64,000 nt of DNA from Notolepis coatsorum (Eukaryota > Chordata > Actinopteri > Aulopiformes > Paralepididae), in contig OZ020589.1 in NCBI GenBank assembly GCA_963971535.1, forward strand, positions 48,790,312 to 48,854,311, written 5' to 3'. The translations under genes and the position numbers were made by a program. Below, in pieces: positions 1 to 64,000 of this stretch. The stretch's first letter is position 1. The number at the start of each line of letters is the position of its first letter. A model generated the notes under the pieces. That model was not told where the DNA came from, ran no database searches, and was given only the letters and a program-made list of their open reading frames with translations.

Positions 1-2276
1 GACGAGATTGAAACTGTATGGATTGAAATCTTATTTGAAAGGGCGAAATCAGTACTAATACGCACAATCTATAGACCGCCAGAACACAGTGGCTTCTATG
101 ACACACTTGATGGATGTTTAGCTGGGGTGGAGGGCGTAGAAAAAATCCTTATTGGGGACTGGAACACGGACATGCTACGTAAAGCAGCACCCGTCTTCAA
201 GGCCTTCAGTAGGCTTTGTGATCTGCACGGCCTCAGCCAGCTAATCAACCAACCCACAAGAGTATGTGAATCAACTCAGACTACCATTGACCTCATCCTG
301 ACCTCTGACAAGTCCATGATCTCCAATAAAGGGGTTATAGCATGCGGGTTAAGTGATCATTATATGATATTCTGTACCCGCAAAAAGCTAAAGCAAAAGG
401 CTGGCTGTCACAAAACAGTCACATCTAGAGACCTCAAAACCTACTCTAGCGAGGCCTTTAACCTTGAACTGGAGAGCCTGGACTGGTCAGATGAACTCAA
501 TGGTACACTGGTTGAAGAAACCTGGCTTGGCTTCAAAACCAAATTCTCAACAATACTAAACAACATGGCCCCCCTAAGAACCACCGGGGTAAAAACTCGC
601 ACTGAGCCGTGGATGCACACTGAAATACTGACCGCTATGAAAGCCAGAGACAAAAAATGCTCTGAGTTTCGTAAAAGTCAGTCAAAGCTTACCAAAAGCA
701 CGAGCAGTGAACTCCAAGCCCACGTGACTGAACTCAAACTAGAAAGAAACAGACTAAGAAATGACGTAAACTCCATGATAAAAACTGCAAAAAGAAATTT
801 CATCAATGACAAAACCGAGGAAAACAAAAATAAACCATGTGAACTTTGGAAATTACTCAATAATCAACTAGGCTGCAGTAAAAAACTTAAAATCAGGTTC
901 TCAAACATAAACATAAAGACGGACAACATGCTCATCACAGACAAACTGGATGTAGCCAATTACTTAAACACTTTCTTCACAAACATAGCCACAACACTGG
1001 TAAACAAACTACCCTCCCACTCAGGGCAGTATGGGGTAGAACACATAGTAGCATACTACAAGAACCTAGGCATCCACAAAGATGATTTCAAACTGGAAAT
1101 GGTAACTACAGATGAGGTACTCAAAAAACTGAGCGCCCTCCAACCGAACAAGGCCACTGGCCATGACAACATCCCCTCCAAATTCCTCAGAGACTCAGCA
1201 GCCGCCATCACCCCAGTCATCACACACATAATAAACCTCTCCATAAAACAGGGACACGTCCCCAAGGACTTCAAAATAGCGAGAGTAACACCCCTGCACA
1301 AAAAGGGCAGCAAATTAGACCCAGGCAACTACCGCCCTGTTTCTATCCTTACATCCATCTCGAAAGTCATGGAAAAAATAGTCTACGAACAGGTCGAAAA
1401 GTACCTTGCGAAAAAAAATCTAATCTACGAATTCCAATCTGGCTTCAGAACATCCCACTCCACTGACACATGCCTTCTCTATTTGAACGACCACATCAAG
1501 CAAGAGGTGGACGCGGGCAAATACTGCGGCATGGTCATGCTAGACCTACAAAAGGCCTTCGACACTGTCAATCACAACATTCTGATTGACAAGCTAAAAG
1601 CAATTGGTTTTGATAGTTTATCAGTGAGCTTGATACAATCCTACCTGGAGGGGAGAGAACAGATGGTGGAGGTAAACGGTACCCTATCCCCCCCCTCACA
1701 GTGAACTATGGTGTTCCACAAGGAAGCCTACTAGGACCACTACTGTTCCTAATTTATGCAAATGACATGTCGTCAGCTTGTGACTGCAACTTGTTCCTGT
1801 TTGCGGACGACTCAGCCCTGCTGGTCTCTGACTAGAACAAGTTACAGGTTGAAAAAACCCTCAGCTCGGAACTAGGCAAAATCTGCATATGGCTCGCCGA
1901 CAACAAACTATCATTACACATGGGCAAAACAGAGTCCATTCTCTTCGGTTCAAATAACAAACTCAGCAAGACCGACGGCTTCTCAGTTACAGTGGGTGAC
2001 AATATTGTCACAAGGAAAGATGAAATTACCTACCTGGGTTCCATCCTAGAGGCTAATCTTTCCTGTGACAAAATGGCATCCAATGTAATAAAAAAAGTCA
2101 ACCAACGAACTCGATTATTGTACCGGATCTCCTCTCTGGTAAACAAGTATACCCTCAAGACTCTGGCAGGAGCACTCATTCAAGGGTACTACGACTATGC
2201 TTGCACCTCATGGTACCAAAGGAGACTGCAATTCGAAACTGGCCCCTACAAATGTCCTAACCCAGTTGTACAATAA
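1..2276 (+). pseudogene. LINE endonuclease-reverse transcriptase, frameshifted
   Basis: The frame is open from base 1. Endonuclease motifs include IYRPP (about 67-81), then GDWN and a DHY block. RT motifs follow: ATGHDNIP, NYRPVSIL, GFRTSHSTD and LDLQKAFDTVNH. A C-run near 1688-1696 breaks the frame and the first frame ends at 1704. The protein continues in another frame with [11 protein letters not shown], the catalytic FADD at 1800-1811, a TAG stop at 1833-1835, then YLGSIL. Two independent lesions mean the copy is dead. The 5' half of the endonuclease and any ORF1 lie outside the window. Confidence 0.88.
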
Positions 2277-2295
2277 AGACCAAGCATGGCTTTGT

Positions 2296-2522
2296 CAGTA
2301 TTCCAATGTACAGTGCCCCCCCCACCTCCAATGTACAGCCCCACCCAACCCCACCCCACCTACCCAACCTCCTCCAATGTACAGTTTCTATGTCAAATGT
2401 ATGTCAGTATTCCAATGTACAGTGCCCCTCCCCCTACCCAACCCCCCTCCCCCCCACCTCCGATGTACAGCCCCACCCCACCTACCCAACCTCCTCCAAT
2501 GCGCAGTTTCTATGTCAAATGT
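2296..2522 (+). repeat. Tandem duplication in LINE 3' UTR
   Basis: Two C-rich units start with cagtattccaatgtacag at 2296 and 2405 (period about 109, second unit slightly longer). Both end with a TTTCTATGTCAAATGTAT-like segment. The overlapping proline-rich ORFs here come from the composition and are not genes. Confidence 0.8.
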
Positions 2523-2868
2523 ATATACACTCTTTTTCTGGATTTTTTTTTAGTATCACAAACAGTACTGTATTTGCAAATCTGGTATGTCATAAATGTA
2601 TAGATGTAGCAGTACTGTCTATCTGTATGTCGTGTGTGTCATATGATGAATTGAAAATGGAGGACCCTGATGGAAACAAGACGAAAGTCTTTCTCAGGTC
2701 TGCATCCTCTTAACAATTGTATGTATTGAGCTGTACTGTACTGTATCCATTCTGCAATCTGTTAATAAACTTTTCAATCAATCAATCAATCAATCAAACC
2801 GATGACATGTTTTTCACCGGACGAAAAACATGGTCGGCAAACACAATCACAGTTTTGAGTTAAAACGA

Positions 2869-2894
2869 CCCCCCCCCCCCCCCCCCCCCCCCCC
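2869..2894. repeat. Poly(C) run
   Basis: 26 uninterrupted C bases; length may vary or be a sequencing artefact. Confidence 0.9.
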
Positions 2895-2992
2895 ATGATG
2901 ATTTTGTGAAGGTACATATATACATGTCATATACCCTTTGATTTGGGGTTTCAGGGGATCAGCCAGAACGGTTTGGACTTATTGCACATAAC

Positions 2993-3210
2993 TAGTGCTG
3001 TCAGGCGATTACATTTTTTTATATAATTAATTACAGGATTTGTAATTAATTAATGTTTATTCTACATTCGTATGGAATGAATGAGATAAAAAAAAAAAAG
3101 TAATTTATTTTGTAATTTTAAATTTTTATTAATTTTGCATTCATTTTCATAACGTGATAATTAGCTGTGTAATTAATTAATCTAATTAATGCGATAAACT
3201 GACAGCCCTA
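2993..3210. mobile_element. hAT-type MITE with 8-bp TSD
   Basis: The ends are TAGTGCTGTCA and TGACAGCCCTA (one mismatch as inverted repeats). They are flanked by identical 8-base copies of cacataac at 2985-2992 and 3211-3218. The interior is AT-rich (taattaat repeats) and has no ORF. Eight-base target duplications with TAGNGCTG-like ends are typical of non-autonomous hAT elements. Confidence 0.9.
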
Positions 3211-3218
3211 CACATAAC

Positions 3219-3937
3219 ACGTTTTATCTCGCAATCTATGAAAGACTGGATTATCTTGGCAATGCGCAATGTTTAGCGTGTAATAAACTACAAACTACAG
3301 CGTGTGGAAACAAACTATTATTCCCATCTTGCACTACAAGTAATGTTTGTCAAAATGAGCCACACCATGTCTCCACAGCTATAATACAAAACACACACAC
3401 AGCTTCGCAAACATAGTGAAACGACCGCGGAAACGACTATAAAGCTGGCATTCTAGTGGTAAAGATAAGCGATACGTGCGGCACTCAAAGTGTTAATAGA
3501 AAGCCATATTGTGGAACAACATACATCTAATTTAGCAGAGCCTTATGTGCCAGTACTATGGATTGCACATAACAACGCTGTATAGATATTTCTGCTTTCC
3601 AAAGTCTGGATTTCAGGATTCACTGTCAAAGTTACATTATCAATCCGAGAGTGATGTCTTTTAAAACTGGAAACAGTTGGAGGATGGTGCTTTCTTGGCT
3701 CCCAGCCTTCTACCCTGTTTGAAAAAACTGCTTACATTTTTCAAAAATATCGCCCTAGGATTGATGTCATTTAGAATTTTGACTCTGTGAATCCTAAAAT
3801 CCAGACTTATTAGAGCAGACTAAATCTCTAACTGACGTTTCACCTACTGAATGAGATGCATCTTGTTTTGATGTGTTGCCCTCCTTTAAACTGGTTCATG
3901 AATTCTACAATAACTAACTTCGCTTCTTCACCCCCAG
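3219..3937 (+). other. dok7 intron sequence, nothing recognised
   Basis: Unique-looking AT-rich sequence up to the splice acceptor ttcttcacccccag. No gene, RNA or element ends recognised. Confidence 0.5.
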
Positions 3938-4800
3938 CCTCCACATACAGCTGCAGCACCTCTGTTGCTGGAGACGACCGCAGCCTCTCCAGCTCCTCCT
4001 CCAGCCAATCGGATGCAAGCTACGGCAGCAGACTTCCTCTATGGGCGGAGCCAGCAACTAGACCACACCCCTCCACTGAAACACTATTAAGTCCTTCCAC
4101 GCCAAAGTGCTTGACCAATCCGGACGATCGCCTTTATGCCGCCGTGATGGGAGGCTCTGTGATACACACGTCCTCCAAACAGCTCTGCCCTCGTGGACTC
4201 CATGATAGTGGGCGGCAGAGCTCATTGGACAGTGGGATTGGTATAGCAACGGGGAGCCAATCGTCTTACTCTGGGAGTGTTTCTTCCTGTACATCGAGTC
4301 AGGGCGGAGGGGAGGAGTTTGGCTCCCTGCTCAGTCTCCCCCCTGCTGCTCCCCCTCCTCCGCCTCCCCTCACCTCTCCCCCTCTGTGTGTTGTTATCCT
4401 AGAGCAAAGGTCTGTTACCCCCACCTCCAGCTTCTGTTCCTCTAGACCTGGCTCCAGGGCCTCTACCACCTCCCATAGGCACGGTGAGGAATACCAGGCC
4501 CCCAGCCTGCTCAGACTGAGATATGACATCCCGAGGAGCCTGCTCCAGAGCCTGACCTTGAGGGACAACCCAGCCCAGGAAGGGCCTTCCGAACTGGGCA
4601 TGGACAGGAGGAGCATTCGGGGTGGCGGCCCGGTACTAGGACTGAGCGACAGCCCCACAGAACCCTCTCTCCAGCGGATATTGACTCAGCGACAGGCCAC
4701 CATGCAGCGCAGTGAAACAGCGCCCCCTATGGACAGTGTGGGGAGGTGCACCCCCAGGTCACCGCTGCTCTCAGGCTGCCCCATCTGTGGAGGATCACAG
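3938..4800 (+). CDS. dok7: dok7 large C-terminal exon (Dok-7 adaptor of MuSK)
   Basis: Dok-7 is the cytoplasmic adaptor that binds and activates the muscle kinase MuSK at the neuromuscular junction. Its PH and PTB domains are encoded upstream, outside the window. This exon encodes 288 residues of the disordered tail. Segments close to the vertebrate protein are GDDRSLSSSSS, GRQSSLDSG, IATGSQSSYSGS, FGSLLSLP and the final CPICGG. Two tyrosines sit in YxxP motifs, EYQAP and RYDIPRSL, matching the two phosphotyrosines known to recruit Crk adaptors. The acceptor is ttcttcacccccag; the donor is CAG|gtaaga at 4801. The exon enters with one base of a split codon and leaves in phase 0. The ORF before 3938 and after 4800 is intronic read-through. 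Confidence 0.92.
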
Positions 4801-6691
4801 GTAAGATGTCCGTCTCAGACTATTGAGGACGTGGGTTTCAATCGGTCAACCTCATCATCTATGACTATTACGTTACCATTGACTGAAGGAATGCTCGTTG
4901 TCTGGTCAATGTAACATAATAAGGAGACGGTAGCCAAAGTAACCAACAAAAGATATTTAATTAATATTTACCATGGTTTTTGTGATCAAAGGGTAACATA
5001 AAATAATGACAAACAAAACACAAAGCTGTACAAACAGGATCAGCATCAGACACAGGGGAAGACAGAACATTTATACATGAGGGAATGACGAGACGAGACA
5101 CACCTGGGTTGATTACAAATGGGTACACCTGGGAGGGAAACGACAAGGACTACAAGACCAGGTCAGGGAACTACAGCTAGACATAACACATCACACTAGG
5201 AACACCTGATCAGGGCACAAACATCCCCCACACGTAACAATGACAAAGGAGTGGCTTGTGTCCCTCTTTTACGCTTTGGCCTGATTTGAGTCCAGTGAGC
5301 AACAGCAGATACGAGGGTGTACAGTATGAGGTATGTTATGATGACTAACATGCTGAGATGTCAGTGAGTCAGTCCAAATTAGACGTTGAGCCCTAACCTG
5401 GGATTTGTATCAACATGAAGAATAATGGATCATAGTGCGTAGAAGAATGTATTCCATTAAATACAATGCTAACACTGAAATAAAAGATGTGTGGCTTCAT
5501 AATACGGTACTCTATATTCAAAGCTCAGGACAAGCTGTCACTGCTATCACTCCTTGTACTGAGGGCTTTGTCAATCTGTGTAAGAAAAACAGCGACAACA
5601 ACCATTATGTTCTTGTTCCACACGTGTGTTTGGGATTGGGGGGGCCTACAGAATGTTTGCAAATCATTAAAGCGAATCACTCACTCACTCCAGCACTTTG
5701 TTTGCTCATGCGACAAGCGAAACTTCCCAGTAATTCGTCAGGTGTTCGCAGAGTAGGAGGAGTAATGATCCATTTGACCTCTCAGTTCATAATGAGATGG
5801 TTGAAATGGAACCGGCCCGGTTCCCCTTGATCAGCACTCTTAAAAGTTTAACAACAGAGGAGTTTGAGAAAGAACACAAGATAATATGACATATAGCGAA
5901 ATACACGGGTGACCACAAGATAAGAGCTCCACAGCCCTCCCTCTGGCTCTGCTAGTAATTTCTATGCAACATAGAAAACGGCAGGTCTCCCGAGAAAACC
6001 AGAAGAAGATGATTAAAAATGGCGATATGTTCATTAACTTGATGATCTCGGATGACCGTGTTGATGGGTGAAATTGGCCACAGAGAGAGAGAAGCACGAC
6101 GGAGCTCTACTGGGTCGGAAAAGAGACCGGTATATCGTCTTCCTTGTCCTCTTGATATTTCTGCCTGATGCCTCCAGGGCCTCCACACCTTCACATTGAA
6201 ACCCATTAATGTGCTGATGGGGCTGAACAGTGTTGTTCTCCTCTCTGCATGCAGAGAAGCACCGGGGAGGGAGAGGAAACGCCATGCCTTTGTGATTCCT
6301 AAATGTTTCTGAAGGCTTGCGTGGGTGGGTGCGTGTCAGAAACATTTAGGAATCACAACAAGGCACGCCGAGTGAGACGGAGGATCTGAGAAGCCAAATG
6401 AGTTGTGATGAAATTGGCAGAAACAATTGTGAGAAACAAGTCTTGCGTTAATGAGGACACAAGCTGGTTTATTTTATTCGTCCCCAGTACACGTCCCACT
6501 GAAGACGGAACAGTGGCCTCTTTCCTGCCGCGAAGTACTGTCGCATCATCCCACAACAACACGTAGCTAGTTTGTGCAGAGATACGTTAACCCTTTCAGG
6601 TGTAATTCTTCTGTGTGTCTCGGTATTGTGTCTTCCAGAACTCCGTACCTTTCCGTGACTGGTATTCATTGTTACTGTACATCATCATTAG
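4801..6691 (+). other. dok7 intron; possible read-through terminus at 4801-4914
   Basis: If the donor at 4801 is not used, the frame stays open for 37 more codons and ends with TAA at 4912-4914. The rest holds scattered short ORFs without recognisable products and a hairpin at 6290-6358. No element boundaries found. Confidence 0.45.
6290..6358. repeat. 23-bp perfect inverted repeat (hairpin)
   Basis: Arms 6290-6312 and 6336-6358 are exact reverse complements (core cctaaatgtttctga) around a 23-base G/T-rich spacer. It could be a foldback remnant; nothing else supports an RNA gene. Confidence 0.8.
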
Positions 6692-6805
6692 GTGGCGACA
6701 GTGGCTCAGGAGGTAGAGCAGTCGTCTGGTAATCCGGAGGTTCCCGATTTGAATCCCGCTCCTCCCAGGCAGCGTGTCGAAGTGTCCTTGAGCAAGACAC
6801 TTAAT
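6692..6805 (+). mobile_element. tRNA-derived SINE, 5' half (split by DIRS element)
   Basis: The head is tRNA-like: an A-box-like segment in gtggctcaggaggtag and a B-box-like gatttgaatcccg, then ttgagcaagacactta. The sequence stops at cttaa and resumes at 12313 with cccctaactgctcc. A related full copy lies on the - strand near 60425-60651. Confidence 0.85.
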
Positions 6806-6845
6806 GTTAGGTTATGACTATAACCAAGTTCTGTTAGTATAGCGA

Positions 6846-6994
6846 CGCTCGGCGTCACTCTCTGCACTGTCCTCGCACACGTGCACGCGCACTGAATAAA
6901 GACCACAATGTACCTTTAATCCCAATATTTGTCTGACCACACCCCTATCAGCTTACCCATATAAGCAGGGGTGGGGCCACCCACTCGCCTCCTT
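6846..6994 (+). repeat. DIRS copy 1 inverted terminal repeat, left
   Basis: 149 bases that are the reverse complement of 12147-12295 with very few differences; includes gtgcacgcgcactgaataaa. Confidence 0.88.
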
Positions 6995-7029
6995 CCCAAG
7001 CTTTCACCACAAGGCGAGATCAAGGGCTG

Positions 7030-7115
7030 CAGCGGCGTCGGACGCCGAGCGTCGCTATACTAACAGAACTTGGTTATAGTCATAACCTAACGTTCTGTAT
7101 CGTATAGCTCTCGCT
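7030..7115 (+). repeat. DIRS copy 1 internal complementary region
   Basis: The reverse complement of the left outer end (through ttggttatagtcataaccta) is joined to the reverse complement of the right outer end (gttctgtatcgtatagctc). This is the expected junction of the circular intermediate of DIRS elements. Confidence 0.85.
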
Positions 7116-8288
7116 CTGCGTCACTCTCTGCACAAGGGAGGCCGAGCGAGAGCCATCGGCCGACAAATGCACCCCGCTGAAAGCCCCCCACAACCATCAG
7201 AACAGGGAGGGCCGAGCCCCCCCGACACCCCCTAATGGAGGGCACCCCCCCTATTGGGGGCTTCACGGGAGGGCGACGGACCCGACCGTGCGAAGAGGCA
7301 CTCAAGCAACTCAACGCACAGGGTGAGCAGACCGTGGCTTGACCCCACGACTACACACACGCACAACCCGCATGCCACCCGGGAACGAACGGAGGGAACA
7401 ACCTCGTTACTGCCCCCAGAATCACGGGGTCAAGGGCAAACCCAACCCTGTGGCAAGGCCGTAGCAGCGGAGCGTGAAGGAAGACCCAGACCCACCAAAG
7501 GGACTGGACCCCCTGGAACGGGGGCCCGGAGAAGTCCATGATGCCAGCATCAAGACCCCACCAGGTGGGCACTTAGTGACCCCGCCCCCCACATCGCCAG
7601 CGTATTCGGACAAAGGCCCCTCAGCCGAGCGGGCCCTGTCCCCCCAATAGTACACCGCCTGGCACACTGACCCTGCAGAACAGGCAGTCAGCATGGCCGT
7701 AAGCACACAAAAAAGGTTAACCAACGGAAGCAGGCAGCGCACCGGGGAAAAACCAGGCAACAGGCTGTTAACCCTAGCCTGGAGACTGCGGACGAGACAG
7801 GCGCCAGAGGGGACAGCTGAACACAGCCGCCCCGGCGGAAGGGGCGTATGCTGGCGTTGTTGCATGACCAAGCCTCCATTTAAAAACCCCCACCCAGAGG
7901 GGTTGAGGCAGAGAAGGCTGACACGATTGGCAGACGTCATGAACATGCAGGGGCACCCTCAACCGGGTAACCCGGGAGTTGACACTGCTCCAACACACCA
8001 GGGAATCAACCACCTTGGTGTTACCCAATGCGGTGGTTGTTCCTATAACCCCTCAAGAAAAAACTCCAAAACACACCTGCGGGTATACACCGGCTATACC
8101 GCAGTACAAGTGTTTCAGTTTTCAAAAAAGGGTTAACCCAGGCCTACGGGTCGACGAAACATGACTTCGGACCGGGCCCGGCGATACGGGAAGCACAGGG
8201 TCACCAGAGGAGGTCAAAGACCACCCCAACAGGCCCCTCTTCGCCATGCGTGAGAGAGGAGCGAAAAAGAATGGAGAACCAGCCCCAA

Positions 8289-8405
8289 GCACACCGTACT
8301 TGGTATTCCCAGGCGGTCTCGCAACCAAGTACTAACCAGGACCAACCTGTGTAGCGGCCGAGATCTGACGAGATCGAGCGTGTACAGGTTGGCATGGCCG
8401 TAAGC
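8289..8405 (-). ncRNA. 5S rRNA-derived sequence inside DIRS copy 1
   Basis: Read on the - strand this follows vertebrate 5S rRNA from gcttacggccatgcc through gatctcgtcagatctcgg to ggttagtacttggttg and cctgggaatacc, over nearly the full length. The middle (box A region) is diverged, so it is 5S-derived and not a normal 5S gene. It is sense to the element, as in copy 2 (48227-48347). Confidence 0.88.
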
Positions 8406-11083
8406 CATTACGACAGTGCTGAGTAAAAAATTTACCCAACCAGGGTCTCCATAGCGCTTAACCCTGTGACACCCGGACCGACCTGGCATTTTTCCCCCTG
8501 AAAAAAGCCCAAGTCCCTCAGGGTACCAGAACAGCAGATCTGCATCCCCGGCGGACAACGGGTTCAACTGATCCGGACCAGCGTGACCAGAACCAGTCCC
8601 GTGCCCTAACCACGCCGACATGCCTACTCCAGGAGAAGGGGCAGATATGCGTGTTGATCTTAAACATGAAAAGAAGGCGCCACCCAGACGTTCGGGCGAA
8701 CCGCGCCCGGTGGCCCACCCCCAGGGCGTGAGACCCCTCTACATATGTTCAGATCCATTCCGTCATCATCCCCCAGATATGAACGAGAATCCGTCGATAA
8801 CCAAACCAGGTCGTCGGATTTGGTCGTCGGAAGAGGAAAAACCTCCATCCCAGTTGCTTTATAAAAACGCCGTTTTAACCTCAAGCAACCAAGGCGTGCC
8901 AGTCAGTCGCCTGTTTACAGAACACCCCGAGCTAGCACTATACGTGCGTCGGGACACACCCACATCAATGAACAGGCTATTTAGACCTGTTATTGAATCC
9001 CCAAGGCGCCCAGGGGAACGACAAGAGGGGTGTGACACTTCCTAACTCCAACTCTTTTTAATAGAAAAGCAGGAAGCACCAACAGTATGTATCCCAGTCT
9101 ACACAGCCGGGGGTAAAAATTGTTCACATTTTTACATCCCACCACCCTCCCATAGGAAGGAGACGGGAATCCCCAGAGAGACTTCCCACGCGAGCTGTAC
9201 AGATTGAAAAGAATATATTGCACCTTGAGCCATGTAAAAAATTGGTTTTAGGGCTCTCCGGGGAGGAGGCACTGAACCCATACACACTCAATAATCGAAT
9301 TGAATCGAATACATACACAATAGAGTAGGACTCCTTCTTGAGGGTCCACTCACCTTGACAATCTGAGGAGGAGGCTCTGTACTCTGAAGGAGGCTCCCTC
9401 ACATGGAAGGAGGAGTCCCAACTCACAGAAGGCCCGAATAGGAGCTTGGTGAGGAGGAGCCCTGACCACCCCCCGAAACAGATCCATCACATGGACCTGA
9501 ACAGCACACGGAAGTCCTACCAACAGAGACGTGCACGGTGACGTACTCTATGGCGGGGGAATTTCTGCGGTGCACACGCCCAATATTCCAGGCCGTGGGA
9601 CCAGGAAACCCCCCCCCCCTCACCCTGTAACGTGCCGAACCGCAACGTGACAGGAACCTTGAAGGACAGGTGGGTTTACCCCTGACCAACAGAAAAAAGG
9701 GGAAGGAAAGGTTACCAGTTCACCCCTTTACGACCCCACACCCATGATACGATGTAATGACAAAAAGAGAGTATGACACAGTCATAGTCGGCTCTATGAA
9801 ACGTCTGACAGCTTCACACAGCGCATGAGCTAACCTGCTATCTGATTTTTACTAAGGAAAAAACACAGAATAGAGAGGGCTCTCCAAGAGCCCCGGTACC
9901 AAACTTACACATGTGCTTCTGTGGCCAGTCCAACCCAGTTGTAGGTCACATGACACACACAACCCATCATCACCTACAAAAAATGGCAAAAACACTCTAC
10001 AGAGGAACGCCGTTTTTCATAATGAGAGAATACATAATTCTCGATTAGTATCGGCCACAGGCCTTGCTAAGCACACACGAAAGCGACCAAACAATTTTTT
10101 CTTTTAGGAAAATAAAGTTTCTCCAGCAGTTTTAGCACAACCTCAGCAATCAAGCTAAGGGTTACATCGTATCCCTACCACACAGTGACACAATGTAGTG
10201 CAACAACATGTCTGAAAGGAGGATGAAGAAGTCCCCAGGGAACCGGGGGGAAACACAATCCTCCTACTTTACCCTTAATACGGCCAGTTAAAACAGGAAA
10301 ACCTGTTAATATGTGAACACACTGTTCATTGTCATTACAGGCTGAGAAAAGAATCATTCTTTACTCATTTGTCACTAAGCATAGCTTTATAGGTTAGTTA
10401 ACCCCCTTAGTTGTGAGTACACGGTACATATAAACACACATGATGTTTCTCAACACAACAAACCAGATCATTTTCACATCTGTAACAACAACCCGATTTG
10501 CATGGAGAAGCTAAATACCAGTGACAAGACAATTCACACATAACTCGCGTCGTATCCTAAATGTAGTGCAGCAACACTCGTTTTGGAAAACATCGTTATT
10601 TACATAACATTTAGAAGGGAAAGCCAGAAGAAGTGTACAAGGTCTGGCCAAACCTTGCCTACCCGGAGCGTAGATCAACGAAGTGCAGTCTCAAGGCACC
10701 GTAGTAAACACAGCCGTTCTGTGTTGCCGACCCGGCCAGCGTCGCTGCTCCAACCCGTCGCTACGGTCCCCTTTGTTGACGCAGTCCTTGCCGTCCTGGC
10801 TCAGGGCAGGGTCGACGAACATCCTCTGTCAAAGATGACGTCGTAGTCAAGAGTGTTTAAAACATGTTATAATCAAAGCACGTTCAACAGAGTAGCATTA
10901 AGCTAACGGCCGCTCCAACCGTCGGTCGCTACCGCCCCTGCCCGCGAGACGCAGAGCGAACGGCGCACGCGACCAGAGGGAAGCTTCGAATCCCCCCCGC
11001 CTCTCCCCGTGAGGGAGAGGGGAGTTGGGAACCGCGGCGGCGCGCGAGGGGCCGGAGCCACCCCGCGCTGGGCCTCGGCCGAT

Positions 11084-11335
11084 AGCAGCAAGCTAACGTT
11101 TCCTAGCCTAGCCAGGTAGGCCACCTAGTGATCACAGCAGGCTAGCGCTGCAGCTAACAGCTGACTGGCTAACAGTAGGCCACCACTAGCACGTAAGCTA
11201 AGCAGCGACAGCAGCAAGCTAACGTTTCCTAGCCTAGCCAGGTAGGCCACCTAGTGATCACAGCAGGCTAGCGCCGCAGCTAACAGCTGACTGGCTAACA
11301 GTAGGCCACCACTAGCACGTAAGCTAAGCAGCTAT
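11084..11335 (+). repeat. 126-bp tandem duplication
   Basis: Two near-identical units starting agcagcaagctaacg at 11084 and 11210, rich in gctaac/ctagc motifs. It lies inside DIRS copy 1, in the part not shared with copy 2. Confidence 0.92.
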
Positions 11336-12146
11336 CACCTGAACTTGTACACAATGATATAACACTCACCCAGACAGGCCGCCGTTCTGAAACCCTCCTC
11401 ACTTTTTAAGAGAAAAGAGAAACAAGATGTCAACACAGTTTTACAACGGTGATTTTACCAACACCCGACGGAGCCAGCACAATACCCAACTGGCCTGTGT
11501 AGCTGACTTTGAACACAGATCTTCCGCTAATGAACATCTATGCCCATATCTCCTCGTGAGGGAATACTCTCATTTGGATATGAAAGATGGGGCCTAACAC
11601 GGTGACAGAGAGACATCCACTCGTCCAGAAAACACAGGGATCACCAGTGTTAATGGTCGTGGCCCACTAGTTAAACTATAATGGGCTTCAGACCAAGGTC
11701 TTCTGTCGCCTAGGAGGCTGAACAAAGGACCCTAGTCTGGGGCCGGTTTTCATAAACATTGTCAACTAGCCCCCATAGCACTAACAGACAAGTGGAGCTT
11801 GCCAGCAAAACATAACTCACCAAACCTGGAACCCACCGCTTCTCACAACAGCGGCGCGTCCTACAGCCCAGCTGTGTCTTTACCGCAACCAGCACACAGC
11901 AAGGACTGCAGTTGGAAAGGCATGTAGCGGCGCGAACTCCCAATACGAAAACCGGTGGAGGATTTTTAGAATGATCATCATCTTCCAGACACTCCAGTAC
12001 GAAGACAATATCGCCGTATTTTCTCAAATAGTGAGAGAGAAAATAAAGATATGATGTCAACGTATCCTTGTTTTCCAACTCTTCTCCTACCATCACATCA
12101 CTTCAAGTGGGGATCTACCGAGGCACTTCCTTGTGGTGAAAGCGAG

Positions 12147-12295
12147 AAGGAGGCGAGTGGGTGGCCCCACCCCTGCTTATATGGGTAAGCTGATAGGGGT
12201 GTGGTCAGACAAATATTGGGATTAAAGGTACATTGTGGGCTTTATTCAGTGCGCGTGCACGTGTGCGAGGACAGTGCAGAGAGTGACGCCGAGCG
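12147..12295 (-). repeat. DIRS copy 1 inverted terminal repeat, right
   Basis: Partner of 6846-6994, same length of 149 bases. The few bases beyond it (gagctatacgatacag) are those copied in the internal complementary region. Confidence 0.88.
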
Positions 12296-12312
12296 AGAGC
12301 TATACGATACAG

Positions 12313-12460
12313 AACCCCTAACTGCTCCCGATGAGCAGGTTGGCACCTTGCATGGTTGCCTCTGCCATCGGTGTGTGAATGTGTGAGTGAATGGGTAAAA
12401 TGTGAGGAACAAATTGTAAAGCGCTTTGGATAAAAGCGCTATATAAATGCAGCCATTTAC
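12313..12460 (+). mobile_element. tRNA-derived SINE, 3' half
   Basis: Continues the SINE begun at 6692: cccctaactgctcc, then a body ending in gcgctatataaatgcag. A short cattag repeat follows (12461-12466) and also precedes the 5' half (6686-6691), a probable target duplication. Confidence 0.83.
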
Positions 12461-12466
12461 CATTAG

Positions 12467-12989
12467 AATATTCAGATTGTACACCTGAAATTCAAGTTTT
12501 TCACAACATTATGAACAAATAGTAAGGTTCTGCACACTCTATGCAAGTTTCTTTAAATTATACAAAAGTTTCTTTAAATTTGCCAAACTCAAACACCTGA
12601 AAGGCTTATGGGTAATCTGGGACTCGGTAGATAGAACATCAGGCTTCCTCTCGACCCTCACTTCCTCCCACGTCCTGTCACATCTTTGCCATCTCCCACC
12701 TGCTCTCTGCTCTCTTCACCTCATACTTCTCCTTCAGTCCCTCCTCCCCTCATTATCGCTCCTCTCCTGACACGCTCCTCTCCTTCTATCTTCTCTTCTG
12801 TGAGCTTGTCTACCTATTTTGGTTCTTCTCCTGTTGTTCCCCCCCGAGCCATGCGGTACACAATGATTAATGACTGCTTTTGTTTGCTCTGTTACACTTT
12901 TTTCCTATTTTCCTCCCATCTTAAAGGGGAACTACGCCCTGTTTTCAAAATCATACATGTTATTTGTCTAAGATGCTCCAAAAAACATT
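12467..12989 (+). other. dok7 intron; possible MITE left end near 12922
   Basis: Pyrimidine-rich sequence, then ttaaaggggaactacgccc at about 12922, which resembles the end of a TTAA-target MITE. I could not find its opposite end. Confidence 0.35.
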
Positions 12990-13007
12990 AGTAAACATGA
13001 ACAACTC

Positions 13008-13489
13008 GGGCGGCTACGTGGCGTAGTGGGCAAGGCGCTCGCCACGAATGACGGAGACGCTGGGCTTGCCTGTTCGAGCCCAGCGCTCCACATTGCTTTC
13101 AGTTTAGCTGGCCGTCCATACTAATACACATTGGCCGTATTAGGGGGTGGGAAACTGATGGGTGGGGATCGGGCGTTGTGGACAGCGACTCCTACAGGTC
13201 GGTTGGTGCGCCTGCGCAGTAGAATCAGGAAGTGTCGGGGGCAGCGTGAGCCTCCCACGCGTTACTCCTCGCCACTGAGAGATCGAGCTGCGCAGGTGAA
13301 AAGATGCGACTGCTGTTACCTCAAGTACCGGAGGGGACTTGTGCTATGTATGACTTAGTCCACATTGCAGCCGGCTTGTGGGAGGCAAGAAACAGCGTTC
13401 GTGACAGGGGAGGGTTGAATTGGATGATACGAAAAATTGGGATGGGAGAAAATATAGAAAAATGTGAGAAAAAGTGGATTGAAAAAAAA
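13008..13489 (+). mobile_element. Full-length tRNA-derived SINE with 18-bp TSD
   Basis: The tRNA-like head has A-box-like gtggcgtagtgggcaagg and a B-box-like tgttcgagcccag. The body ends in an A run. Identical copies of agtaaacatgaacaactc flank it at 12990-13007 and 13490-13507, so both ends are fixed. It is a different family from the SINE at 6692. Confidence 0.9.
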
Positions 13490-13507
13490 AGTAAACATGA
13501 ACAACTC

Positions 13508-14990
13508 CAGAAAAGAGTGCTAAAGCTAAAATTTGTGATGTCATAAAAAAATAAAGTCTGGAGCTGCTCCATAGACAGTTCTGAGTATATGGGTAGATGT
13601 CCTGTTTCAGAACTGAGACCACTACTATAGAATAAAGCACATTTGGGTTTAAAAAAAGAAAACATTCTGTCCGTCCAGAAAATCACTCTCTTATACTTAA
13701 GTTTGAGACTAACTTCTCTGGTTTCTGGCTTTATGAGAGAGAGGCCTCTCCTAGGCCATGTAAATAACATATTGGAATTCTTAATTTAGGTGGTGTTGAC
13801 CTTCCATTCATACAATGTCTCGCCCACAGTAATGTAGATATTTTAAATAGACATTGTCTCCTCCCATCCAGTGCAGTCACGGTTTAGAAAACTACATTAC
13901 CCCAGAGCAGTGGCGCTCAGCTAGCTTCAGAGGATTGACACAGGTAAGACCATGCTACCCAATTCGAATGCTAGCAGAAGTCAGGGTTGGACTCGATTCC
14001 TTTTGGAATTCAGAACAAAAACCTTTGATGAGCGAGAGGATCAACATTCTATTTCTAACCAAACCCATTGTATGAACAACCATGTCTTGTTTTGACATTT
14101 TCTTTGGACAGCCAATGTATTTTTTTGCAGTTGTAAAGTCAATCCAAATTACTTGGTAGTGTGCATTTGATACAGTACATCACCAAAAAAAACACTGTTA
14201 CTCTGAACTTAAAACAGACTTACAGTTCTTAGACTGGATCACAGTGATCTGATTTTATCCTCAGATTTTTGCTGAATTAAATCGATCCCAACCTGTGGCT
14301 TGAGATGCTTGTCAATTGATCCTACTGTTTAACCAATTCTCATTTAAGAGACTCCACTTCTCCCCTCACAAATTTCCTTTCCTTGTTTCCCCCTCACTGT
14401 CCATGTCAGAGAGAGAGAGAGAGAGCTAGCACACTCAAACCAGCAACACCAGAGAGAGAGAGAAAGAGAGAGACACCACACTCAAACCAGCAACATCAGA
14501 GAGTAGGGATGGGTACCTTTCACATTTGAACCGATACGGTACTGGTAGCGGTACCTGTGAATCGATACCGGTACCCAGCGGTACCTTTTTTCGGTACTTT
14601 AGTCTCTAAAAATGTAATTTACCTACCTCAGTCGTGAAAAAAATATCCAAACTTCAAATAACTACACTTTCGACCGTTTTCAGACCAGCAACGTCAGAGA
14701 GAGAGACCAGCAATGCCAGAGTGAGAGAGAGAGAATATGAAGTAGGCTTTGTAATGATTAAAAAGACGAGAGAGAAAAAAGAAATCACCCTTGTTTTTGT
14801 CTGCATGTTGACAAGAGAACTAATGTTGACGTGTCATCACTTTCAAGACACTGGACAATAGAGCAGTGACATAATAACTATCCCAAAGCAAAACTGTGTG
14901 TGTGTGTGTCTCAGAGTATATGTGTGTGTGCAAGAGAGAGATGGAGAGAGAGACACTAATAACAAATAACCCTTATTTTTTCTTCTGTAG
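13508..14990 (+). other. dok7 intron; GA-rich repeats and one hAT end
   Basis: Mostly unique-looking. GA microsatellite with a ccagcaacaccagaga-like minisatellite recurs between 14400 and 14740. A single hAT-like end, tagggatgggtacc, begins at 14504 and is followed by ggtacc palindromes. TG repeats lie at about 14895-14935. No gene seen. Confidence 0.5.
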
Positions 14991-15039
14991 GTTACCAACT
15001 CTTCACAATCAGGGCTGTCATCCACAGCAGATAAATCAG
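14991..15039 (+). CDS. dok7: dok7 49-bp exon
   Basis: This short exon is too small to appear as an ORF. It is preceded by a strong acceptor (ttattttttcttctgtag) and followed by donor GTGTGT, which is the start of a TG repeat. It reads VTNSSQSGLSSTADKS plus one base. Forty-nine bases convert phase 0, left by the exon ending at 4800, to phase 1, needed by the exon starting at 15675; without it those two exons do not join in frame. The content is Ser-rich like the rest of the Dok-7 tail. The assignment is inferred from splice sites and phase and has no transcript support. Confidence 0.72.
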
Positions 15040-15674
15040 GTGTGTGTGTGCGTCTTTGTATGTGTGTGTGCGTGTGCGCACAGGTGCGTATATCTGCATG
15101 TACAATACATGTGCATAGCATAATTGATTTATATTGACGTGAGTTCTACATTGCTACCATGTTAATAGCACTTGATATTTTAAGCAGGTGGACACACTTA
15201 TTCTCACAGATCATGAATGCCATTTAAAAGAGTTCGTCATGCTCCTAAAGGAATACTTTCCTGAGCCCTTGGAAACAAGGATGCCTGTCACTACCTTTAC
15301 GACTCCCACCTTGTTTACATTTAATTCACTCTAGATGACAAATATAGGACTAATTGTAACCGCTCCATATTTTCTGTTGGCTAGCTAATCTATTGCTGAA
15401 GGTCAAAATAAAATTACGAAAACCCCTCTTTGATTAAAGTATGAGACGATTATGAAAATGTTATATAAAAGCAATAACCCTGAGGTCATGCTATATGGAG
15501 GGTAATTGGCACCATTGTGCTTGGCTTACGGCCTCATTTGTACAATCCCGCGGCACACCGGTGCCAATAAGTAGGATATATTGTAGCTCTCCCTCTTGTA
15601 TATTACAGTTTAATCATGAACAGTATTACAGTCGCTGAAGTCTAATGGATTCACAGGATTGTTTTCTTCCTCAG
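15040..15674 (+). other. dok7 intron, TG-rich then unique
   Basis: TG/TGCG repeats directly after the donor, then sequence with nothing recognisable. It ends with a strong polypyrimidine acceptor, ttgttttcttcctcag. Confidence 0.5.
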
Positions 15675-15836
15675 ACCCTCTCCCCAGACCGAGGGAGGAG
15701 AGAGACGGTGGTGCTGGTAGTGATGGTGGTGGTGGAGGGTTGGAGGCTCCAGAGAGATCAGAGCCTCCTCTACCCCCCTCCATCCCCCCACCTCCACCTG
15801 GCACACTGAGCCTCAGTAGACAAGCATCCATCTCTG
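15675..15836 (+). CDS. dok7: dok7 proline/glycine-rich tail exon
   Basis: 54 codons' worth of tail between acceptor ttcctcag and donor CTCTG|gtaag, phase 1 in and phase 1 out. It encodes PLPRPREE, a Gly-rich stretch, then PPLPPSIPPPPPG, a possible SH3-binding segment, and LSRQASIS, a possible basophilic kinase site. It joins in frame with the 49-base exon before it and the exon at 22854 after it. A weak alternative acceptor at 15631 would also keep the frame from 4800 but has no pyrimidine tract. Confidence 0.78.
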
Positions 15837-15890
15837 GTAAGACAGTGGTTTTATTTTTATTTTTTTTTAAATATATTTTTATTTCATTTT

Positions 15891-15990
15891 TTGGAAGAAA
15901 AGGCAGGATATATAATGCACATGTATGTTTTTATGTGCATTGTATGTGCATTATATGTATGTGCATTATATATCCTGCCTTTTCTTCCAA
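15891..15990. repeat. 32-bp perfect inverted repeat at L1 3' end
   Basis: Arms 15891-15922 and 15959-15990 are exact reverse complements (core ggaagaaaaggcaggata) with a 36-base spacer of tgcatt/atgtat repeats. In the L1 RNA it forms a stem-loop just upstream of the A-rich tail. Confidence 0.92.
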
Positions 15991-16243
15991 TTTTTTGCCA
16001 ATTACTTGCATTGGCTTGCCCCTTGCCTCATTTAAAATAAAAAACTCCTACCCCCTAACCCCTGCACCAACCACCGTTGACAAAAAATAAATAAAATAAT
16101 AATAGTAATAGTAACCCCCCCCCCAACCCACCCCGTCATAGGCCTGAGAAGAAAATTAATTGAACAAAAATGTCAACAAAGACCGAAAAAAAAAAAAATA
16201 ACTAAAAGGAATTATACAGATATAATTAGTTATGTCCTGCTAG

Positions 16244-19200
16244 CTATATATTGAAGGTCCTAACTTGATAGAGAATATGGTTCCAGCTATCTATTGTTTG
16301 ATATCTTGCCCCATTTAATCTAGCTGTAGAAAGCTCCATTGTTACAACATCAGCTAATAACTGTTTCCAGTGATTAAAGGGCAGAGAGTGTGGAGCTTGC
16401 CATCGCAGCGCCAACATTTTTTTTGCAGCAGTACTTCCTGCCAGCCAAAATCGTCTCTGAACAATACTTAAAGCTAAAGAATCATCATCATTAAGGAGAA
16501 GTAATTTGGGACAACAGGGAATATGTTTTTGTAATACTTTAGATAGATAATTAGTTATCTGTTCCCAGAAACTTTTAACTGTGGGGCATTCCCACATCAT
16601 ATGTGTAAAAGTACCAGTAGTATTTAGAGAACAAAGTGTACAGTTTGGTGACATAGCACGTCTCATTCTATAAGCTTTCTGGGGGGTTAAATATGTTTTA
16701 TGGACAAAATTGAAATGAATCTGCTGATGATTTGGGTTTCGTGATGCCATAGTAACATTTCCCCAAACTCTGGTCCAATTGATAGAGTGATGGTGTTCTA
16801 ATCCCAATTCTGTGCTCCACGATTGGATAACAGGTATTAACGAAGTACATCTTTGTGATGGATCTTTATAAATTATATAGACTTGTCCTTTGGAGAGACC
16901 TGCAGTTTTTTTAGAGAAAGTAATTAACGGGTGAGTAGTTGGTTTGGTCCATGGAACTCCATAGGCTCGCATAGCCGAGCGGAGCTGTAAATATAAAAAA
17001 AAGGAGGTGCCAGGTAAGTTATATGACTCTTTCAGATCTGAGAATGTTCTTAGACCATTGTCCTCCATAACATCGCCAAGTACATGAATGCCACAGTTGG
17101 ACCATGATTGAGCTACAAAACTGCGGCCTCCGCTAAGCAAAAACTGGTTATGAAATAAGGGAGTCTGTTCATGCCACTTAGTATCCCAATTAAGTAACTT
17201 TTCATATTTGCGCCATAAAGATATGGCATGCGCTATTATCGGACCATAACGTAATCTACATTGCTTTAGTGAAATATCTGTAAAGACAATGTCTTGTAAA
17301 CGAATCGGCGCCACAATATGTTTTTCAATATTAAGCCAGGGGGCCTCAGAATTTAAATTAAACCAACTCAACAGAGGACGAAATGATAACGCTTGAAAAT
17401 ATAACTTAAAATTTGGCACAGTTAAACCACCAGATTGCCGCTCATTTTGTAAGGTAGTAAGTTTAACCCGAGCTCGCTTGCCTCGCCATATAAATTTTGA
17501 GACTGCTCTATGTAAATTTTCCCAATGAGCAACAGGTGGGGCAATAGGGATCATGGAACTACAGAAGTTTACTCGAGGTAATATGTTCATTTTGATAATA
17601 GAGACTCTTCCGGAAAGGGAGACAGGTATATTACACCATCGATTGAGATCATTTATGATTGACCTAATGGTTCTATTGTAGTTTACGGACACAATTTTTT
17701 CAATTGAAGGAAATATATCAATACCAAGATATTTAAATTGTGTTACAACCGGGATCTCATGGTCAAGCACAGAGTTAGGAGTGGTTCTTAGGTACATTAG
17801 TGCTGATTTGGTCCAGTTTATTTTATAACTTGAAATTGAACTGAATTTTTCAAAGATTTTCAGGAGGCTTGAGAGAGACTGAGATACATTCTCCATATAT
17901 AACAAGATGTCATCCGCATAAAGCGAAATATGATGATCAGTAGAATTTACAGAGATTGGCTTAATGTTTTCTGATTGCCGTATAGCTTGGGCTAAAGGTT
18001 CAAGGGATAAAATAAACAAGCTTGCAGAGATCGGATCCCCTTGCCTGCTTCCACGAGTGATTTTGAAAGGAGGAGAACTAATATCTCCGGTTATGACACT
18101 GGCTGATGGATTAGAAAATATTATTTTTACCATATTTATAAAATTTTGACCTAGTCCCATATGTTTCAGTACAGCCCAAAGATAGGTCCACTCCAGACGG
18201 TCAAAGGCCTTCTCTGCGTCAACAGAGAGAACAGCTGACGACACTTTAGCTTGAGAGGCGGAGTTGACAATGTGAAGGAGACGTCGCAAATTATCAGACG
18301 AAAGCCTTTTTTTAACAAAACCACTTTGATCTGGGTGAATCAGTTTAGGTAAAAACTTTTCAAGACGGCAAGATAATACTTTAGAAAATAGTTTGGCATC
18401 TGTATTAATTAAAGAAATAGGGCGCCAATTAGAACACTGGTTTGGATCTTTACCTTTTTTTAATAAAAGAGAGATTAGGGACATATTCACGTCTCTCCCT
18501 AAGGAGCCTTTAGATATGGATATATTAATCATCTCAAGTAGTAGCGGGCCTAAGACGTCCCAGAACCGCATATAAAATTCAGGGGGAATGCCATCCCACC
18601 CTGGAGACTTGCCTTTATTCATATTTTCCAGAGATGTTTTGAGTTCTTGCAATGATATAGGAGCACCCATTAAACTTGATTCAACTGGTGACAAAACAGA
18701 GAGGTTAAGGCCACTTAAAAAGGATTCAATCTCTTCAGAGGGACGCTCGCCTTCTGTAGTATATAAATCATTATACAATTTTGCAAATCTTGTATTGATT
18801 AATTTTGGATCTGTAAGCAGCTCACCATTTTCTGATGTAACAGTAGTAATATTTCCTACAAGATCACTATTGCGTAGTTTGTTGGCCAATATTTGACTCG
18901 GTCGACTACCATGAAAGTATTGGTTTACTCTACCTTTATGGATGGAGGATTCGGCTCTTTTCCTGATAAGATCGTTTAGTTCACTCTTAACATTGGCTAG
19001 TGTGGCGGCAGTCTGTTGAGAGTAACGCCTCTGTTGAGATAGGTCCAAGGTAGACAGCATGGTTTCTAATTCCGATATTCGTTTTAGCTGAGATTTATTA
19101 AGACTTGAAGAGAAAGTAATAGCATTATTTCTGACAAAGCCTTTAGTAGCGTCCCAAAGTATCCTGAAATCATCCACGGAGTTATTATTAAACATTAAAA

Positions 19201-20008
19201 ATTGGGCTAGCTCAGACTGAAATTGCTCACAGAATGCTGGATTATCCAATAAAGAGCAGTTAAAGCGCCATCTTGTGGCCTTTTTCTTAGCCTGGCTGAA
19301 TTGAAATTGACAGAAATAGGCATGGTGATCTGATAAACTCATAGGTCGGATTTCAAATTTTTTTACGTCTGAAAATAAGGATGCTGATATTAAAACTAAA
19401 TCAATACGGGAAAATGATAGATGTCTATTAGAGAAAAAAGTATACTCCCTGTTGCCTGGATTATGAACCCGCCAAATATCAATAAGATTAAAGTCAGATA
19501 GCAAGTGCTTTAAAGCGTTTGTCGAGCGAGCATTATGATTAACTGCTTTTGATTTATCCCAGGTATGATCCAAAACAGAATTCATATCCGACCCAATAAT
19601 CAACTGGAAATCAGCTAGTTCCATTAGGATTTTATTCAATGATTGAAAAAAGTCTGGTTCATAACAGTTGGGTGCATAGACATTAATAAACGCAATTTTT
19701 TTACCATTATGAATACATTTTAGAAAAGCTATTCTTCCTTCTTGATCACTGCCTTTGCCTATGATGGTAATTTTGCATTTTTTATCAATGATTATAGCAA
19801 CCCCTTTGGTTTTATTCAAAGCTGAAGCAGAAGAAGCCACTTTATAACGCTGATTTTCTAATTTGTGCATATCTCTTTCAAGCAAGTGCGTTTCTTGAAA
19901 CATGCATATTTCAACTCGATTTCTTGATATAGTATCAAGACAGCTAGCCCTTTTAATGGAATTGTTAAGACCTTTAACGTTCCATGAAAAAATTGCTAAA
20001 GACGACAT
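16244..20008 (-). CDS. L1-group ORF2 protein (endonuclease-reverse transcriptase), intact
   Basis: This 1254-residue uninterrupted ORF is full length for L1-type ORF2. N-terminal endonuclease: FSWNVKGLN (about 7-15), QETHL, NVYAPN, a GSDMNS block, SRIDLVL and LSDHH. Reverse transcriptase: GWDGIPPEFY, NWRPISLIN, DQSGFVKKR, DAEKAFDRLEW, GSRQGDPIS, the catalytic LYADDILLY and FKYLGIDIF. The C-terminus has a CX2CX9HX4C knuckle (CTLC...H...C). The reaction is target nicking followed by target-primed reverse transcription. All expected catalytic motifs are present, so this ORF may be recently active, although its own ORF1 is broken. The start is the first Met, directly before SSLAIFSWN. Confidence 0.95.
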   Translation of the reverse strand: MSSLAIFSWNVKGLNNSIKRASCLDTISRNRVEICMFQETHLLERDMHKLENQRYKVASSASALNKTKGVAIIIDKKCKITIIGKGSDQEGRIAFLKCIHNGKKIAFINVYAPNCYEPDFFQSLNKILMELADFQLIIGSDMNSVLDHTWDKSKAVNHNARSTNALKHLLSDFNLIDIWRVHNPGNREYTFFSNRHLSFSRIDLVLISASLFSDVKKFEIRPMSLSDHHAYFCQFQFSQAKKKATRWRFNCSLLDNPAFCEQFQSELAQFLMFNNNSVDDFRILWDATKGFVRNNAITFSSSLNKSQLKRISELETMLSTLDLSQQRRYSQQTAATLANVKSELNDLIRKRAESSIHKGRVNQYFHGSRPSQILANKLRNSDLVGNITTVTSENGELLTDPKLINTRFAKLYNDLYTTEGERPSEEIESFLSGLNLSVLSPVESSLMGAPISLQELKTSLENMNKGKSPGWDGIPPEFYMRFWDVLGPLLLEMINISISKGSLGRDVNMSLISLLLKKGKDPNQCSNWRPISLINTDAKLFSKVLSCRLEKFLPKLIHPDQSGFVKKRLSSDNLRRLLHIVNSASQAKVSSAVLSVDAEKAFDRLEWTYLWAVLKHMGLGQNFINMVKIIFSNPSASVITGDISSPPFKITRGSRQGDPISASLFILSLEPLAQAIRQSENIKPISVNSTDHHISLYADDILLYMENVSQSLSSLLKIFEKFSSISSYKINWTKSALMYLRTTPNSVLDHEIPVVTQFKYLGIDIFPSIEKIVSVNYNRTIRSIINDLNRWCNIPVSLSGRVSIIKMNILPRVNFCSSMIPIAPPVAHWENLHRAVSKFIWRGKRARVKLTTLQNERQSGGLTVPNFKLYFQALSFRPLLSWFNLNSEAPWLNIEKHIVAPIRLQDIVFTDISLKQCRLRYGPIIAHAISLWRKYEKLLNWDTKWHEQTPLFHNQFLLSGGRSFVAQSWSNCGIHVLGDVMEDNGLRTFSDLKESYNLPGTSFFLYLQLRSAMRAYGVPWTKPTTHPLITFSKKTAGLSKGQVYIIYKDPSQRCTSLIPVIQSWSTELGLEHHHSINWTRVWGNVTMASRNPNHQQIHFNFVHKTYLTPQKAYRMRRAMSPNCTLCSLNTTGTFTHMMWECPTVKSFWEQITNYLSKVLQKHIPCCPKLLLLNDDDSLALSIVQRRFWLAGSTAAKKMLALRWQAPHSLPFNHWKQLLADVVTMELSTARLNGARYQTIDSWNHILYQVRTFNI

Positions 20009-20838
20009 TTATAATATGAAATAAAATAATTCAAAAGTATATGAATCTGTACTAATAGATAACCCAAATTTGGTCTTTGTTGACGAGATGCCCAAAGTAT
20101 GCACATAAGGGAAAAAAAGGCCCATATAACCCACCCCATCTTAACAAAAAAAATCTGTAAGAATTTTTAAAAACAGTACAAAAACTTCAAAAACAAAACA
20201 AAAAAAACAAGAAAAAACAAAGGTGATTGGTGCCCCTCCCACGTAGATCCTCCCCACCCTGTATATCTAACACAGGGTTGTGACATAGCTGCAAAAGGAA
20301 GCTCATCTCCTCATGTCCCAGTGGGTGGCTGTGTGCTGGTCGGGTCTCTGTGCAATTGGAGTTCAAGTTCAAGTTTCAAGTTTCTTTAATAGTTGTCATA
20401 CAGAAGTACAGAATACTTTTATACAAAATGCTTCTTACTGTTGCGCTCCAGAGACTGTGCAAGACAAGATAAGTATGAAATAAAATAACATAGTAAAATT
20501 AGAAGTAAAAAAAATGAGGTCAGTGTTCAGTTTAGACATATGTACAATGTTCGATGCAGAATAGACGTAGTTACCATACAATATACAATACTGTGCAGTG
20601 TACTAATATACAATACTATATAGTGCAAGGCAGAAATGGAGAAATGGGACGAGGTGCAATTTAGGTACAATTCACAGTAGGTGTACGAGTTGTAGTGCAA
20701 ATCCTTTATCAATAAATATAAAGTGTAAGTGTGTTTGTGTGATCTAAAGTGTGGAGAGTGGGTGTTGCAGTGTGTTGTTTGTTTGAGTGAGTGTGTGCGT
20801 GTGTGTGCTGTGTGCATTTGATGGTTGTTGCATAGTGA

Positions 20839-22086
20839 TTATTGTTCGTTTAGCAGCCTGATGGCCTGGGGATAGAAGCTTCTTCTGAGTCTTTCTGTAC
20901 TCGCCTTAAGACTCCGGTATCGCTTGCCTGACCGCAGCAGTTCAAAGAGGCAGTTGTTCGGGTGGCTCGAGTCCTTAATAATTCTCTTAGCCTTCCCCTT
21001 GCACCGCTTGTTGTAAATGTTCTGGAGGGTGGGAAGCCCCCCTCCAATTGTGCGTTCGGCTGAACGTGTCACTCTTTGTAGTCTGCTACGGTCTTGTGCA
21101 GTGCTATTCCCAAACCAGGAGGTGATGTTGCCGGTCAGGATGCTCTCTATTGTACATGAGTAGAAGTTCCTAAGGATCTTCTGACTGACTTGGAACTTCC
21201 TTAGGCGCCTGAGGAAGTAGAGGCGTTGTCGTGCCTTCTTCACAACACTGTCAATGTGTGTGGTCCATGTCAAGTCCTCGGATATGTGGGCTCCGAGGTA
21301 CTTGAAACTGTTCACTCTCTCAACCGGTGCCCCGTCGATGCTGAGGGGGCTGTAGTCCTTGACCCCCGACCTCCTGAAGTCCACAATCATCTCTTTTGTT
21401 TTGCTGACGTTCAGGGAGAGGCAGTTCTCCTGACACCACTGTGACAGGTTCTCTACCTCTTCCAGGTAGGCCCTTTCGTCGTTGGCAGAGATCAGGCCCA
21501 CCACTACTGTGTCATCAGCAAATTTGATGATGGTGTTGTTGTTCCGCTGTGCTACGCAGTCATGTGTGTACAGGGAGTAGAGGAGGGGGCTCAGAACACA
21601 GCCCTGGGGGGCCCCTATGTTGAGCGTGATGGATGAGGAGGTGCAGTTGCCGGCTCTTACCACCTGGGGTCTGCCCGTCAGGAAGTCCAAGACTTCTACT
21701 TTTTTTTTGTACTAGTAAGGGTCGGGGAAGGGTTAGTAATTGTTTAGTTAGGAAATGTAATTTACATATTTATAACTTGCATTTTACAACTGTATGTAAA
21801 TGAAATGTTAAAAGCAAATAAAAGATAATAATTGAAAGAAAAAAAAGGAAGTCCAAGACCCACTGGCAGAGGTCATAGTTCAAGCCCAGGTCCCTGAGCT
21901 TGGCTATGAGTTTGGAGGGGACTATGGTATTGAATGCTGAGCTGTAGTCGATGAACAGCATTCTCACATAGTTCCCCTGCCTCTTGTCCAGGTGTGATGC
22001 TGCTGTGTGCAGCACATGGGCTATGGCGTCCTCCGTGGACCTGTTGGGGCGATATGCAAATTGCAGAGGGTCCAGGTTGATGGGGA
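20839..22086 (-). pseudogene. Rex1-like reverse transcriptase, C-terminal half, interrupted
   Basis: The fragment opens with [16 protein letters not shown], then [16 protein letters not shown]. It is split by 153 inserted bases and resumes as DFLTGRPQVVRAG, GAPQGCVLSPLLYSLYTHD, the catalytic KFADDTVVV and FKYLGAHIS. It ends with a conserved C-terminus (FYPQAIRLLNEQ). This RT style is typical of the Rex1/CR1-like LINEs of teleosts. It lacks the N-terminus and endonuclease. Confidence 0.88.
21694..21846 (+). mobile_element. Small retroposon with 13-bp TSD and A tail
   Basis: The direct repeat ggaagtccaagac flanks it at 21681-21693 and 21847-21859. It contains aataaaag near the end and an A-rich 3' end, so an RNA copy was inserted on the + strand. 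The source is not recognised; it may be a truncated LINE 3' end. Confidence 0.85.
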
Positions 22087-22609
22087 TTCTGCTGCTTGTC
22101 GAACAATCTTTCTTTTGACCTCAAGACTGTATAGCCTCGCAATCATGCAACGAGGAGCATTCTTCACGGGGCCCGTGCGGTGCGCCACACACACGACTGG
22201 AGCGGGTCCAATAAAGTCATCTCCAAACATCTCATACAGGAGCTTGGTGGTATAGGCAGTGGGGTTGCCAGCTTCAATACCAGCAGAGAGCCCGAAAATT
22301 CTTATATTAAACTTTCGGCTGTGATTCTCGAGCTGTTCCGTCTTCTGTCGCAGACGTTTATTTTCTTCCATTATCGCATTCTGGCGACGCTCCAGCTCAG
22401 AGATTCTCACATCAGCTTCCACACTGGCCTGGTCGTGGTCATTCATTCTGTCAATACAGGAGCCCATCTGGGTCTTTAGCTTATCCAGACTTGTTAACTG
22501 AAGCCAATTTAATATCCAAGGCTGAAGTGATTTCTTCTCTAACAATTTCACGCATTACCGTAGCCATTTCAGCAGTGAAAGATTTACCGTGGCGCGTGCC
22601 TTGAGCCAT
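22087..22609 (-). pseudogene. L1 ORF1 (RNA-binding), N-terminal part, frameshifted
   Basis: It starts MAQGTRHGKSFTAEM and after about 40 residues shifts frame near 22500. It continues with a coiled-coil-like region (ISELERRQNAIMEENKRLR) and the RRM-type start FNIRIFGL, then [16 protein letters not shown]. There it is cut by the Rex1-like insertion. The C-terminal part of ORF1 is not recognisable on the far side (20009-20360), so it was probably lost. Confidence 0.85.
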
Positions 22610-22853
22610 GGTGAACAGCAGCAGGTGCGCCTGTACGTGGCTCGTTAGACCAACAGGTGTAGTCAATCCAGATTGTGTCGTCTTGCGCTCTTACAGTGGT
22701 TTTATTTCTGATTAAATCGCAAAGTATTTTCTCACATTTTAGGTGAGAAATACATTCTCAAAATGTATCTGTTTTTCTACCCAGACTTTTCTTGATCAGT
22801 GTGGCTAATCGTCAAACACTTTTTTTATTTAATTTGTACCCCTCTCTCTACAG

Positions 22854-22919
22854 ATTCCAGGCCAGCTGTTGAACAAATTGAAATGCCCAAGAGAGATCTC
22901 AGGCTGGACAAATACAGCA
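22854..22919 (+). CDS. dok7: dok7 66-bp tail exon
   Basis: Between acceptor cctctctctacag and donor GCA|gtatgt, phase 1 in and out. It encodes SRPAVEQIEMPKRDLRLDKY plus one more Ser and a split codon. The charged segment has a tyrosine near its end. It joins in frame with 15836 and 23016. Confidence 0.75.
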
Positions 22920-23015
22920 GTATGTGATCATGTCATCTTAATAATCTGTTTTCCAGCCAAAGCGGCCATAATGGATCAACATCGACTCTATTGTTATCTT
23001 TCATTTCCCTGTTAG

Positions 23016-23216
23016 GGTCGTTGTTCCCATTTCCCGTCGAAGCTCCCAGCTGTTGGCACCTGGACACTGGACTCTACAGTGACGGCACCGTTAATTATGT
23101 CAACATCCCCATTAGCCCCATGGTGGCTAAAGCTAGCAGGGAGCCCCTCTACATGGAGCTGGACATACAGAGGCCCAGCATGGCTCCAGCTTCCAGCCTG
23201 CCCACTGCTGTTAGAG
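23016..23216 (+). CDS. dok7: dok7 tail exon with YVNI and YMEL motifs
   Basis: 67 codons between acceptor ttccctgttag and donor AGAG|gtaaca, phase 1 in and out. It contains NYVNIPISPM, a YxN motif of the kind bound by Grb2-type SH2 domains, and PLYMELDIQ. Adaptor tails use such tyrosines as phosphorylation-dependent docking sites. The canonical human Dok-7 stops before this part, so these motifs belong to the long C-terminal form. Motif function is inferred. Confidence 0.8.
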
Positions 23217-23442
23217 GTAACAGTTTGCAGCTGTGCAGACCCAGTAAGAACACCATGCCCTTTGTGGCCATTTTGGATCCAGGTTTTGTCCTCAGGCTTC
23301 TCCCTCTTCCGTTAGGCTTTTGTTGTAACGGCTTGATGTTGCCATTTTCTTCCTTACCCTTTTACTGAAGGTGCCAAACCATATCACTGCTTGTAAAAAA
23401 TATTATAATAATTTTATTAAAAAATGCAGTGTTTTGAATTTA

Positions 23443-24219
23443 AAGGAAGACTCCAACATTTTGGGAAATTAGCTTATTTAACATCTTCCCTGGAGTTAGA
23501 CAAGAAGATACATACCTTTTTTGTCTCTGTGCGTGCATTTAGCTTTGGGAACAGTCGCTCCGTTAGCGTAGCTTAGCTTCATCACTGGAAGTGGGGGGGT
23601 TAAATAGCCTGACGTTCCCTTACAGTGTCCTACAGTCACTAAATACACTCCAAATACAACTCCAAAACGTTCATGTAAACATGTTGTGACCTGTGTATTT
23701 ACCACGTGGAGAAATAAAAAATTATTGAATTAGACAATTACGTTTTCTAAGCAAATATACTCTGAACTATTTTTTGCCTAAGCACTCGTCTCTGCGCGCA
23801 GTCAGTGATTTCTACGTGAAGCCGTGTTTGTGGACATTCTCATTCATTCAAAGGATCCGAACCGATTGAAGTTTATGGATACCATGACTTAAAATCCTCT
23901 TACCTTGACGATTAAAAGACTCCCCAATTTAGAAAACAGTAATCCAATGGCTGGTATTGATAATATAATACTAACTACTGCACGTAGCTAACCGGAGCTA
24001 ACACAGAACCGGACGGTCACTAAAGCAAATATAATGACTTCCTTTCTGGGGGTTTTCAAAATAAAAGAGCGACGTCTAAAGCACCGGAAAACGTTTATTT
24101 TGTACATTATCTAACGTTAACACGAACCTAAACTAACTTTACGTTAGTTGTAACGTTAGTTTAGGTTCGTGTTAACGTTGTTAAATAAGCTAATTTCCCA
24201 AAATGTTGGAGTTTTCCTT
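23443..24219. mobile_element. MITE with about 40-bp TIRs, probable TA target
   Basis: The ends aaggaagactccaacatt (from 23443) and aatgttggagttttcctt (to 24219) belong to inverted repeats of about 40 bases with two mismatches (inner part gggaaattagcttattta). TA flanks both sides (23441-23442, 24220-24221), pointing to a Tc1/mariner-like family. An internal 25-base perfect inverted repeat lies at 24113-24137 and 24155-24179. No transposase. It lies in the dok7 intron between the last two exons. Confidence 0.82.
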
Positions 24220-24221
24220 TA

Positions 24222-25141
24222 TGAGATATGAGCTTTTCATCCAACAGCAGCAATAGTATAGGTTTTTAAAGTCATGTGGGATATTGGTTTAAAGTGAAAA
24301 CAACAGAGGAGGTTAATGTGTGTCCCGCTGCTAAGCTCACTTTGATGGCTGTTTGTTTTGGCTACGCTGTCTTGTCTTTCTCTGAATGCTGCTCCATCTA
24401 GACTATCTAATTATAAGGAAAGTGCAATATGTCTTGTGATTATAATGCTCGGGTCTGAGGGTCAGTGTGCTTAATGGATGGAACAAGATAGGAACTATCC
24501 ATAATGTTACTGCCACTTTTTATAGCTTGTTTTGATTCATTATGGCATAACATCACTATCAATGTCATTTGAAATGGTTTAAGCTTATAAGAAGAAAAAT
24601 CGAACTTAAATTGAATTAAGAATAATCTTAATTAGAATGCTGCTTTATCCTTTTCTCAAGCCTCTCCCGATTAAAAAGATCAGTTAGATTAAAATGTAAT
24701 ATTACCCTAATGCTGTATTTCAGTAATCCAATTGTAGACAGTTTTCTGGGTCGATATGGTTAGTTAAAGAAAGTAATTGATTTAAGCCCATTATATACCA
24801 AGGATTAATATGCCACTGCATTTACTAAGAATTAATGCTGCCATATTTGTGTCTGTGTGAGAGGAATAGCAAGGTAATGTTTTGTCTAGTAAAGATGAAA
24901 AAATACTTGCTTTAGGCACAATTTCCCTTGTCACAAAGAATCCACTTAAAAAAAAGACCTTTAAATTTTTTTTATTTTGTGGCCATAAATAAAAAGAAAA
25001 AAGGCAAAACTCGGGTGAAGGTTTTAGGAAGAGTACCGTCATTTCCATGGATCATTTTTTTGTCTATTGCTATACGTGGAGGCGCACCTGTCCATTCTCA
25101 AATCTTTTCCTCTATTCTTTCATTGGTTCTCTCCTTACCAG
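24222..25141 (+). other. dok7 last intron, nothing recognised
   Basis: AT-rich sequence with no element ends found; ends with acceptor ttctctccttaccag. Confidence 0.5.
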
Positions 25142-25278
25142 AAGGGGGCTCCACGCGCTACGCCCACATTGACATCACTGCCATGGAAACAGCGCAGAGA
25201 GTGGGGGCAGAGCACGCCCAGGGCAGGGAGGACAGACTGACCCAATTGGAGAACAGGAGGAGGGGGACACCGAACTGA
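25142..25278 (+). CDS. dok7: dok7 terminal coding exon
   Basis: It completes the long C-terminus in phase 1: GGSTRYAHIDITAMETAQRV, then a charged segment ending RRRGTPN and TGA at 25276-25278. RYAHIDI is another tyrosine motif, and the charged end (REDRLTQLENRRRG) could form a short helix. All joins from 3938 to here are open in one frame. Confidence 0.82.
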
Positions 25279-26627
25279 CCCGATTGGACAGCAATACATA
25301 TATTTAATCGAAGGGTCTGTCAAACGTGTTACTGACAAGGACCCCTATATACCTATATTGATTGAATTGGACTCATATTGTTCCTGTTTCCGTCTCAACT
25401 TGTCTCAGCGCCAAAGTCTTCGTCTCGACTCAAACTCAATGAGCTCTGGTCTTGGCTTATCTCGCCTACAACACTAGGGCGCAGGTGTATATATTCATTA
25501 TTGCTAGTGCTAGTCTTTGTTACTCCTCCCATTGAGTGAAGTGTAACCCACCTACCATTACTTCATATAATTTACCCACCAAGTGTACCATCCTGACCTG
25601 GAGCAGAGTACTAACAGTTCGACGAGAGACTGGAATCCTCCTTGCTAAAATGGGACACGTTGCAGTTAGCTGAGAAGGGAGGTCAAGTTTGCAAGGTTAC
25701 CATTCCACATCGAAGCTGAAGTAATCGGTTAAAATAAACTACTCGGAACTTCGGAAGGTAGAAATCACACATTTTATTCAGGGGAATAACGTTTAGAGCA
25801 TGATTGAGTAATCAGACAGTAACATATGCATCAAAGTATGTGTGCGTGCGTGTGTGTGAGCACAGGAAGAGCAGGGAAGTAGTCCCACCAGGCTTCCTGC
25901 ACCCCCCGCTTGGCATCATCAGGATAAATTGGCCAATATGATTTTTTTTTGTAGTCTGTCTTCACCAGTGTGTTTGAAAGAGAGACCAGGAGAGAAGACA
26001 TGAGATCGAGCCAACGGAACACCTGGCAATTCAAGGAAATTATATTTTTTTATCTTTAAAGCGATGGAGGTTTTGTAGAACATTGACTATGTTCCTTAAC
26101 CCCTGATATGTCCATATACTGCCTCTCACTTTCATCAATAGCTTCTGTGGTGGTCCCCCACCCCCCTCTCAATTCACATTTATGTATTACATGAAAGGAT
26201 TATTATTATTATTTTTAAGTGTGGTTCAAGAGCTTTTACTTCGATTTACATTATATTTGCGAAAGACTGTTTTGGGCTTCGAAGAATTTCTTTATGACAG
26301 ACATGAAAGTGAAACAAACACAGCGACGACAAAAGCTACTGGTGAAATTGAGTGGCAATAGGACATTATGAAGTTGAAATGTTTTACAAGATGTCCATAT
26401 TGCTTTAAGCCCTCAGTGGCAAGTAGTACTGATTTCCTATCCAGAACAACTTGTATATAGTGACTGCTTTTATTTATGCTAGTCTATATAGGAACTATAT
26501 TTTTTAAGATGCATTTTTATTGACCTTTGTATGTTTTTGGAAGTTACCTTGTTGAATAATAAAAGGTTGCTGTTGTTTTCAATGTTCACTGTTTTCAATG
26601 TCTCTTAAATTGACCTGTCAAAATAAA
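25279..26627 (+). other. dok7: dok7 3' UTR with candidate polyadenylation signals
   Basis: No ORF of note. AATAAA occurs at 26558-26563 and 26622-26627, either of which would end a 3' UTR of about 1.3 kb. The true cleavage site cannot be seen. Confidence 0.45.
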
Positions 26628-27997
26628 TGCAGCAAAACAATATACCGGTACATCTAATTTATTAGAGCCTCAGGACACCATTTACTGTCAGTATTACAAA
26701 TTGGAAATGGCTATGACAAAGAGACTGCTAAATGCCAAGTCTTGATTTCTGAATTCACAACATCAAATGGACAGTTAGGGGGGATGACTGGAACCAGCAG
26801 AGTGCCATCCTCCCAGCTGTTTTCAGTTTTGACAAATACTCTGGGGCGGATGAAATGAGAGATATCGGTGTAGTGTTGCTATTTCCAATTAGTAGTACTG
26901 ACACGTATATTTGCCTATGGCTCTATTAAATGAGATATGCTGCTTTGTGGCATTTCATTCTCAGCTGGATATACTGTACAGTACACATGCAAAAAAAGAT
27001 TAGTTCAGAAAATCTTTTGATGTGTAAATCAGATGTCTTGGGGTTAAGGACTTTTTACCATAATATACAGTCAACCTGAGCTTGGCATAGAGGCGAGAGC
27101 TTGTTCTACTTATGCACATTGCGTACATCAAACCTAATTGATTCTATTCTTTAATGCGTAATGTATAAATAAATGGTGTGTACAAACTTCACATACAATT
27201 GTTCTTCTGATCATTAAAATGATCTTGCTACTGCGTTGGAGATTACATCAAGCTGCCTGAGGGATAATTGAGTTATCTCACGATGCGTAGCTAACGACGA
27301 GCAGTTGTGAAGGAATCGGCCGATTGCTCCTTAGAAGTTTAGCGTTGCATTATTCATAAACAAAAGATTTTGACTAAGAACGAGACCCAGCACATCCCAG
27401 AACTGCAGTTGCGGAGTGGTAGTATTGTTTCTTTCTTGGAATAATGGCATGCTACACTTCAATAGTGGCCAGACGATTTACCTATCTCAAGCCCCACCCT
27501 CTTTTCTTCATCCTCCAATCACAACCGTTGCTTCCCTCGGGTTTGAGATAGGTCAATTGCTCCACACCAGTCTGTCCTCAGCCCATGCAAATAATGAATA
27601 CTATGTAAGGTGTATGCCGAAATGGACTCGACTGAACCAGTGTATAATGGGAAGTCTAAACATTCCACATAAGAAAAAAAGAAAATCTATGTTCTGCATT
27701 TTAATGATGTTCGTAGGCATCTTTATGCTGAATTGATTTTCTTGTGCAGCCGATTTATAAAAAGTACCTATATACATCATGTATATACAAACAATCTATT
27801 CCTTGAGTAGAGGCTTATTCATACAATAATCAATAATTCATCACTGCCACATATAAAAATCACAATAAAAATAAACATGGAAAACTGCTTAATTTACAGT
27901 AGTCTAGAGGAACGAAAGAGGCGTGTGTGTACAGGGAGGGAATCATAGCAGTTAATTGAACCCTTCATTGAGATGATTGAAGACATTGAGCAGAATC
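26628..27997. other. Intergenic and lrpap1 3' UTR
   Basis: Gap between the convergent 3' ends of dok7 and lrpap1, without recognisable elements. The part next to 27998 must be the lrpap1 3' UTR. No clear AATAAA was found on the - strand; ATTAAA occurs at 27150-27155. Confidence 0.4.
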
Positions 27998-28066
27998 TCA
28001 GAGTTCGTTGTGTTTGAGTCCCTGGCGAGAGATCTTGTTGGTCAGGTCCTGCATGTGTTTCTTCAT
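27998..28066 (-). CDS. lrpap1: lrpap1 terminal exon (RAP, ER chaperone) ending HNEL
   Basis: LRPAP1 (receptor-associated protein, RAP) is the endoplasmic reticulum chaperone that keeps LDL-receptor-family members from binding ligand early. The exon reads MKKHMQDLTNKISRQGLK and ends HNEL, the ER-retrieval signal that ends vertebrate RAP. 23 codons with stop, phase 0 in. The acceptor on the - strand is gattacag. The Met is an internal residue, not a start. Confidence 0.95.
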   Translation of the reverse strand: MKKHMQDLTNKISRQGLKHNEL

Positions 28067-28248
28067 CTGTAATCAAGATGTAAAAAAAGATACATATAAA
28101 GTATAAACCATCTTCCAGGTGTCATTTTGTGAAAATAAACAACAGAACTGTGTACCACAATATCACAAAAACCAGGTCACAATATGATCCTATGAAAATT
28201 ATAAACTAGAAGACTTAGTGCCCAACCTTTTCCTCCCTCCCTCCCTAC

Positions 28249-28425
28249 CTTGTAACCCATCTCGCGGGTCTTCTCCGACAGTGTGTTGTACTTGTCCTGG
28301 TTCCTCTGGATGTGCTCCCGGTCCCCCAGCGCCTCCACGTGACGGAGCTTCTGGTGGGACAGCTCCAGCTGCTCCTGGTAGTGGCTGTGCTTCTCCACCT
28401 TGGTCTCAAAGTGACGCAGCTCATC
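28249..28425 (-). CDS. lrpap1: lrpap1 domain 3 helical exon
   Basis: 59 codons, phase 0 at both ends, with acceptor gtgtag and donor AAG|gtaggg on the - strand. It encodes ELRHFETKVEKHSHYQEQL, then SHQKLRHVEALGDREHIQ and TREMGYK. This matches the three-helix receptor-binding domain 3 of RAP, whose basic residues contact acidic pockets of LDL-receptor repeats. Confidence 0.95.
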
Positions 28426-30699
28426 CTACACGGACGGATGGATGGCAACAGATGGACACACACACACACACACAGACACATATACATAGACACACAAGAA
28501 TGCACCATGAAGAGTTCAGTTTGGCTACAATTACACGCACAACTGCACGCAGAGAGAACAGATACTCATCTAAGAGATAAGGACGAGACGAGACATCACA
28601 GGAAAATAATAAACTCTTCCCTTTTTCCTGTAATACATCTGATCCCACGCCCAGATTCTTTCAAAGTAAATTGATTTATGGGCCACAATCCTTTGTCCGG
28701 GAAAGAGAGGGTGAAGGGAGCGGGATAAGAAATAGGATGGAATACTTGAGGGGATTTTAAATGCATCAAAAGGGGCCTCATGGTAAGAGGTGGGGAGCGA
28801 CCTTAACACAAGCAGCCACCACACACTACCATCCTCTGCCAACAAGACAAAGGGGATCGCTATAGTGACAAGACGTAATCTGGATATCAAGGTGTTAAAT
28901 GTTTGGGCGGATACGGAAGGGAGGATAACAATGGCAAAGGTTGAATACTCACAGGAAAATAGCACTAATCGCGTTATACGCCCCTAATACATTTGATGCA
29001 GAGTTTTACAAAACAATCACCAAAATTATATTAGAACTTCATGAATAGAATAAGCTTTCATAGTGGGTGGTGATTTCAATGTGTGCAGAGCCTCCACGAT
29101 GGATAGATCCGGCTCCTCAGAAACATATGACCAAAAACAATCCTCTAATGCCCTTAGGATGTGAGCCCATGACACTGGGCTCACTGACTTATGGCGCATA
29201 ATCAAACCTACTTTAAAGGACTAGTCTTGCCTGTCAGCCAGACACAAAACTTTCTCTAGAATTGACTAATTATTCTCATCTCCTAATTTGTTTGATAATT
29301 TCGATGTCTCACTGGTTCCCTTAGCTCTCTCGGATCACAAAGGGATTTCTTTTACAGCATCGTTTGGCAAACTATCCACAAAAGCTCCCAGATGGCGTTT
29401 TAACTCATCCTTATTAAAAAAAACCCAAAAGACTTCTGTACAGAATTTAGAGAAAAACTAACAGAATTTTTGAGGATTAACATTGGCATGGTGGAAGACC
29501 CTAGAGCAGGGGTAGGCAACCTTAGGCACGCCGGCATAGGTTTTTTTTTTTTTTTGAAATATTATAGTGAAATATTTTGCACTGTCGTCGCATTTATCTT
29601 GTTGAAATCCTCCCACAGGTTCTTTTTACTACCACATATTTAATTGAGACCCTCTATTTGTTTATTATTTCAATTTAGCTGGAAATACATTGCTACATCA
29701 TTCAGTAACATTTGCAGAGCCTTATAACAAAAACATTATTACGGTCACCATTGTGACCAGTGGGATTAATCAACTAATTTTATTATTTATTTTTCTATTT
29801 CATTGAACATTCCACATGTTAAAAGCCATATTTTTTACTCAAAATGTGAGTATTACCAAGTCAACTTGTGTTCTTAAAACAATGACAATAAACGTAGTTT
29901 TATTAGGTTGAAATAATGTGGTTGTGTACTTATTTTTCTGGATTATTATGGATTGAAAACTGAAAACCTTAATGCACAGTAACTGAACTCAATATTTTTA
30001 AGTTCTGGTAACTTATTATTATATATTTTTTACAGTGTAGTCTTGCGATCAATCAAAACTTATTTACACGATATACCTCGCATTCACCCTCCATTCACAT
30101 CCTGGTGTTCTCCTGGGCCCCGTTCCCCGTACCTGGATAACTGAGTTAGCCGGATAACTTTCGGTCAAGTCTGACTTAAGCCGGACTTTCCCGTTCCCCG
30201 AAGCTGGATTGTCTAAATCACCATGACAACAGATCAAAAAGTTTGAGCCTGGTCGAGAGCAGGGTTTAAGTTCAAGTTAGCCGGATGAACCATCGCCACG
30301 CCCCCGCAAAGAAGTGACAGCGCGTTTCCTGAAATTATTCCCACAGTCTAGGATCTGCATTATACCATTCTGAATTACATTTTTGTGCTCCATTCTTCCA
30401 GAGGGGGCTTTTGAAATGTAAAATAGACCCAAAATGCTGATACTAAATTCACTTTGTCCTAAATAATGCACGTTATATACCGTGGCGCTCGCTCGGTGCG
30501 ATGTACACATTATGTGGTTATTTTAACAACGCGCAGCATTGCAAATGTGAATCCCGCTGTTTGACGGATTTGAGAAATTTAATGAGCCGTTGACGTCACA
30601 TTAATGAATGAGAATAAAGAGATAAAACTTCATTCAAAATAAAGAATATTCTAAACACGGGTCTCTCGTTCAATGTATAAACAATGAATTTATCCCATC

Positions 30700-30772
30700 T
30701 GGCACAGTGGCGCAGCGGTAGTGCTCAATCCTGGCAACCCGGCGACCGGTGTTCGAAACCCCGTGTTTCAAA
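30700..30772 (+). ncRNA. tRNA-like module (pol III A and B boxes)
   Basis: A-box tggcgcagcggtag and B-box tgttcgaaacc spaced as in tRNA genes. No confident tRNA fold; probably a SINE head. Confidence 0.6.
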
Positions 30773-30917
30773 TATAATTTTTTGGAATATAATATTAATG
30801 ATTATACGCAAAGGTAGCCTAGTTTTAAGTTAAAATATTATAAATCTACATGCATTGAGGATGTCATTCTTTATATAGCTCTCAACGTGCACCAAATTGA
30901 ATTATTCCTACATTGCA

Positions 30918-30995
30918 AAATGAAGGAAAAGACTAGGTTTCGAACCCCGGTCGTCTGCGTGAAAGTCAAAAGAAGAACCCGTTACACCACAGTGG
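30918..30995 (-). ncRNA. tRNA-like module, opposite strand
   Basis: On the - strand, A-box tggtgtaacggg and a perfect B-box ggttcgaaacc. It faces the + strand module about 150 bases away. Confidence 0.6.
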
Positions 30996-33047
30996 AGATA
31001 AGTAAAAGATCGACCATACATCAATCAATGGGTAAGAGAGCCGTATCGTTATTCTGTATAACAGTTTAACTAATTATTTTCGCTAGCAAGATCTCATTTG
31101 ATTATTCAATCCAGCAGGCAAGTTTAAAGAAATATAATCTGATTGATTGAGGTAATGAGGGACTTAAAATTAGCCTATAGATAACGCATTTAACTTGTCG
31201 GCGAGGCGATTGAGCCGTACTGCAATATGTTAATAAAGTTTTAAATCAATTAATCAATCAATGCCGCTAGAGAATCAGGATCTCTGCTATCGATATGTGC
31301 TGGCTTTTCAACTGGAGTGGCCGCGCGCACTTATCCTGGGTCTCAAGTCTGGTTTGAGTTAACGAGACTGAATCCACCTTCGAGGAACAGGAAAATCCCG
31401 GCTTCAAACATCGGGTTAACTGAATCTGGATAATGTGACTCTTGATCGACTTAGTTGAACCAGGTACGGGGAATAGGGCCCTGGTGTTCTCCATTAGGCC
31501 TGTAGGTGGAGCTATGACAGCCCACGTACAGTACACACACCGATGGTGTGTGATGTGTCCAAAAATGAATGGGCAAATGTGAGTGAAATGGTCGCACTGT
31601 ATACAGCTGTTTGTCTGCATTGCATCCCCCCCCCCCAACTCAGATTTAGGGTTGATACAACCATCATAATAATATTGTTAATAATAACAATAACGATAAT
31701 GATGTAATAATGTAAAAATTATCATTAAAAATACCTGATTATGAGAAAAAATATTTACGATGCATGGAATATTGTTGAGGCACACTAGTTACAACTATAT
31801 TTCAAACAGGCACTCCGTGTCAAAAAGGTTGCTGACCCCTGCCCTAGAGTCCTGTGGAATGCAGTAAAGGGCTTTGTTAGAAGTCATGTCACACTTTTCG
31901 CTTCCAACTTGCATAAATCTTGTTAAAAAAAACTAGAAAAATTGGAAACACTATACGCGGACCTATACGCTTCACTGCAGACTAACTACAATTAACACAC
32001 AACGGATGATAATAAATAAACTCCATACTTAGACAACACTGAGTTTTTAATACATAGGACGAGACAAAATTATTACTTTCATGGTTCTAGACCCAGCCAT
32101 TTACTGGCAATGAAAATTCGTGCAAATGATACATTTTCGGATATCCCTTCAATCAGGACACAACAAGGAGTAGTTACTACTGACTCAAAAAATATCAATG
32201 ACACTTTTAGACACAACTGTATAGCTCAGATGTCAACTTTGATCATTCCAAATTTGAAACGTTTAGCAGGCTTAAAATACAAAATTGGAGGAGGCCGGGG
32301 AATTGGGGAGACCAATCACTCTTACTAGACAATTGTTGAGATGCAGAGGGGTAAGGCACCAGGCTGGGATGGAATTCCACCTGAATTATACTTAGCATTC
32401 TGGGACCAGCTGGGCCCATTGTTGCTTGAAATTATTGAACACTCCATTGAACAGGGGGGGATTCTCGAGAGATGTAAATATGGCTTTAATTTCTTTACTA
32501 CTCAAAAAAGACAAGGACCCCAATGACTGTGGCAGCTATAGGCCCCTGGGTCTTCTCGGGCCGACCTTAACATTTTTGCCAAAGTACTGGCCTGACGTCT
32601 GCAGAAGTATATGACGGTGCTGGTACATTGATCAAACCGGATTTATTCTGGGATGCTTAGCCGCAGATAACCTCAGAAGATTATTACATGTAATTGACAA
32701 CAGTAAGGACAATATAACTCCGGCCATGGTTCCGTCAGCAATGATAATGACAGGCAAAATATGCTCCACGCTCTTCCCGGTTTCTAGGTCTGCTAGACAG
32801 TGTTGTCCTCTGATCCCCGGACTATTCATGCTTTCCCTCAAACCATTAGCCCAATTTATAAGACAAACAGAAGAAATCGCCCCTATAACAATCAATGATA
32901 CACCACACAAAATTGCTCTGCATGCGGACGACTTACACATTTTTATGAAAGACCCCAATCGGCCACAAATTTACTAAGGATAATTGATGAATTTCAGTAA
33001 ACTATCAGGCTTCAAAATTAATTGGCCCAAATCGGCTTGGTTACCTC

Positions 33048-33972
33048 TTAACACTTTCAGTGCCCAGCAGGGGGCGCACATTTAGTGCTTGAATGCCCAC
33101 CATCCACTTCAATGTTAGCCATAATTTAAAACATAGATTAGGCGATATTAATGCTATGTGTCTAATCTGCCCGTCGCATTATCAATGACTCATTTCCAGT
33201 CAACATTGTCGAAGCGGATTGTTTTTTTATCAGTTCATTTCCGTTTTATAGCATTTTGAAAAGCCCTCGTTTTCACGGAAAAAACAAAGATTCCATGATA
33301 ATCGCCCTGTACTGTAATATTCTAGAACGTTGTCATTTTTCGGCCTATTTATGAATCGTTTTCAAATAAACGCTAGATTATCAATAGTATATGTGTACGT
33401 GTGCACGCTGGTGCCGCGCGCTGAAAATCGATTCTCTCAGTTCCTGATCGCTCTTACAGTCAAACAGCCATATCACATTATAGGGGAAAAGCTTATATCT
33501 CCGTGAAAACGGGTCTGATTATCCTAAGACTGGTAAAATAGATTCCTTACCTGAGATCAGATGGTATCCAAATGGATTATTCCAATTCCTGATCGCCATT
33601 CCAAAAATCTATCCTTTTATTGATCCCACGCGTATACTGTAAAACACATATTACACACTGTGCTGAGGGTCCAGAATGAAGCTGATCGGCTCCGGTTATG
33701 CGTGAGAAGTAAAATGTAGATTTCGGATATTTTTTTTCTCATCCATTTTCATCGAGTCCAATCCAAAATGGTGCATTACCATCTGGGAGACGATAGGGGG
33801 CGCTTTTTTCACATCTGAGCGCCTGGCGGGGCAGGATTACCAACGGTAGACTAGGTTGATGAAATATGAATTCAGATCGCCAATTAAAAAAAATCTGAGA
33901 ATTCTCGTGATGGGCATTCAACCCGCAGGCTGATAACCCGAGAATTCTCGTGATGGGCATTCAAAGTGTTAA
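33048..33972. mobile_element. piggyBac-like MITE, TTAA target
   Basis: TTAA at both ends with inverted ends ttaacactttcagtgccc and gggcattcaaagtgttaa; 925 bases. It splits the L1 remnant exactly. Removing it leaves one TTAA and restores the reading WLPLNELAKAV into FKYLGIEIF. The interior is shared with 61750-62683 (tgtctaatctgccc, cgctagatnatcaat). It ends with a repeated gagaattctcgtgatggg. Confidence 0.92.
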
Positions 33973-34565
33973 TGAGTTGGCCAAAGCGGTGCAACTACCG
34001 GCTGACATCCCCATAGTTGAACACTTTAAATACTTAGGCATAGAGATCTTCTCCACACTAAATCAGACAACTAAATATAACTTCACACATAATAAAATAC
34101 ACCAAGATCTGAATAGATGGTCGAGCCTTACAGGCCCGAGCATCCATAATCAAAATGAACATACTACCCAGGATACATTTAGTTAGATCAATGCTCCCCC
34201 TGCCTCCTCCAATAGACCACTGGCGTAAGACACAAACTATGATATCTAAATGTATTTGGAATAACAAACGCAATTTTAAGTTGTAGGCCTACTTCTGATC
34301 CTTTTCGCTGAGACCCCTGATAAGCTGGTTTGACCCTGAAATTGCTGTGTCATGGCACTCCTTAGAGGCAGCAGCGGTCTCACCACAAAGATGACAGGAT
34401 GTAGTATACTCCAATATCCCTATATCAAAATGCCACTTACGATATGGACTGATTATATGCCATGTGATTCAAACATGGCGTAACGTACAGAGGTCTTGTG
34501 CTGTTAAATGCCCATGGCACCTCGACTCTCCAAATTCTCATATCCAACATCTACTTGTTGGGCAC

Positions 34566-35037
34566 TAGAGCTGTCCCCGACTAAGGATTTGGATAGTCGA
34601 CTATGATTGGACGAAATTTGCCGATAGTCGACTATCAGTCAAAAAAAAAATATATATATAATATATATATATTTTTTTATCATTCCATTTGGGCTGTGGG
34701 GGTGCTTAATGTCTGAAGGAGTCGACTGAAGGCTTCTTGTCCTCTGCAAAAGCATGCAATTGGTCCACTGATGGATACATCTTTTTTGTCTCGTCTAGTG
34801 TGTTCATCAGATGGGTGAAATCCTCTTTCAGTGCCTCTGTGCCTGTTTTCTTAGGCAGTTAGCCTCTGGTATGCATGCCATTAGCATTAGCCACGCTTCT
34901 AGGCCTCTTTTCTTTTGGAAAGAATGATAAAAAATAAAACATTTATAATTTTTTTTTATTCGACTAAGAGGTTGGCAGTCGACTACGGCTCCTTTCGACC
35001 GATTCGTCGACTAATCGACTAATAGGGGTCAGCCCTA
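34566..35037. mobile_element. hAT-type MITE with 8-bp TSD
   Basis: The ends are tagagctgtccccgactaa and ttagtcgactaatagg..cagccta-like, with TSD ttgggcac at 34558-34565 and 35038-35045. The interior has repeated tagtcgacta motifs that pair between the ends. It interrupts the L1 remnant. Confidence 0.9.
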
Positions 35038-35310
35038 TTGGGCACCAACCTGTTAATATTCCTCAATGGGAGAGGAGGGGAGTTCATACTCTGGGGGATA
35101 TATATGATAAAAACAAGCCTTTGAGCGTTTCAGGACCTAAGAGAATTGTATGACCTCCCCAGCGTATCATTCTTCCTCTACTTGCAACTAAGGTCGGCCC
35201 TCAAGGCTCATGGGGTGCCGTGGGCTCACACACTACACCCACACCCTTTTATTAAGCTTATCAGGGAGAGAACAACCTCAAGAGGATTTGTCTCAGATTT
35301 GTATACACTA

Positions 35311-37196
35311 TTAACTCATTCACGGCCGGCCGTTCTATCCATCCTTGTACTCAATGGGCCCCCGCTGTAACAGATAGGGATTTTCACTGTGCGTCGCAGT
35401 GTTTGCAGGGCTATATCTATAAACGCGGGGGCATTTTCATAGGCACAGGGGGCAGCATTACATTTTTTTTTTTAAATATTATAGTGAAATATTTTGCACA
35501 GTTGTCGCATTTATCTTGTTGAAATCCTCCCACAGGTTCTTTTTACTACCACATATTTAATTGAGACCCTTTATTTGTTTATTATTTCAATTTAGCTGGA
35601 AATACATTGCTACATCATTCAGTAACATTTGCAGAGCCTTATAACAAAAACATTATTACGGTCGGTCACCATTGTGACCAGTGGGATTAATCAACACATT
35701 TTATTATTTATTTTTCTATTTCATTGAACATTGCACATGTTAAAAGCAATTTTTTTTACTCAAAATGTGAGTATTACCAAGTCAACTTGTGTTCTTAAAA
35801 CAATGACAATAAACATAGTTTTATTAGGTTGAAATAATGTGGTTGTGTACTTATTTTTCTGTTAACTTATTATGGATTGAAAACTGAAAGCCTTAATGCA
35901 CAGTAATTGAACTCAATATTTTTAAGTTCTGGTAACTTATTATTATTTCTTTTTTTTACCGTGTAGTCTTGCGATCAATCAAAACTTATTTACACGATAT
36001 ACCTCACATTCACCCTCCATTCACATCCTGGTGTTCTCCATTAGGCCTGTAGGTGGAGCTATGACAGCACACGTACAGTACACACACCGATGGTGTGTGA
36101 TGTGTCCAAAAATGAATGGGCAAATGTGAGTGAAATGGTCGCACTGTATGCAGCTGTTTATCTGCATTGCATTCCCCCCCTCCCCCCCCAACTCAGATTT
36201 AGGGTTGATACAACCTTCATAATAATATTGTTAATAATAACAATAACAATAATGATGTAATAATGTAAAAATTATCATTAAAAATACCTGATTATGAGAA
36301 AGAAATGTACGGTGCATGGAATATTGTTGAGGCACACTAGTTACAACTATATTTCAAACGGGCACTCCATGTCAAAAAGGTTGCTGACCCCTGTTCTATA
36401 TTATAGCTATGGAGACAATACTATGGCTCATTTGACATTAACTATCCCTCGTTCAACATGTGAAAAAGAATAAATTTGTTCATGTGTACGTTCGTGTGTT
36501 ATACCATGGTGAATATTGTATAGTTTCAGAGTGATCCTGGCTAATTCCTGGTAACTGTTATGGAGCGATATGCGAATTTTGCTAAAAGCGTTCGCGTTGC
36601 TCGCCTGGACACGCTACTATTTCCAAATCAAAGGTATATAATAGGTATTATGTTTCATCATGAATGCATGAAAGGGAGGGGGGGCATTTTTTTATGCTTT
36701 GATCGTCAGCAACGGCATACGTTTTGGAGTACGTTACATATTATGATTGTTGCGATCGATGTGAAATCATTGTTGGATCAAAGTAGGCTTGATGTCATAT
36801 AGTCCTTACCTTTACTAGGAGGTATCCCAAAAAGAATATTCCAATTGTCTGATCACAATTTCCAGTATCGATGTCGATCGGGTCCTGACATGAAGTGGCA
36901 CAAGATATGCCTCAAGTGTGCTGAACGCGCTTCGACGTGCCCAGATGAAGCGATTTACTTGGCTTGGTCTAAATTCTCCACCCGGACGAAATTAGATGTG
37001 ACACACAGTGTGAAATAAGGTTTCAAAGGGTGGGCGATACTGCCACCTAGCAGGATGCGACCGGTATTGTGGCCTGTAATGAATAAAAAAATCGAATAAA
37101 AGAAAAAAGGATAAAAAAACTAGTTTACTCGTCTTTGGCACTCAACGCATGACGGCCAAAAACGAGTTAACTCGTCTTTGGCGCTGAATGAGTTAA
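35311..37196. mobile_element. piggyBac-like MITE, TTAA target, with nested hAT
   Basis: The ends are ttaactcattcacggcc and ggcgctgaatgagttaa. Removing one TTAA copy restores L1-type reading LYTLLIKSTYKNVSLDTVW across the junction. The net length without the nested hAT (35446-36393) is about 938 bases, the same as other members of the family. Confidence 0.9.
35446..36393. mobile_element. hAT element copy 2, left end damaged
   Basis: 948 bases closely matching the flanks of 29507-31841. The right end is ggttgctgacccctg; the left end is altered after cagggggcag. No matching target duplication was found. It shows the site without the nested TIR element. Confidence 0.85.
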
Positions 37197-37994
37197 TCAA
37201 ATCCACATATAAAAATGTATCATTGGATACAGTCTGGCGAGGGGACATGGTTTCAAAACTAGTTCTAGAGTGTCAGTGGCCACAGCATGACGTCCATACT
37301 CTAACCTGATTAAACTCTGGTAATAAATGGTTCTGGTTGCAGGAAGCTGAGAGTTGGAGAGGACTAACGTGTGTTGGAATACAGCTAGCTTAGCGTTATC
37401 TAAAAGATAAAAATAGCAGTTTGTGCATTTCCAAATTGTGCCAACAACATGTAGCCCACTTTGCGTAGCATTCATAGCCTATTGATATAGACATGCTGAA
37501 GGTGTGGCTAGTTAGTTAGTTAGTTGTGCTACATGGACCCAAACACTCGAGACATCCTGTACCAAAACACCTTTTTCCCCAAGAGATCTGCTGTTCCATG
37601 AGCAGAGAGAGCTGCTGCAGTGCAGACAGAGTGGAGGTAAGGTTAATTATTACAAATGGTAACTGTGACTGTTTTGATTGTCAATAAGCATTAAGCATTG
37701 GGTATAATGTTATTGCAATAAGCTCAATAAACACAGATTATATGTGACCGGAATTTCCCCCATTTGTCTGGCACATTTAAATCTCCCAGGACACGACACC
37801 AAATGGAAACCCTGGCAGTACCCAAGGACCACTTGATACAAAGAGACGTTATCACAAGTGTGTACTACCGCCTTGGAGAGTGCTAGCGTTGGACACTTGG
37901 GTGTTCATCTGAAGGACACTTGATGAGGAGAACAAATGTCCAAAAATAAAGTTATCCAAGGAGCTGTCAATAGAGAGGAATATTTAGTAGCTAC

Positions 37995-38077
37995 CTTCAG
38001 AGAGTCCAGTTCATCACTGCTGAGGTTGGCTCTCCTGGCGGATTCCCAGAGCTCAATCACACGAGGTTCCCTGAACT
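37995..38077 (-). CDS. lrpap1: lrpap1 exon (start of domain 3)
   Basis: Acceptor cctctctctgtag and donor AAG|gtagct on the - strand. 83 bases, phase 1 in and phase 0 out. It encodes FREPRVIELWESARRANL, then SSDELDSLK. With the split Glu codon from the exon at 59352 it reads EFREPRVIELW, a strongly conserved RAP segment. The intron to the next upstream exon is about 21 kb and full of transposons. Confidence 0.94.
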
Positions 38078-38130
38078 CTACAGAGAGAGGACATAACATG
38101 GTGTTTAAATTTTTTTTATTATTATATATA

Positions 38131-38186
38131 TATTTCTAACTAGCGTAACCACAACTAACTTTCTCTCTGAAATCGTTTTTTTACTT

Positions 38187-38218
<32 letters not shown>

Positions 38219-38269
38219 AAAAATCGATTTCAGAGAGAAAGTTAGTTGTGGTTACGCTAGTTAGAAATA
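38131..38269. repeat. 45-bp perfect inverted repeat with TA spacer
   Basis: Arms 38131-38175 and 38225-38269 are exact reverse complements (core cgtaaccacaactaac). The 49-base spacer is mostly TA repeats. It lies about 55 bases upstream (in gene sense) of an lrpap1 exon. Confidence 0.93.
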
Positions 38270-41200
38270 ATGCACCTTGGATCTGTAAAGAGAGAGAGAG
38301 AGGAAGTGAAGGATTTGGGTAGCATTTTCTTAGAAGATAAAACCATTAAGACAATTACGTATATAGGTCTAAGTTCCCTTGCCAAGACGGTGTTGATAGA
38401 AAAGAACAGTCTATTCTTATTTCTGACCTGATATTAAGTGTCAACATTTTAGTTAGCTAGACTAGATCGGTATCCAGATGGCAGATCTCTCGCAGGGGGA
38501 ACAAATCTAGGAGGCCTGAGGTTGTGTTGAACTTTAAGGTGCCGGGAAGGGAGATAAGTAAGGAGAGGTGATAACAAATGGACATATTATGCCAGAGAGA
38601 GGGAGTCTGGGGGGTTGTGTCTCTTTGGTATTTCACCTTGGAGGAGAGGGGGCTTCTTCTGTCTCCTTCTTAATAATAATAATAGTACACTTTATTTGTA
38701 TAGCACTTTTCATACAGAAATTGCAGTTCAGAGTGCTTAAAGTGCTTTCTTCTGTATTCAGCTCACACAGAGAGAACCTGGGAGCAACCTATTTGTAAAA
38801 TGTTTACTGTTTATGCTAATAAACCTGTGTTTGTTAGAAAAGACTACAGAGAGCCTGTGTGTGTCATATTTTATAGCAAGGGGAGATTTAATTTGAGTGA
38901 CTTTACTTACAACATCCGACAACACAACGTAGAGTCTATCCTGAAGGACGACAGGATAGGTAACAGTAACTAAAAGTCAATGAAATCTAACAGAAGAGAC
39001 TGAGTACACAGTCTGGACCTTTAACAATATTACGTCACTGCACTTTTAAGATGGGAAGAACTAACGACATTAGAAGCCTCTTGTACTACTTGAGCCAGTA
39101 TATTGTAAGGCGGTATCCCCATTGCTCAACCAGTTCATGTTTCATGGCATGTGACCAAGGATTTTTAACAGGCTTTTTGAGAGGCTTAGGTGGTCATGTT
39201 GAACAGTAGAGTGAGTATTGTGTGGCATAATGGGGTATTGTAAGACTTTCTAAGCAAAACAATCAATAGGCTTTATGGGGGATTTTTTTCTACTATTTTA
39301 ACCCATTCTCAAGGTCTAATGTAAGGATGTGATACAATTGTTAAATATTCTGAAAGACAATTTTGGTGGTTTGAATTCTCATTCAGACAAAACAGCAACA
39401 CATGGGCTGTCGAATACTTTAATATGCAAAGAAAACAAAGGATGGATTTGAACCCCAGCTCGTTTGCAAATGCCCTCCGTTCCCTGTACGCTAATAATAA
39501 TAATTAAAAAAAAGGACAGGACACGAAGGAGGAGAGATGGACTCAACGGGGAGGGAGACACACATAAAGGACAAGACGAGGAGGGGGTTGGGCCAGGAAC
39601 CAGCTGGAGGGAGGAGAGAGGAGAATAACAGTGTCGGGGGTGCGGGAGCTGGGAGGCATCAGAGAGCCGTGAGTCAGTAGGAGAATGATTAAGCTTCATT
39701 TTAACTCCACAACAGACTCCCAGTGAAACCAGCTGCAGGGAGGTTTTACAGCAACTCTATACACTGTATAAAGATAAATAGGAAGATCCAGAGGCAGCAG
39801 CAGCCAAAGATAAAAGCTTTGCCAATGGGATGGAAATAAATCCGTTCCTGTCTCCTAAGAGAGGGTTTGACTTTCACGCAGGCGCCATACAAGTGTGAGA
39901 TCGGTTGACAAGTCTCAAACAAACTGGTTTCCCCGCTGGTTCTACGGGTCAGAAAAACTTCAATTTAGAGTAAAAATGTTCACTGATCACTTTCAAGACG
40001 GTATATTTTCAATTTCTAAGGCGGTTCTTGCTTTGTTTCCATCCTTCCTATGCAACTACATCATTCAGGAAACGTACTGTTACTGTTTGCGTTCCCAGGA
40101 TTTACTATTGCCATCATTCCCTAAAGCGCATAATGAACTGGGAAATGTACCACATTCAAGATTCAAGATTGTTTATCGTCATATGCACAGTTAAACAGAC
40201 AGTTTGCCATACAATGAAAATCTTACTTTGCTAGTCCGCCCTTCACACAAAATCACACAATACTTAACTTAAACATATTTAAATACAAGCGAGTGCTAGA
40301 AAATAAGGTAAAAATTTTTCCGACCCTGCGGCTTATATAGCGGTGCGGCTAATCTATGGATTTTTACAGCTAACGGCCACTAGGGGACCTCCTAAATCTA
40401 TGGATTTTACAGGTTACAGTCCACCACCTTTAACTCTCACTCGCTCTTCTCTCACAGGCACACAGCTGCTGTGCACGCCTTGCCCCTCCTCCTCCCCCTC
40501 ACAGACCCATGTCAACAAACCCTTACGGCAAGAGTCGAGTGCATGAGCAGCTCAGAGCTCCTCTTTCAACATAACTGAAGCATTAAACAAAATGGCCCAG
40601 TCAACTATTCACTTTAGTCTAATACATGAGGCATTGTCTAATGTTATCTAGCTGGCTAGCTACCGATAGCTCCTGATATCAACGTCTGAAGGTGGAGGTT
40701 CTGGCATTCCGTCAGTCTCGTAGTTCAGACTCCTATATTGCCTTTGAAGAGTCTGTGTTGGGGGTGTGTACTGTCCTTAATTATGTTATGTGCTCTCCTG
40801 GTGGCCCTGGTAGAGTAAATGTCCTGTAGAGCTGAGCACCCTCTACTCCCCCCCCCCCCCCTTCATTTAATTGTACATGGAATTGTTACAGTCCAACAGT
40901 ACATATAGTTCACTTAATATGCTGCACTAAATTCCATGGCCGAAAGGAACAGGAAGAAGAAAATTCTTATTGTACCTGCCCCTACACACATACAGTAGTA
41001 GACTGACTACGTGCAATGTTTACCAAACCAAACTAAATGTACATACATAGAGGGGGGGGGGGCAGTAACCCAGCCAATGTATTAACCCTTAACCCAGTAA
41101 CCCTTTTATGTAGGTCATGTGACACATTACAAGGACTTTTGTCTCCCTTTGAAAGGTCTCTGGCAGCACTACTATGGTCCCTACCCTATGGTCTTCCCCC

Positions 41201-42016
41201 ATTCAGCAGTAGGTGATTTCCCTACCTGGACACTGATAGTGGTGATCTGTGAGATCCTAATATCTTTTTGTGCTTTGGCAACATCTATTGGTGATATGCG
41301 CTCATTGCTGTTGCGTTTTTCACTGTATTGACTTGCTTTCCATCTTGAAAATTCATGGCAACTAACGAATAAACTGCTGTTGCTGCTGGTGACGTAAAAC
41401 TTCCTGTGTGCTGGATGATTTCCTACCGGACACCACTGTTTAGAACAGCCAAGGACAGCAAATGTAAAAGCATTCATGAACTGGGTATATAGGTAGAATC
41501 GCTATTGCGTTATACCAATTAGGGATAGAGGGTGCGAAAAATATACATTTATACATGTGAAAATGTTTGTGTTACTTTAGTATTGTGAATTTCCAGGTGA
41601 CCTAACACAAAAGAGGTAATTGTTATTTCTGGGACTTGATGGTCTTCAGCATGATATACATCCGTTTGTTTTGTCCTCAAATTATATATGCCGCCATACC
41701 CCCTGTTTACTCCCCACAAGTTGTTTTATCCCATAAAGAGCCGTGGCGACCACAGAGTGGTGATGATGACACGATGCCCGATGTATATGTCCGTTCTTCT
41801 ATGCAGAGAGTTGGATGACATTCCACTGTAAAACATCTCGGCCCAAAGAGGAAGTAAACTAACCGGTGCTACTTATACTTGTATTATTTTCCCATAACAT
41901 ATTGAATAGATAATATTATATTATTGTTCCCCCCATATTTCTTTTGTCTCTTTTATAAATAAGAACCAGAGATTTGTTGAAATAAGTTTAATAATTTTAT
42001 TTCACAGCGTCTGCGC
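38270..42016. other. lrpap1 intron with scattered repeat fragments
   Basis: Mostly unreadable. Fragments noted: an AAT run with ctttatttgtatagcac (about 38671-38750), resembling a LINE/SINE 3' end; an attcaag-type LINE tail on the - strand (about 40157-40245); a MITE-like segment with gcggctaatctatgg (about 40330-40400); a repeat at 40585-40680 that recurs inverted at 63891-64000; poly(C) near 40850 and poly(G) near 41050. No gene. Confidence 0.45.
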
Positions 42017-42074
42017 AAGTTCAAGTTCTTTAATAGTTGTCATACAGAAGTACAGAATACTTTCATACAAAATG
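42017..42074 (-). mobile_element. Solo 3' tail of the Rex1-like LINE
   Basis: Nearly identical to 20370-20430 (ctttaatagttgtcatac, agaagtacagaatac). A short tgcgca repeat on both sides may be the target duplication. Extreme 5' truncation. Confidence 0.8.
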
Positions 42075-42423
42075 CGCAGCATTGTTTATTAACTGTGTCC
42101 ATGGAAACGACGATGAACGCAGTCATAAATGTATGGTTTCCTTACGCAGAAAAGACATACAGTATATATCTAGTATACATAAATAATCTGTTTACTTTTC
42201 TGATAACTACAACACTGCATAACTCATAAATGTTCAGGCAAGCTTAATGTTTGGTTATTTGTGATATTCTGTATGCAATTCAAAGTTATAGTAGCTGCGT
42301 TGTCTTTCAACCTAATTTGGTACAAATCGTTGCTCTCTCGGGCAGAGACTGATGTAAAGGCACAGAGACAGCTCTGCGTAGGAGTGTGGCACATGTCATG
42401 GTACTCACTGTTCCAGCCGAAGC

Positions 42424-42949
42424 AGCCCTGCTGTTGTGTGTTGGTGTGTGGATGCTGCTGTGTGTAGGTGTGTGGATGGTGTGAGTGTGTGTGTAGGTGA
42501 GTGTGTAGGTGTGTGGATGGTGTGGGGATGCTGTGAGTGTGTGTGTAGGTGTGTGGATGGTGTGAGTGTGTGTGTAGGTGAGTGTGTAGGTGTGTGGATG
42601 GTGTGAGTGTGTAGGTGAGGGGATGCTGTCAGTGTGTGTGTGTAGGTGTGTGGATGCTGTGAGTGTGTGTGTTGGTGAGTGTGTAGGTGTGTGGATGCTG
42701 TGAGTGTGTAGTTGTGTGGATGGTGTGAGTGTGTAGGTGTGTGGATGGTGTGAGTGTGTAGGTGTGTGGATGGTGTGGGTGTGTGTGTAGGTGTGTGGAT
42801 GCTGTGAGTGTGTGTGTTGGTGAGTGTGTGTGTGTGTGTGGATGGTGTGTGTGTGTAGGTGTGTGGATGGTGTGAGTGTGTGTGTAGGTGTGTGGATGGT
42901 GTGAGTGTGTAGGTGTGTGGATGGTGTCAGTGTGTAGGTGTGTGGATAG
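42424..42949. repeat. Minisatellite (gtgtaggtgtgtggatgg family), left part
   Basis: Imperfect units of about 20-40 bases built from gtgtggatggtgtgagtgt. It continues at 50185-50535 after the nested insertions. The long His/Thr-rich ORF on the - strand is an artefact of the repeat. Confidence 0.9.
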
Positions 42950-44399
42950 TCAGGGTGGGAATCACCAGTTTCATCACGATACGATACGATATCGATTCTT
43001 TGGACAACGATACGATATTTGCCGATATCACAAAGTCTGCCACGATACGATACGATTAGATTAGATTCAGGTGCCTGCGATCGATACGAGACGATATTAT
43101 GTGCCCATTTAACACAATCAGTCACATTTAGATCTAAAAAAAGGCTACGGAAATATCAATTGACGTTTTTATTTTTGAGCTCTTCCAGACATTTAAATGA
43201 AAAACAATCTATTGTTTTTAATACAAATATACCTCCTGTTCACTGTAAAGTGCCACGTTTTTATATATTGAGCTTTAAACTTTAAGTAAAATGTTTTGGA
43301 ACTCACAACACGCAACCTAAAACCCCTCCCTCTCCCAAACTGTTCCTACAATTGTTTTATGTTGCATGATGATCATGAATACATTTATTATGTATTAATG
43401 TTTAAATATCAACATTATCTGTCCATCCTCAGTAAATAATATCAATATAATAATACTCCTGACTTCATCTGGTCTTTTCAAACGCACACACAGAATGCCC
43501 CTCCCCCAGTCCCCACACACAGAAAGGTAGAATGCCCCCCCCCCCTCCTTCCCCAGTCCCCTCTCCTGTTCTCTCACGGTTAGGTGCTTAGCTTAGTTAG
43601 CTTAAGCAGCTAACGTAACGTTAATTTAGGTCTGCCCACGCGACGTGGGCATAAAGGAATGGCGACGATGCAAAGCATGTTAGATGCATTTGACCCGTTG
43701 CGGGGAAAAAACTGCACATACTTATATCGGGTCACAAAATAGGCGCTCTGTAGCCCTGTTCTGCTGTACAGAGCTACACGGCGTTTCACACTACTGGGCA
43801 GATACGACTCGCCGGATTTTCAAAATAAGAGTATCACAATATGAATCGATCTTTTTATGTTGCATCGATCTTATTTGATTATTGATAATTAGGGGTGGGA
43901 ATCACCAGGTTCATCACGATACGATACGATATCGATTCTTTGGACAACGATACGATATTTTCCGATATCACAAAGTCTGCCACGATACGATACGATTCGA
44001 TTCAGGTGCCTGCGATCGATATGAGATGATATTATATGCCCATTTAACACAATCAGTAACATTTAAATAAAAAAAAAGGCAATGGAAATATCATTTGACA
44101 TTTAAATTTTTGATCTCTTCCAGACATTTAAATGAAAAACAATCTATTGTTTTTAATACAAATAGACCTCCTGTTCACTGTTTTTGGTTCGTTTTTCTTT
44201 TTTTTCTCCGATATTAATATCCTATCACAGCGCTGTATTTTGGCTGGAAAAGGCATATTGGGAGTCAGAAGGTGCAGTACCGGCCAGATCCAGTTAGTGG
44301 GGCTATCTCGAGAATGCAGTAACCCCCCCTCCTTCCCAGTCCCTAGTTTCTCTCTATCGCTCCATCAGCTTAGCTTAGTTCTGTATCATTAGGGGATCC

Positions 44400-44536
44400 G
44401 CTTGGCATCACTCATGCACTCCCTCGCGTACGTGCACGCGCACTGAATAAATTCCACAAATGTACCTTTAATACCAGTATTAGTCTGACCACACCCCTCA
44501 TCAGCTTACCTTCATAAGCAGGTGTGTGGTCACCTG
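44400..44536 (+). repeat. DIRS copy 2 inverted terminal repeat, left
   Basis: Reverse complement of 49610-49746 over 137 bases; includes gtgcacgcgcactgaataaa, shared with copy 1. Confidence 0.92.
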
Positions 44537-44682
44537 CTCTCCTTCTCGCTTTCACCACAAGGAAGTGCCTCGGTAGTACCCCACTTGACGTGTTGATTAG
44601 TTGAAAAGAGTTGTGACAAGTCTACATTGTGCTTAATTTTTTCTTCTCTCATATCTGTTGTAAAGAAAAAGTTTGGGTCATA

Positions 44683-46362
44683 ATGTATTCTGCGGAGAGT
44701 AGACCCGCTAGACCTACTCTTCACCAGCGGTTCTCCATTCCCGCCTCCGTCGTGCGTTCTGGTGCTGGGCTGTTGCCACTTTCGTGGTTGCCGACCCAGC
44801 CCAGGAGACAGCCGATGGATAGTTTGCCTCTCCGAAGAGCCGAGGAGTCGGTGCCGTCGCTCCGGCGATGGCCTGATCTCGACTCTGGTTCCTCTGGTTC
44901 CAGGGAATCGTCCGTTGGTGAACGGTCGGTTGTTTTGGAGCCGGAGGATTTGCGACGCAAACTTTTCGTGTCTGCCCGTTCACGTCGCAAGATGGTAGCA
45001 TGCAGGCGCGAACGGCCTGGGTTTGGGGAACTGCTGGAGACCAGTGAGGATGCGTCCGGCTCTGGATTTCCGATGGAAACTGAGGACTTCATGGAAGAGG
45101 CGGACGGATTCTTGTATGATGGTCCCGTGGAGGAGAGTATCCCTCTTATCCAAGAAACACCGGAGGGGGGAGAAATGGCTCCATGGGACTCCCTGTTCGA
45201 GGATGTCGAGGAACCACCTTGGCCTCATCAGCAGGATGCCCTACTATCGGCCACATCAGACTGTGGCTCCTTGACCAGTTGCAGCCTGCTGCATGTGAGG
45301 GATGCGGGTTCGGTGGAGGAAGGTCCGCAGGGGGAACTGCGGGCTTTGTTTCCCGAGCTCATGGCGGTAGCCGCCGCCGCAAACGGCGTGCCGCTGCCGC
45401 TGCCATTGCCTGCACCTGTCCCTGATGATCTCATAGGTCATCGCTGGCAGCGTCGCCCAGTGAGAGGGGTGGATGTTGTCTACCCATTTTTCCCATCAAT
45501 GGGGGCCTATGTTCGTCAGGGTCAGGCGGTTGCCAACATCATGGGACTAACCCCCGCCTACGTACCAGTTACGCGGGTGTCGGGGTTAGTCAAAGGTATG
45601 GGGGAGGGCGTGCCTCGGCTTGACAGTCCGATGGCCGCTCTCCTCTGTCCGGATATGGTGTGGGAACCCTTATGCAAGCCGGTCCTCCAGGGTAAATCGG
45701 CTAGGCGATTGGCATATTGGGGTGACCAGTCATTCATCGCTGGTACACAATCGCTGGCTGCGGCGTCTAACATCGCCCACCTGGCTAGATTTGTATCAGG
45801 GATTATGACGGGCGGCACGGATCTGAACGAGGTAAAATGCGATCAGATCACCCAGGCGGCAGGAGCTGTCCTGCACCTTTCCCAGGTGCTGGCCATAGCC
45901 ATGGGGAAAAGTGCGCGCCCTGGCTACCCTGGGCCAGCGTCATCTTTGGCTGGAGCAGGCCCGTGTGCCGGAACGGAAGAGAGCCCCTCTTCTGACGGCC
46001 GCCCCCTCTCGGACGCTGGTCTGTTCGGGAAGGCCCTGCGGTTGATGACCTCAACATGCAGAGAGATGGCAGAGGAGAGATCCATCCTCCAACCCCATTT
46101 TCCGCCTCCCGTCCTTGCCGGTGGAGTCAGAAGGCTTCCGCGACGTCGAGCTGTCTCCGTCGCCCCTACCACTGCCTCCGCCGCCGCTGCTGGCCCCTCC
46201 AAGAAGACCAGGAGAAGAGACGGCGCTTCTGCTACCGCCGGCCCATCCACGACCGGAGGAGACGGTAGGGAACGTCGTGACCAGCAGACAGTAACCTACC
46301 GTCCCTCCGGGGCTCCTCGGGGTGGCAAGACTCGAGCGGCGCGAGGTGGCAGATGCCGCTGA
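44683..46362 (+). CDS. DIRS gag-like protein, with a compensated frameshift
   Basis: 559 residues from the Met of MYSAESRPARPTL; an earlier in-frame ATG at 44629 is less likely. The C-terminal part resembles DIRS-type Gag of fish: LHLSQVLAIAMGK, then GLFGKALRLM and a basic, Pro/Ala-rich tail ending in RGGKTRAARGGR. Between about 45908 and 46005 the conserved segment QRHLWLEQARVPERK is in the next frame (ALATLG just before it), while the reported frame gives unrelated residues (PGYPGPASSLAGAG). Two offsetting indels therefore replaced a conserved stretch without closing the ORF. Gag would coat the element RNA. Whether this version still functions is unknown. Confidence 0.75.
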   Translation: MYSAESRPARPTLHQRFSIPASVVRSGAGLLPLSWLPTQPRRQPMDSLPLRRAEESVPSLRRWPDLDSGSSGSRESSVGERSVVLEPEDLRRKLFVSARSRRKMVACRRERPGFGELLETSEDASGSGFPMETEDFMEEADGFLYDGPVEESIPLIQETPEGGEMAPWDSLFEDVEEPPWPHQQDALLSATSDCGSLTSCSLLHVRDAGSVEEGPQGELRALFPELMAVAAAANGVPLPLPLPAPVPDDLIGHRWQRRPVRGVDVVYPFFPSMGAYVRQGQAVANIMGLTPAYVPVTRVSGLVKGMGEGVPRLDSPMAALLCPDMVWEPLCKPVLQGKSARRLAYWGDQSFIAGTQSLAAASNIAHLARFVSGIMTGGTDLNEVKCDQITQAAGAVLHLSQVLAIAMGKSARPGYPGPASSLAGAGPCAGTEESPSSDGRPLSDAGLFGKALRLMTSTCREMAEERSILQPHFPPPVLAGGVRRLPRRRAVSVAPTTASAAAAGPSKKTRRRDGASATAGPSTTGGDGRERRDQQTVTYRPSGAPRGGKTRAARGGRCR

Positions 46363-47448
46363 GAGTGACTTTTCCCCTCTGTGTCCCCTCTCCTTTACAC
46401 CCTCCCCGGCCCCTCTATGATTTTGTGCCTTAAAACAACTTATGATAATAAAGAAGTTCCCCGACATAAGGGGGACTATGTTTTGGCCGAACAAACTGTG
46501 TTTCTTCAACAAATCATATGGTGGGGTTGTGTAAATATGAATCTGCACTTTTACGTTGTGAGATGAGTCGTGTTGTGATACGAGATTAAGCAAGGTCTGC
46601 AACATACACTCAGTAATAGGTTCTATTAGCTTGACGCTCCACATGCAGGTAGAAACTGGTGTTATTCCATTGCTTGAACGAAGTATATGTGTCTCACAAT
46701 GCTGTGTTGTTAGTTGCAGTAATACTCGTACACACACGTTCCACGGCCTAGTCGTTACTCTCGGTCAGCGTTTTTTGCTATGTACGACATAGTCAACGGG
46801 TGTAGGATTCACACACATGCGACTTGTTTTTGTTGTAAATCCTGTTCACATTTTGTGGGTAGCGGGCATTGTATTAGCTTATGCTATACATTAGCATTCT
46901 ACCGGAGGTTTTCAAAATGGCTACGGTTGTTTCTGTGTGTAGGGAATGAAGGGTTTTTTGTGAGGGGGTGTCGAATAAACCCCTCCTTCCCACTTGATTG
47001 GTTTAAGGGATTTTTATCTCTTCTGCTGAGCCAGTCAGGGCCGAGCCGGTGAGACGTCTTGGCAGGGGGGGGGGGGGGGGTTATCCTGCCAACTCCTATT
47101 ACAGAGAGGAGCCGGCAGAATTTCCCCCCGTCATAGCGGTGTTGCTATGGCGACGCCTTCCATGAGTTACGGTGTCTTAAGGTGTCGAGTTAGAGCGTAG
47201 GGCTCACGGGTCTGCTGCGCTCGATTTATGTGTAAACTTGAGTCAGTTGGTCACGTGACTCACAGTTTGCATGCCTTTCTCATGACTACCACTCGTGTGG
47301 GAAGGTTTTCTGGGAGGGTCTAGTCTTTACTCTCTGATTAAAGAAGAGTGACTGGATGTAAAATCATGTGAAAACGGGTTTTTTACTCCCAGCTGTGCAG
47401 TTGGGTTCATACGGGTGATGCTTCTTCTTTATTATTATAAAGAGTTGG

Positions 47449-47604
47449 ATGTGTCTAGATGAATTGGAAATGGGGGCCCCTGATGGAAACAAGACTAATG
47501 TCTTTCTCAGGTCTGCCTCCCCTTACCGATTGTGTGTTTTGAGCCGTACTATGTTGTACCCTTTCTGCAATCTGTTGGTTAAAGTTTTCATTCATTCATT
47601 CATG
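47449..47604 (+). mobile_element. Truncated LINE 3' tail (same family as 1-2798)
   Basis: It matches the 3' end at about 2640-2798 (cctgatggaaacaagac, gtctttctcaggtctgc) but ends in attc repeats. TSD gagttgg at 47442-47448 and 47605-47611. It was inserted into DIRS copy 2 after that element arrived; copy 1 has the empty site near 9050. Confidence 0.87.
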
Positions 47605-48226
47605 GAGTTGGTTGCATCCCGCCCTCTTGTCGTTCCCCTGGGCGTCTTGGGGATTCAATAAGATGGTCTAAATAGCCTATTATTGATGTGGATATGCCCA
47701 ACGCACACATAGTGCTAACTCAGGATGTTCTGTTGGACATTAGGTAACTGACTGGCGCGCCTTGATTGCTTGGGGTTAAAACAGCGTTTTTATAAAGCAA
47801 TCGGGATGGGGGTTTTTCCTCTTCCGACGCCGTGTGGTTGTCGACGGGTTCTCGTTCATATCAGGGGATGATAACGGAATGGATCTGAACATATGTGGAA
47901 GGGTCTCACGCCCTGGGGGTGGGCTGCCGGGCGCGGTTCGCACCGGAACGTCTGAGTGGCGCCTTCTTTTGTTTAAGATCAACACGCATATCTGCCCCTT
48001 CTCCTGGAGTTGGCATGTCGGCGTGGTTAGGGCACGGGACTGGTTCTGGTCGCGCTGGTCCGGATCAGTTGGACCCGTTGTCCGCCGGGGATGCAGATCT
48101 GCTGTTCTGATACCCTGAGGGACTTGGGTTTTTTCAGGGGGAAAAATGCTAGGTCGGTCCGGGTGTCACAGGGTTGAGCGCTATGGAACCCTTGTTGGGT
48201 ACATTGTATTCTACTCTGTCGTAATG

Positions 48227-48347
48227 GCTTACGGCCGTGCCAGCCTGTACGCGTCCGATCTCGTCGGATCTCGGCCGCCATGCAGGTTGGTCTTGGTTAG
48301 TACTTGGTTGGGTGACCTCCTGGGAATACCAAGTACGGGGTGCTGGG
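48227..48347 (+). ncRNA. 5S rRNA-derived sequence inside DIRS copy 2
   Basis: Near full-length resemblance to 5S rRNA: gcttacggccgtgccagcc, gatctcgtcggatctcgg, ggttagtacttggttggg (box C region) and cctgggaatacc. Box A is diverged. A TTTT at 48353-48356, a few bases after the 5S-like 3' end, could serve as a pol III terminator. Sense to the element and at the same relative place as in copy 1. Confidence 0.9.
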
Positions 48348-49476
48348 GCTGGTTTTCCATTCTTACGCTCTTCTCTTAAGCATGGCGAAGAGGGGCCTGT
48401 TGGGGTGGTCTTGACCTCCTCGGGGGACCCTGTGCTCCCCGTATCACCGGCCCGGTCCGAAGTAATGTTTCGTTTGACCTGTAGGCCCGGGATAACCCTG
48501 TTGGAAACTGGAACACGGGCTGCGACAGCGCAGGTGTGTTTTGGTTTTTTTTCCTGTGGGGTTATGGGACCAACCACCGCATGGGGTGACACCTGGGTGG
48601 TTGGTTCTCTGGTGTATTGCTGCAGTGTCAACTCCCGGGTTAACCGGTTTGAGGGTGCCCCTGCACGTTCATGACGTCTGCCAATCGTGTCAGCCTTCTC
48701 TGCCTCGACCCCTCTGGGTGGGTTTTTTTTAGATGGAGCCTTGGTCATGCAACTACGCCAGCATACGCCCCTTCCGCCGGGGCGGCTGTGTTCAGCTGTC
48801 CTTTCTGGCGCCTGTCTCGTCCGCAGTCTCCAGGCTAGGGTTAACCGCCTGTTGCCTGGTTTTCCTCGGTGCGCTGCCTGCTTCCGTTGGTTAACCTTTT
48901 TTGTGTGCTTACGGCCATGCTGACTGCCTGTTGCAGGGTCAGTGTGCCAGGCAGTGTACTATCGGGGAGGACAGGGCCCGCTCGGCTGAGGGGCCTTTGT
49001 CCGAATACGCTGGCGATGTGGGGGGCGGGGCACTACGTGCCCACCTGGTGGGGTCTTGATGCTGGCATCATGGACTTCTCCGGGCCCCCGTTCCAGGGGG
49101 TCCAGTCCCTTTGGTGGGTCTGGGTCTTCCTTCGCGCTCCGCTGCTACGGCCTTGCCACGGGGTTGGGTTTGCCCTTGACCCCGTGATTCTGGGGGCAGT
49201 AACGAGGTTGTTTCCCTCCGTTCGTTCCCGGGTGGCATGCGGGTTGTGCGTGTGTGTAGTCGTGGGGTCAAGCCACGGTCTGCTCACCCTGTGCGTTGAG
49301 TTGCTTGAGTGCCTCTTCGCACGGTCAGGTCCGTCGCCCTCCCGGGAAACCTCTAATAGGGGGGGTGCCCTCCATTAGGGGGGGTCGGGGGGGCTCGGCC
49401 CTCCCTGTTCTGTTGGTTGTGGGGGGCCTTCAGCGGGGTGTATTTGTCGGCCAGTGGCTCCGCTTGGCCTCCCTGT

Positions 49477-49551
49477 GTGCATGAGTGATGCCAAGCGGAT
49501 CCCCTAATGATACAGAACGAAGTTCTGTTAATTAGGGGTGACGCTTGGCAT
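49477..49551 (+). repeat. DIRS copy 2 internal complementary region
   Basis: 49477-49518 is the exact reverse complement of the left outer end including GTT. 49522-49551 is the reverse complement of the right outer end with one difference. Confidence 0.93.
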
Positions 49552-49609
49552 CCGACGCCGCTGCAGCCCTTGACCTCACCTTGTGGTGAAAGCTTGGGTA
49601 GGAGGAGAA

Positions 49610-49746
49610 CAGGTGACCACACACCTGCTTATGAAGGTAAGCTGATGAGGGGTGTGGTCAGACTAATACTGGTATTAAAGGTACATTTGTGGAATTTATT
49701 CAGTGCGCGTGCACGTACGCGAGGGAGTGCATGAGTGATGCCAAGC
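49610..49746 (-). repeat. DIRS copy 2 inverted terminal repeat, right
   Basis: Partner of 44400-44536, identical length. The segment outside it (gtcacccctaattaac...) is the end copied into the internal complementary region. Confidence 0.92.
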
Positions 49747-50184
49747 GTCACCCCTAATTAACACAACTTGGTTATAGTCATAACCTATCGTTAGCTCACG
49801 CTAACGTTAATTTCGGTATTTAAATTAAAAGGGGCATAAAGGAATGGTGAGGATGGAAAGCATGTTAGATGCATTTGACCCCTTGTGGGGAAAAAAAAAC
49901 AACAGGCACTTGTTTCGGGCAAAATAGGCGGACTCTGAAGCAATGCTGTAACGTCTACACACGCTGAGCTGCGCTGAGCTACTGTTGTTGCAGCCGGGCG
50001 GATATGCTCACGAGGGGATTTTCAAAATAAGAGTATCGCAATATGATCGATCTTTTTACGTTGCATCGATCCTATTTGATAATTGATAATAGATCGATAT
50101 ATCGATCTGGATCGATGTATCGTCCCACCCCTATTGATAATAGATCGATATATCGATCTGGATCGATGTATCGTCCCACCCCTA

Positions 50185-50535
50185 GTGGATGGTGTGAGTG
50201 TGTGTGTAGGTGTGTGGATGGTGTGGGTGAGTGTGTAGGTGTGTCGATGGTGCGAGTGTGTAGGTGTGTCGATGGTGCGAGTGTGTGTTGGTCAATGTTG
50301 GTGAGTGTGTGGATGGTGTGAGTGTGTAGGTGTGTGGATGCTGTGAGTGTGTGTGTAGGTGTGGGGATGGTGTGAGTGTGTAGGTGTGTGGATGGTGTGA
50401 GTGTGTAGGTGTGTGGATGGTGTGAGTGTGTGTGTAGGTGTGTGGATGGTGAGTGTGTGTGTTGGTGTGTGGATGGTGTGGGTGAGTGTGTAGGTGTGTG
50501 GATGTGTGTTGGTGTCGTGAGTGTGTAGGTGTGCA
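50185..50535. repeat. Minisatellite, right part
   Basis: Continuation of the array at 42424-42949. Confidence 0.9.
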
Positions 50536-50808
50536 TCAGTAAGTTGTTGAAATGTTGCTCCCTATACTGTTTTAACTAAACTCTCCCTGTACGTTCCTTT
50601 TATTTCTCAAACGATGCCTTTCTGATTTCCCCTTGTGCTAAATACAGGCATGCAGAGGTCATAAATGAGTGCACTTTAAACCATGTGATGAGGAAAGTTA
50701 TCTTTACATGGCCCAAGGACAAGTGGTCCTACAGTTCTGAAGGCTGCGTCACTCCTTATGTAATGTATAGAATATAATTGAATAGAATATCACCTTGCTA
50801 GTCCATTC

Positions 50809-50818
<10 letters not shown>

Positions 50819-50878
<60 letters not shown>

Positions 50879-50913
50879 TGTGTGCGTCCATGTATGAATG
50901 TCACGAGTGAGTC

Positions 50914-50969
<56 letters not shown>
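50819..50969. repeat. Two (TG)n microsatellites
   Basis: TG runs at about 50819-50874 and 50918-50969, separated by tgcgtccatgtatgaatg-like sequence. Confidence 0.95.
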
Positions 50970-50973
<4 letters not shown>

Positions 50974-51944
50974 TGTGCATGCGTCCGTGTATGAGTGTGA
51001 AGTGATTTGAGTGTGTATGTGTGTGTGTGCGTGCTGCTTTCCCTGCCAAACTGAATGTGGCAGTGTTGTAGTCGGAGTTGAGTCTCGAGACCCCAGTGTT
51101 CGAGTCCGAGTCCAAGTTCAAGTCACCAAAGAAGAGCCTGAGTCGAGTCCGAGTCGAGTCCCCATTACCCTAGTCCGAGTCATCAATGTTGAGTCCACTC
51201 CACTCTGACAGTCAAAGAGCTGACATACAAATAAAAAAAAGTCTACATTAACACATTGACCGCCAGCAGCAGGGGGCGCTGATCCCCCTTCATCGCCAGG
51301 TCTTTAGTCAATGGATATAGTTTTAGACTGTGACATTTGCGAGTGCTTAAAATATATCTTATATTATATCTATGGGTCTAATAACGCTGTCGACCCTCAG
51401 TGAGTTGCTTCCAGTCAACATGCCCAAAACAGATTGTTTTTTCATCCGTACATTTCCGTTTTATACCGTTTTGAATAGAGTATGGTTTGGGTGCTTTTGA
51501 GTAATTCCAGGAAAAAGATGAGAAAAAGGCATTTTACTGTAATCCAGTCATCACGTTGTAATTTTTCGGCTGATTATCTAACCATCCTGAAATCAACGCT
51601 AGATTATCATTATTATATCTCGTCGTGCATACATGAAATTACTGTCGTAGCGGGGCCCTCGCCCCCACCGCAGTCAACGGTAATAAGCAGATACACCTAC
51701 ACACAAATAGCTGTGATCGCGGTCGAAATACATATCAGATCAACGTGTGTTCTTACCTTCTATCCAGGGATCGAAATTAAGGGGGGCTTGGGGAAAAATG
51801 CCCTCGAAAATTTACCAAATGCCCTCGAAAATCAGTTAAGGAGGGGCAAGAAAAGCCCCTGACAGTTTACTAATTATATATATAATTATATATATGCTCT
51901 ACAGTGCAAGCATTTCACTTGTATTTGCCCCTAATAATATGTGT

Positions 51945-52157
51945 GTGAGGGGTGCTCCAGTAGCACACCATGTTACCGCGCTGTGTCGCGGAACTCCGTG
52001 CTGCGTCACGGATCTGGTTGACTCCGAGTTCGATTCCCGGACTCGCCGTCATTTGCCGAATGTCTCCCCCTGCTCTCTCTCCCGTTTCACCCTACAACTG
52101 TCGGTCATGCTTGACCAGGAAAGCGATAAACGCTAAAAAATAAAGTTTAAAAAAAAA
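51945..52157 (+). mobile_element. tRNA-derived SINE
   Basis: B-box-like gagttcgattcccgg, then ccgtcatttgccgaatgtc and tctcccgtttcaccc. It ends in ataaagtttaaaaaaaaa. Confidence 0.75.
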
Positions 52158-52952
52158 TATATATATATGCGTGTGCGAACCGGAAAAATCATTTACTCGC
52201 AGTGTGCAAGTGAAGATTACAAACGCTCCGCTGTTAACACATTCCCGCCCGACCACGTATATATCCGTGTTTCGAATCCAACGGTCGAGGACCGACCACA
52301 GACATGTCCGTTGCAAGGTTGTTTTGGCTTTTATTCCATTGTAATAACCTACTCGATGTCACGAGCGGCACTGCAGAAGTACCCTACTCTTTGAATTCGA
52401 AAAAGTGCATTACCGGCCAGATCCTCTTAGGGGCGCTATCTCGATAATGCAGTGTTCCCTGTGGCAGAAGTTGTCTTGTTTTTTCTCGATTTCTAGAACC
52501 TGAAGCGATGCCTATAGCCTGTTACACAGATTACGTTTTGGGACGCGGATTTCACTATGCAGTAAAGGAATTTATCATCAGCCAATGGACATATCGATCT
52601 ACTAGATGGCGATCGATAACTGGGAAATGCTCTGGGGGATCCAACCGGCCCAAGGTAAGATCTTTTTCACATAAATTACACGCTGATCAGGCATTGTTTT
52701 GATAGCCATCCACTCGGTCAATGAATGTGGCTACTGAGGCTAACACGGTTATTGGTAATCAATAATCAGAAACAACGTCCCCCGCCCCCCCCCCCCCCCT
52801 TCATGCATTCATGGTGGACCATCAATACCGATCATATGCAGTTTGAGTTTTAACTGTAGCTTCTGTATATCCGAAATGCCATTGGATTTAACGTAGCTTA
52901 GCGGCCTGTATCTCGCCTTCCAGGAAATATCCTAGCCGAAATCCCTTATAAC

Positions 52953-53414
52953 TAGGGATGCTCGATATTGGCTTTTTTACCGATACCGATATTCCGATAT
53001 TGTCCAACTCTTAATTTCGATACCGATACCGATACCGATATCAACCTATACCGATATATGCAGGGTTTCCCCCCAAAAAAACTGAATAATTTCAGGTAAT
53101 TAATAATTTCACTGGATGCATTCAAAAGGCTTTCTAAATGTAAGCATTATCTGTGCAAAATATGATAATTAAAAAAGTAAAAATTAACATTACATATCTC
53201 TTGTTGTTGAATTAAACCAACATGCATACTTTTGACAATAAATAAAATAAGAATTGGTTCTTACTTGCTTGCCTGGGTAAATAAAGGTTAAATAAATGTA
53301 AAAAAAAAAAAATTTTTTTTTTTTTTTTTACCGATACCGATATTTTCCGATATCACATTTTACTGCCGATATCGGCCGATAATATCGGTCGGCCGATAAT
53401 ATCGGACATCCCTA
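52953..53414. mobile_element. hAT-type MITE (TAGGGATGCTCGATATTGG ends)
   Basis: TSD cttataac at 52945-52952 and 53415-53422. Ends tagggatgctcgatatt and atatcggacatcccta. The interior has ccgatatcgg repeats. Confidence 0.93.
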
Positions 53415-53931
53415 CTTATAACGCTTATATTCAAGATGCTATAAAATGAGAACGTATTGATGAAAAAATTATTTCTTTAAGGTGAGACACCCCAGGTGAA
53501 TAGGGTAGAAATTTAACTAATAGATATCACAATGAAACTTCCCCAGTTGATTACTTATATTAAGACTTTTTTGTATTAAAAGTTTTCTGAAATTGTATGT
53601 TTAAATATGCAAATGAGGCATGATCTACTTAAATATGCACTAATTTGCATATAATTCCAGGACAGAAATCTGAACATTGGATAAAGCAGTTTTCAAAATT
53701 ATAGTTTCATTTTGTTGACATATTAGAGCCAAAGGTTATTACAGAGGGGATTTTGGATATCTCTTTTTATCACTCCATAAATCAGAAAATACTGTCAACA
53801 GTCCATTTGTATGGTAAAATTCCATATTTCGCCATGTTTTTAGGAATAAAATGTGATATAAATCAGGGTATGAATGCGATATAAACAAACCCTTCTGTAA
53901 ATACCTTCATAACATATATATTAGGGGTGTA

Positions 53932-54048
53932 ACGGTAGCGGTACACAAAATCCACGGTTCGGTACGTACCTCGGTTTTGAAGTCACGGTTCGGTATTTTT
54001 TCGGTACAGTGGGATACCAGTGCATACATAAAAAAAAATTTTGCATTT

Positions 54049-54086
<38 letters not shown>

Positions 54087-55004
54087 CTACTGTTTTATAT
54101 ATACTGTTTTTTTTAGTAATAACTAGAAAGTAATGGTATTTATTCAACAACAGGTGATTGATTAATGATACTGTATTATGGGGCTGCAGCACTGCAGATA
54201 TACCCTACTCCAATGATCCACTCAGTCACTTTGCACTCGCTACCCAGTGGCTCTGCAGATATACCCTACTCAGTCTACAATGCTGGCTCCGGTGAAGTAG
54301 CAGAGGATCTGTTGTGATTTTCACACAATAAATATTCAACATTCTCTTTTGAGACTCCGCCTCAGACTCTTATCATTTGGCACTAAAAGCTAAACATTGT
54401 CACCGATATGGCTGTCCGCAACATGTCATTAATTGTGTGCGAGAGGTCGATCAGTGATGACTCTAACGTGAGCTAGGTTAGCTAGCATGAGCTAACGTTA
54501 GATGGAAACAAGACAATATAACGTTACTGGTGAAAAAGTGATTTACCTTGGAATACTCCTGTGCCAACTTGCTGTACTTTGCTTGCAGGTCTGCAGCCAT
54601 TATTGCTGGATTATGAATAGCCCCAACTTTAGCCAAGGTAATGTTAAAGCTAAAACTAGCTTTTCGGTTAGCTCTTCAGCTAATGCTAATAACACCAGCA
54701 AGCGAACCCATCTGAGCTCCCCATCAACACCGCTCTGTCGGGAGGATGGCATTTAAGAAAGTATCTGCTGTTAAAATGACAAACAGCATTGACACTTTAA
54801 TTCACGGTCGGTTACACACACGTTTGTTTTATAATGCTCACAGCAGACCGCAGCGTTGTTGATAAATTACGGGGGCCGGGGGGATTTAAGTTCCGCAAAA
54901 AAAGGTTGACCATACCGTTGCAATCGTACGGTGCACAGCCCGTACTGTACCGGAGGACCACATTGACGCGGTACAGTACGTATCCGCGTACCGTTACACC
55001 CCTA
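53932..55004. mobile_element. hAT element (TAGGGGTGTAACGGTA ends)
   Basis: Ends taggggtgtaacggta and taccgttacacccctа with TSD atatatat at 53924-53931 and 55005-55012. Internal ggttcggtac repeats. 1073 bases, no intact transposase. Confidence 0.9.
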
Positions 55005-55236
55005 ATATATATGAATAGAACTGGAAGGTTTGGTGTATGCGAGTACTACTGAAGTGGAGATTTCTGGCTCAGAGTATAAGGAAAAACACATTGAGAAAAC
55101 GACCTTTAAAGATGTGTATGGAAAAAATTCCATAAATGTTTCTTTGAAACAGCTAGTTACAAACACAATACCTAATCAAATCATTAGTAATAAGACAACC
55201 TAAACACATGCCTGATAACTGAATAATAATAATAAT

Positions 55237-55535
55237 TAGGGATGTCCGATATTATCGGCCTACATCGGCATTAAAATGTGATATCGGAAAATATCGGTAT
55301 CGGTTTTCAAATCTTTTATAATTTTTTTTACATTTCTTAATTTATTGTCAAAAGTATGCATAATGTTGTGTTAATTCCACAACAAGAGATATGTAATGTT
55401 AATTACCTGAAATTATAAAAAAAATATTGGGGGGGGGGAAACCCTGCATATATCGGTATCGGTTGATATCGGTATCGGAAATTAAGAGTTGGACAATATC
55501 GGTATAGGTAAAAAAGACAATATCGAGCATCCCTA
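55237..55535. mobile_element. hAT-type MITE, inverted relative of 52953-53414
   Basis: TSD ataataat at 55229-55236 and 55536-55543. Ends tagggatgtccgatatt and atatcgagcatcccta. Same family in the opposite orientation. Confidence 0.92.
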
Positions 55536-56897
55536 ATAATAATGATGTTATTGAACTGAACAGAACTACGCACAGGCTACACACAGTGTAGTAACAGTGT
55601 AGTACAGTGTAGTACCCCCTAATAGGCAAAAACATATTTGAATAGATATCACTATGAAACTTTCCCATTTTGTTATGTACATATAAACTAAGAAAAAATA
55701 TATTGCAAGTTTTCTTAATTTTTTATATATGCAAATGAGGCACTTCCCCATTAAATATGTGCACATTTATGGATGCAATAAGGCAAAATTAAGTAAAATA
55801 AACAACTAAATGTGTGTTATTGACGTTTTATTGTCACTAGTTTCATAGAAGACATGTTTAGGAAGCAAAATATAACAAAATCTCAAAATCAACAAAAAAA
55901 AGTATATTTGCCTATTCACCTGGGGTGTCTCGCCTTAAGCCATTTTGAAGGGACGGTTTATGGTCTCAATTGACAATGAAAATGGACAGATAGCAATACT
56001 ATAAAGTATAGATTTAGCTCTACAAACAGCCCCACGGACTGTGCAAGTCTATTATGATATGCTGGCCATCTACAGTGATTTTATACGGATCCAAATGGCC
56101 CCGAAAGTGTTAATAGTTCAGAAACTACAATTCCCACATTCCACAAGGCGCATAAACGTCCAATCACAGTAGTTTCCTGCGGTGAGGCGGCTGGTTTCAT
56201 GTGAGTGAAAGGAAATGAGAACACAGTACGCGCTGGAAAATAAAGTCACGGTACCGGCATAGGCAAGTTATACATTCAGAATCAGACAACGCAAAAAATT
56301 CAGCCAGCCATGAAGCCCATTCATTTTTATTTTGAGCAAAAGACAGACGAGGAGAAAGAGGAATCCGGCGAGGCAGCTAATGTTACTGAGGCGGATAACG
56401 TTAGCGAAGTTAGCACACGCACATACTGTGGGCCAGCCAGTGACTTTGGTGGTGTGTGCTATTGCACATATGTGTCCCGTTCCCGTTTGCACACGCACAT
56501 ACACACACACACGCACATAGTAAACCATCACTGGGAACGCTCAGAGGAAAGGGGGGCTGAGAATATCTGTGTCTATCTGTGTGTGTGTGTCTCACTCTCT
56601 CTCCCTCTCTACATCTCTCTCTCCTGAACCTATTTCATTCAAAAGGAAGACATTGATGGACAGTAACTATACGTATAAATTATAGCTCAGTTGTAGCTGT
56701 AACAGAATAATTGTATTAACTATTAATTAACTATTATTCAATAGCGTTTCAATTATAATGAATTAAATAATTGTATAAAGAATTTTCCATGTTCGGTCAT
56801 CTAATAATATATTCCATTGCCTTTCCTATCTGTATCAAAGTCAAAATGTTGGTATCGTGACAAGTCTACAACATACAAAAGCAGCTTGACAACCGAT

Positions 56898-57007
56898 ATC
56901 CTTTGCAGTAGGCATGGGCCAATTTGTGATTTTGGTGGTATGTGCTATTTGCATCCTTTGCAGTAGGCATGGGCCAATTTGTGATTTTAGTGGTATGTGC
57001 TATTTGC
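56898..57007. repeat. 55-bp tandem duplication
   Basis: Two units starting atcctttgcagtaggcat at 56898 and 56953, differing by one base. Confidence 0.93.
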
Positions 57008-57226
57008 ACAGATGTTTAGCCCTTAGTATGCACACGCACAGTATAATATGCATGTAATAAATAGTTTGTTAATAAACTCTGTGTTACTTGAAAATCTTTC
57101 ACTGTGCTCCTAAATTTCTTTGTGTGCTCCTACATTTTTATTTCGATTTTATTTATTTAAATTTGATTTAGGAGCACATGTGCTCCTTGGGAAAAAGGTT
57201 AGCGTAGAGCCCTATATATGGAGACA

Positions 57227-58186
57227 TTAACACTTTGGTTGCCTTGGGTTAAATTAATGATATACCATAGATTGCCAGCGCTATTTGTCTATGGAGAAAG
57301 TCCCCTTCTTTGCAGGGCTATAACTTTTTAAATTCTATTGCTACATTGCCATTATTAGGGCCCATTCAAAGTCCTATATGTATTGTTCATTGTGTAGCAA
57401 CGTTAAACTTTTTCATTCACATATTCATAGTAAAGTATGGTCTAATGTATAAGTATGTTTTCATCTCTTTCTGCAACTTTCTCCAGAACGTGATATATAG
57501 CCCCAAATGCATTATATTGATGATGAAATACAGTTTGATGGCAATCAGCGCGATATAAAAAATTCCAACTAGACGTACTTCTAGAAGTTACTACACGTCA
57601 TCTGATGTTGACCGGATGGGCGAGGGGGCGTTTATAATTCCGTGGGCAGCGTTATACCAATCATCTAATGTGGGTCAAATGTTGATAAAAGCAGTTAGTA
57701 TCGAAGATGGTAACGTTACACGCTGAAACTCACCCCAGTCTCCGCGCGCCGTTGGGCGATCATCGTCGAGTAGAAATTTTATCATTATGGGATATATTAT
57801 TACCCGGTCCATCTCCAGCTTGTATAATGGTATATACGTCCAAATCATGTTGTTTATCGAGTTATTGGCAATCGATCGCTATGTAGAGTGACGAGCTAGA
57901 GTGCCGGAAGCTATACCGAGTGTCCGGAAGTAATAGGGCCGACCAGCAAAACCTCTACTGCGCTTCCTGTTAAGCAGTTGCGCCGATCGGCCACCAGATG
58001 GCGCTCGTGAACCGCCAGAGAGCTCAGTGGGTCCTGCTGATGGATCTCAGGCCAGCGGAGGGGGAATATGAATCCGATTCCAGATTTTTGAAATATTGAT
58101 ATAAGGACGCTGTACAGCGTCCCCCGGCAACTTTAGCATGGCCAGCAATGACGCTGTAAAGCGTTTTTAGGCAGTCAAAGTGTTAA
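57227..58186. mobile_element. piggyBac-like MITE, second subfamily
   Basis: Ends ttaacactttggttgcctt and aggcagtcaaagtgttaa with TTAA. The interior (tccagaacgtgatatatag, ccaccagatggcg) matches 62956-63890 in reverse orientation. Confidence 0.9.
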
Positions 58187-58801
58187 CATTACGTTATCAA
58201 ACATAGGGACGAAGACTGTAAAAAAAAGTGTCGACAATGTTTTATAATCTTTATGTTAATTTATCATAAAAAACTGGCTCGCCTGAGTATTTAAACCCCA
58301 CCCGCCCGGCTCAGATTGGCTCCTAAAACACACCAGCCCATTTTCAATGAGATGCAATAGCTCCATAAGAGAGCGCGGGGTTGACCGTCTGCCAGCTCAG
58401 GCAGGGTCTGAAGGGTATACCAGAGGCTGCAGCTATGAATTATGAATATATATAGCGAATAAACGAAATAACGACCCCAAAAACGAGTTAAGTCGTTTCT
58501 GGCGCTGAACGCATGGCGGGCAATAACGAGTTAACTCGTTTCTGGCGCAGATTGTGTTAAACATAAATGACACAGTGGTCACCATTTCAAAGGGAGTTTA
58601 TTTACTTTGTGACACAATAGGCAAACAAATGCACTAGCCATCAATATCGTATGCCAAATTATTAGGGCATAGGGCCTATTACAAAAAAATAAATAAACTG
58701 TATTCAATTAACAAGTCAGAGTCCGAATGCAGTCAATGCTCGAGTCCAAGTCCGAGTCATCAGTGCTCAAGTCCAAGTCGAGTCACGAGTCCTGAAAATC
58801 A

Positions 58802-59228
58802 GTCCAGGACGCGTGAATACTTTGGGCAGCCGAAGAGTGCTTCCGCGTTCGAGTTTTGCGCTCCGTTTGGCCAGGTCATGTGACATGTGCGCCAATCGTG
58901 GGACAGCAAGTTCTGCGCCTATTTCCGGGTCTAACAGCCTGCAAACTGCCTGGCGTGATATTCGCCATGCTCTAAGACAAACTCTAACCGTAACCAACTT
59001 CGAAAGAGTGCCTAAGCTTAACCGTCGGAATCAGGGCAGGCGTTCTATCGCCATGCTCTAAGACAAACTCTAACCCTTAACCAACTTCGAACGAGCGCCT
59101 AAGCTTAACCAGTGTAGAAACGTGCGGTCCCACGATTGGGCGTACATGTCACATGACCAGAAATGACCTGGCCAATCAGAGACGCGGAAACACTCTTCGG
59201 CTGCCCAAAGTATTCAGGCGTCCAGGAC
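58802..59228. mobile_element. MITE with about 45-bp TIRs
   Basis: Ends gtccaggacgcgtgaatact and its near reverse complement up to 59228 (agtattcaggcgtccaggac). The interior contains an imperfect direct duplication (ccatgctctaagacaaac at about 58967 and 59051). Target duplication unclear. Lies in the right arm of the hAT at 51061-59252. Confidence 0.8.
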
Positions 59229-59260
59229 TCGGACTAGAGTACTACAACACTGGAATGTGG

Positions 59261-59328
59261 AGTGAGTGAGTGAGTGAGTGAGTGAGTGAGTGAGTGAGTG
59301 AGTGAGTGAGTGAGTGAGTGAGTGAGTG
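59261..59328. repeat. (GAGT)n microsatellite
   Basis: 17 near-perfect tetranucleotide units immediately after the hAT target duplication. Confidence 0.95.
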
Positions 59329-59351
59329 CGTGTGCATATTCAGTGTCTCAC

Positions 59352-59507
59352 CGCTGTCTTGGCTGAAGCCCTCGTGGCTGATCTTGCGGAGTCGCTCAAA
59401 GCCCTGGTTCAGGCCTCTCATCTTCACCTTCAGCTCTGTGTGCTTCTGCTGCAACACGTGCTCCTTGACCTCACCCTCCAGGGGAGAAATCACATTCTCA
59501 TGGACCT
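59352..59507 (-). CDS. lrpap1: lrpap1 exon (end of domain 2)
   Basis: 156 bases, phase 1 in and out; acceptor ctccatag and donor AGCG|gtgaga on the - strand. It encodes VHENVISPLEGEVKEHVL, then HTELKVKMRGLNQGFERLRK and ISHEGFSQDS. This matches the vertebrate RAP segment around HENVISP and HTELK. The exons for the signal peptide, domain 1 and the first part of domain 2 are not visible and should lie beyond the right edge. Confidence 0.94.
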
Positions 59508-61749
59508 CTATGGAGATGGACAGAGAGGGAGGAGAGAGGAGAGGAGGCAGGTTAGGAGATGACACGCAAGGGTAAAGGGTAGGAGGGGAGGGGGAAAGGA
59601 CAAGAGGGAGATTGGGAGAGAACAAAAGAAGGTAAGGAGGATAGGGAGAGAGGAGGATGAGGAGGAGAAGAAGGGGGACAGGCAGAGTGATGAAGCCATT
59701 TGGATGAAGAGGACAGAGATAACGAGAGGAAGTAAAAATAAGCAGACAGAATGATAAAGAGTAGAGCACAGCGAGGGAGACGGCGACTTCTCAGCTCACT
59801 ACTTCGGTGATGATAACCACAAAATAACTAATAAAGCATTGCAGATGACAGGCTTTTATTTTGAAATGTCATGTAATTTGTTTTATGGCAACAGCTCCGC
59901 TTTTGTCATTAGAAAAGGAGACGTTACGGAACGCAAATAGAGACGCCTGGCGCTGAACAGCTGCAAAATGTCAGTCGGGTCCACTGGAAACATGTCTATC
60001 CTGCCTCGCTCTACCTGAAACACTGGAGATACACCGCCACCTATAGGTAAATAGGTTCCGTGGGTGATAGCATGAGCTGTCTGACAGCCTACCTAAACCA
60101 GGATGGGCTGTGATTCACTGAGGAGGCTCGGACAGAGAACTGGCGATAATTATCTCTGGCAGGTGGTACGTGTCCGTCTGTCTGTCTGTCTGTCTGTCTG
60201 TGTGACTCTGTCCAGAGCTAATCTCGCAAACTACAGGCCAGATGTGGATGAAACATCCCATGTAGGCTGACCTGAATACTATATCGGTCTACAACAAGTA
60301 TTTAATTTGAATTTATTTCCATCATTGTCCATTGAAATAGTATTCAGTATAAAGTAATACCTTTTGAACACAAGAGGGCGCTACTAGATAGCAAATAATT
60401 TAAGTTAATATTGTGTTGTCAGAACAGTCTTGTGTTTGCAATGCGCTTTACAATTTATGCCTCACATTCATTTCACTCACATGCCGACGGCAGAGACAAC
60501 CATGCAAGGTGCCAACCTGCTCATTGGGAGCAGTTGGGGGTTATATGTCTTGCTCAAGTACACTTCAACACGCTGCTGGGAGGAGCCGAAATCTAACCGG
60601 GAACGTTCCGATTACGACAACCGCTCTATCACCTGAACCACTGTCTCCCCCATCTAATGTTGATTATTGCCTATTACTAGGCCACCGTCATCTGATCAAC
60701 CAGGAAATGCTCACATGAAACCTAGTTCTATGCGTGAAACTCGTATTAAAATAGTGATCTATCTATGCCAGTGATCTTTGCGTGAACATTTAAAAAGAAA
60801 TCAGCAAATATCTTAGTTACAACAACATTGTGTAACTAAGCAGGGTTGTGATTATAGGTATTATAAGTATTTACAATGTTCACTGTTTGGTGGAGCAAGA
60901 TGGCTGCTCTGGCCAGAAATCACATCACTCTCAGGGCTACACTGCGACTGATGACTTGGCTGTGGCTGCATTTATCCGTTGTGTCTAACCGCTGTGTCTG
61001 TTCGTCTAAGGTGTCGGTTACACACAGGGGTATTTTCATTTCGTTTCGTTTTCAAGATCAGTTTCGCTTTCCAGAGCGCAACGTAGTGGCAGGCGAGTTA
61101 GACATTTGTTTTGCGACCTGAGCACTTTCGTTTTGTCAGAACGAGGCGTGGTCAGACCGCAACGAATCGCGTCTCGAATTCAGCACTGAGCATGCGCGGG
61201 GAGGTAGTTACCTGCGCACAAATCCTGAGAGCACATACACGCCTCACACGTCCACGGGTAAACAACACAGCTATCGACCACAATATGTAGTACAATGCCA
61301 AAGCAGTAGGTGGCAGTAGGTGGCGAACATGAAGGCAATTTTCAACCAATCAGAAGTTAATAATAATAATAATTTAGGACCTGCTCAGAGGTCATTAATC
61401 GGCATGCATGCGATGCATGTATGCGTTTCGTCTCTGCGATTAACCCATCCCCGTCGTCCTTCCCCCCCAAGGGCAGCCGGGAGCAGACAGGCGTCAACGT
61501 GAGCCGCGCCAGGGGACCAATCCAAGTGCTCCCGTCAGTCTTCGTCAAGGACGCCACAGCGTTAGCGATCTTGTTGTTGTGCATGTTTTTCCATTGGGTT
61601 TATCTTATCAGGGGGGGGGGAACCCTTGCGAGCACGGGGAGAACATGCAAACTCCACACAGAAAGGCCTGGGAGATACCCCACCTGGGTAACTGGTATCA
61701 TGGAATGTGCCAATACACTTCCTGCAAAAAAATCAACAAGCCACTATCT
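59508..61749. other. lrpap1 intron: microsatellite, SINE, repeat fragments
   Basis: A (CTGT)n run at about 60175-60203. A - strand SINE at about 60425-60651 is related to the one at 6692 (tRNA-like head at its right end, gttgcctctgcc-like middle). A fragment gagaacatgcaaactccac at about 61641-61659 is a motif common in fish repeats. An AAT run lies near 61360. No coding exon recognised. Confidence 0.6.
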
Positions 61750-62683
61750 TTAACTCTTTCAGTGCCACGCCTGGTTTTCCGTTTTACCGCTTGAATGCCA
61801 CCATCGGCGCCAATGTTAACGTTAATATCGCCTAATCTATGTTTTAAATTATGGCTATGTGTCTAATCTGCCCATCGCATTATCAAAGACTATTTTCCAG
61901 TCAGTGCTGTGAAGGCAGATTGTTTTTTTATCGCGTCGTTGCCGTTTCAGAGCAGTTAGAAAAGCCCCCGTTTTGATATAAAAAACAGCTCATTCTGGAG
62001 CATTCTATGAAAATCGTCTTTTAGTGGAATATTCCACAACGTTGATATTCGTCGGCCTTTTTATGAATCGTTTTCAAATAAACGCTAGATGATCAATATT
62101 ATACGTGCACGCACGCACATTACGGCCGCGCGCGGATAATCGCCTCGTTGATTTCCTCTCTGACTTTTACAGTGAAACCGAAAGAAGACATTTCACAAAA
62201 CAGCTTATAACTTCATCAAACTTACTCTGATTATCCTACCACTGATAACATAGAGTCCTTACCTGACATCAGATTGTATCCAACTGGTATATTCCAATTC
62301 CTGATCACCATTCGAAAAAATCGATACGTGTATGGATCCATCGCGATACAGTAGAACTCCATGATCCGCGGGGATCTGAGGCTCCAGAATGAACTCTAGT
62401 AACCCCGGCTGGATCAGTGAACTGGAAAATGTGGAGTACCGGATTTTTTTCCCCATTCATTTTCATTGAGTCCATTCCAAAATCACTTATATCATCTGGG
62501 AGATAGGGGGCGCTTTTTTCCACAGTGATCGTCGGCGCCCCTCGGCTATACTCGGGTAGGCTCGGGTGATGCAATAATTTTTCAGATCGCAAAAAAAAAT
62601 AAAAAAATAAAAAATCCGATAAATCTATAAAACCACCTATAAAAAAACACGAGAAATCTCGTGAGTGGCACTGAAAGAGTTAA
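61750..62683. mobile_element. piggyBac-like MITE
   Basis: Ends ttaactctttcagtgccac and gtggcactgaaagagttaa (almost perfect inverted repeats) with TTAA; 934 bases. The same interior as 33048-33972. Confidence 0.93.
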
Positions 62684-62955
62684 ATGCCTCCGTGAGCCAT
62701 TTAGCCAATGTAGCATTCATTTTTCAGCAAAGAAAGTGCAATAAAAGTGCAATAAACAAAACGGATACATTCACTGTGTGTTCTGCCTCTCATTTGTTGA
62801 TGAAACAAAACTAACATCAACACAATTGACCACCAAGAGCGGATAGTTTAGTCTCACAAAAAGATCGTCGATTTTGTTAGCTTACATGCTAACGCGATAG
62901 GGATATGCCATTATAACAGTATAGCATTGTGGCTAGCAGCTAACGTTAGCTCACG
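62684..62955. other. lrpap1 intron, nothing recognised
   Basis: Short unique-looking AT-rich spacer between two TTAA elements. Confidence 0.5.
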
Positions 62956-63890
62956 TTAACACTTTAACTGCCGGAAGACGCTTTTAGGCGTCCTTCCCCG
63001 CCATGCTCAAGTTGCCGAAGATGCCGTAACTCGTCTTTGATATCAATATTTCAAAAATCTGTGATCGGAATCATATTTCCTTTCCGGGGCCCTGAGACAC
63101 AAGTGTGATCTCCTCTCAATCCTCTAGCGGTTCAAGACCGCCATCTGGTGGCCGATCGGCAGATCGAAAAAACGGATGTTACCTTTAACCCGGTAGGACT
63201 CACTCCATATGGGGTCCGGGCACTCGCTAGTGTTAGAGAGACTCAGTCTTCACACAGTGAACATCGATCGCTGCAAATAACTCGAAAAAACAACATGATT
63301 TGGACGTATATATTATTATACAACCTGGAAATGGACCGGATATTTCTATATCCCATAATAGGAAAATGTCTGTTCCACGCTCATCGCCCAACGGCGTTAT
63401 TTTTCAATGTGTACGATACTAACTGCTATGATGAACATTTGACCCACATTAGATGAATGGTATAACGCTGCCCACGGAATTATAAACGCCCCCTCGGCCT
63501 TCCGGTCAACATCAGATTACGTGTAGTAACTTCCAGAAGTCCGTCCAGTTGGATTTTTTTATATCGCGCCGATTGCTATCAAACTGTATTTGATCATCAA
63601 TATAATGCATTTGGGGCTATAAATCACGTTCTGGAGAAAGCTGCAGAAAGAGATGAAAACATACTTATACTTTAGATCATATTTTAGTATGAATATGTGA
63701 ATGAAAAAGTTTAACGTTCATACACCCTGAACAATACATATAGGACATTGAATGGGCCCTAATAATGGCAATTTAGCAATAGAATTTAAAAAGTTATAGC
63801 CCTGCAAAGAAGGGGAACTTCTACATAGACAAATAGAGCTGGCAACCTATGGTATATCATGAATTTAGCCTTAGGCAATCAAAGTGTTAA
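62956..63890. mobile_element. piggyBac-like MITE, second subfamily
   Basis: Ends ttaacactttaactgcc and ggcaatcaaagtgttaa with TTAA; 935 bases. Inverted copy of 57227-58186. Confidence 0.9.
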
Positions 63891-64000
63891 CCAGCCAGCA
63901 CCAAACTGATGATATCAGGAGCTATCAGTAGCTAGATAACATTAGACAACGCCTCATGTATTAAACAAAGGTGAATAGATGACTGGGCCATTTTGTTTAA
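63891..64000 (-). repeat. Dispersed repeat, second copy at 40585-40680
   Basis: Reverse complement similarity to 40585-40680 (acaaaatggcccagtca, catgaggc..ttgtctaatg). Runs off the window; family unknown. Confidence 0.75.

What the first reader, a model, noticed from the sequence alone, without database searches (positions are those of the whole stretch)
44378..49792. DIRS-type elements that carry a 5S rRNA-derived sequence
Two copies (here and 6806-12312) share the full DIRS architecture: equal-length inverted terminal repeats, an internal complementary region made of the complements of both outer ends, and GTT insertion without a long duplication. Both carry a near full-length 5S-like sequence, sense to the element, inside a shared block of about 1.9 kb that encodes no recognisable RT or recombinase. 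5S capture is known for SINE3 and for plant Cassandra LTR elements; I know of no description in a DIRS element. An internal pol III promoter, a way to enter the nucleolus or 5S RNP, or simple passenger capture are all possible. In copy 2 a TTTT follows the 5S-like 3' end within a few bases.
Basis: partly seen in the sequence, partly recalled or inferred. Interest (0 to 1): 0.88.

Follow-up and report, generated by a model that had tools for sequence, protein, structure and literature searches.

The report
Retrotransposons that captured 5S rRNA twice
A very large family of DIRS-type jumping elements in this animal genome carries copies of the cell's own 5S ribosomal RNA, acquired on at least two separate occasions, apparently because the copying enzyme slipped from the element's RNA onto 5S RNA and back.

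Summary
Both window copies are DIRS1-like elements (inverted repeats, internal complementary region, GTT insertion) and carry a full-length, sense 5S-derived sequence (5S-A, 61-62 bits). No RT or recombinase domain was found, so they are non-autonomous; copy 2's family has a selected gag-like ORF. The 3.4-Gb host genome holds 7,930 exact matches to a 22-nt 5S-A signature. The surprise is a second, younger, independent 5S insert (5S-B) 0.7 kb downstream, at one exact site that is empty in both window copies: 2,817 exact left joins. The best 5S-B is 116/119 identical to the host's 5S genes, starts at nucleotide +1, ends in a T-run after the 5S 3' end, and shows no target duplication; element and 5S share GCT at the join. 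This fits reverse-transcriptase template switching onto 5S rRNA and back. A pol III promoter or 5S-RNP role is not shown: 5S-A is no more conserved than its flanks within the copy-2 family, and deleted 5S-B forms have multiplied; a hint of constraint at positions 67-106 remains. Seven full-text searches found no earlier 5S capture in a DIRS element.

The parts
44378..49792 (+). Copy 2: non-autonomous DIRS1-like element with gag-like ORF and 5S-A
   Evidence: 17 near-full places in the genome incl. itself; the 16 others at 94-98% (capped list)
44378..44562 (+). Copy 2 left inverted terminal repeat, begins GTT
44680..46359 (+). Copy 2 gag-like ORF; this copy is out of the family frame between about 45.91 and 46.01 kb (two small indels); a 580-codon frame is open in 10 of the 20 sequences compared
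   Evidence: the name gag is inferred, no Pfam match
47450..47602 (+). SINE-like insert (83% to 2635-2788); SINE is inferred
47621..49474 (+). Non-coding 3' block shared with copy 1
48227..48344 (+). 5S-A in copy 2 (first 5S capture), 94/118 to host 5S gene L066
48976..48995 (+). Empty site of the second 5S capture (5S-B) in copy 2
48641..49345 (+). Most conserved long stretch between copies 1 and 2 (19/701 differences)
   Evidence: part after the B site 1.7-4.2% between subfamilies
49475..49552 (+). Internal complementary region, copy 2
49579..49789 (+). Right inverted repeat plus right extension of copy 2; GTT follows
6806..12312 (-). Copy 1: DIRS1-like element without gag, with 5S-A
   Evidence: 6 full-length places incl. 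itself at 98-100% and many partial (capped list); no gag by tblastn
8288..8405 (-). 5S-A in copy 1, 100/118 to host 5S gene L066
7615..7634 (-). Empty site of 5S-B in copy 1
7041..7133 (-). Internal complementary region, copy 1
60474..60636 (+). Paralogous empty site for the insertion of copy 1
43560..43720 (+). Paralogous empty site (single GTT) for the insertion of copy 2

Best explanation
These are members of a large family of non-autonomous DIRS1-like retrotransposons. Twice, while element RNA was being reverse transcribed, the enzyme switched onto a molecule of host 5S rRNA, copied it to its 5' end, and switched back, leaving a full-length sense 5S sequence inside the element. The first capture (5S-A) predates the split of the subfamilies seen here. 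The second (5S-B) happened later in one branch, at an exact site that is still empty in the two window copies, and has since been eroding. The captured 5S sequences are then copied mainly as passengers of a 3' block that the elements need for other reasons. Shown: DIRS ends, single origin of 5S-A in the copies compared, independent 5S-B with empty site, sense orientation, no target duplication, exact-match counts. Inferred: template switching as mechanism, mobilisation in trans by an autonomous DIRS, passenger status.
For: Full-length 5S-A in both copies; 11 identical changes from the host 5S in four 5S-A subfamilies (L030, L050, c2, L052) = one capture. 5S-B: in 8 of 10 element ends sampled (two of them only as a remnant), in L042 (remnant) and in L070; the site is empty in c1, c2, L030, L052, L055 and in 18 of the 20 further copy-2-family copies, the other 2 having no readable site. 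5S-B in L070 differs from the majority of seven host 5S genes at 3 of 119 nt, starts at +1 and ends GCAGTAAGC-TTTAAT; host genes read GCAGTAAGCA-TTTT. It carries the host state at 10 of the 11 positions fixed in 5S-A (not A119T), so it is not a copy of 5S-A. Join: empty CGCTCGGCTGAGG, filled CGCTCG-GCTTACGG...: GCT is shared by element and 5S 5' end. Sense orientation fits a jump during minus-strand synthesis; same-orientation RNA in LINE-1 chimeras is ascribed to template switching or RNA ligation (PMC13174262, passages). Passenger: within the copy-2 family (20 sequences) 5S-A diversity is 0.039 vs 0.020/0.019 in the 100-nt flanks and 0.025 overall; without CpG 0.021 vs 0.018/0.011; a 13-nt deletion of 5S-B is shared by L043/46/59 and one of about 70 nt by L042/53/61, so deleted forms move. 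No Pfam domain; tyrosine-recombinase frames exist elsewhere in the genome (18 hits).
Against: 5S-A positions 67-106 (IE to just past box C) carry fewer changes than the rest in the better-kept subfamilies (L030 1/40 vs 16/79, p 0.011; L050 2/40 vs 19/79, p 0.010; c2 p 0.056; L052 p 0.17; positions changed in all four p 0.058), as a retained TFIIIA site might; the region was picked after seeing the data. In the three pairs with L052, 5S-A diverges less than the 550 nt downstream, though about as much as the 110 nt upstream; in the other three pairs it does not differ clearly. Helices II and III of 5S keep all or all but one of their pairs in both window copies, as in the recalled fish 5S. Retention in 9 of 10 sampled ends, and two captures in one 0.8-kb stretch, both sense, could mean selection. 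The empty site of 5S-A is unknown, so its mechanism is by analogy. RNA ligation instead of template switching is not excluded. The autonomous partner was not identified.
Confidence: 0.62

Rival explanations
1. The 5S sequences are functional modules: element RNA uses the 5S fold or the TFIIIA/L5 binding site to enter 5S RNP pathways (nucleolus, oocyte storage particles), or the internal promoter makes a small pol III RNA.
For: Retention: 9 of 10 sampled ends; the 5S-A start is found, with up to 3 errors, in 22 of 22 elements of the two window families examined (c1, c2 and 20 copies); 39 of 47 rE pairs have the exact 22-nt 5S-A motif. Fewer changes in 67-106. Helices II and III largely kept. 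Two captures, both sense.
Against: No lower diversity than flanks within the copy-2 family; between copies 1 and 2 the 5S differs more than the rest of the block (14/118 vs 116/1724, p 0.041). Fold energy of 5S-A not exceptional against random mutation of a recalled fish 5S (137/1000, 78/1000 and, for the shared changes alone, 772/1000 as good) and only moderate against shuffles (6-16 of 200 as good, z -1.5 to -2.0); pairs kept 1486/5000 and 320/5000; helix I keeps 6 and 5 of 9 pairs. 5S-A lies about 70% along the element and is followed by T-runs, so a pol III transcript from it could not be a full-length template. Deleted 5S-B forms amplify.
Confidence: 0.2
2. 5S pieces entered as DNA: a LINE-mediated 5S retropseudogene or SINE3, or a repair patch of 5S rDNA, landed in a genomic element copy that later multiplied.
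For: LINE frames in the window; SINE3 is known (PMC10886601, part 1 of 6 read).
Against: No target duplication and no A-rich tail at 5S-B with the empty site known; nothing but 5S between the joins, so no SINE body; boundaries are those of the RNA, not of the rDNA unit (host 5' flank ...gttatttc and 3' flank ttttgcacag absent); no duplication at 5S-A.
Confidence: 0.13
3. 5S-B is a partial duplication or conversion of 5S-A inside the element.
For: Same element, same strand, 664-709 bp apart.
Against: 5S-B of L070 carries the host state at 10 of the 11 positions fixed in 5S-A; full-length forms (L050, L058, L070) match the 5S genes at about 95-97%, deleted forms at 90-95%, 5S-A at 76-86%.
Confidence: 0.02

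Closest known systems
DIRS1-like elements of teleosts (GaDIRS1, GaDIRS2, TnDIRS1a; PMC3266345)
   Same: GTT start, AAC circular junction, conserved ITR 144-148 nt, right extension 26-27 nt, ICRs of 36-57 nt, length 5.3-5.9 kb (section 10 read).
   Different: No RT, RNase H, methylase or recombinase found; one family has only a gag-like ORF, another none; a non-coding 3' block with one or two 5S-derived sequences.
Cassandra (plants) and Ajax (nemerteans), 5S-bearing TRIMs (PMC10886601)
   Same: Non-autonomous retroelements with an embedded 5S-derived sequence.
   Different: There the 5S is in the LTRs, elements are under 1 kb, and in Cassandra it starts the RNA; here it is internal, in a 5.4-kb tyrosine-recombinase-type element.
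SINE3
   Same: 5S-derived sequence in a retroelement, also known in fish (recalled).
   Different: Here no LINE tail, no target duplications; spreads as part of a DIRS.
5S/LINE-1 chimeras (PMC13174262)
   Same: Retroelement cDNA joined to 5S rRNA.
   Different: Those are 5' fusions, 5S typically antisense and truncated, 20 of 27 with 7-17 bp duplications (passages); here full-length, sense, internal and multiplied to thousands.

Membership tests
DIRS1-like retrotransposon | Inverted terminal repeats | tested here: met
   180/185 and 177/184 identical
DIRS1-like retrotransposon | Internal complementary region matching both outer ends, with a right extension | tested here: met
   copy 2 has lost about 19 nt of the right ICR
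DIRS1-like retrotransposon | NTT ends, no target duplication beyond the 3-bp junction | tested here: met
   20 of 20 copies begin GTT, 14 also end GTT (L020 a 15th by eye), 5 cut short or different; direct repeats outside GTT 0-3 nt
DIRS1-like retrotransposon | Encodes gag, RT/RNase H(/methylase) and tyrosine recombinase | tested here: not met
   No Pfam domain in 3 sense frames of each copy; gag-like ORF only in the copy-2 family. Hence filed as a non-autonomous DIRS1-like derivative, not as a full DIRS1-like element
SINE3 | 5S head at the 5' end, LINE-type tail, target duplications | tested here: not met
   5S internal; no duplication
Cassandra/Ajax (TRIM with 5S) | LTRs holding the 5S, length under 1 kb | tested here: not met
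   Inverted, not direct, terminal repeats; 5.4-5.5 kb
RT template-switch insert | RNA-defined boundaries, sense, microhomology, no duplication | tested here: met
   5S-B; for 5S-A the empty site is unknown
Functional pol III 5S promoter | Conserved box A, IE, box C | tested here: inconclusive
   box A has 4-6 of 15 positions changed; 67-106 less changed in some subfamilies; box limits recalled
Functional pol III 5S promoter | Transcription by pol III | not testable with these tools
   no expression data

The most novel reading that the evidence does not exclude
5S rRNA is a regular companion of DIRS reverse transcription (packaged or co-located in the same RNP), and elements that carry a 5S module gain from it, for example by entering TFIIIA/L5 5S-RNP traffic in oocytes; repeated capture into the same 3' block of a family with thousands of copies is the footprint of that selection.
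Probability: 0.2. Interest if true: 0.9.

Novelty: new variant of a known kind. Interest (0 to 1): 0.74.

Why it matters
How DIRS elements replicate is poorly known. A captured cellular RNA with both a filled and an empty state gives a direct record of what looks like reverse-transcriptase jumping in this order, and says which cellular RNA lay near the enzyme. It also means that thousands of 5S-like sequences in this genome are transposon passengers; one scores 108.9 bits, within the range of the array genes scored (108.3-116.9), and would be annotated as a 5S gene. And it extends 5S capture from SINEs, LTR TRIMs and LINE-1 to tyrosine-recombinase-type retroelements, making the passenger-or-tool question testable.

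Tried and rejected
Second and third 5S pieces inside the window copies: GCTTACGGCCATGC at 48906 looked like a second 5S start, but against shuffles it is not significant (60/500 and 152/500; with fish 5S 110/200 and 90/200) and L052 and L055 lack it. The true second 5S belongs at 48976-48995, which is empty here.

5S evolving slower than its flanks: rejected within the copy-2 family and between copies 1 and 2; weak and mixed between subfamilies. Conserved 5S fold: not shown. My first polarity of changes used a recalled fish 5S; after host genes were fetched several 'derived' states proved to be host states, and only the host-based counts are used for origin.

Autonomous partner: the gag search scored 78 of 17186 candidates, all 94-100% identical. 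Of 10 loci looked at, 9 run on into the copy-2 3' part (7 of these were copies already fetched) and L033 ends in unrelated sequence. PF00589 gave 18 hits, seven with the same 419-codon frame; whether they share these ends was not tested.

Public collections: gag against the protein collection, nothing; patterns in viral contigs (2) and genome contigs (1), nothing; gag against PDB, one hit at E 0.58. Rfam on L033/L041: only hits below gathering score, mostly miRNA families in an inverted repeat. Unanswered to the end: the count of empty 5S-B joins, and the patterns GTAATGGCTTACGGCC and GATGCAGATCTGCTGTTCTG in the own genome.
Full report
What was checked. They have paired inverted terminal repeats (180/185 and 177/184 identical), an internal complementary region composed of the complements of both outer ends, and GTT at the insertion point. 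For copy 2 a paralogous empty site with one GTT lies at 43560-43720; for copy 1 one lies at 60474-60636, where the right-hand GTT of the filled site reads ATT. These numbers match the published teleost DIRS1-like elements (GTT start, AAC junction, conserved ITR 144-148, right extension 26-27; PMC3266345, section 10 read). Rfam's 5S model matches both over positions 1-120, sense, 62.0 and 60.7 bits, gathering score 38.

Coding content. No Pfam domain was found at E<=1 in the three sense frames of either copy. Copy 2 has a 581-codon open frame after the left ITR. In 20 sequences of that family (copy 2 and 19 genome copies; L026, cut short, was left out) a 580-codon frame is open in 10; copy 2 itself leaves the family frame for about 100 nt through two small indels. 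Over 19 of the 20 (L017 left out) pN/pS is 0.46, against 0.77 and 1.14 in the shifted frames, so the protein appears to have been under selection. Calling it gag rests on position and on a recalled DIRS gag motif; no family or homologue was found. Copy 1 has no trace of it (tblastn).

The host genome. The window's assembly is held: 3.42 Gb, 4787 contigs. That it is a ray-finned fish is inferred from the DIRS ends and recalled repeat types; no call names it. Copy 2 has 17 near-full places (itself included; the others 94-98%); copy 1 has 6 full-length places including itself (98-100%) and many partial ones. Only the best candidates are scored, so these are lower bounds. The right-extension motif occurs 13,339 times (reversed control 2), mostly as ICR/end pairs about 270 bp apart: 47 pairs among the 100 places listed.

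A sample not chosen for 5S. I first read the element at the first motif pair on contig C1 (L042) and then 1.4 kb on both sides of the next ten pairs in list order; one unpaired match was passed over. All ten pairs have the shared 3' block; 9 of 10 have 5S-A; the tenth (L055) lacks its first ~100 nt but keeps the tail, so it is a deletion. These stretches are too short to judge coding content. L042, read in full, is related to copy 1 (about 85-88%) and has no frame above 216 codons.

The second 5S. Eight of the ten sampled ends, L042 and L070 hold another sense 5S sequence, 5S-B, about 0.7 kb downstream of 5S-A, at a single exact site. Copies c1, c2, L030, L052 and L055 are empty there, as are 18 of the 20 further copy-2-family copies; the other two have no readable site. 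In L050 and L058 5S-B is 116 nt; in L043, L046 and L059 13 nt are missing; L048 has smaller gaps; in L042, L053 and L061 only a 46-nt remnant is left. Against a recalled fish 5S the L042 remnant scored above all of 1000 shuffles.

Host 5S genes and origin. An Rfam search of the genome scored 47 places, in arrays on C29 and C7 plus one on C4. Of eight fetched, seven are array genes with near-identical 5' flanks and TTTT after the gene; the eighth, L070 on C4, is a 5S-B inside an element, which also has 5S-A (L074). L070 differs from the majority of the seven genes at 3 of 119 positions, one of them a variant also seen in two of the genes. 5S-A differs at 17 (L030) to 27 (L052) positions, 11 changes being identical in four subfamilies. 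So 5S-A is one old capture; 5S-B is a separate, younger one: of those 11 states L070 has one (A119T) and L050 none of the ten it covers.

Numbers. A 22-nt signature found in 5S-A but not in the fetched 5S genes has 7,930 exact matches (3,992 + 3,938; reversed control 0); neither window copy matches it exactly, so it undercounts. The 19-nt left join of 5S-B has 2,817 (1,399 + 1,418; control 0). On the listed part of C1, 40 of 42 5S-B joins have the 5S-A motif 664-709 bp upstream on the same strand; of 47 ICR/end pairs 39 have the exact 5S-A motif and 26 the exact 5S-B join at the expected distance; of 46 5S-A places below 28.8 Mb 39 lie next to such a pair. The count of empty joins was asked but did not complete.

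How it most likely arose. 5S-B begins at +1 of 5S RNA and ends in a T-run after its 3' end (TTTAAT in L070), without rDNA spacer; the empty site shows no target duplication; the element and the 5' end of 5S share GCT at the join. This is what is expected if minus-strand synthesis jumped from element RNA to the 3' end of 5S rRNA, ran to its 5' end and re-annealed through GCU. In LINE-1 chimeras same-orientation RNA is likewise read as template switching or RNA ligation (PMC13174262, passages). For 5S-A no empty site was seen, so its mechanism is by analogy.

Does the 5S do anything? Within the copy-2 family 5S-A is no more conserved than its surroundings (pi 0.039; 0.020 and 0.019 in 100-nt flanks; 0.025 overall; without CpG 0.021, 0.018, 0.011). 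Between copies 1 and 2 it differs at 14/118, near flanks at 9/86 and 10/126 (p 0.45), the rest of the block at 116/1724 (p 0.041), two stretches at 2.5-2.7% (p 3.5e-5). Against that, positions 67-106 hold 1/40 changes versus 16/79 elsewhere in L030 and 2/40 versus 19/79 in L050 (p about 0.01), fading in c2 and L052; the window was chosen afterwards and the lineages are related. In pairs with L052, 5S-A diverges less than its downstream 550 nt. Helices II and III stay largely paired, helix I keeps 6 and 5 of 9 pairs. 5S-A cannot serve as the element's promoter in the Cassandra manner, because it is internal and followed by T-runs. Deleted 5S-B variants multiplied. I therefore favour passengers, with a real minority chance of function.

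Literature. Full-text searches over the held library listed no paper on a 5S sequence in a DIRS element; subscription papers and Repbase entries were not searched, and most listed papers were seen only as listings. Passages were looked at in PMC10886601 (also part 1 of 6; Cassandra, Ajax; DIRS not mentioned), PMC10138776, PMC7599744, PMC13174262, PMC5753468 and PMC8869645 (Dada transposons targeting 5S genes); none of these passages links DIRS with a captured 5S.

Noticed in passing
48971-49378: The stretch between the 5S-B site and the ICR is the most conserved part of the element: 1.7-4.2% between subfamilies, against 10-20% just upstream in five of six pairs (in the sixth, L030-L050, both are 3.9%). 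No Pfam domain there: a candidate cis-acting region, or exchanged by recombination.
   Followed up: partly
L070 (G000:C4:173131664-173131782): A 5S sequence of 108.9 bits that would pass as a 5S gene is a transposon passenger.
   Followed up: yes
16247-20008: LINE-type open frame of 1254 codons with endonuclease and RT domains, no stop.
   Followed up: no
1-1701 and 20842-21711: Further LINE fragments; the second carries RVT_1 plus the ALKBH8_N model.
   Followed up: no
57227-63890: Long inverted arms (477 nt, 92%, 5.7 kb apart; further arm pieces inside).
   Followed up: no
42437-42982 and 50169-50604: GT-rich minisatellites of 25-29 bp units on either side of copy 2.
   Followed up: no
29546-30113 and 35463-36039: Duplicated stretch, 96-98% identical.
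   Followed up: no
11080-11331: 126-bp tandem duplication in copy 1; several genome copies break or vary near query position 1107.
   Followed up: no
genome, e.g. G000:C13:168526-168753: Tyrosine-recombinase domain hits with the same score and a 419-codon open frame in seven places: possible autonomous helpers; link to these ends untested.
   Followed up: partly
46447-46453: AATAAAG shortly after the gag stop of copy 2, a possible polyadenylation signal inside the element (sequence).
   Followed up: no
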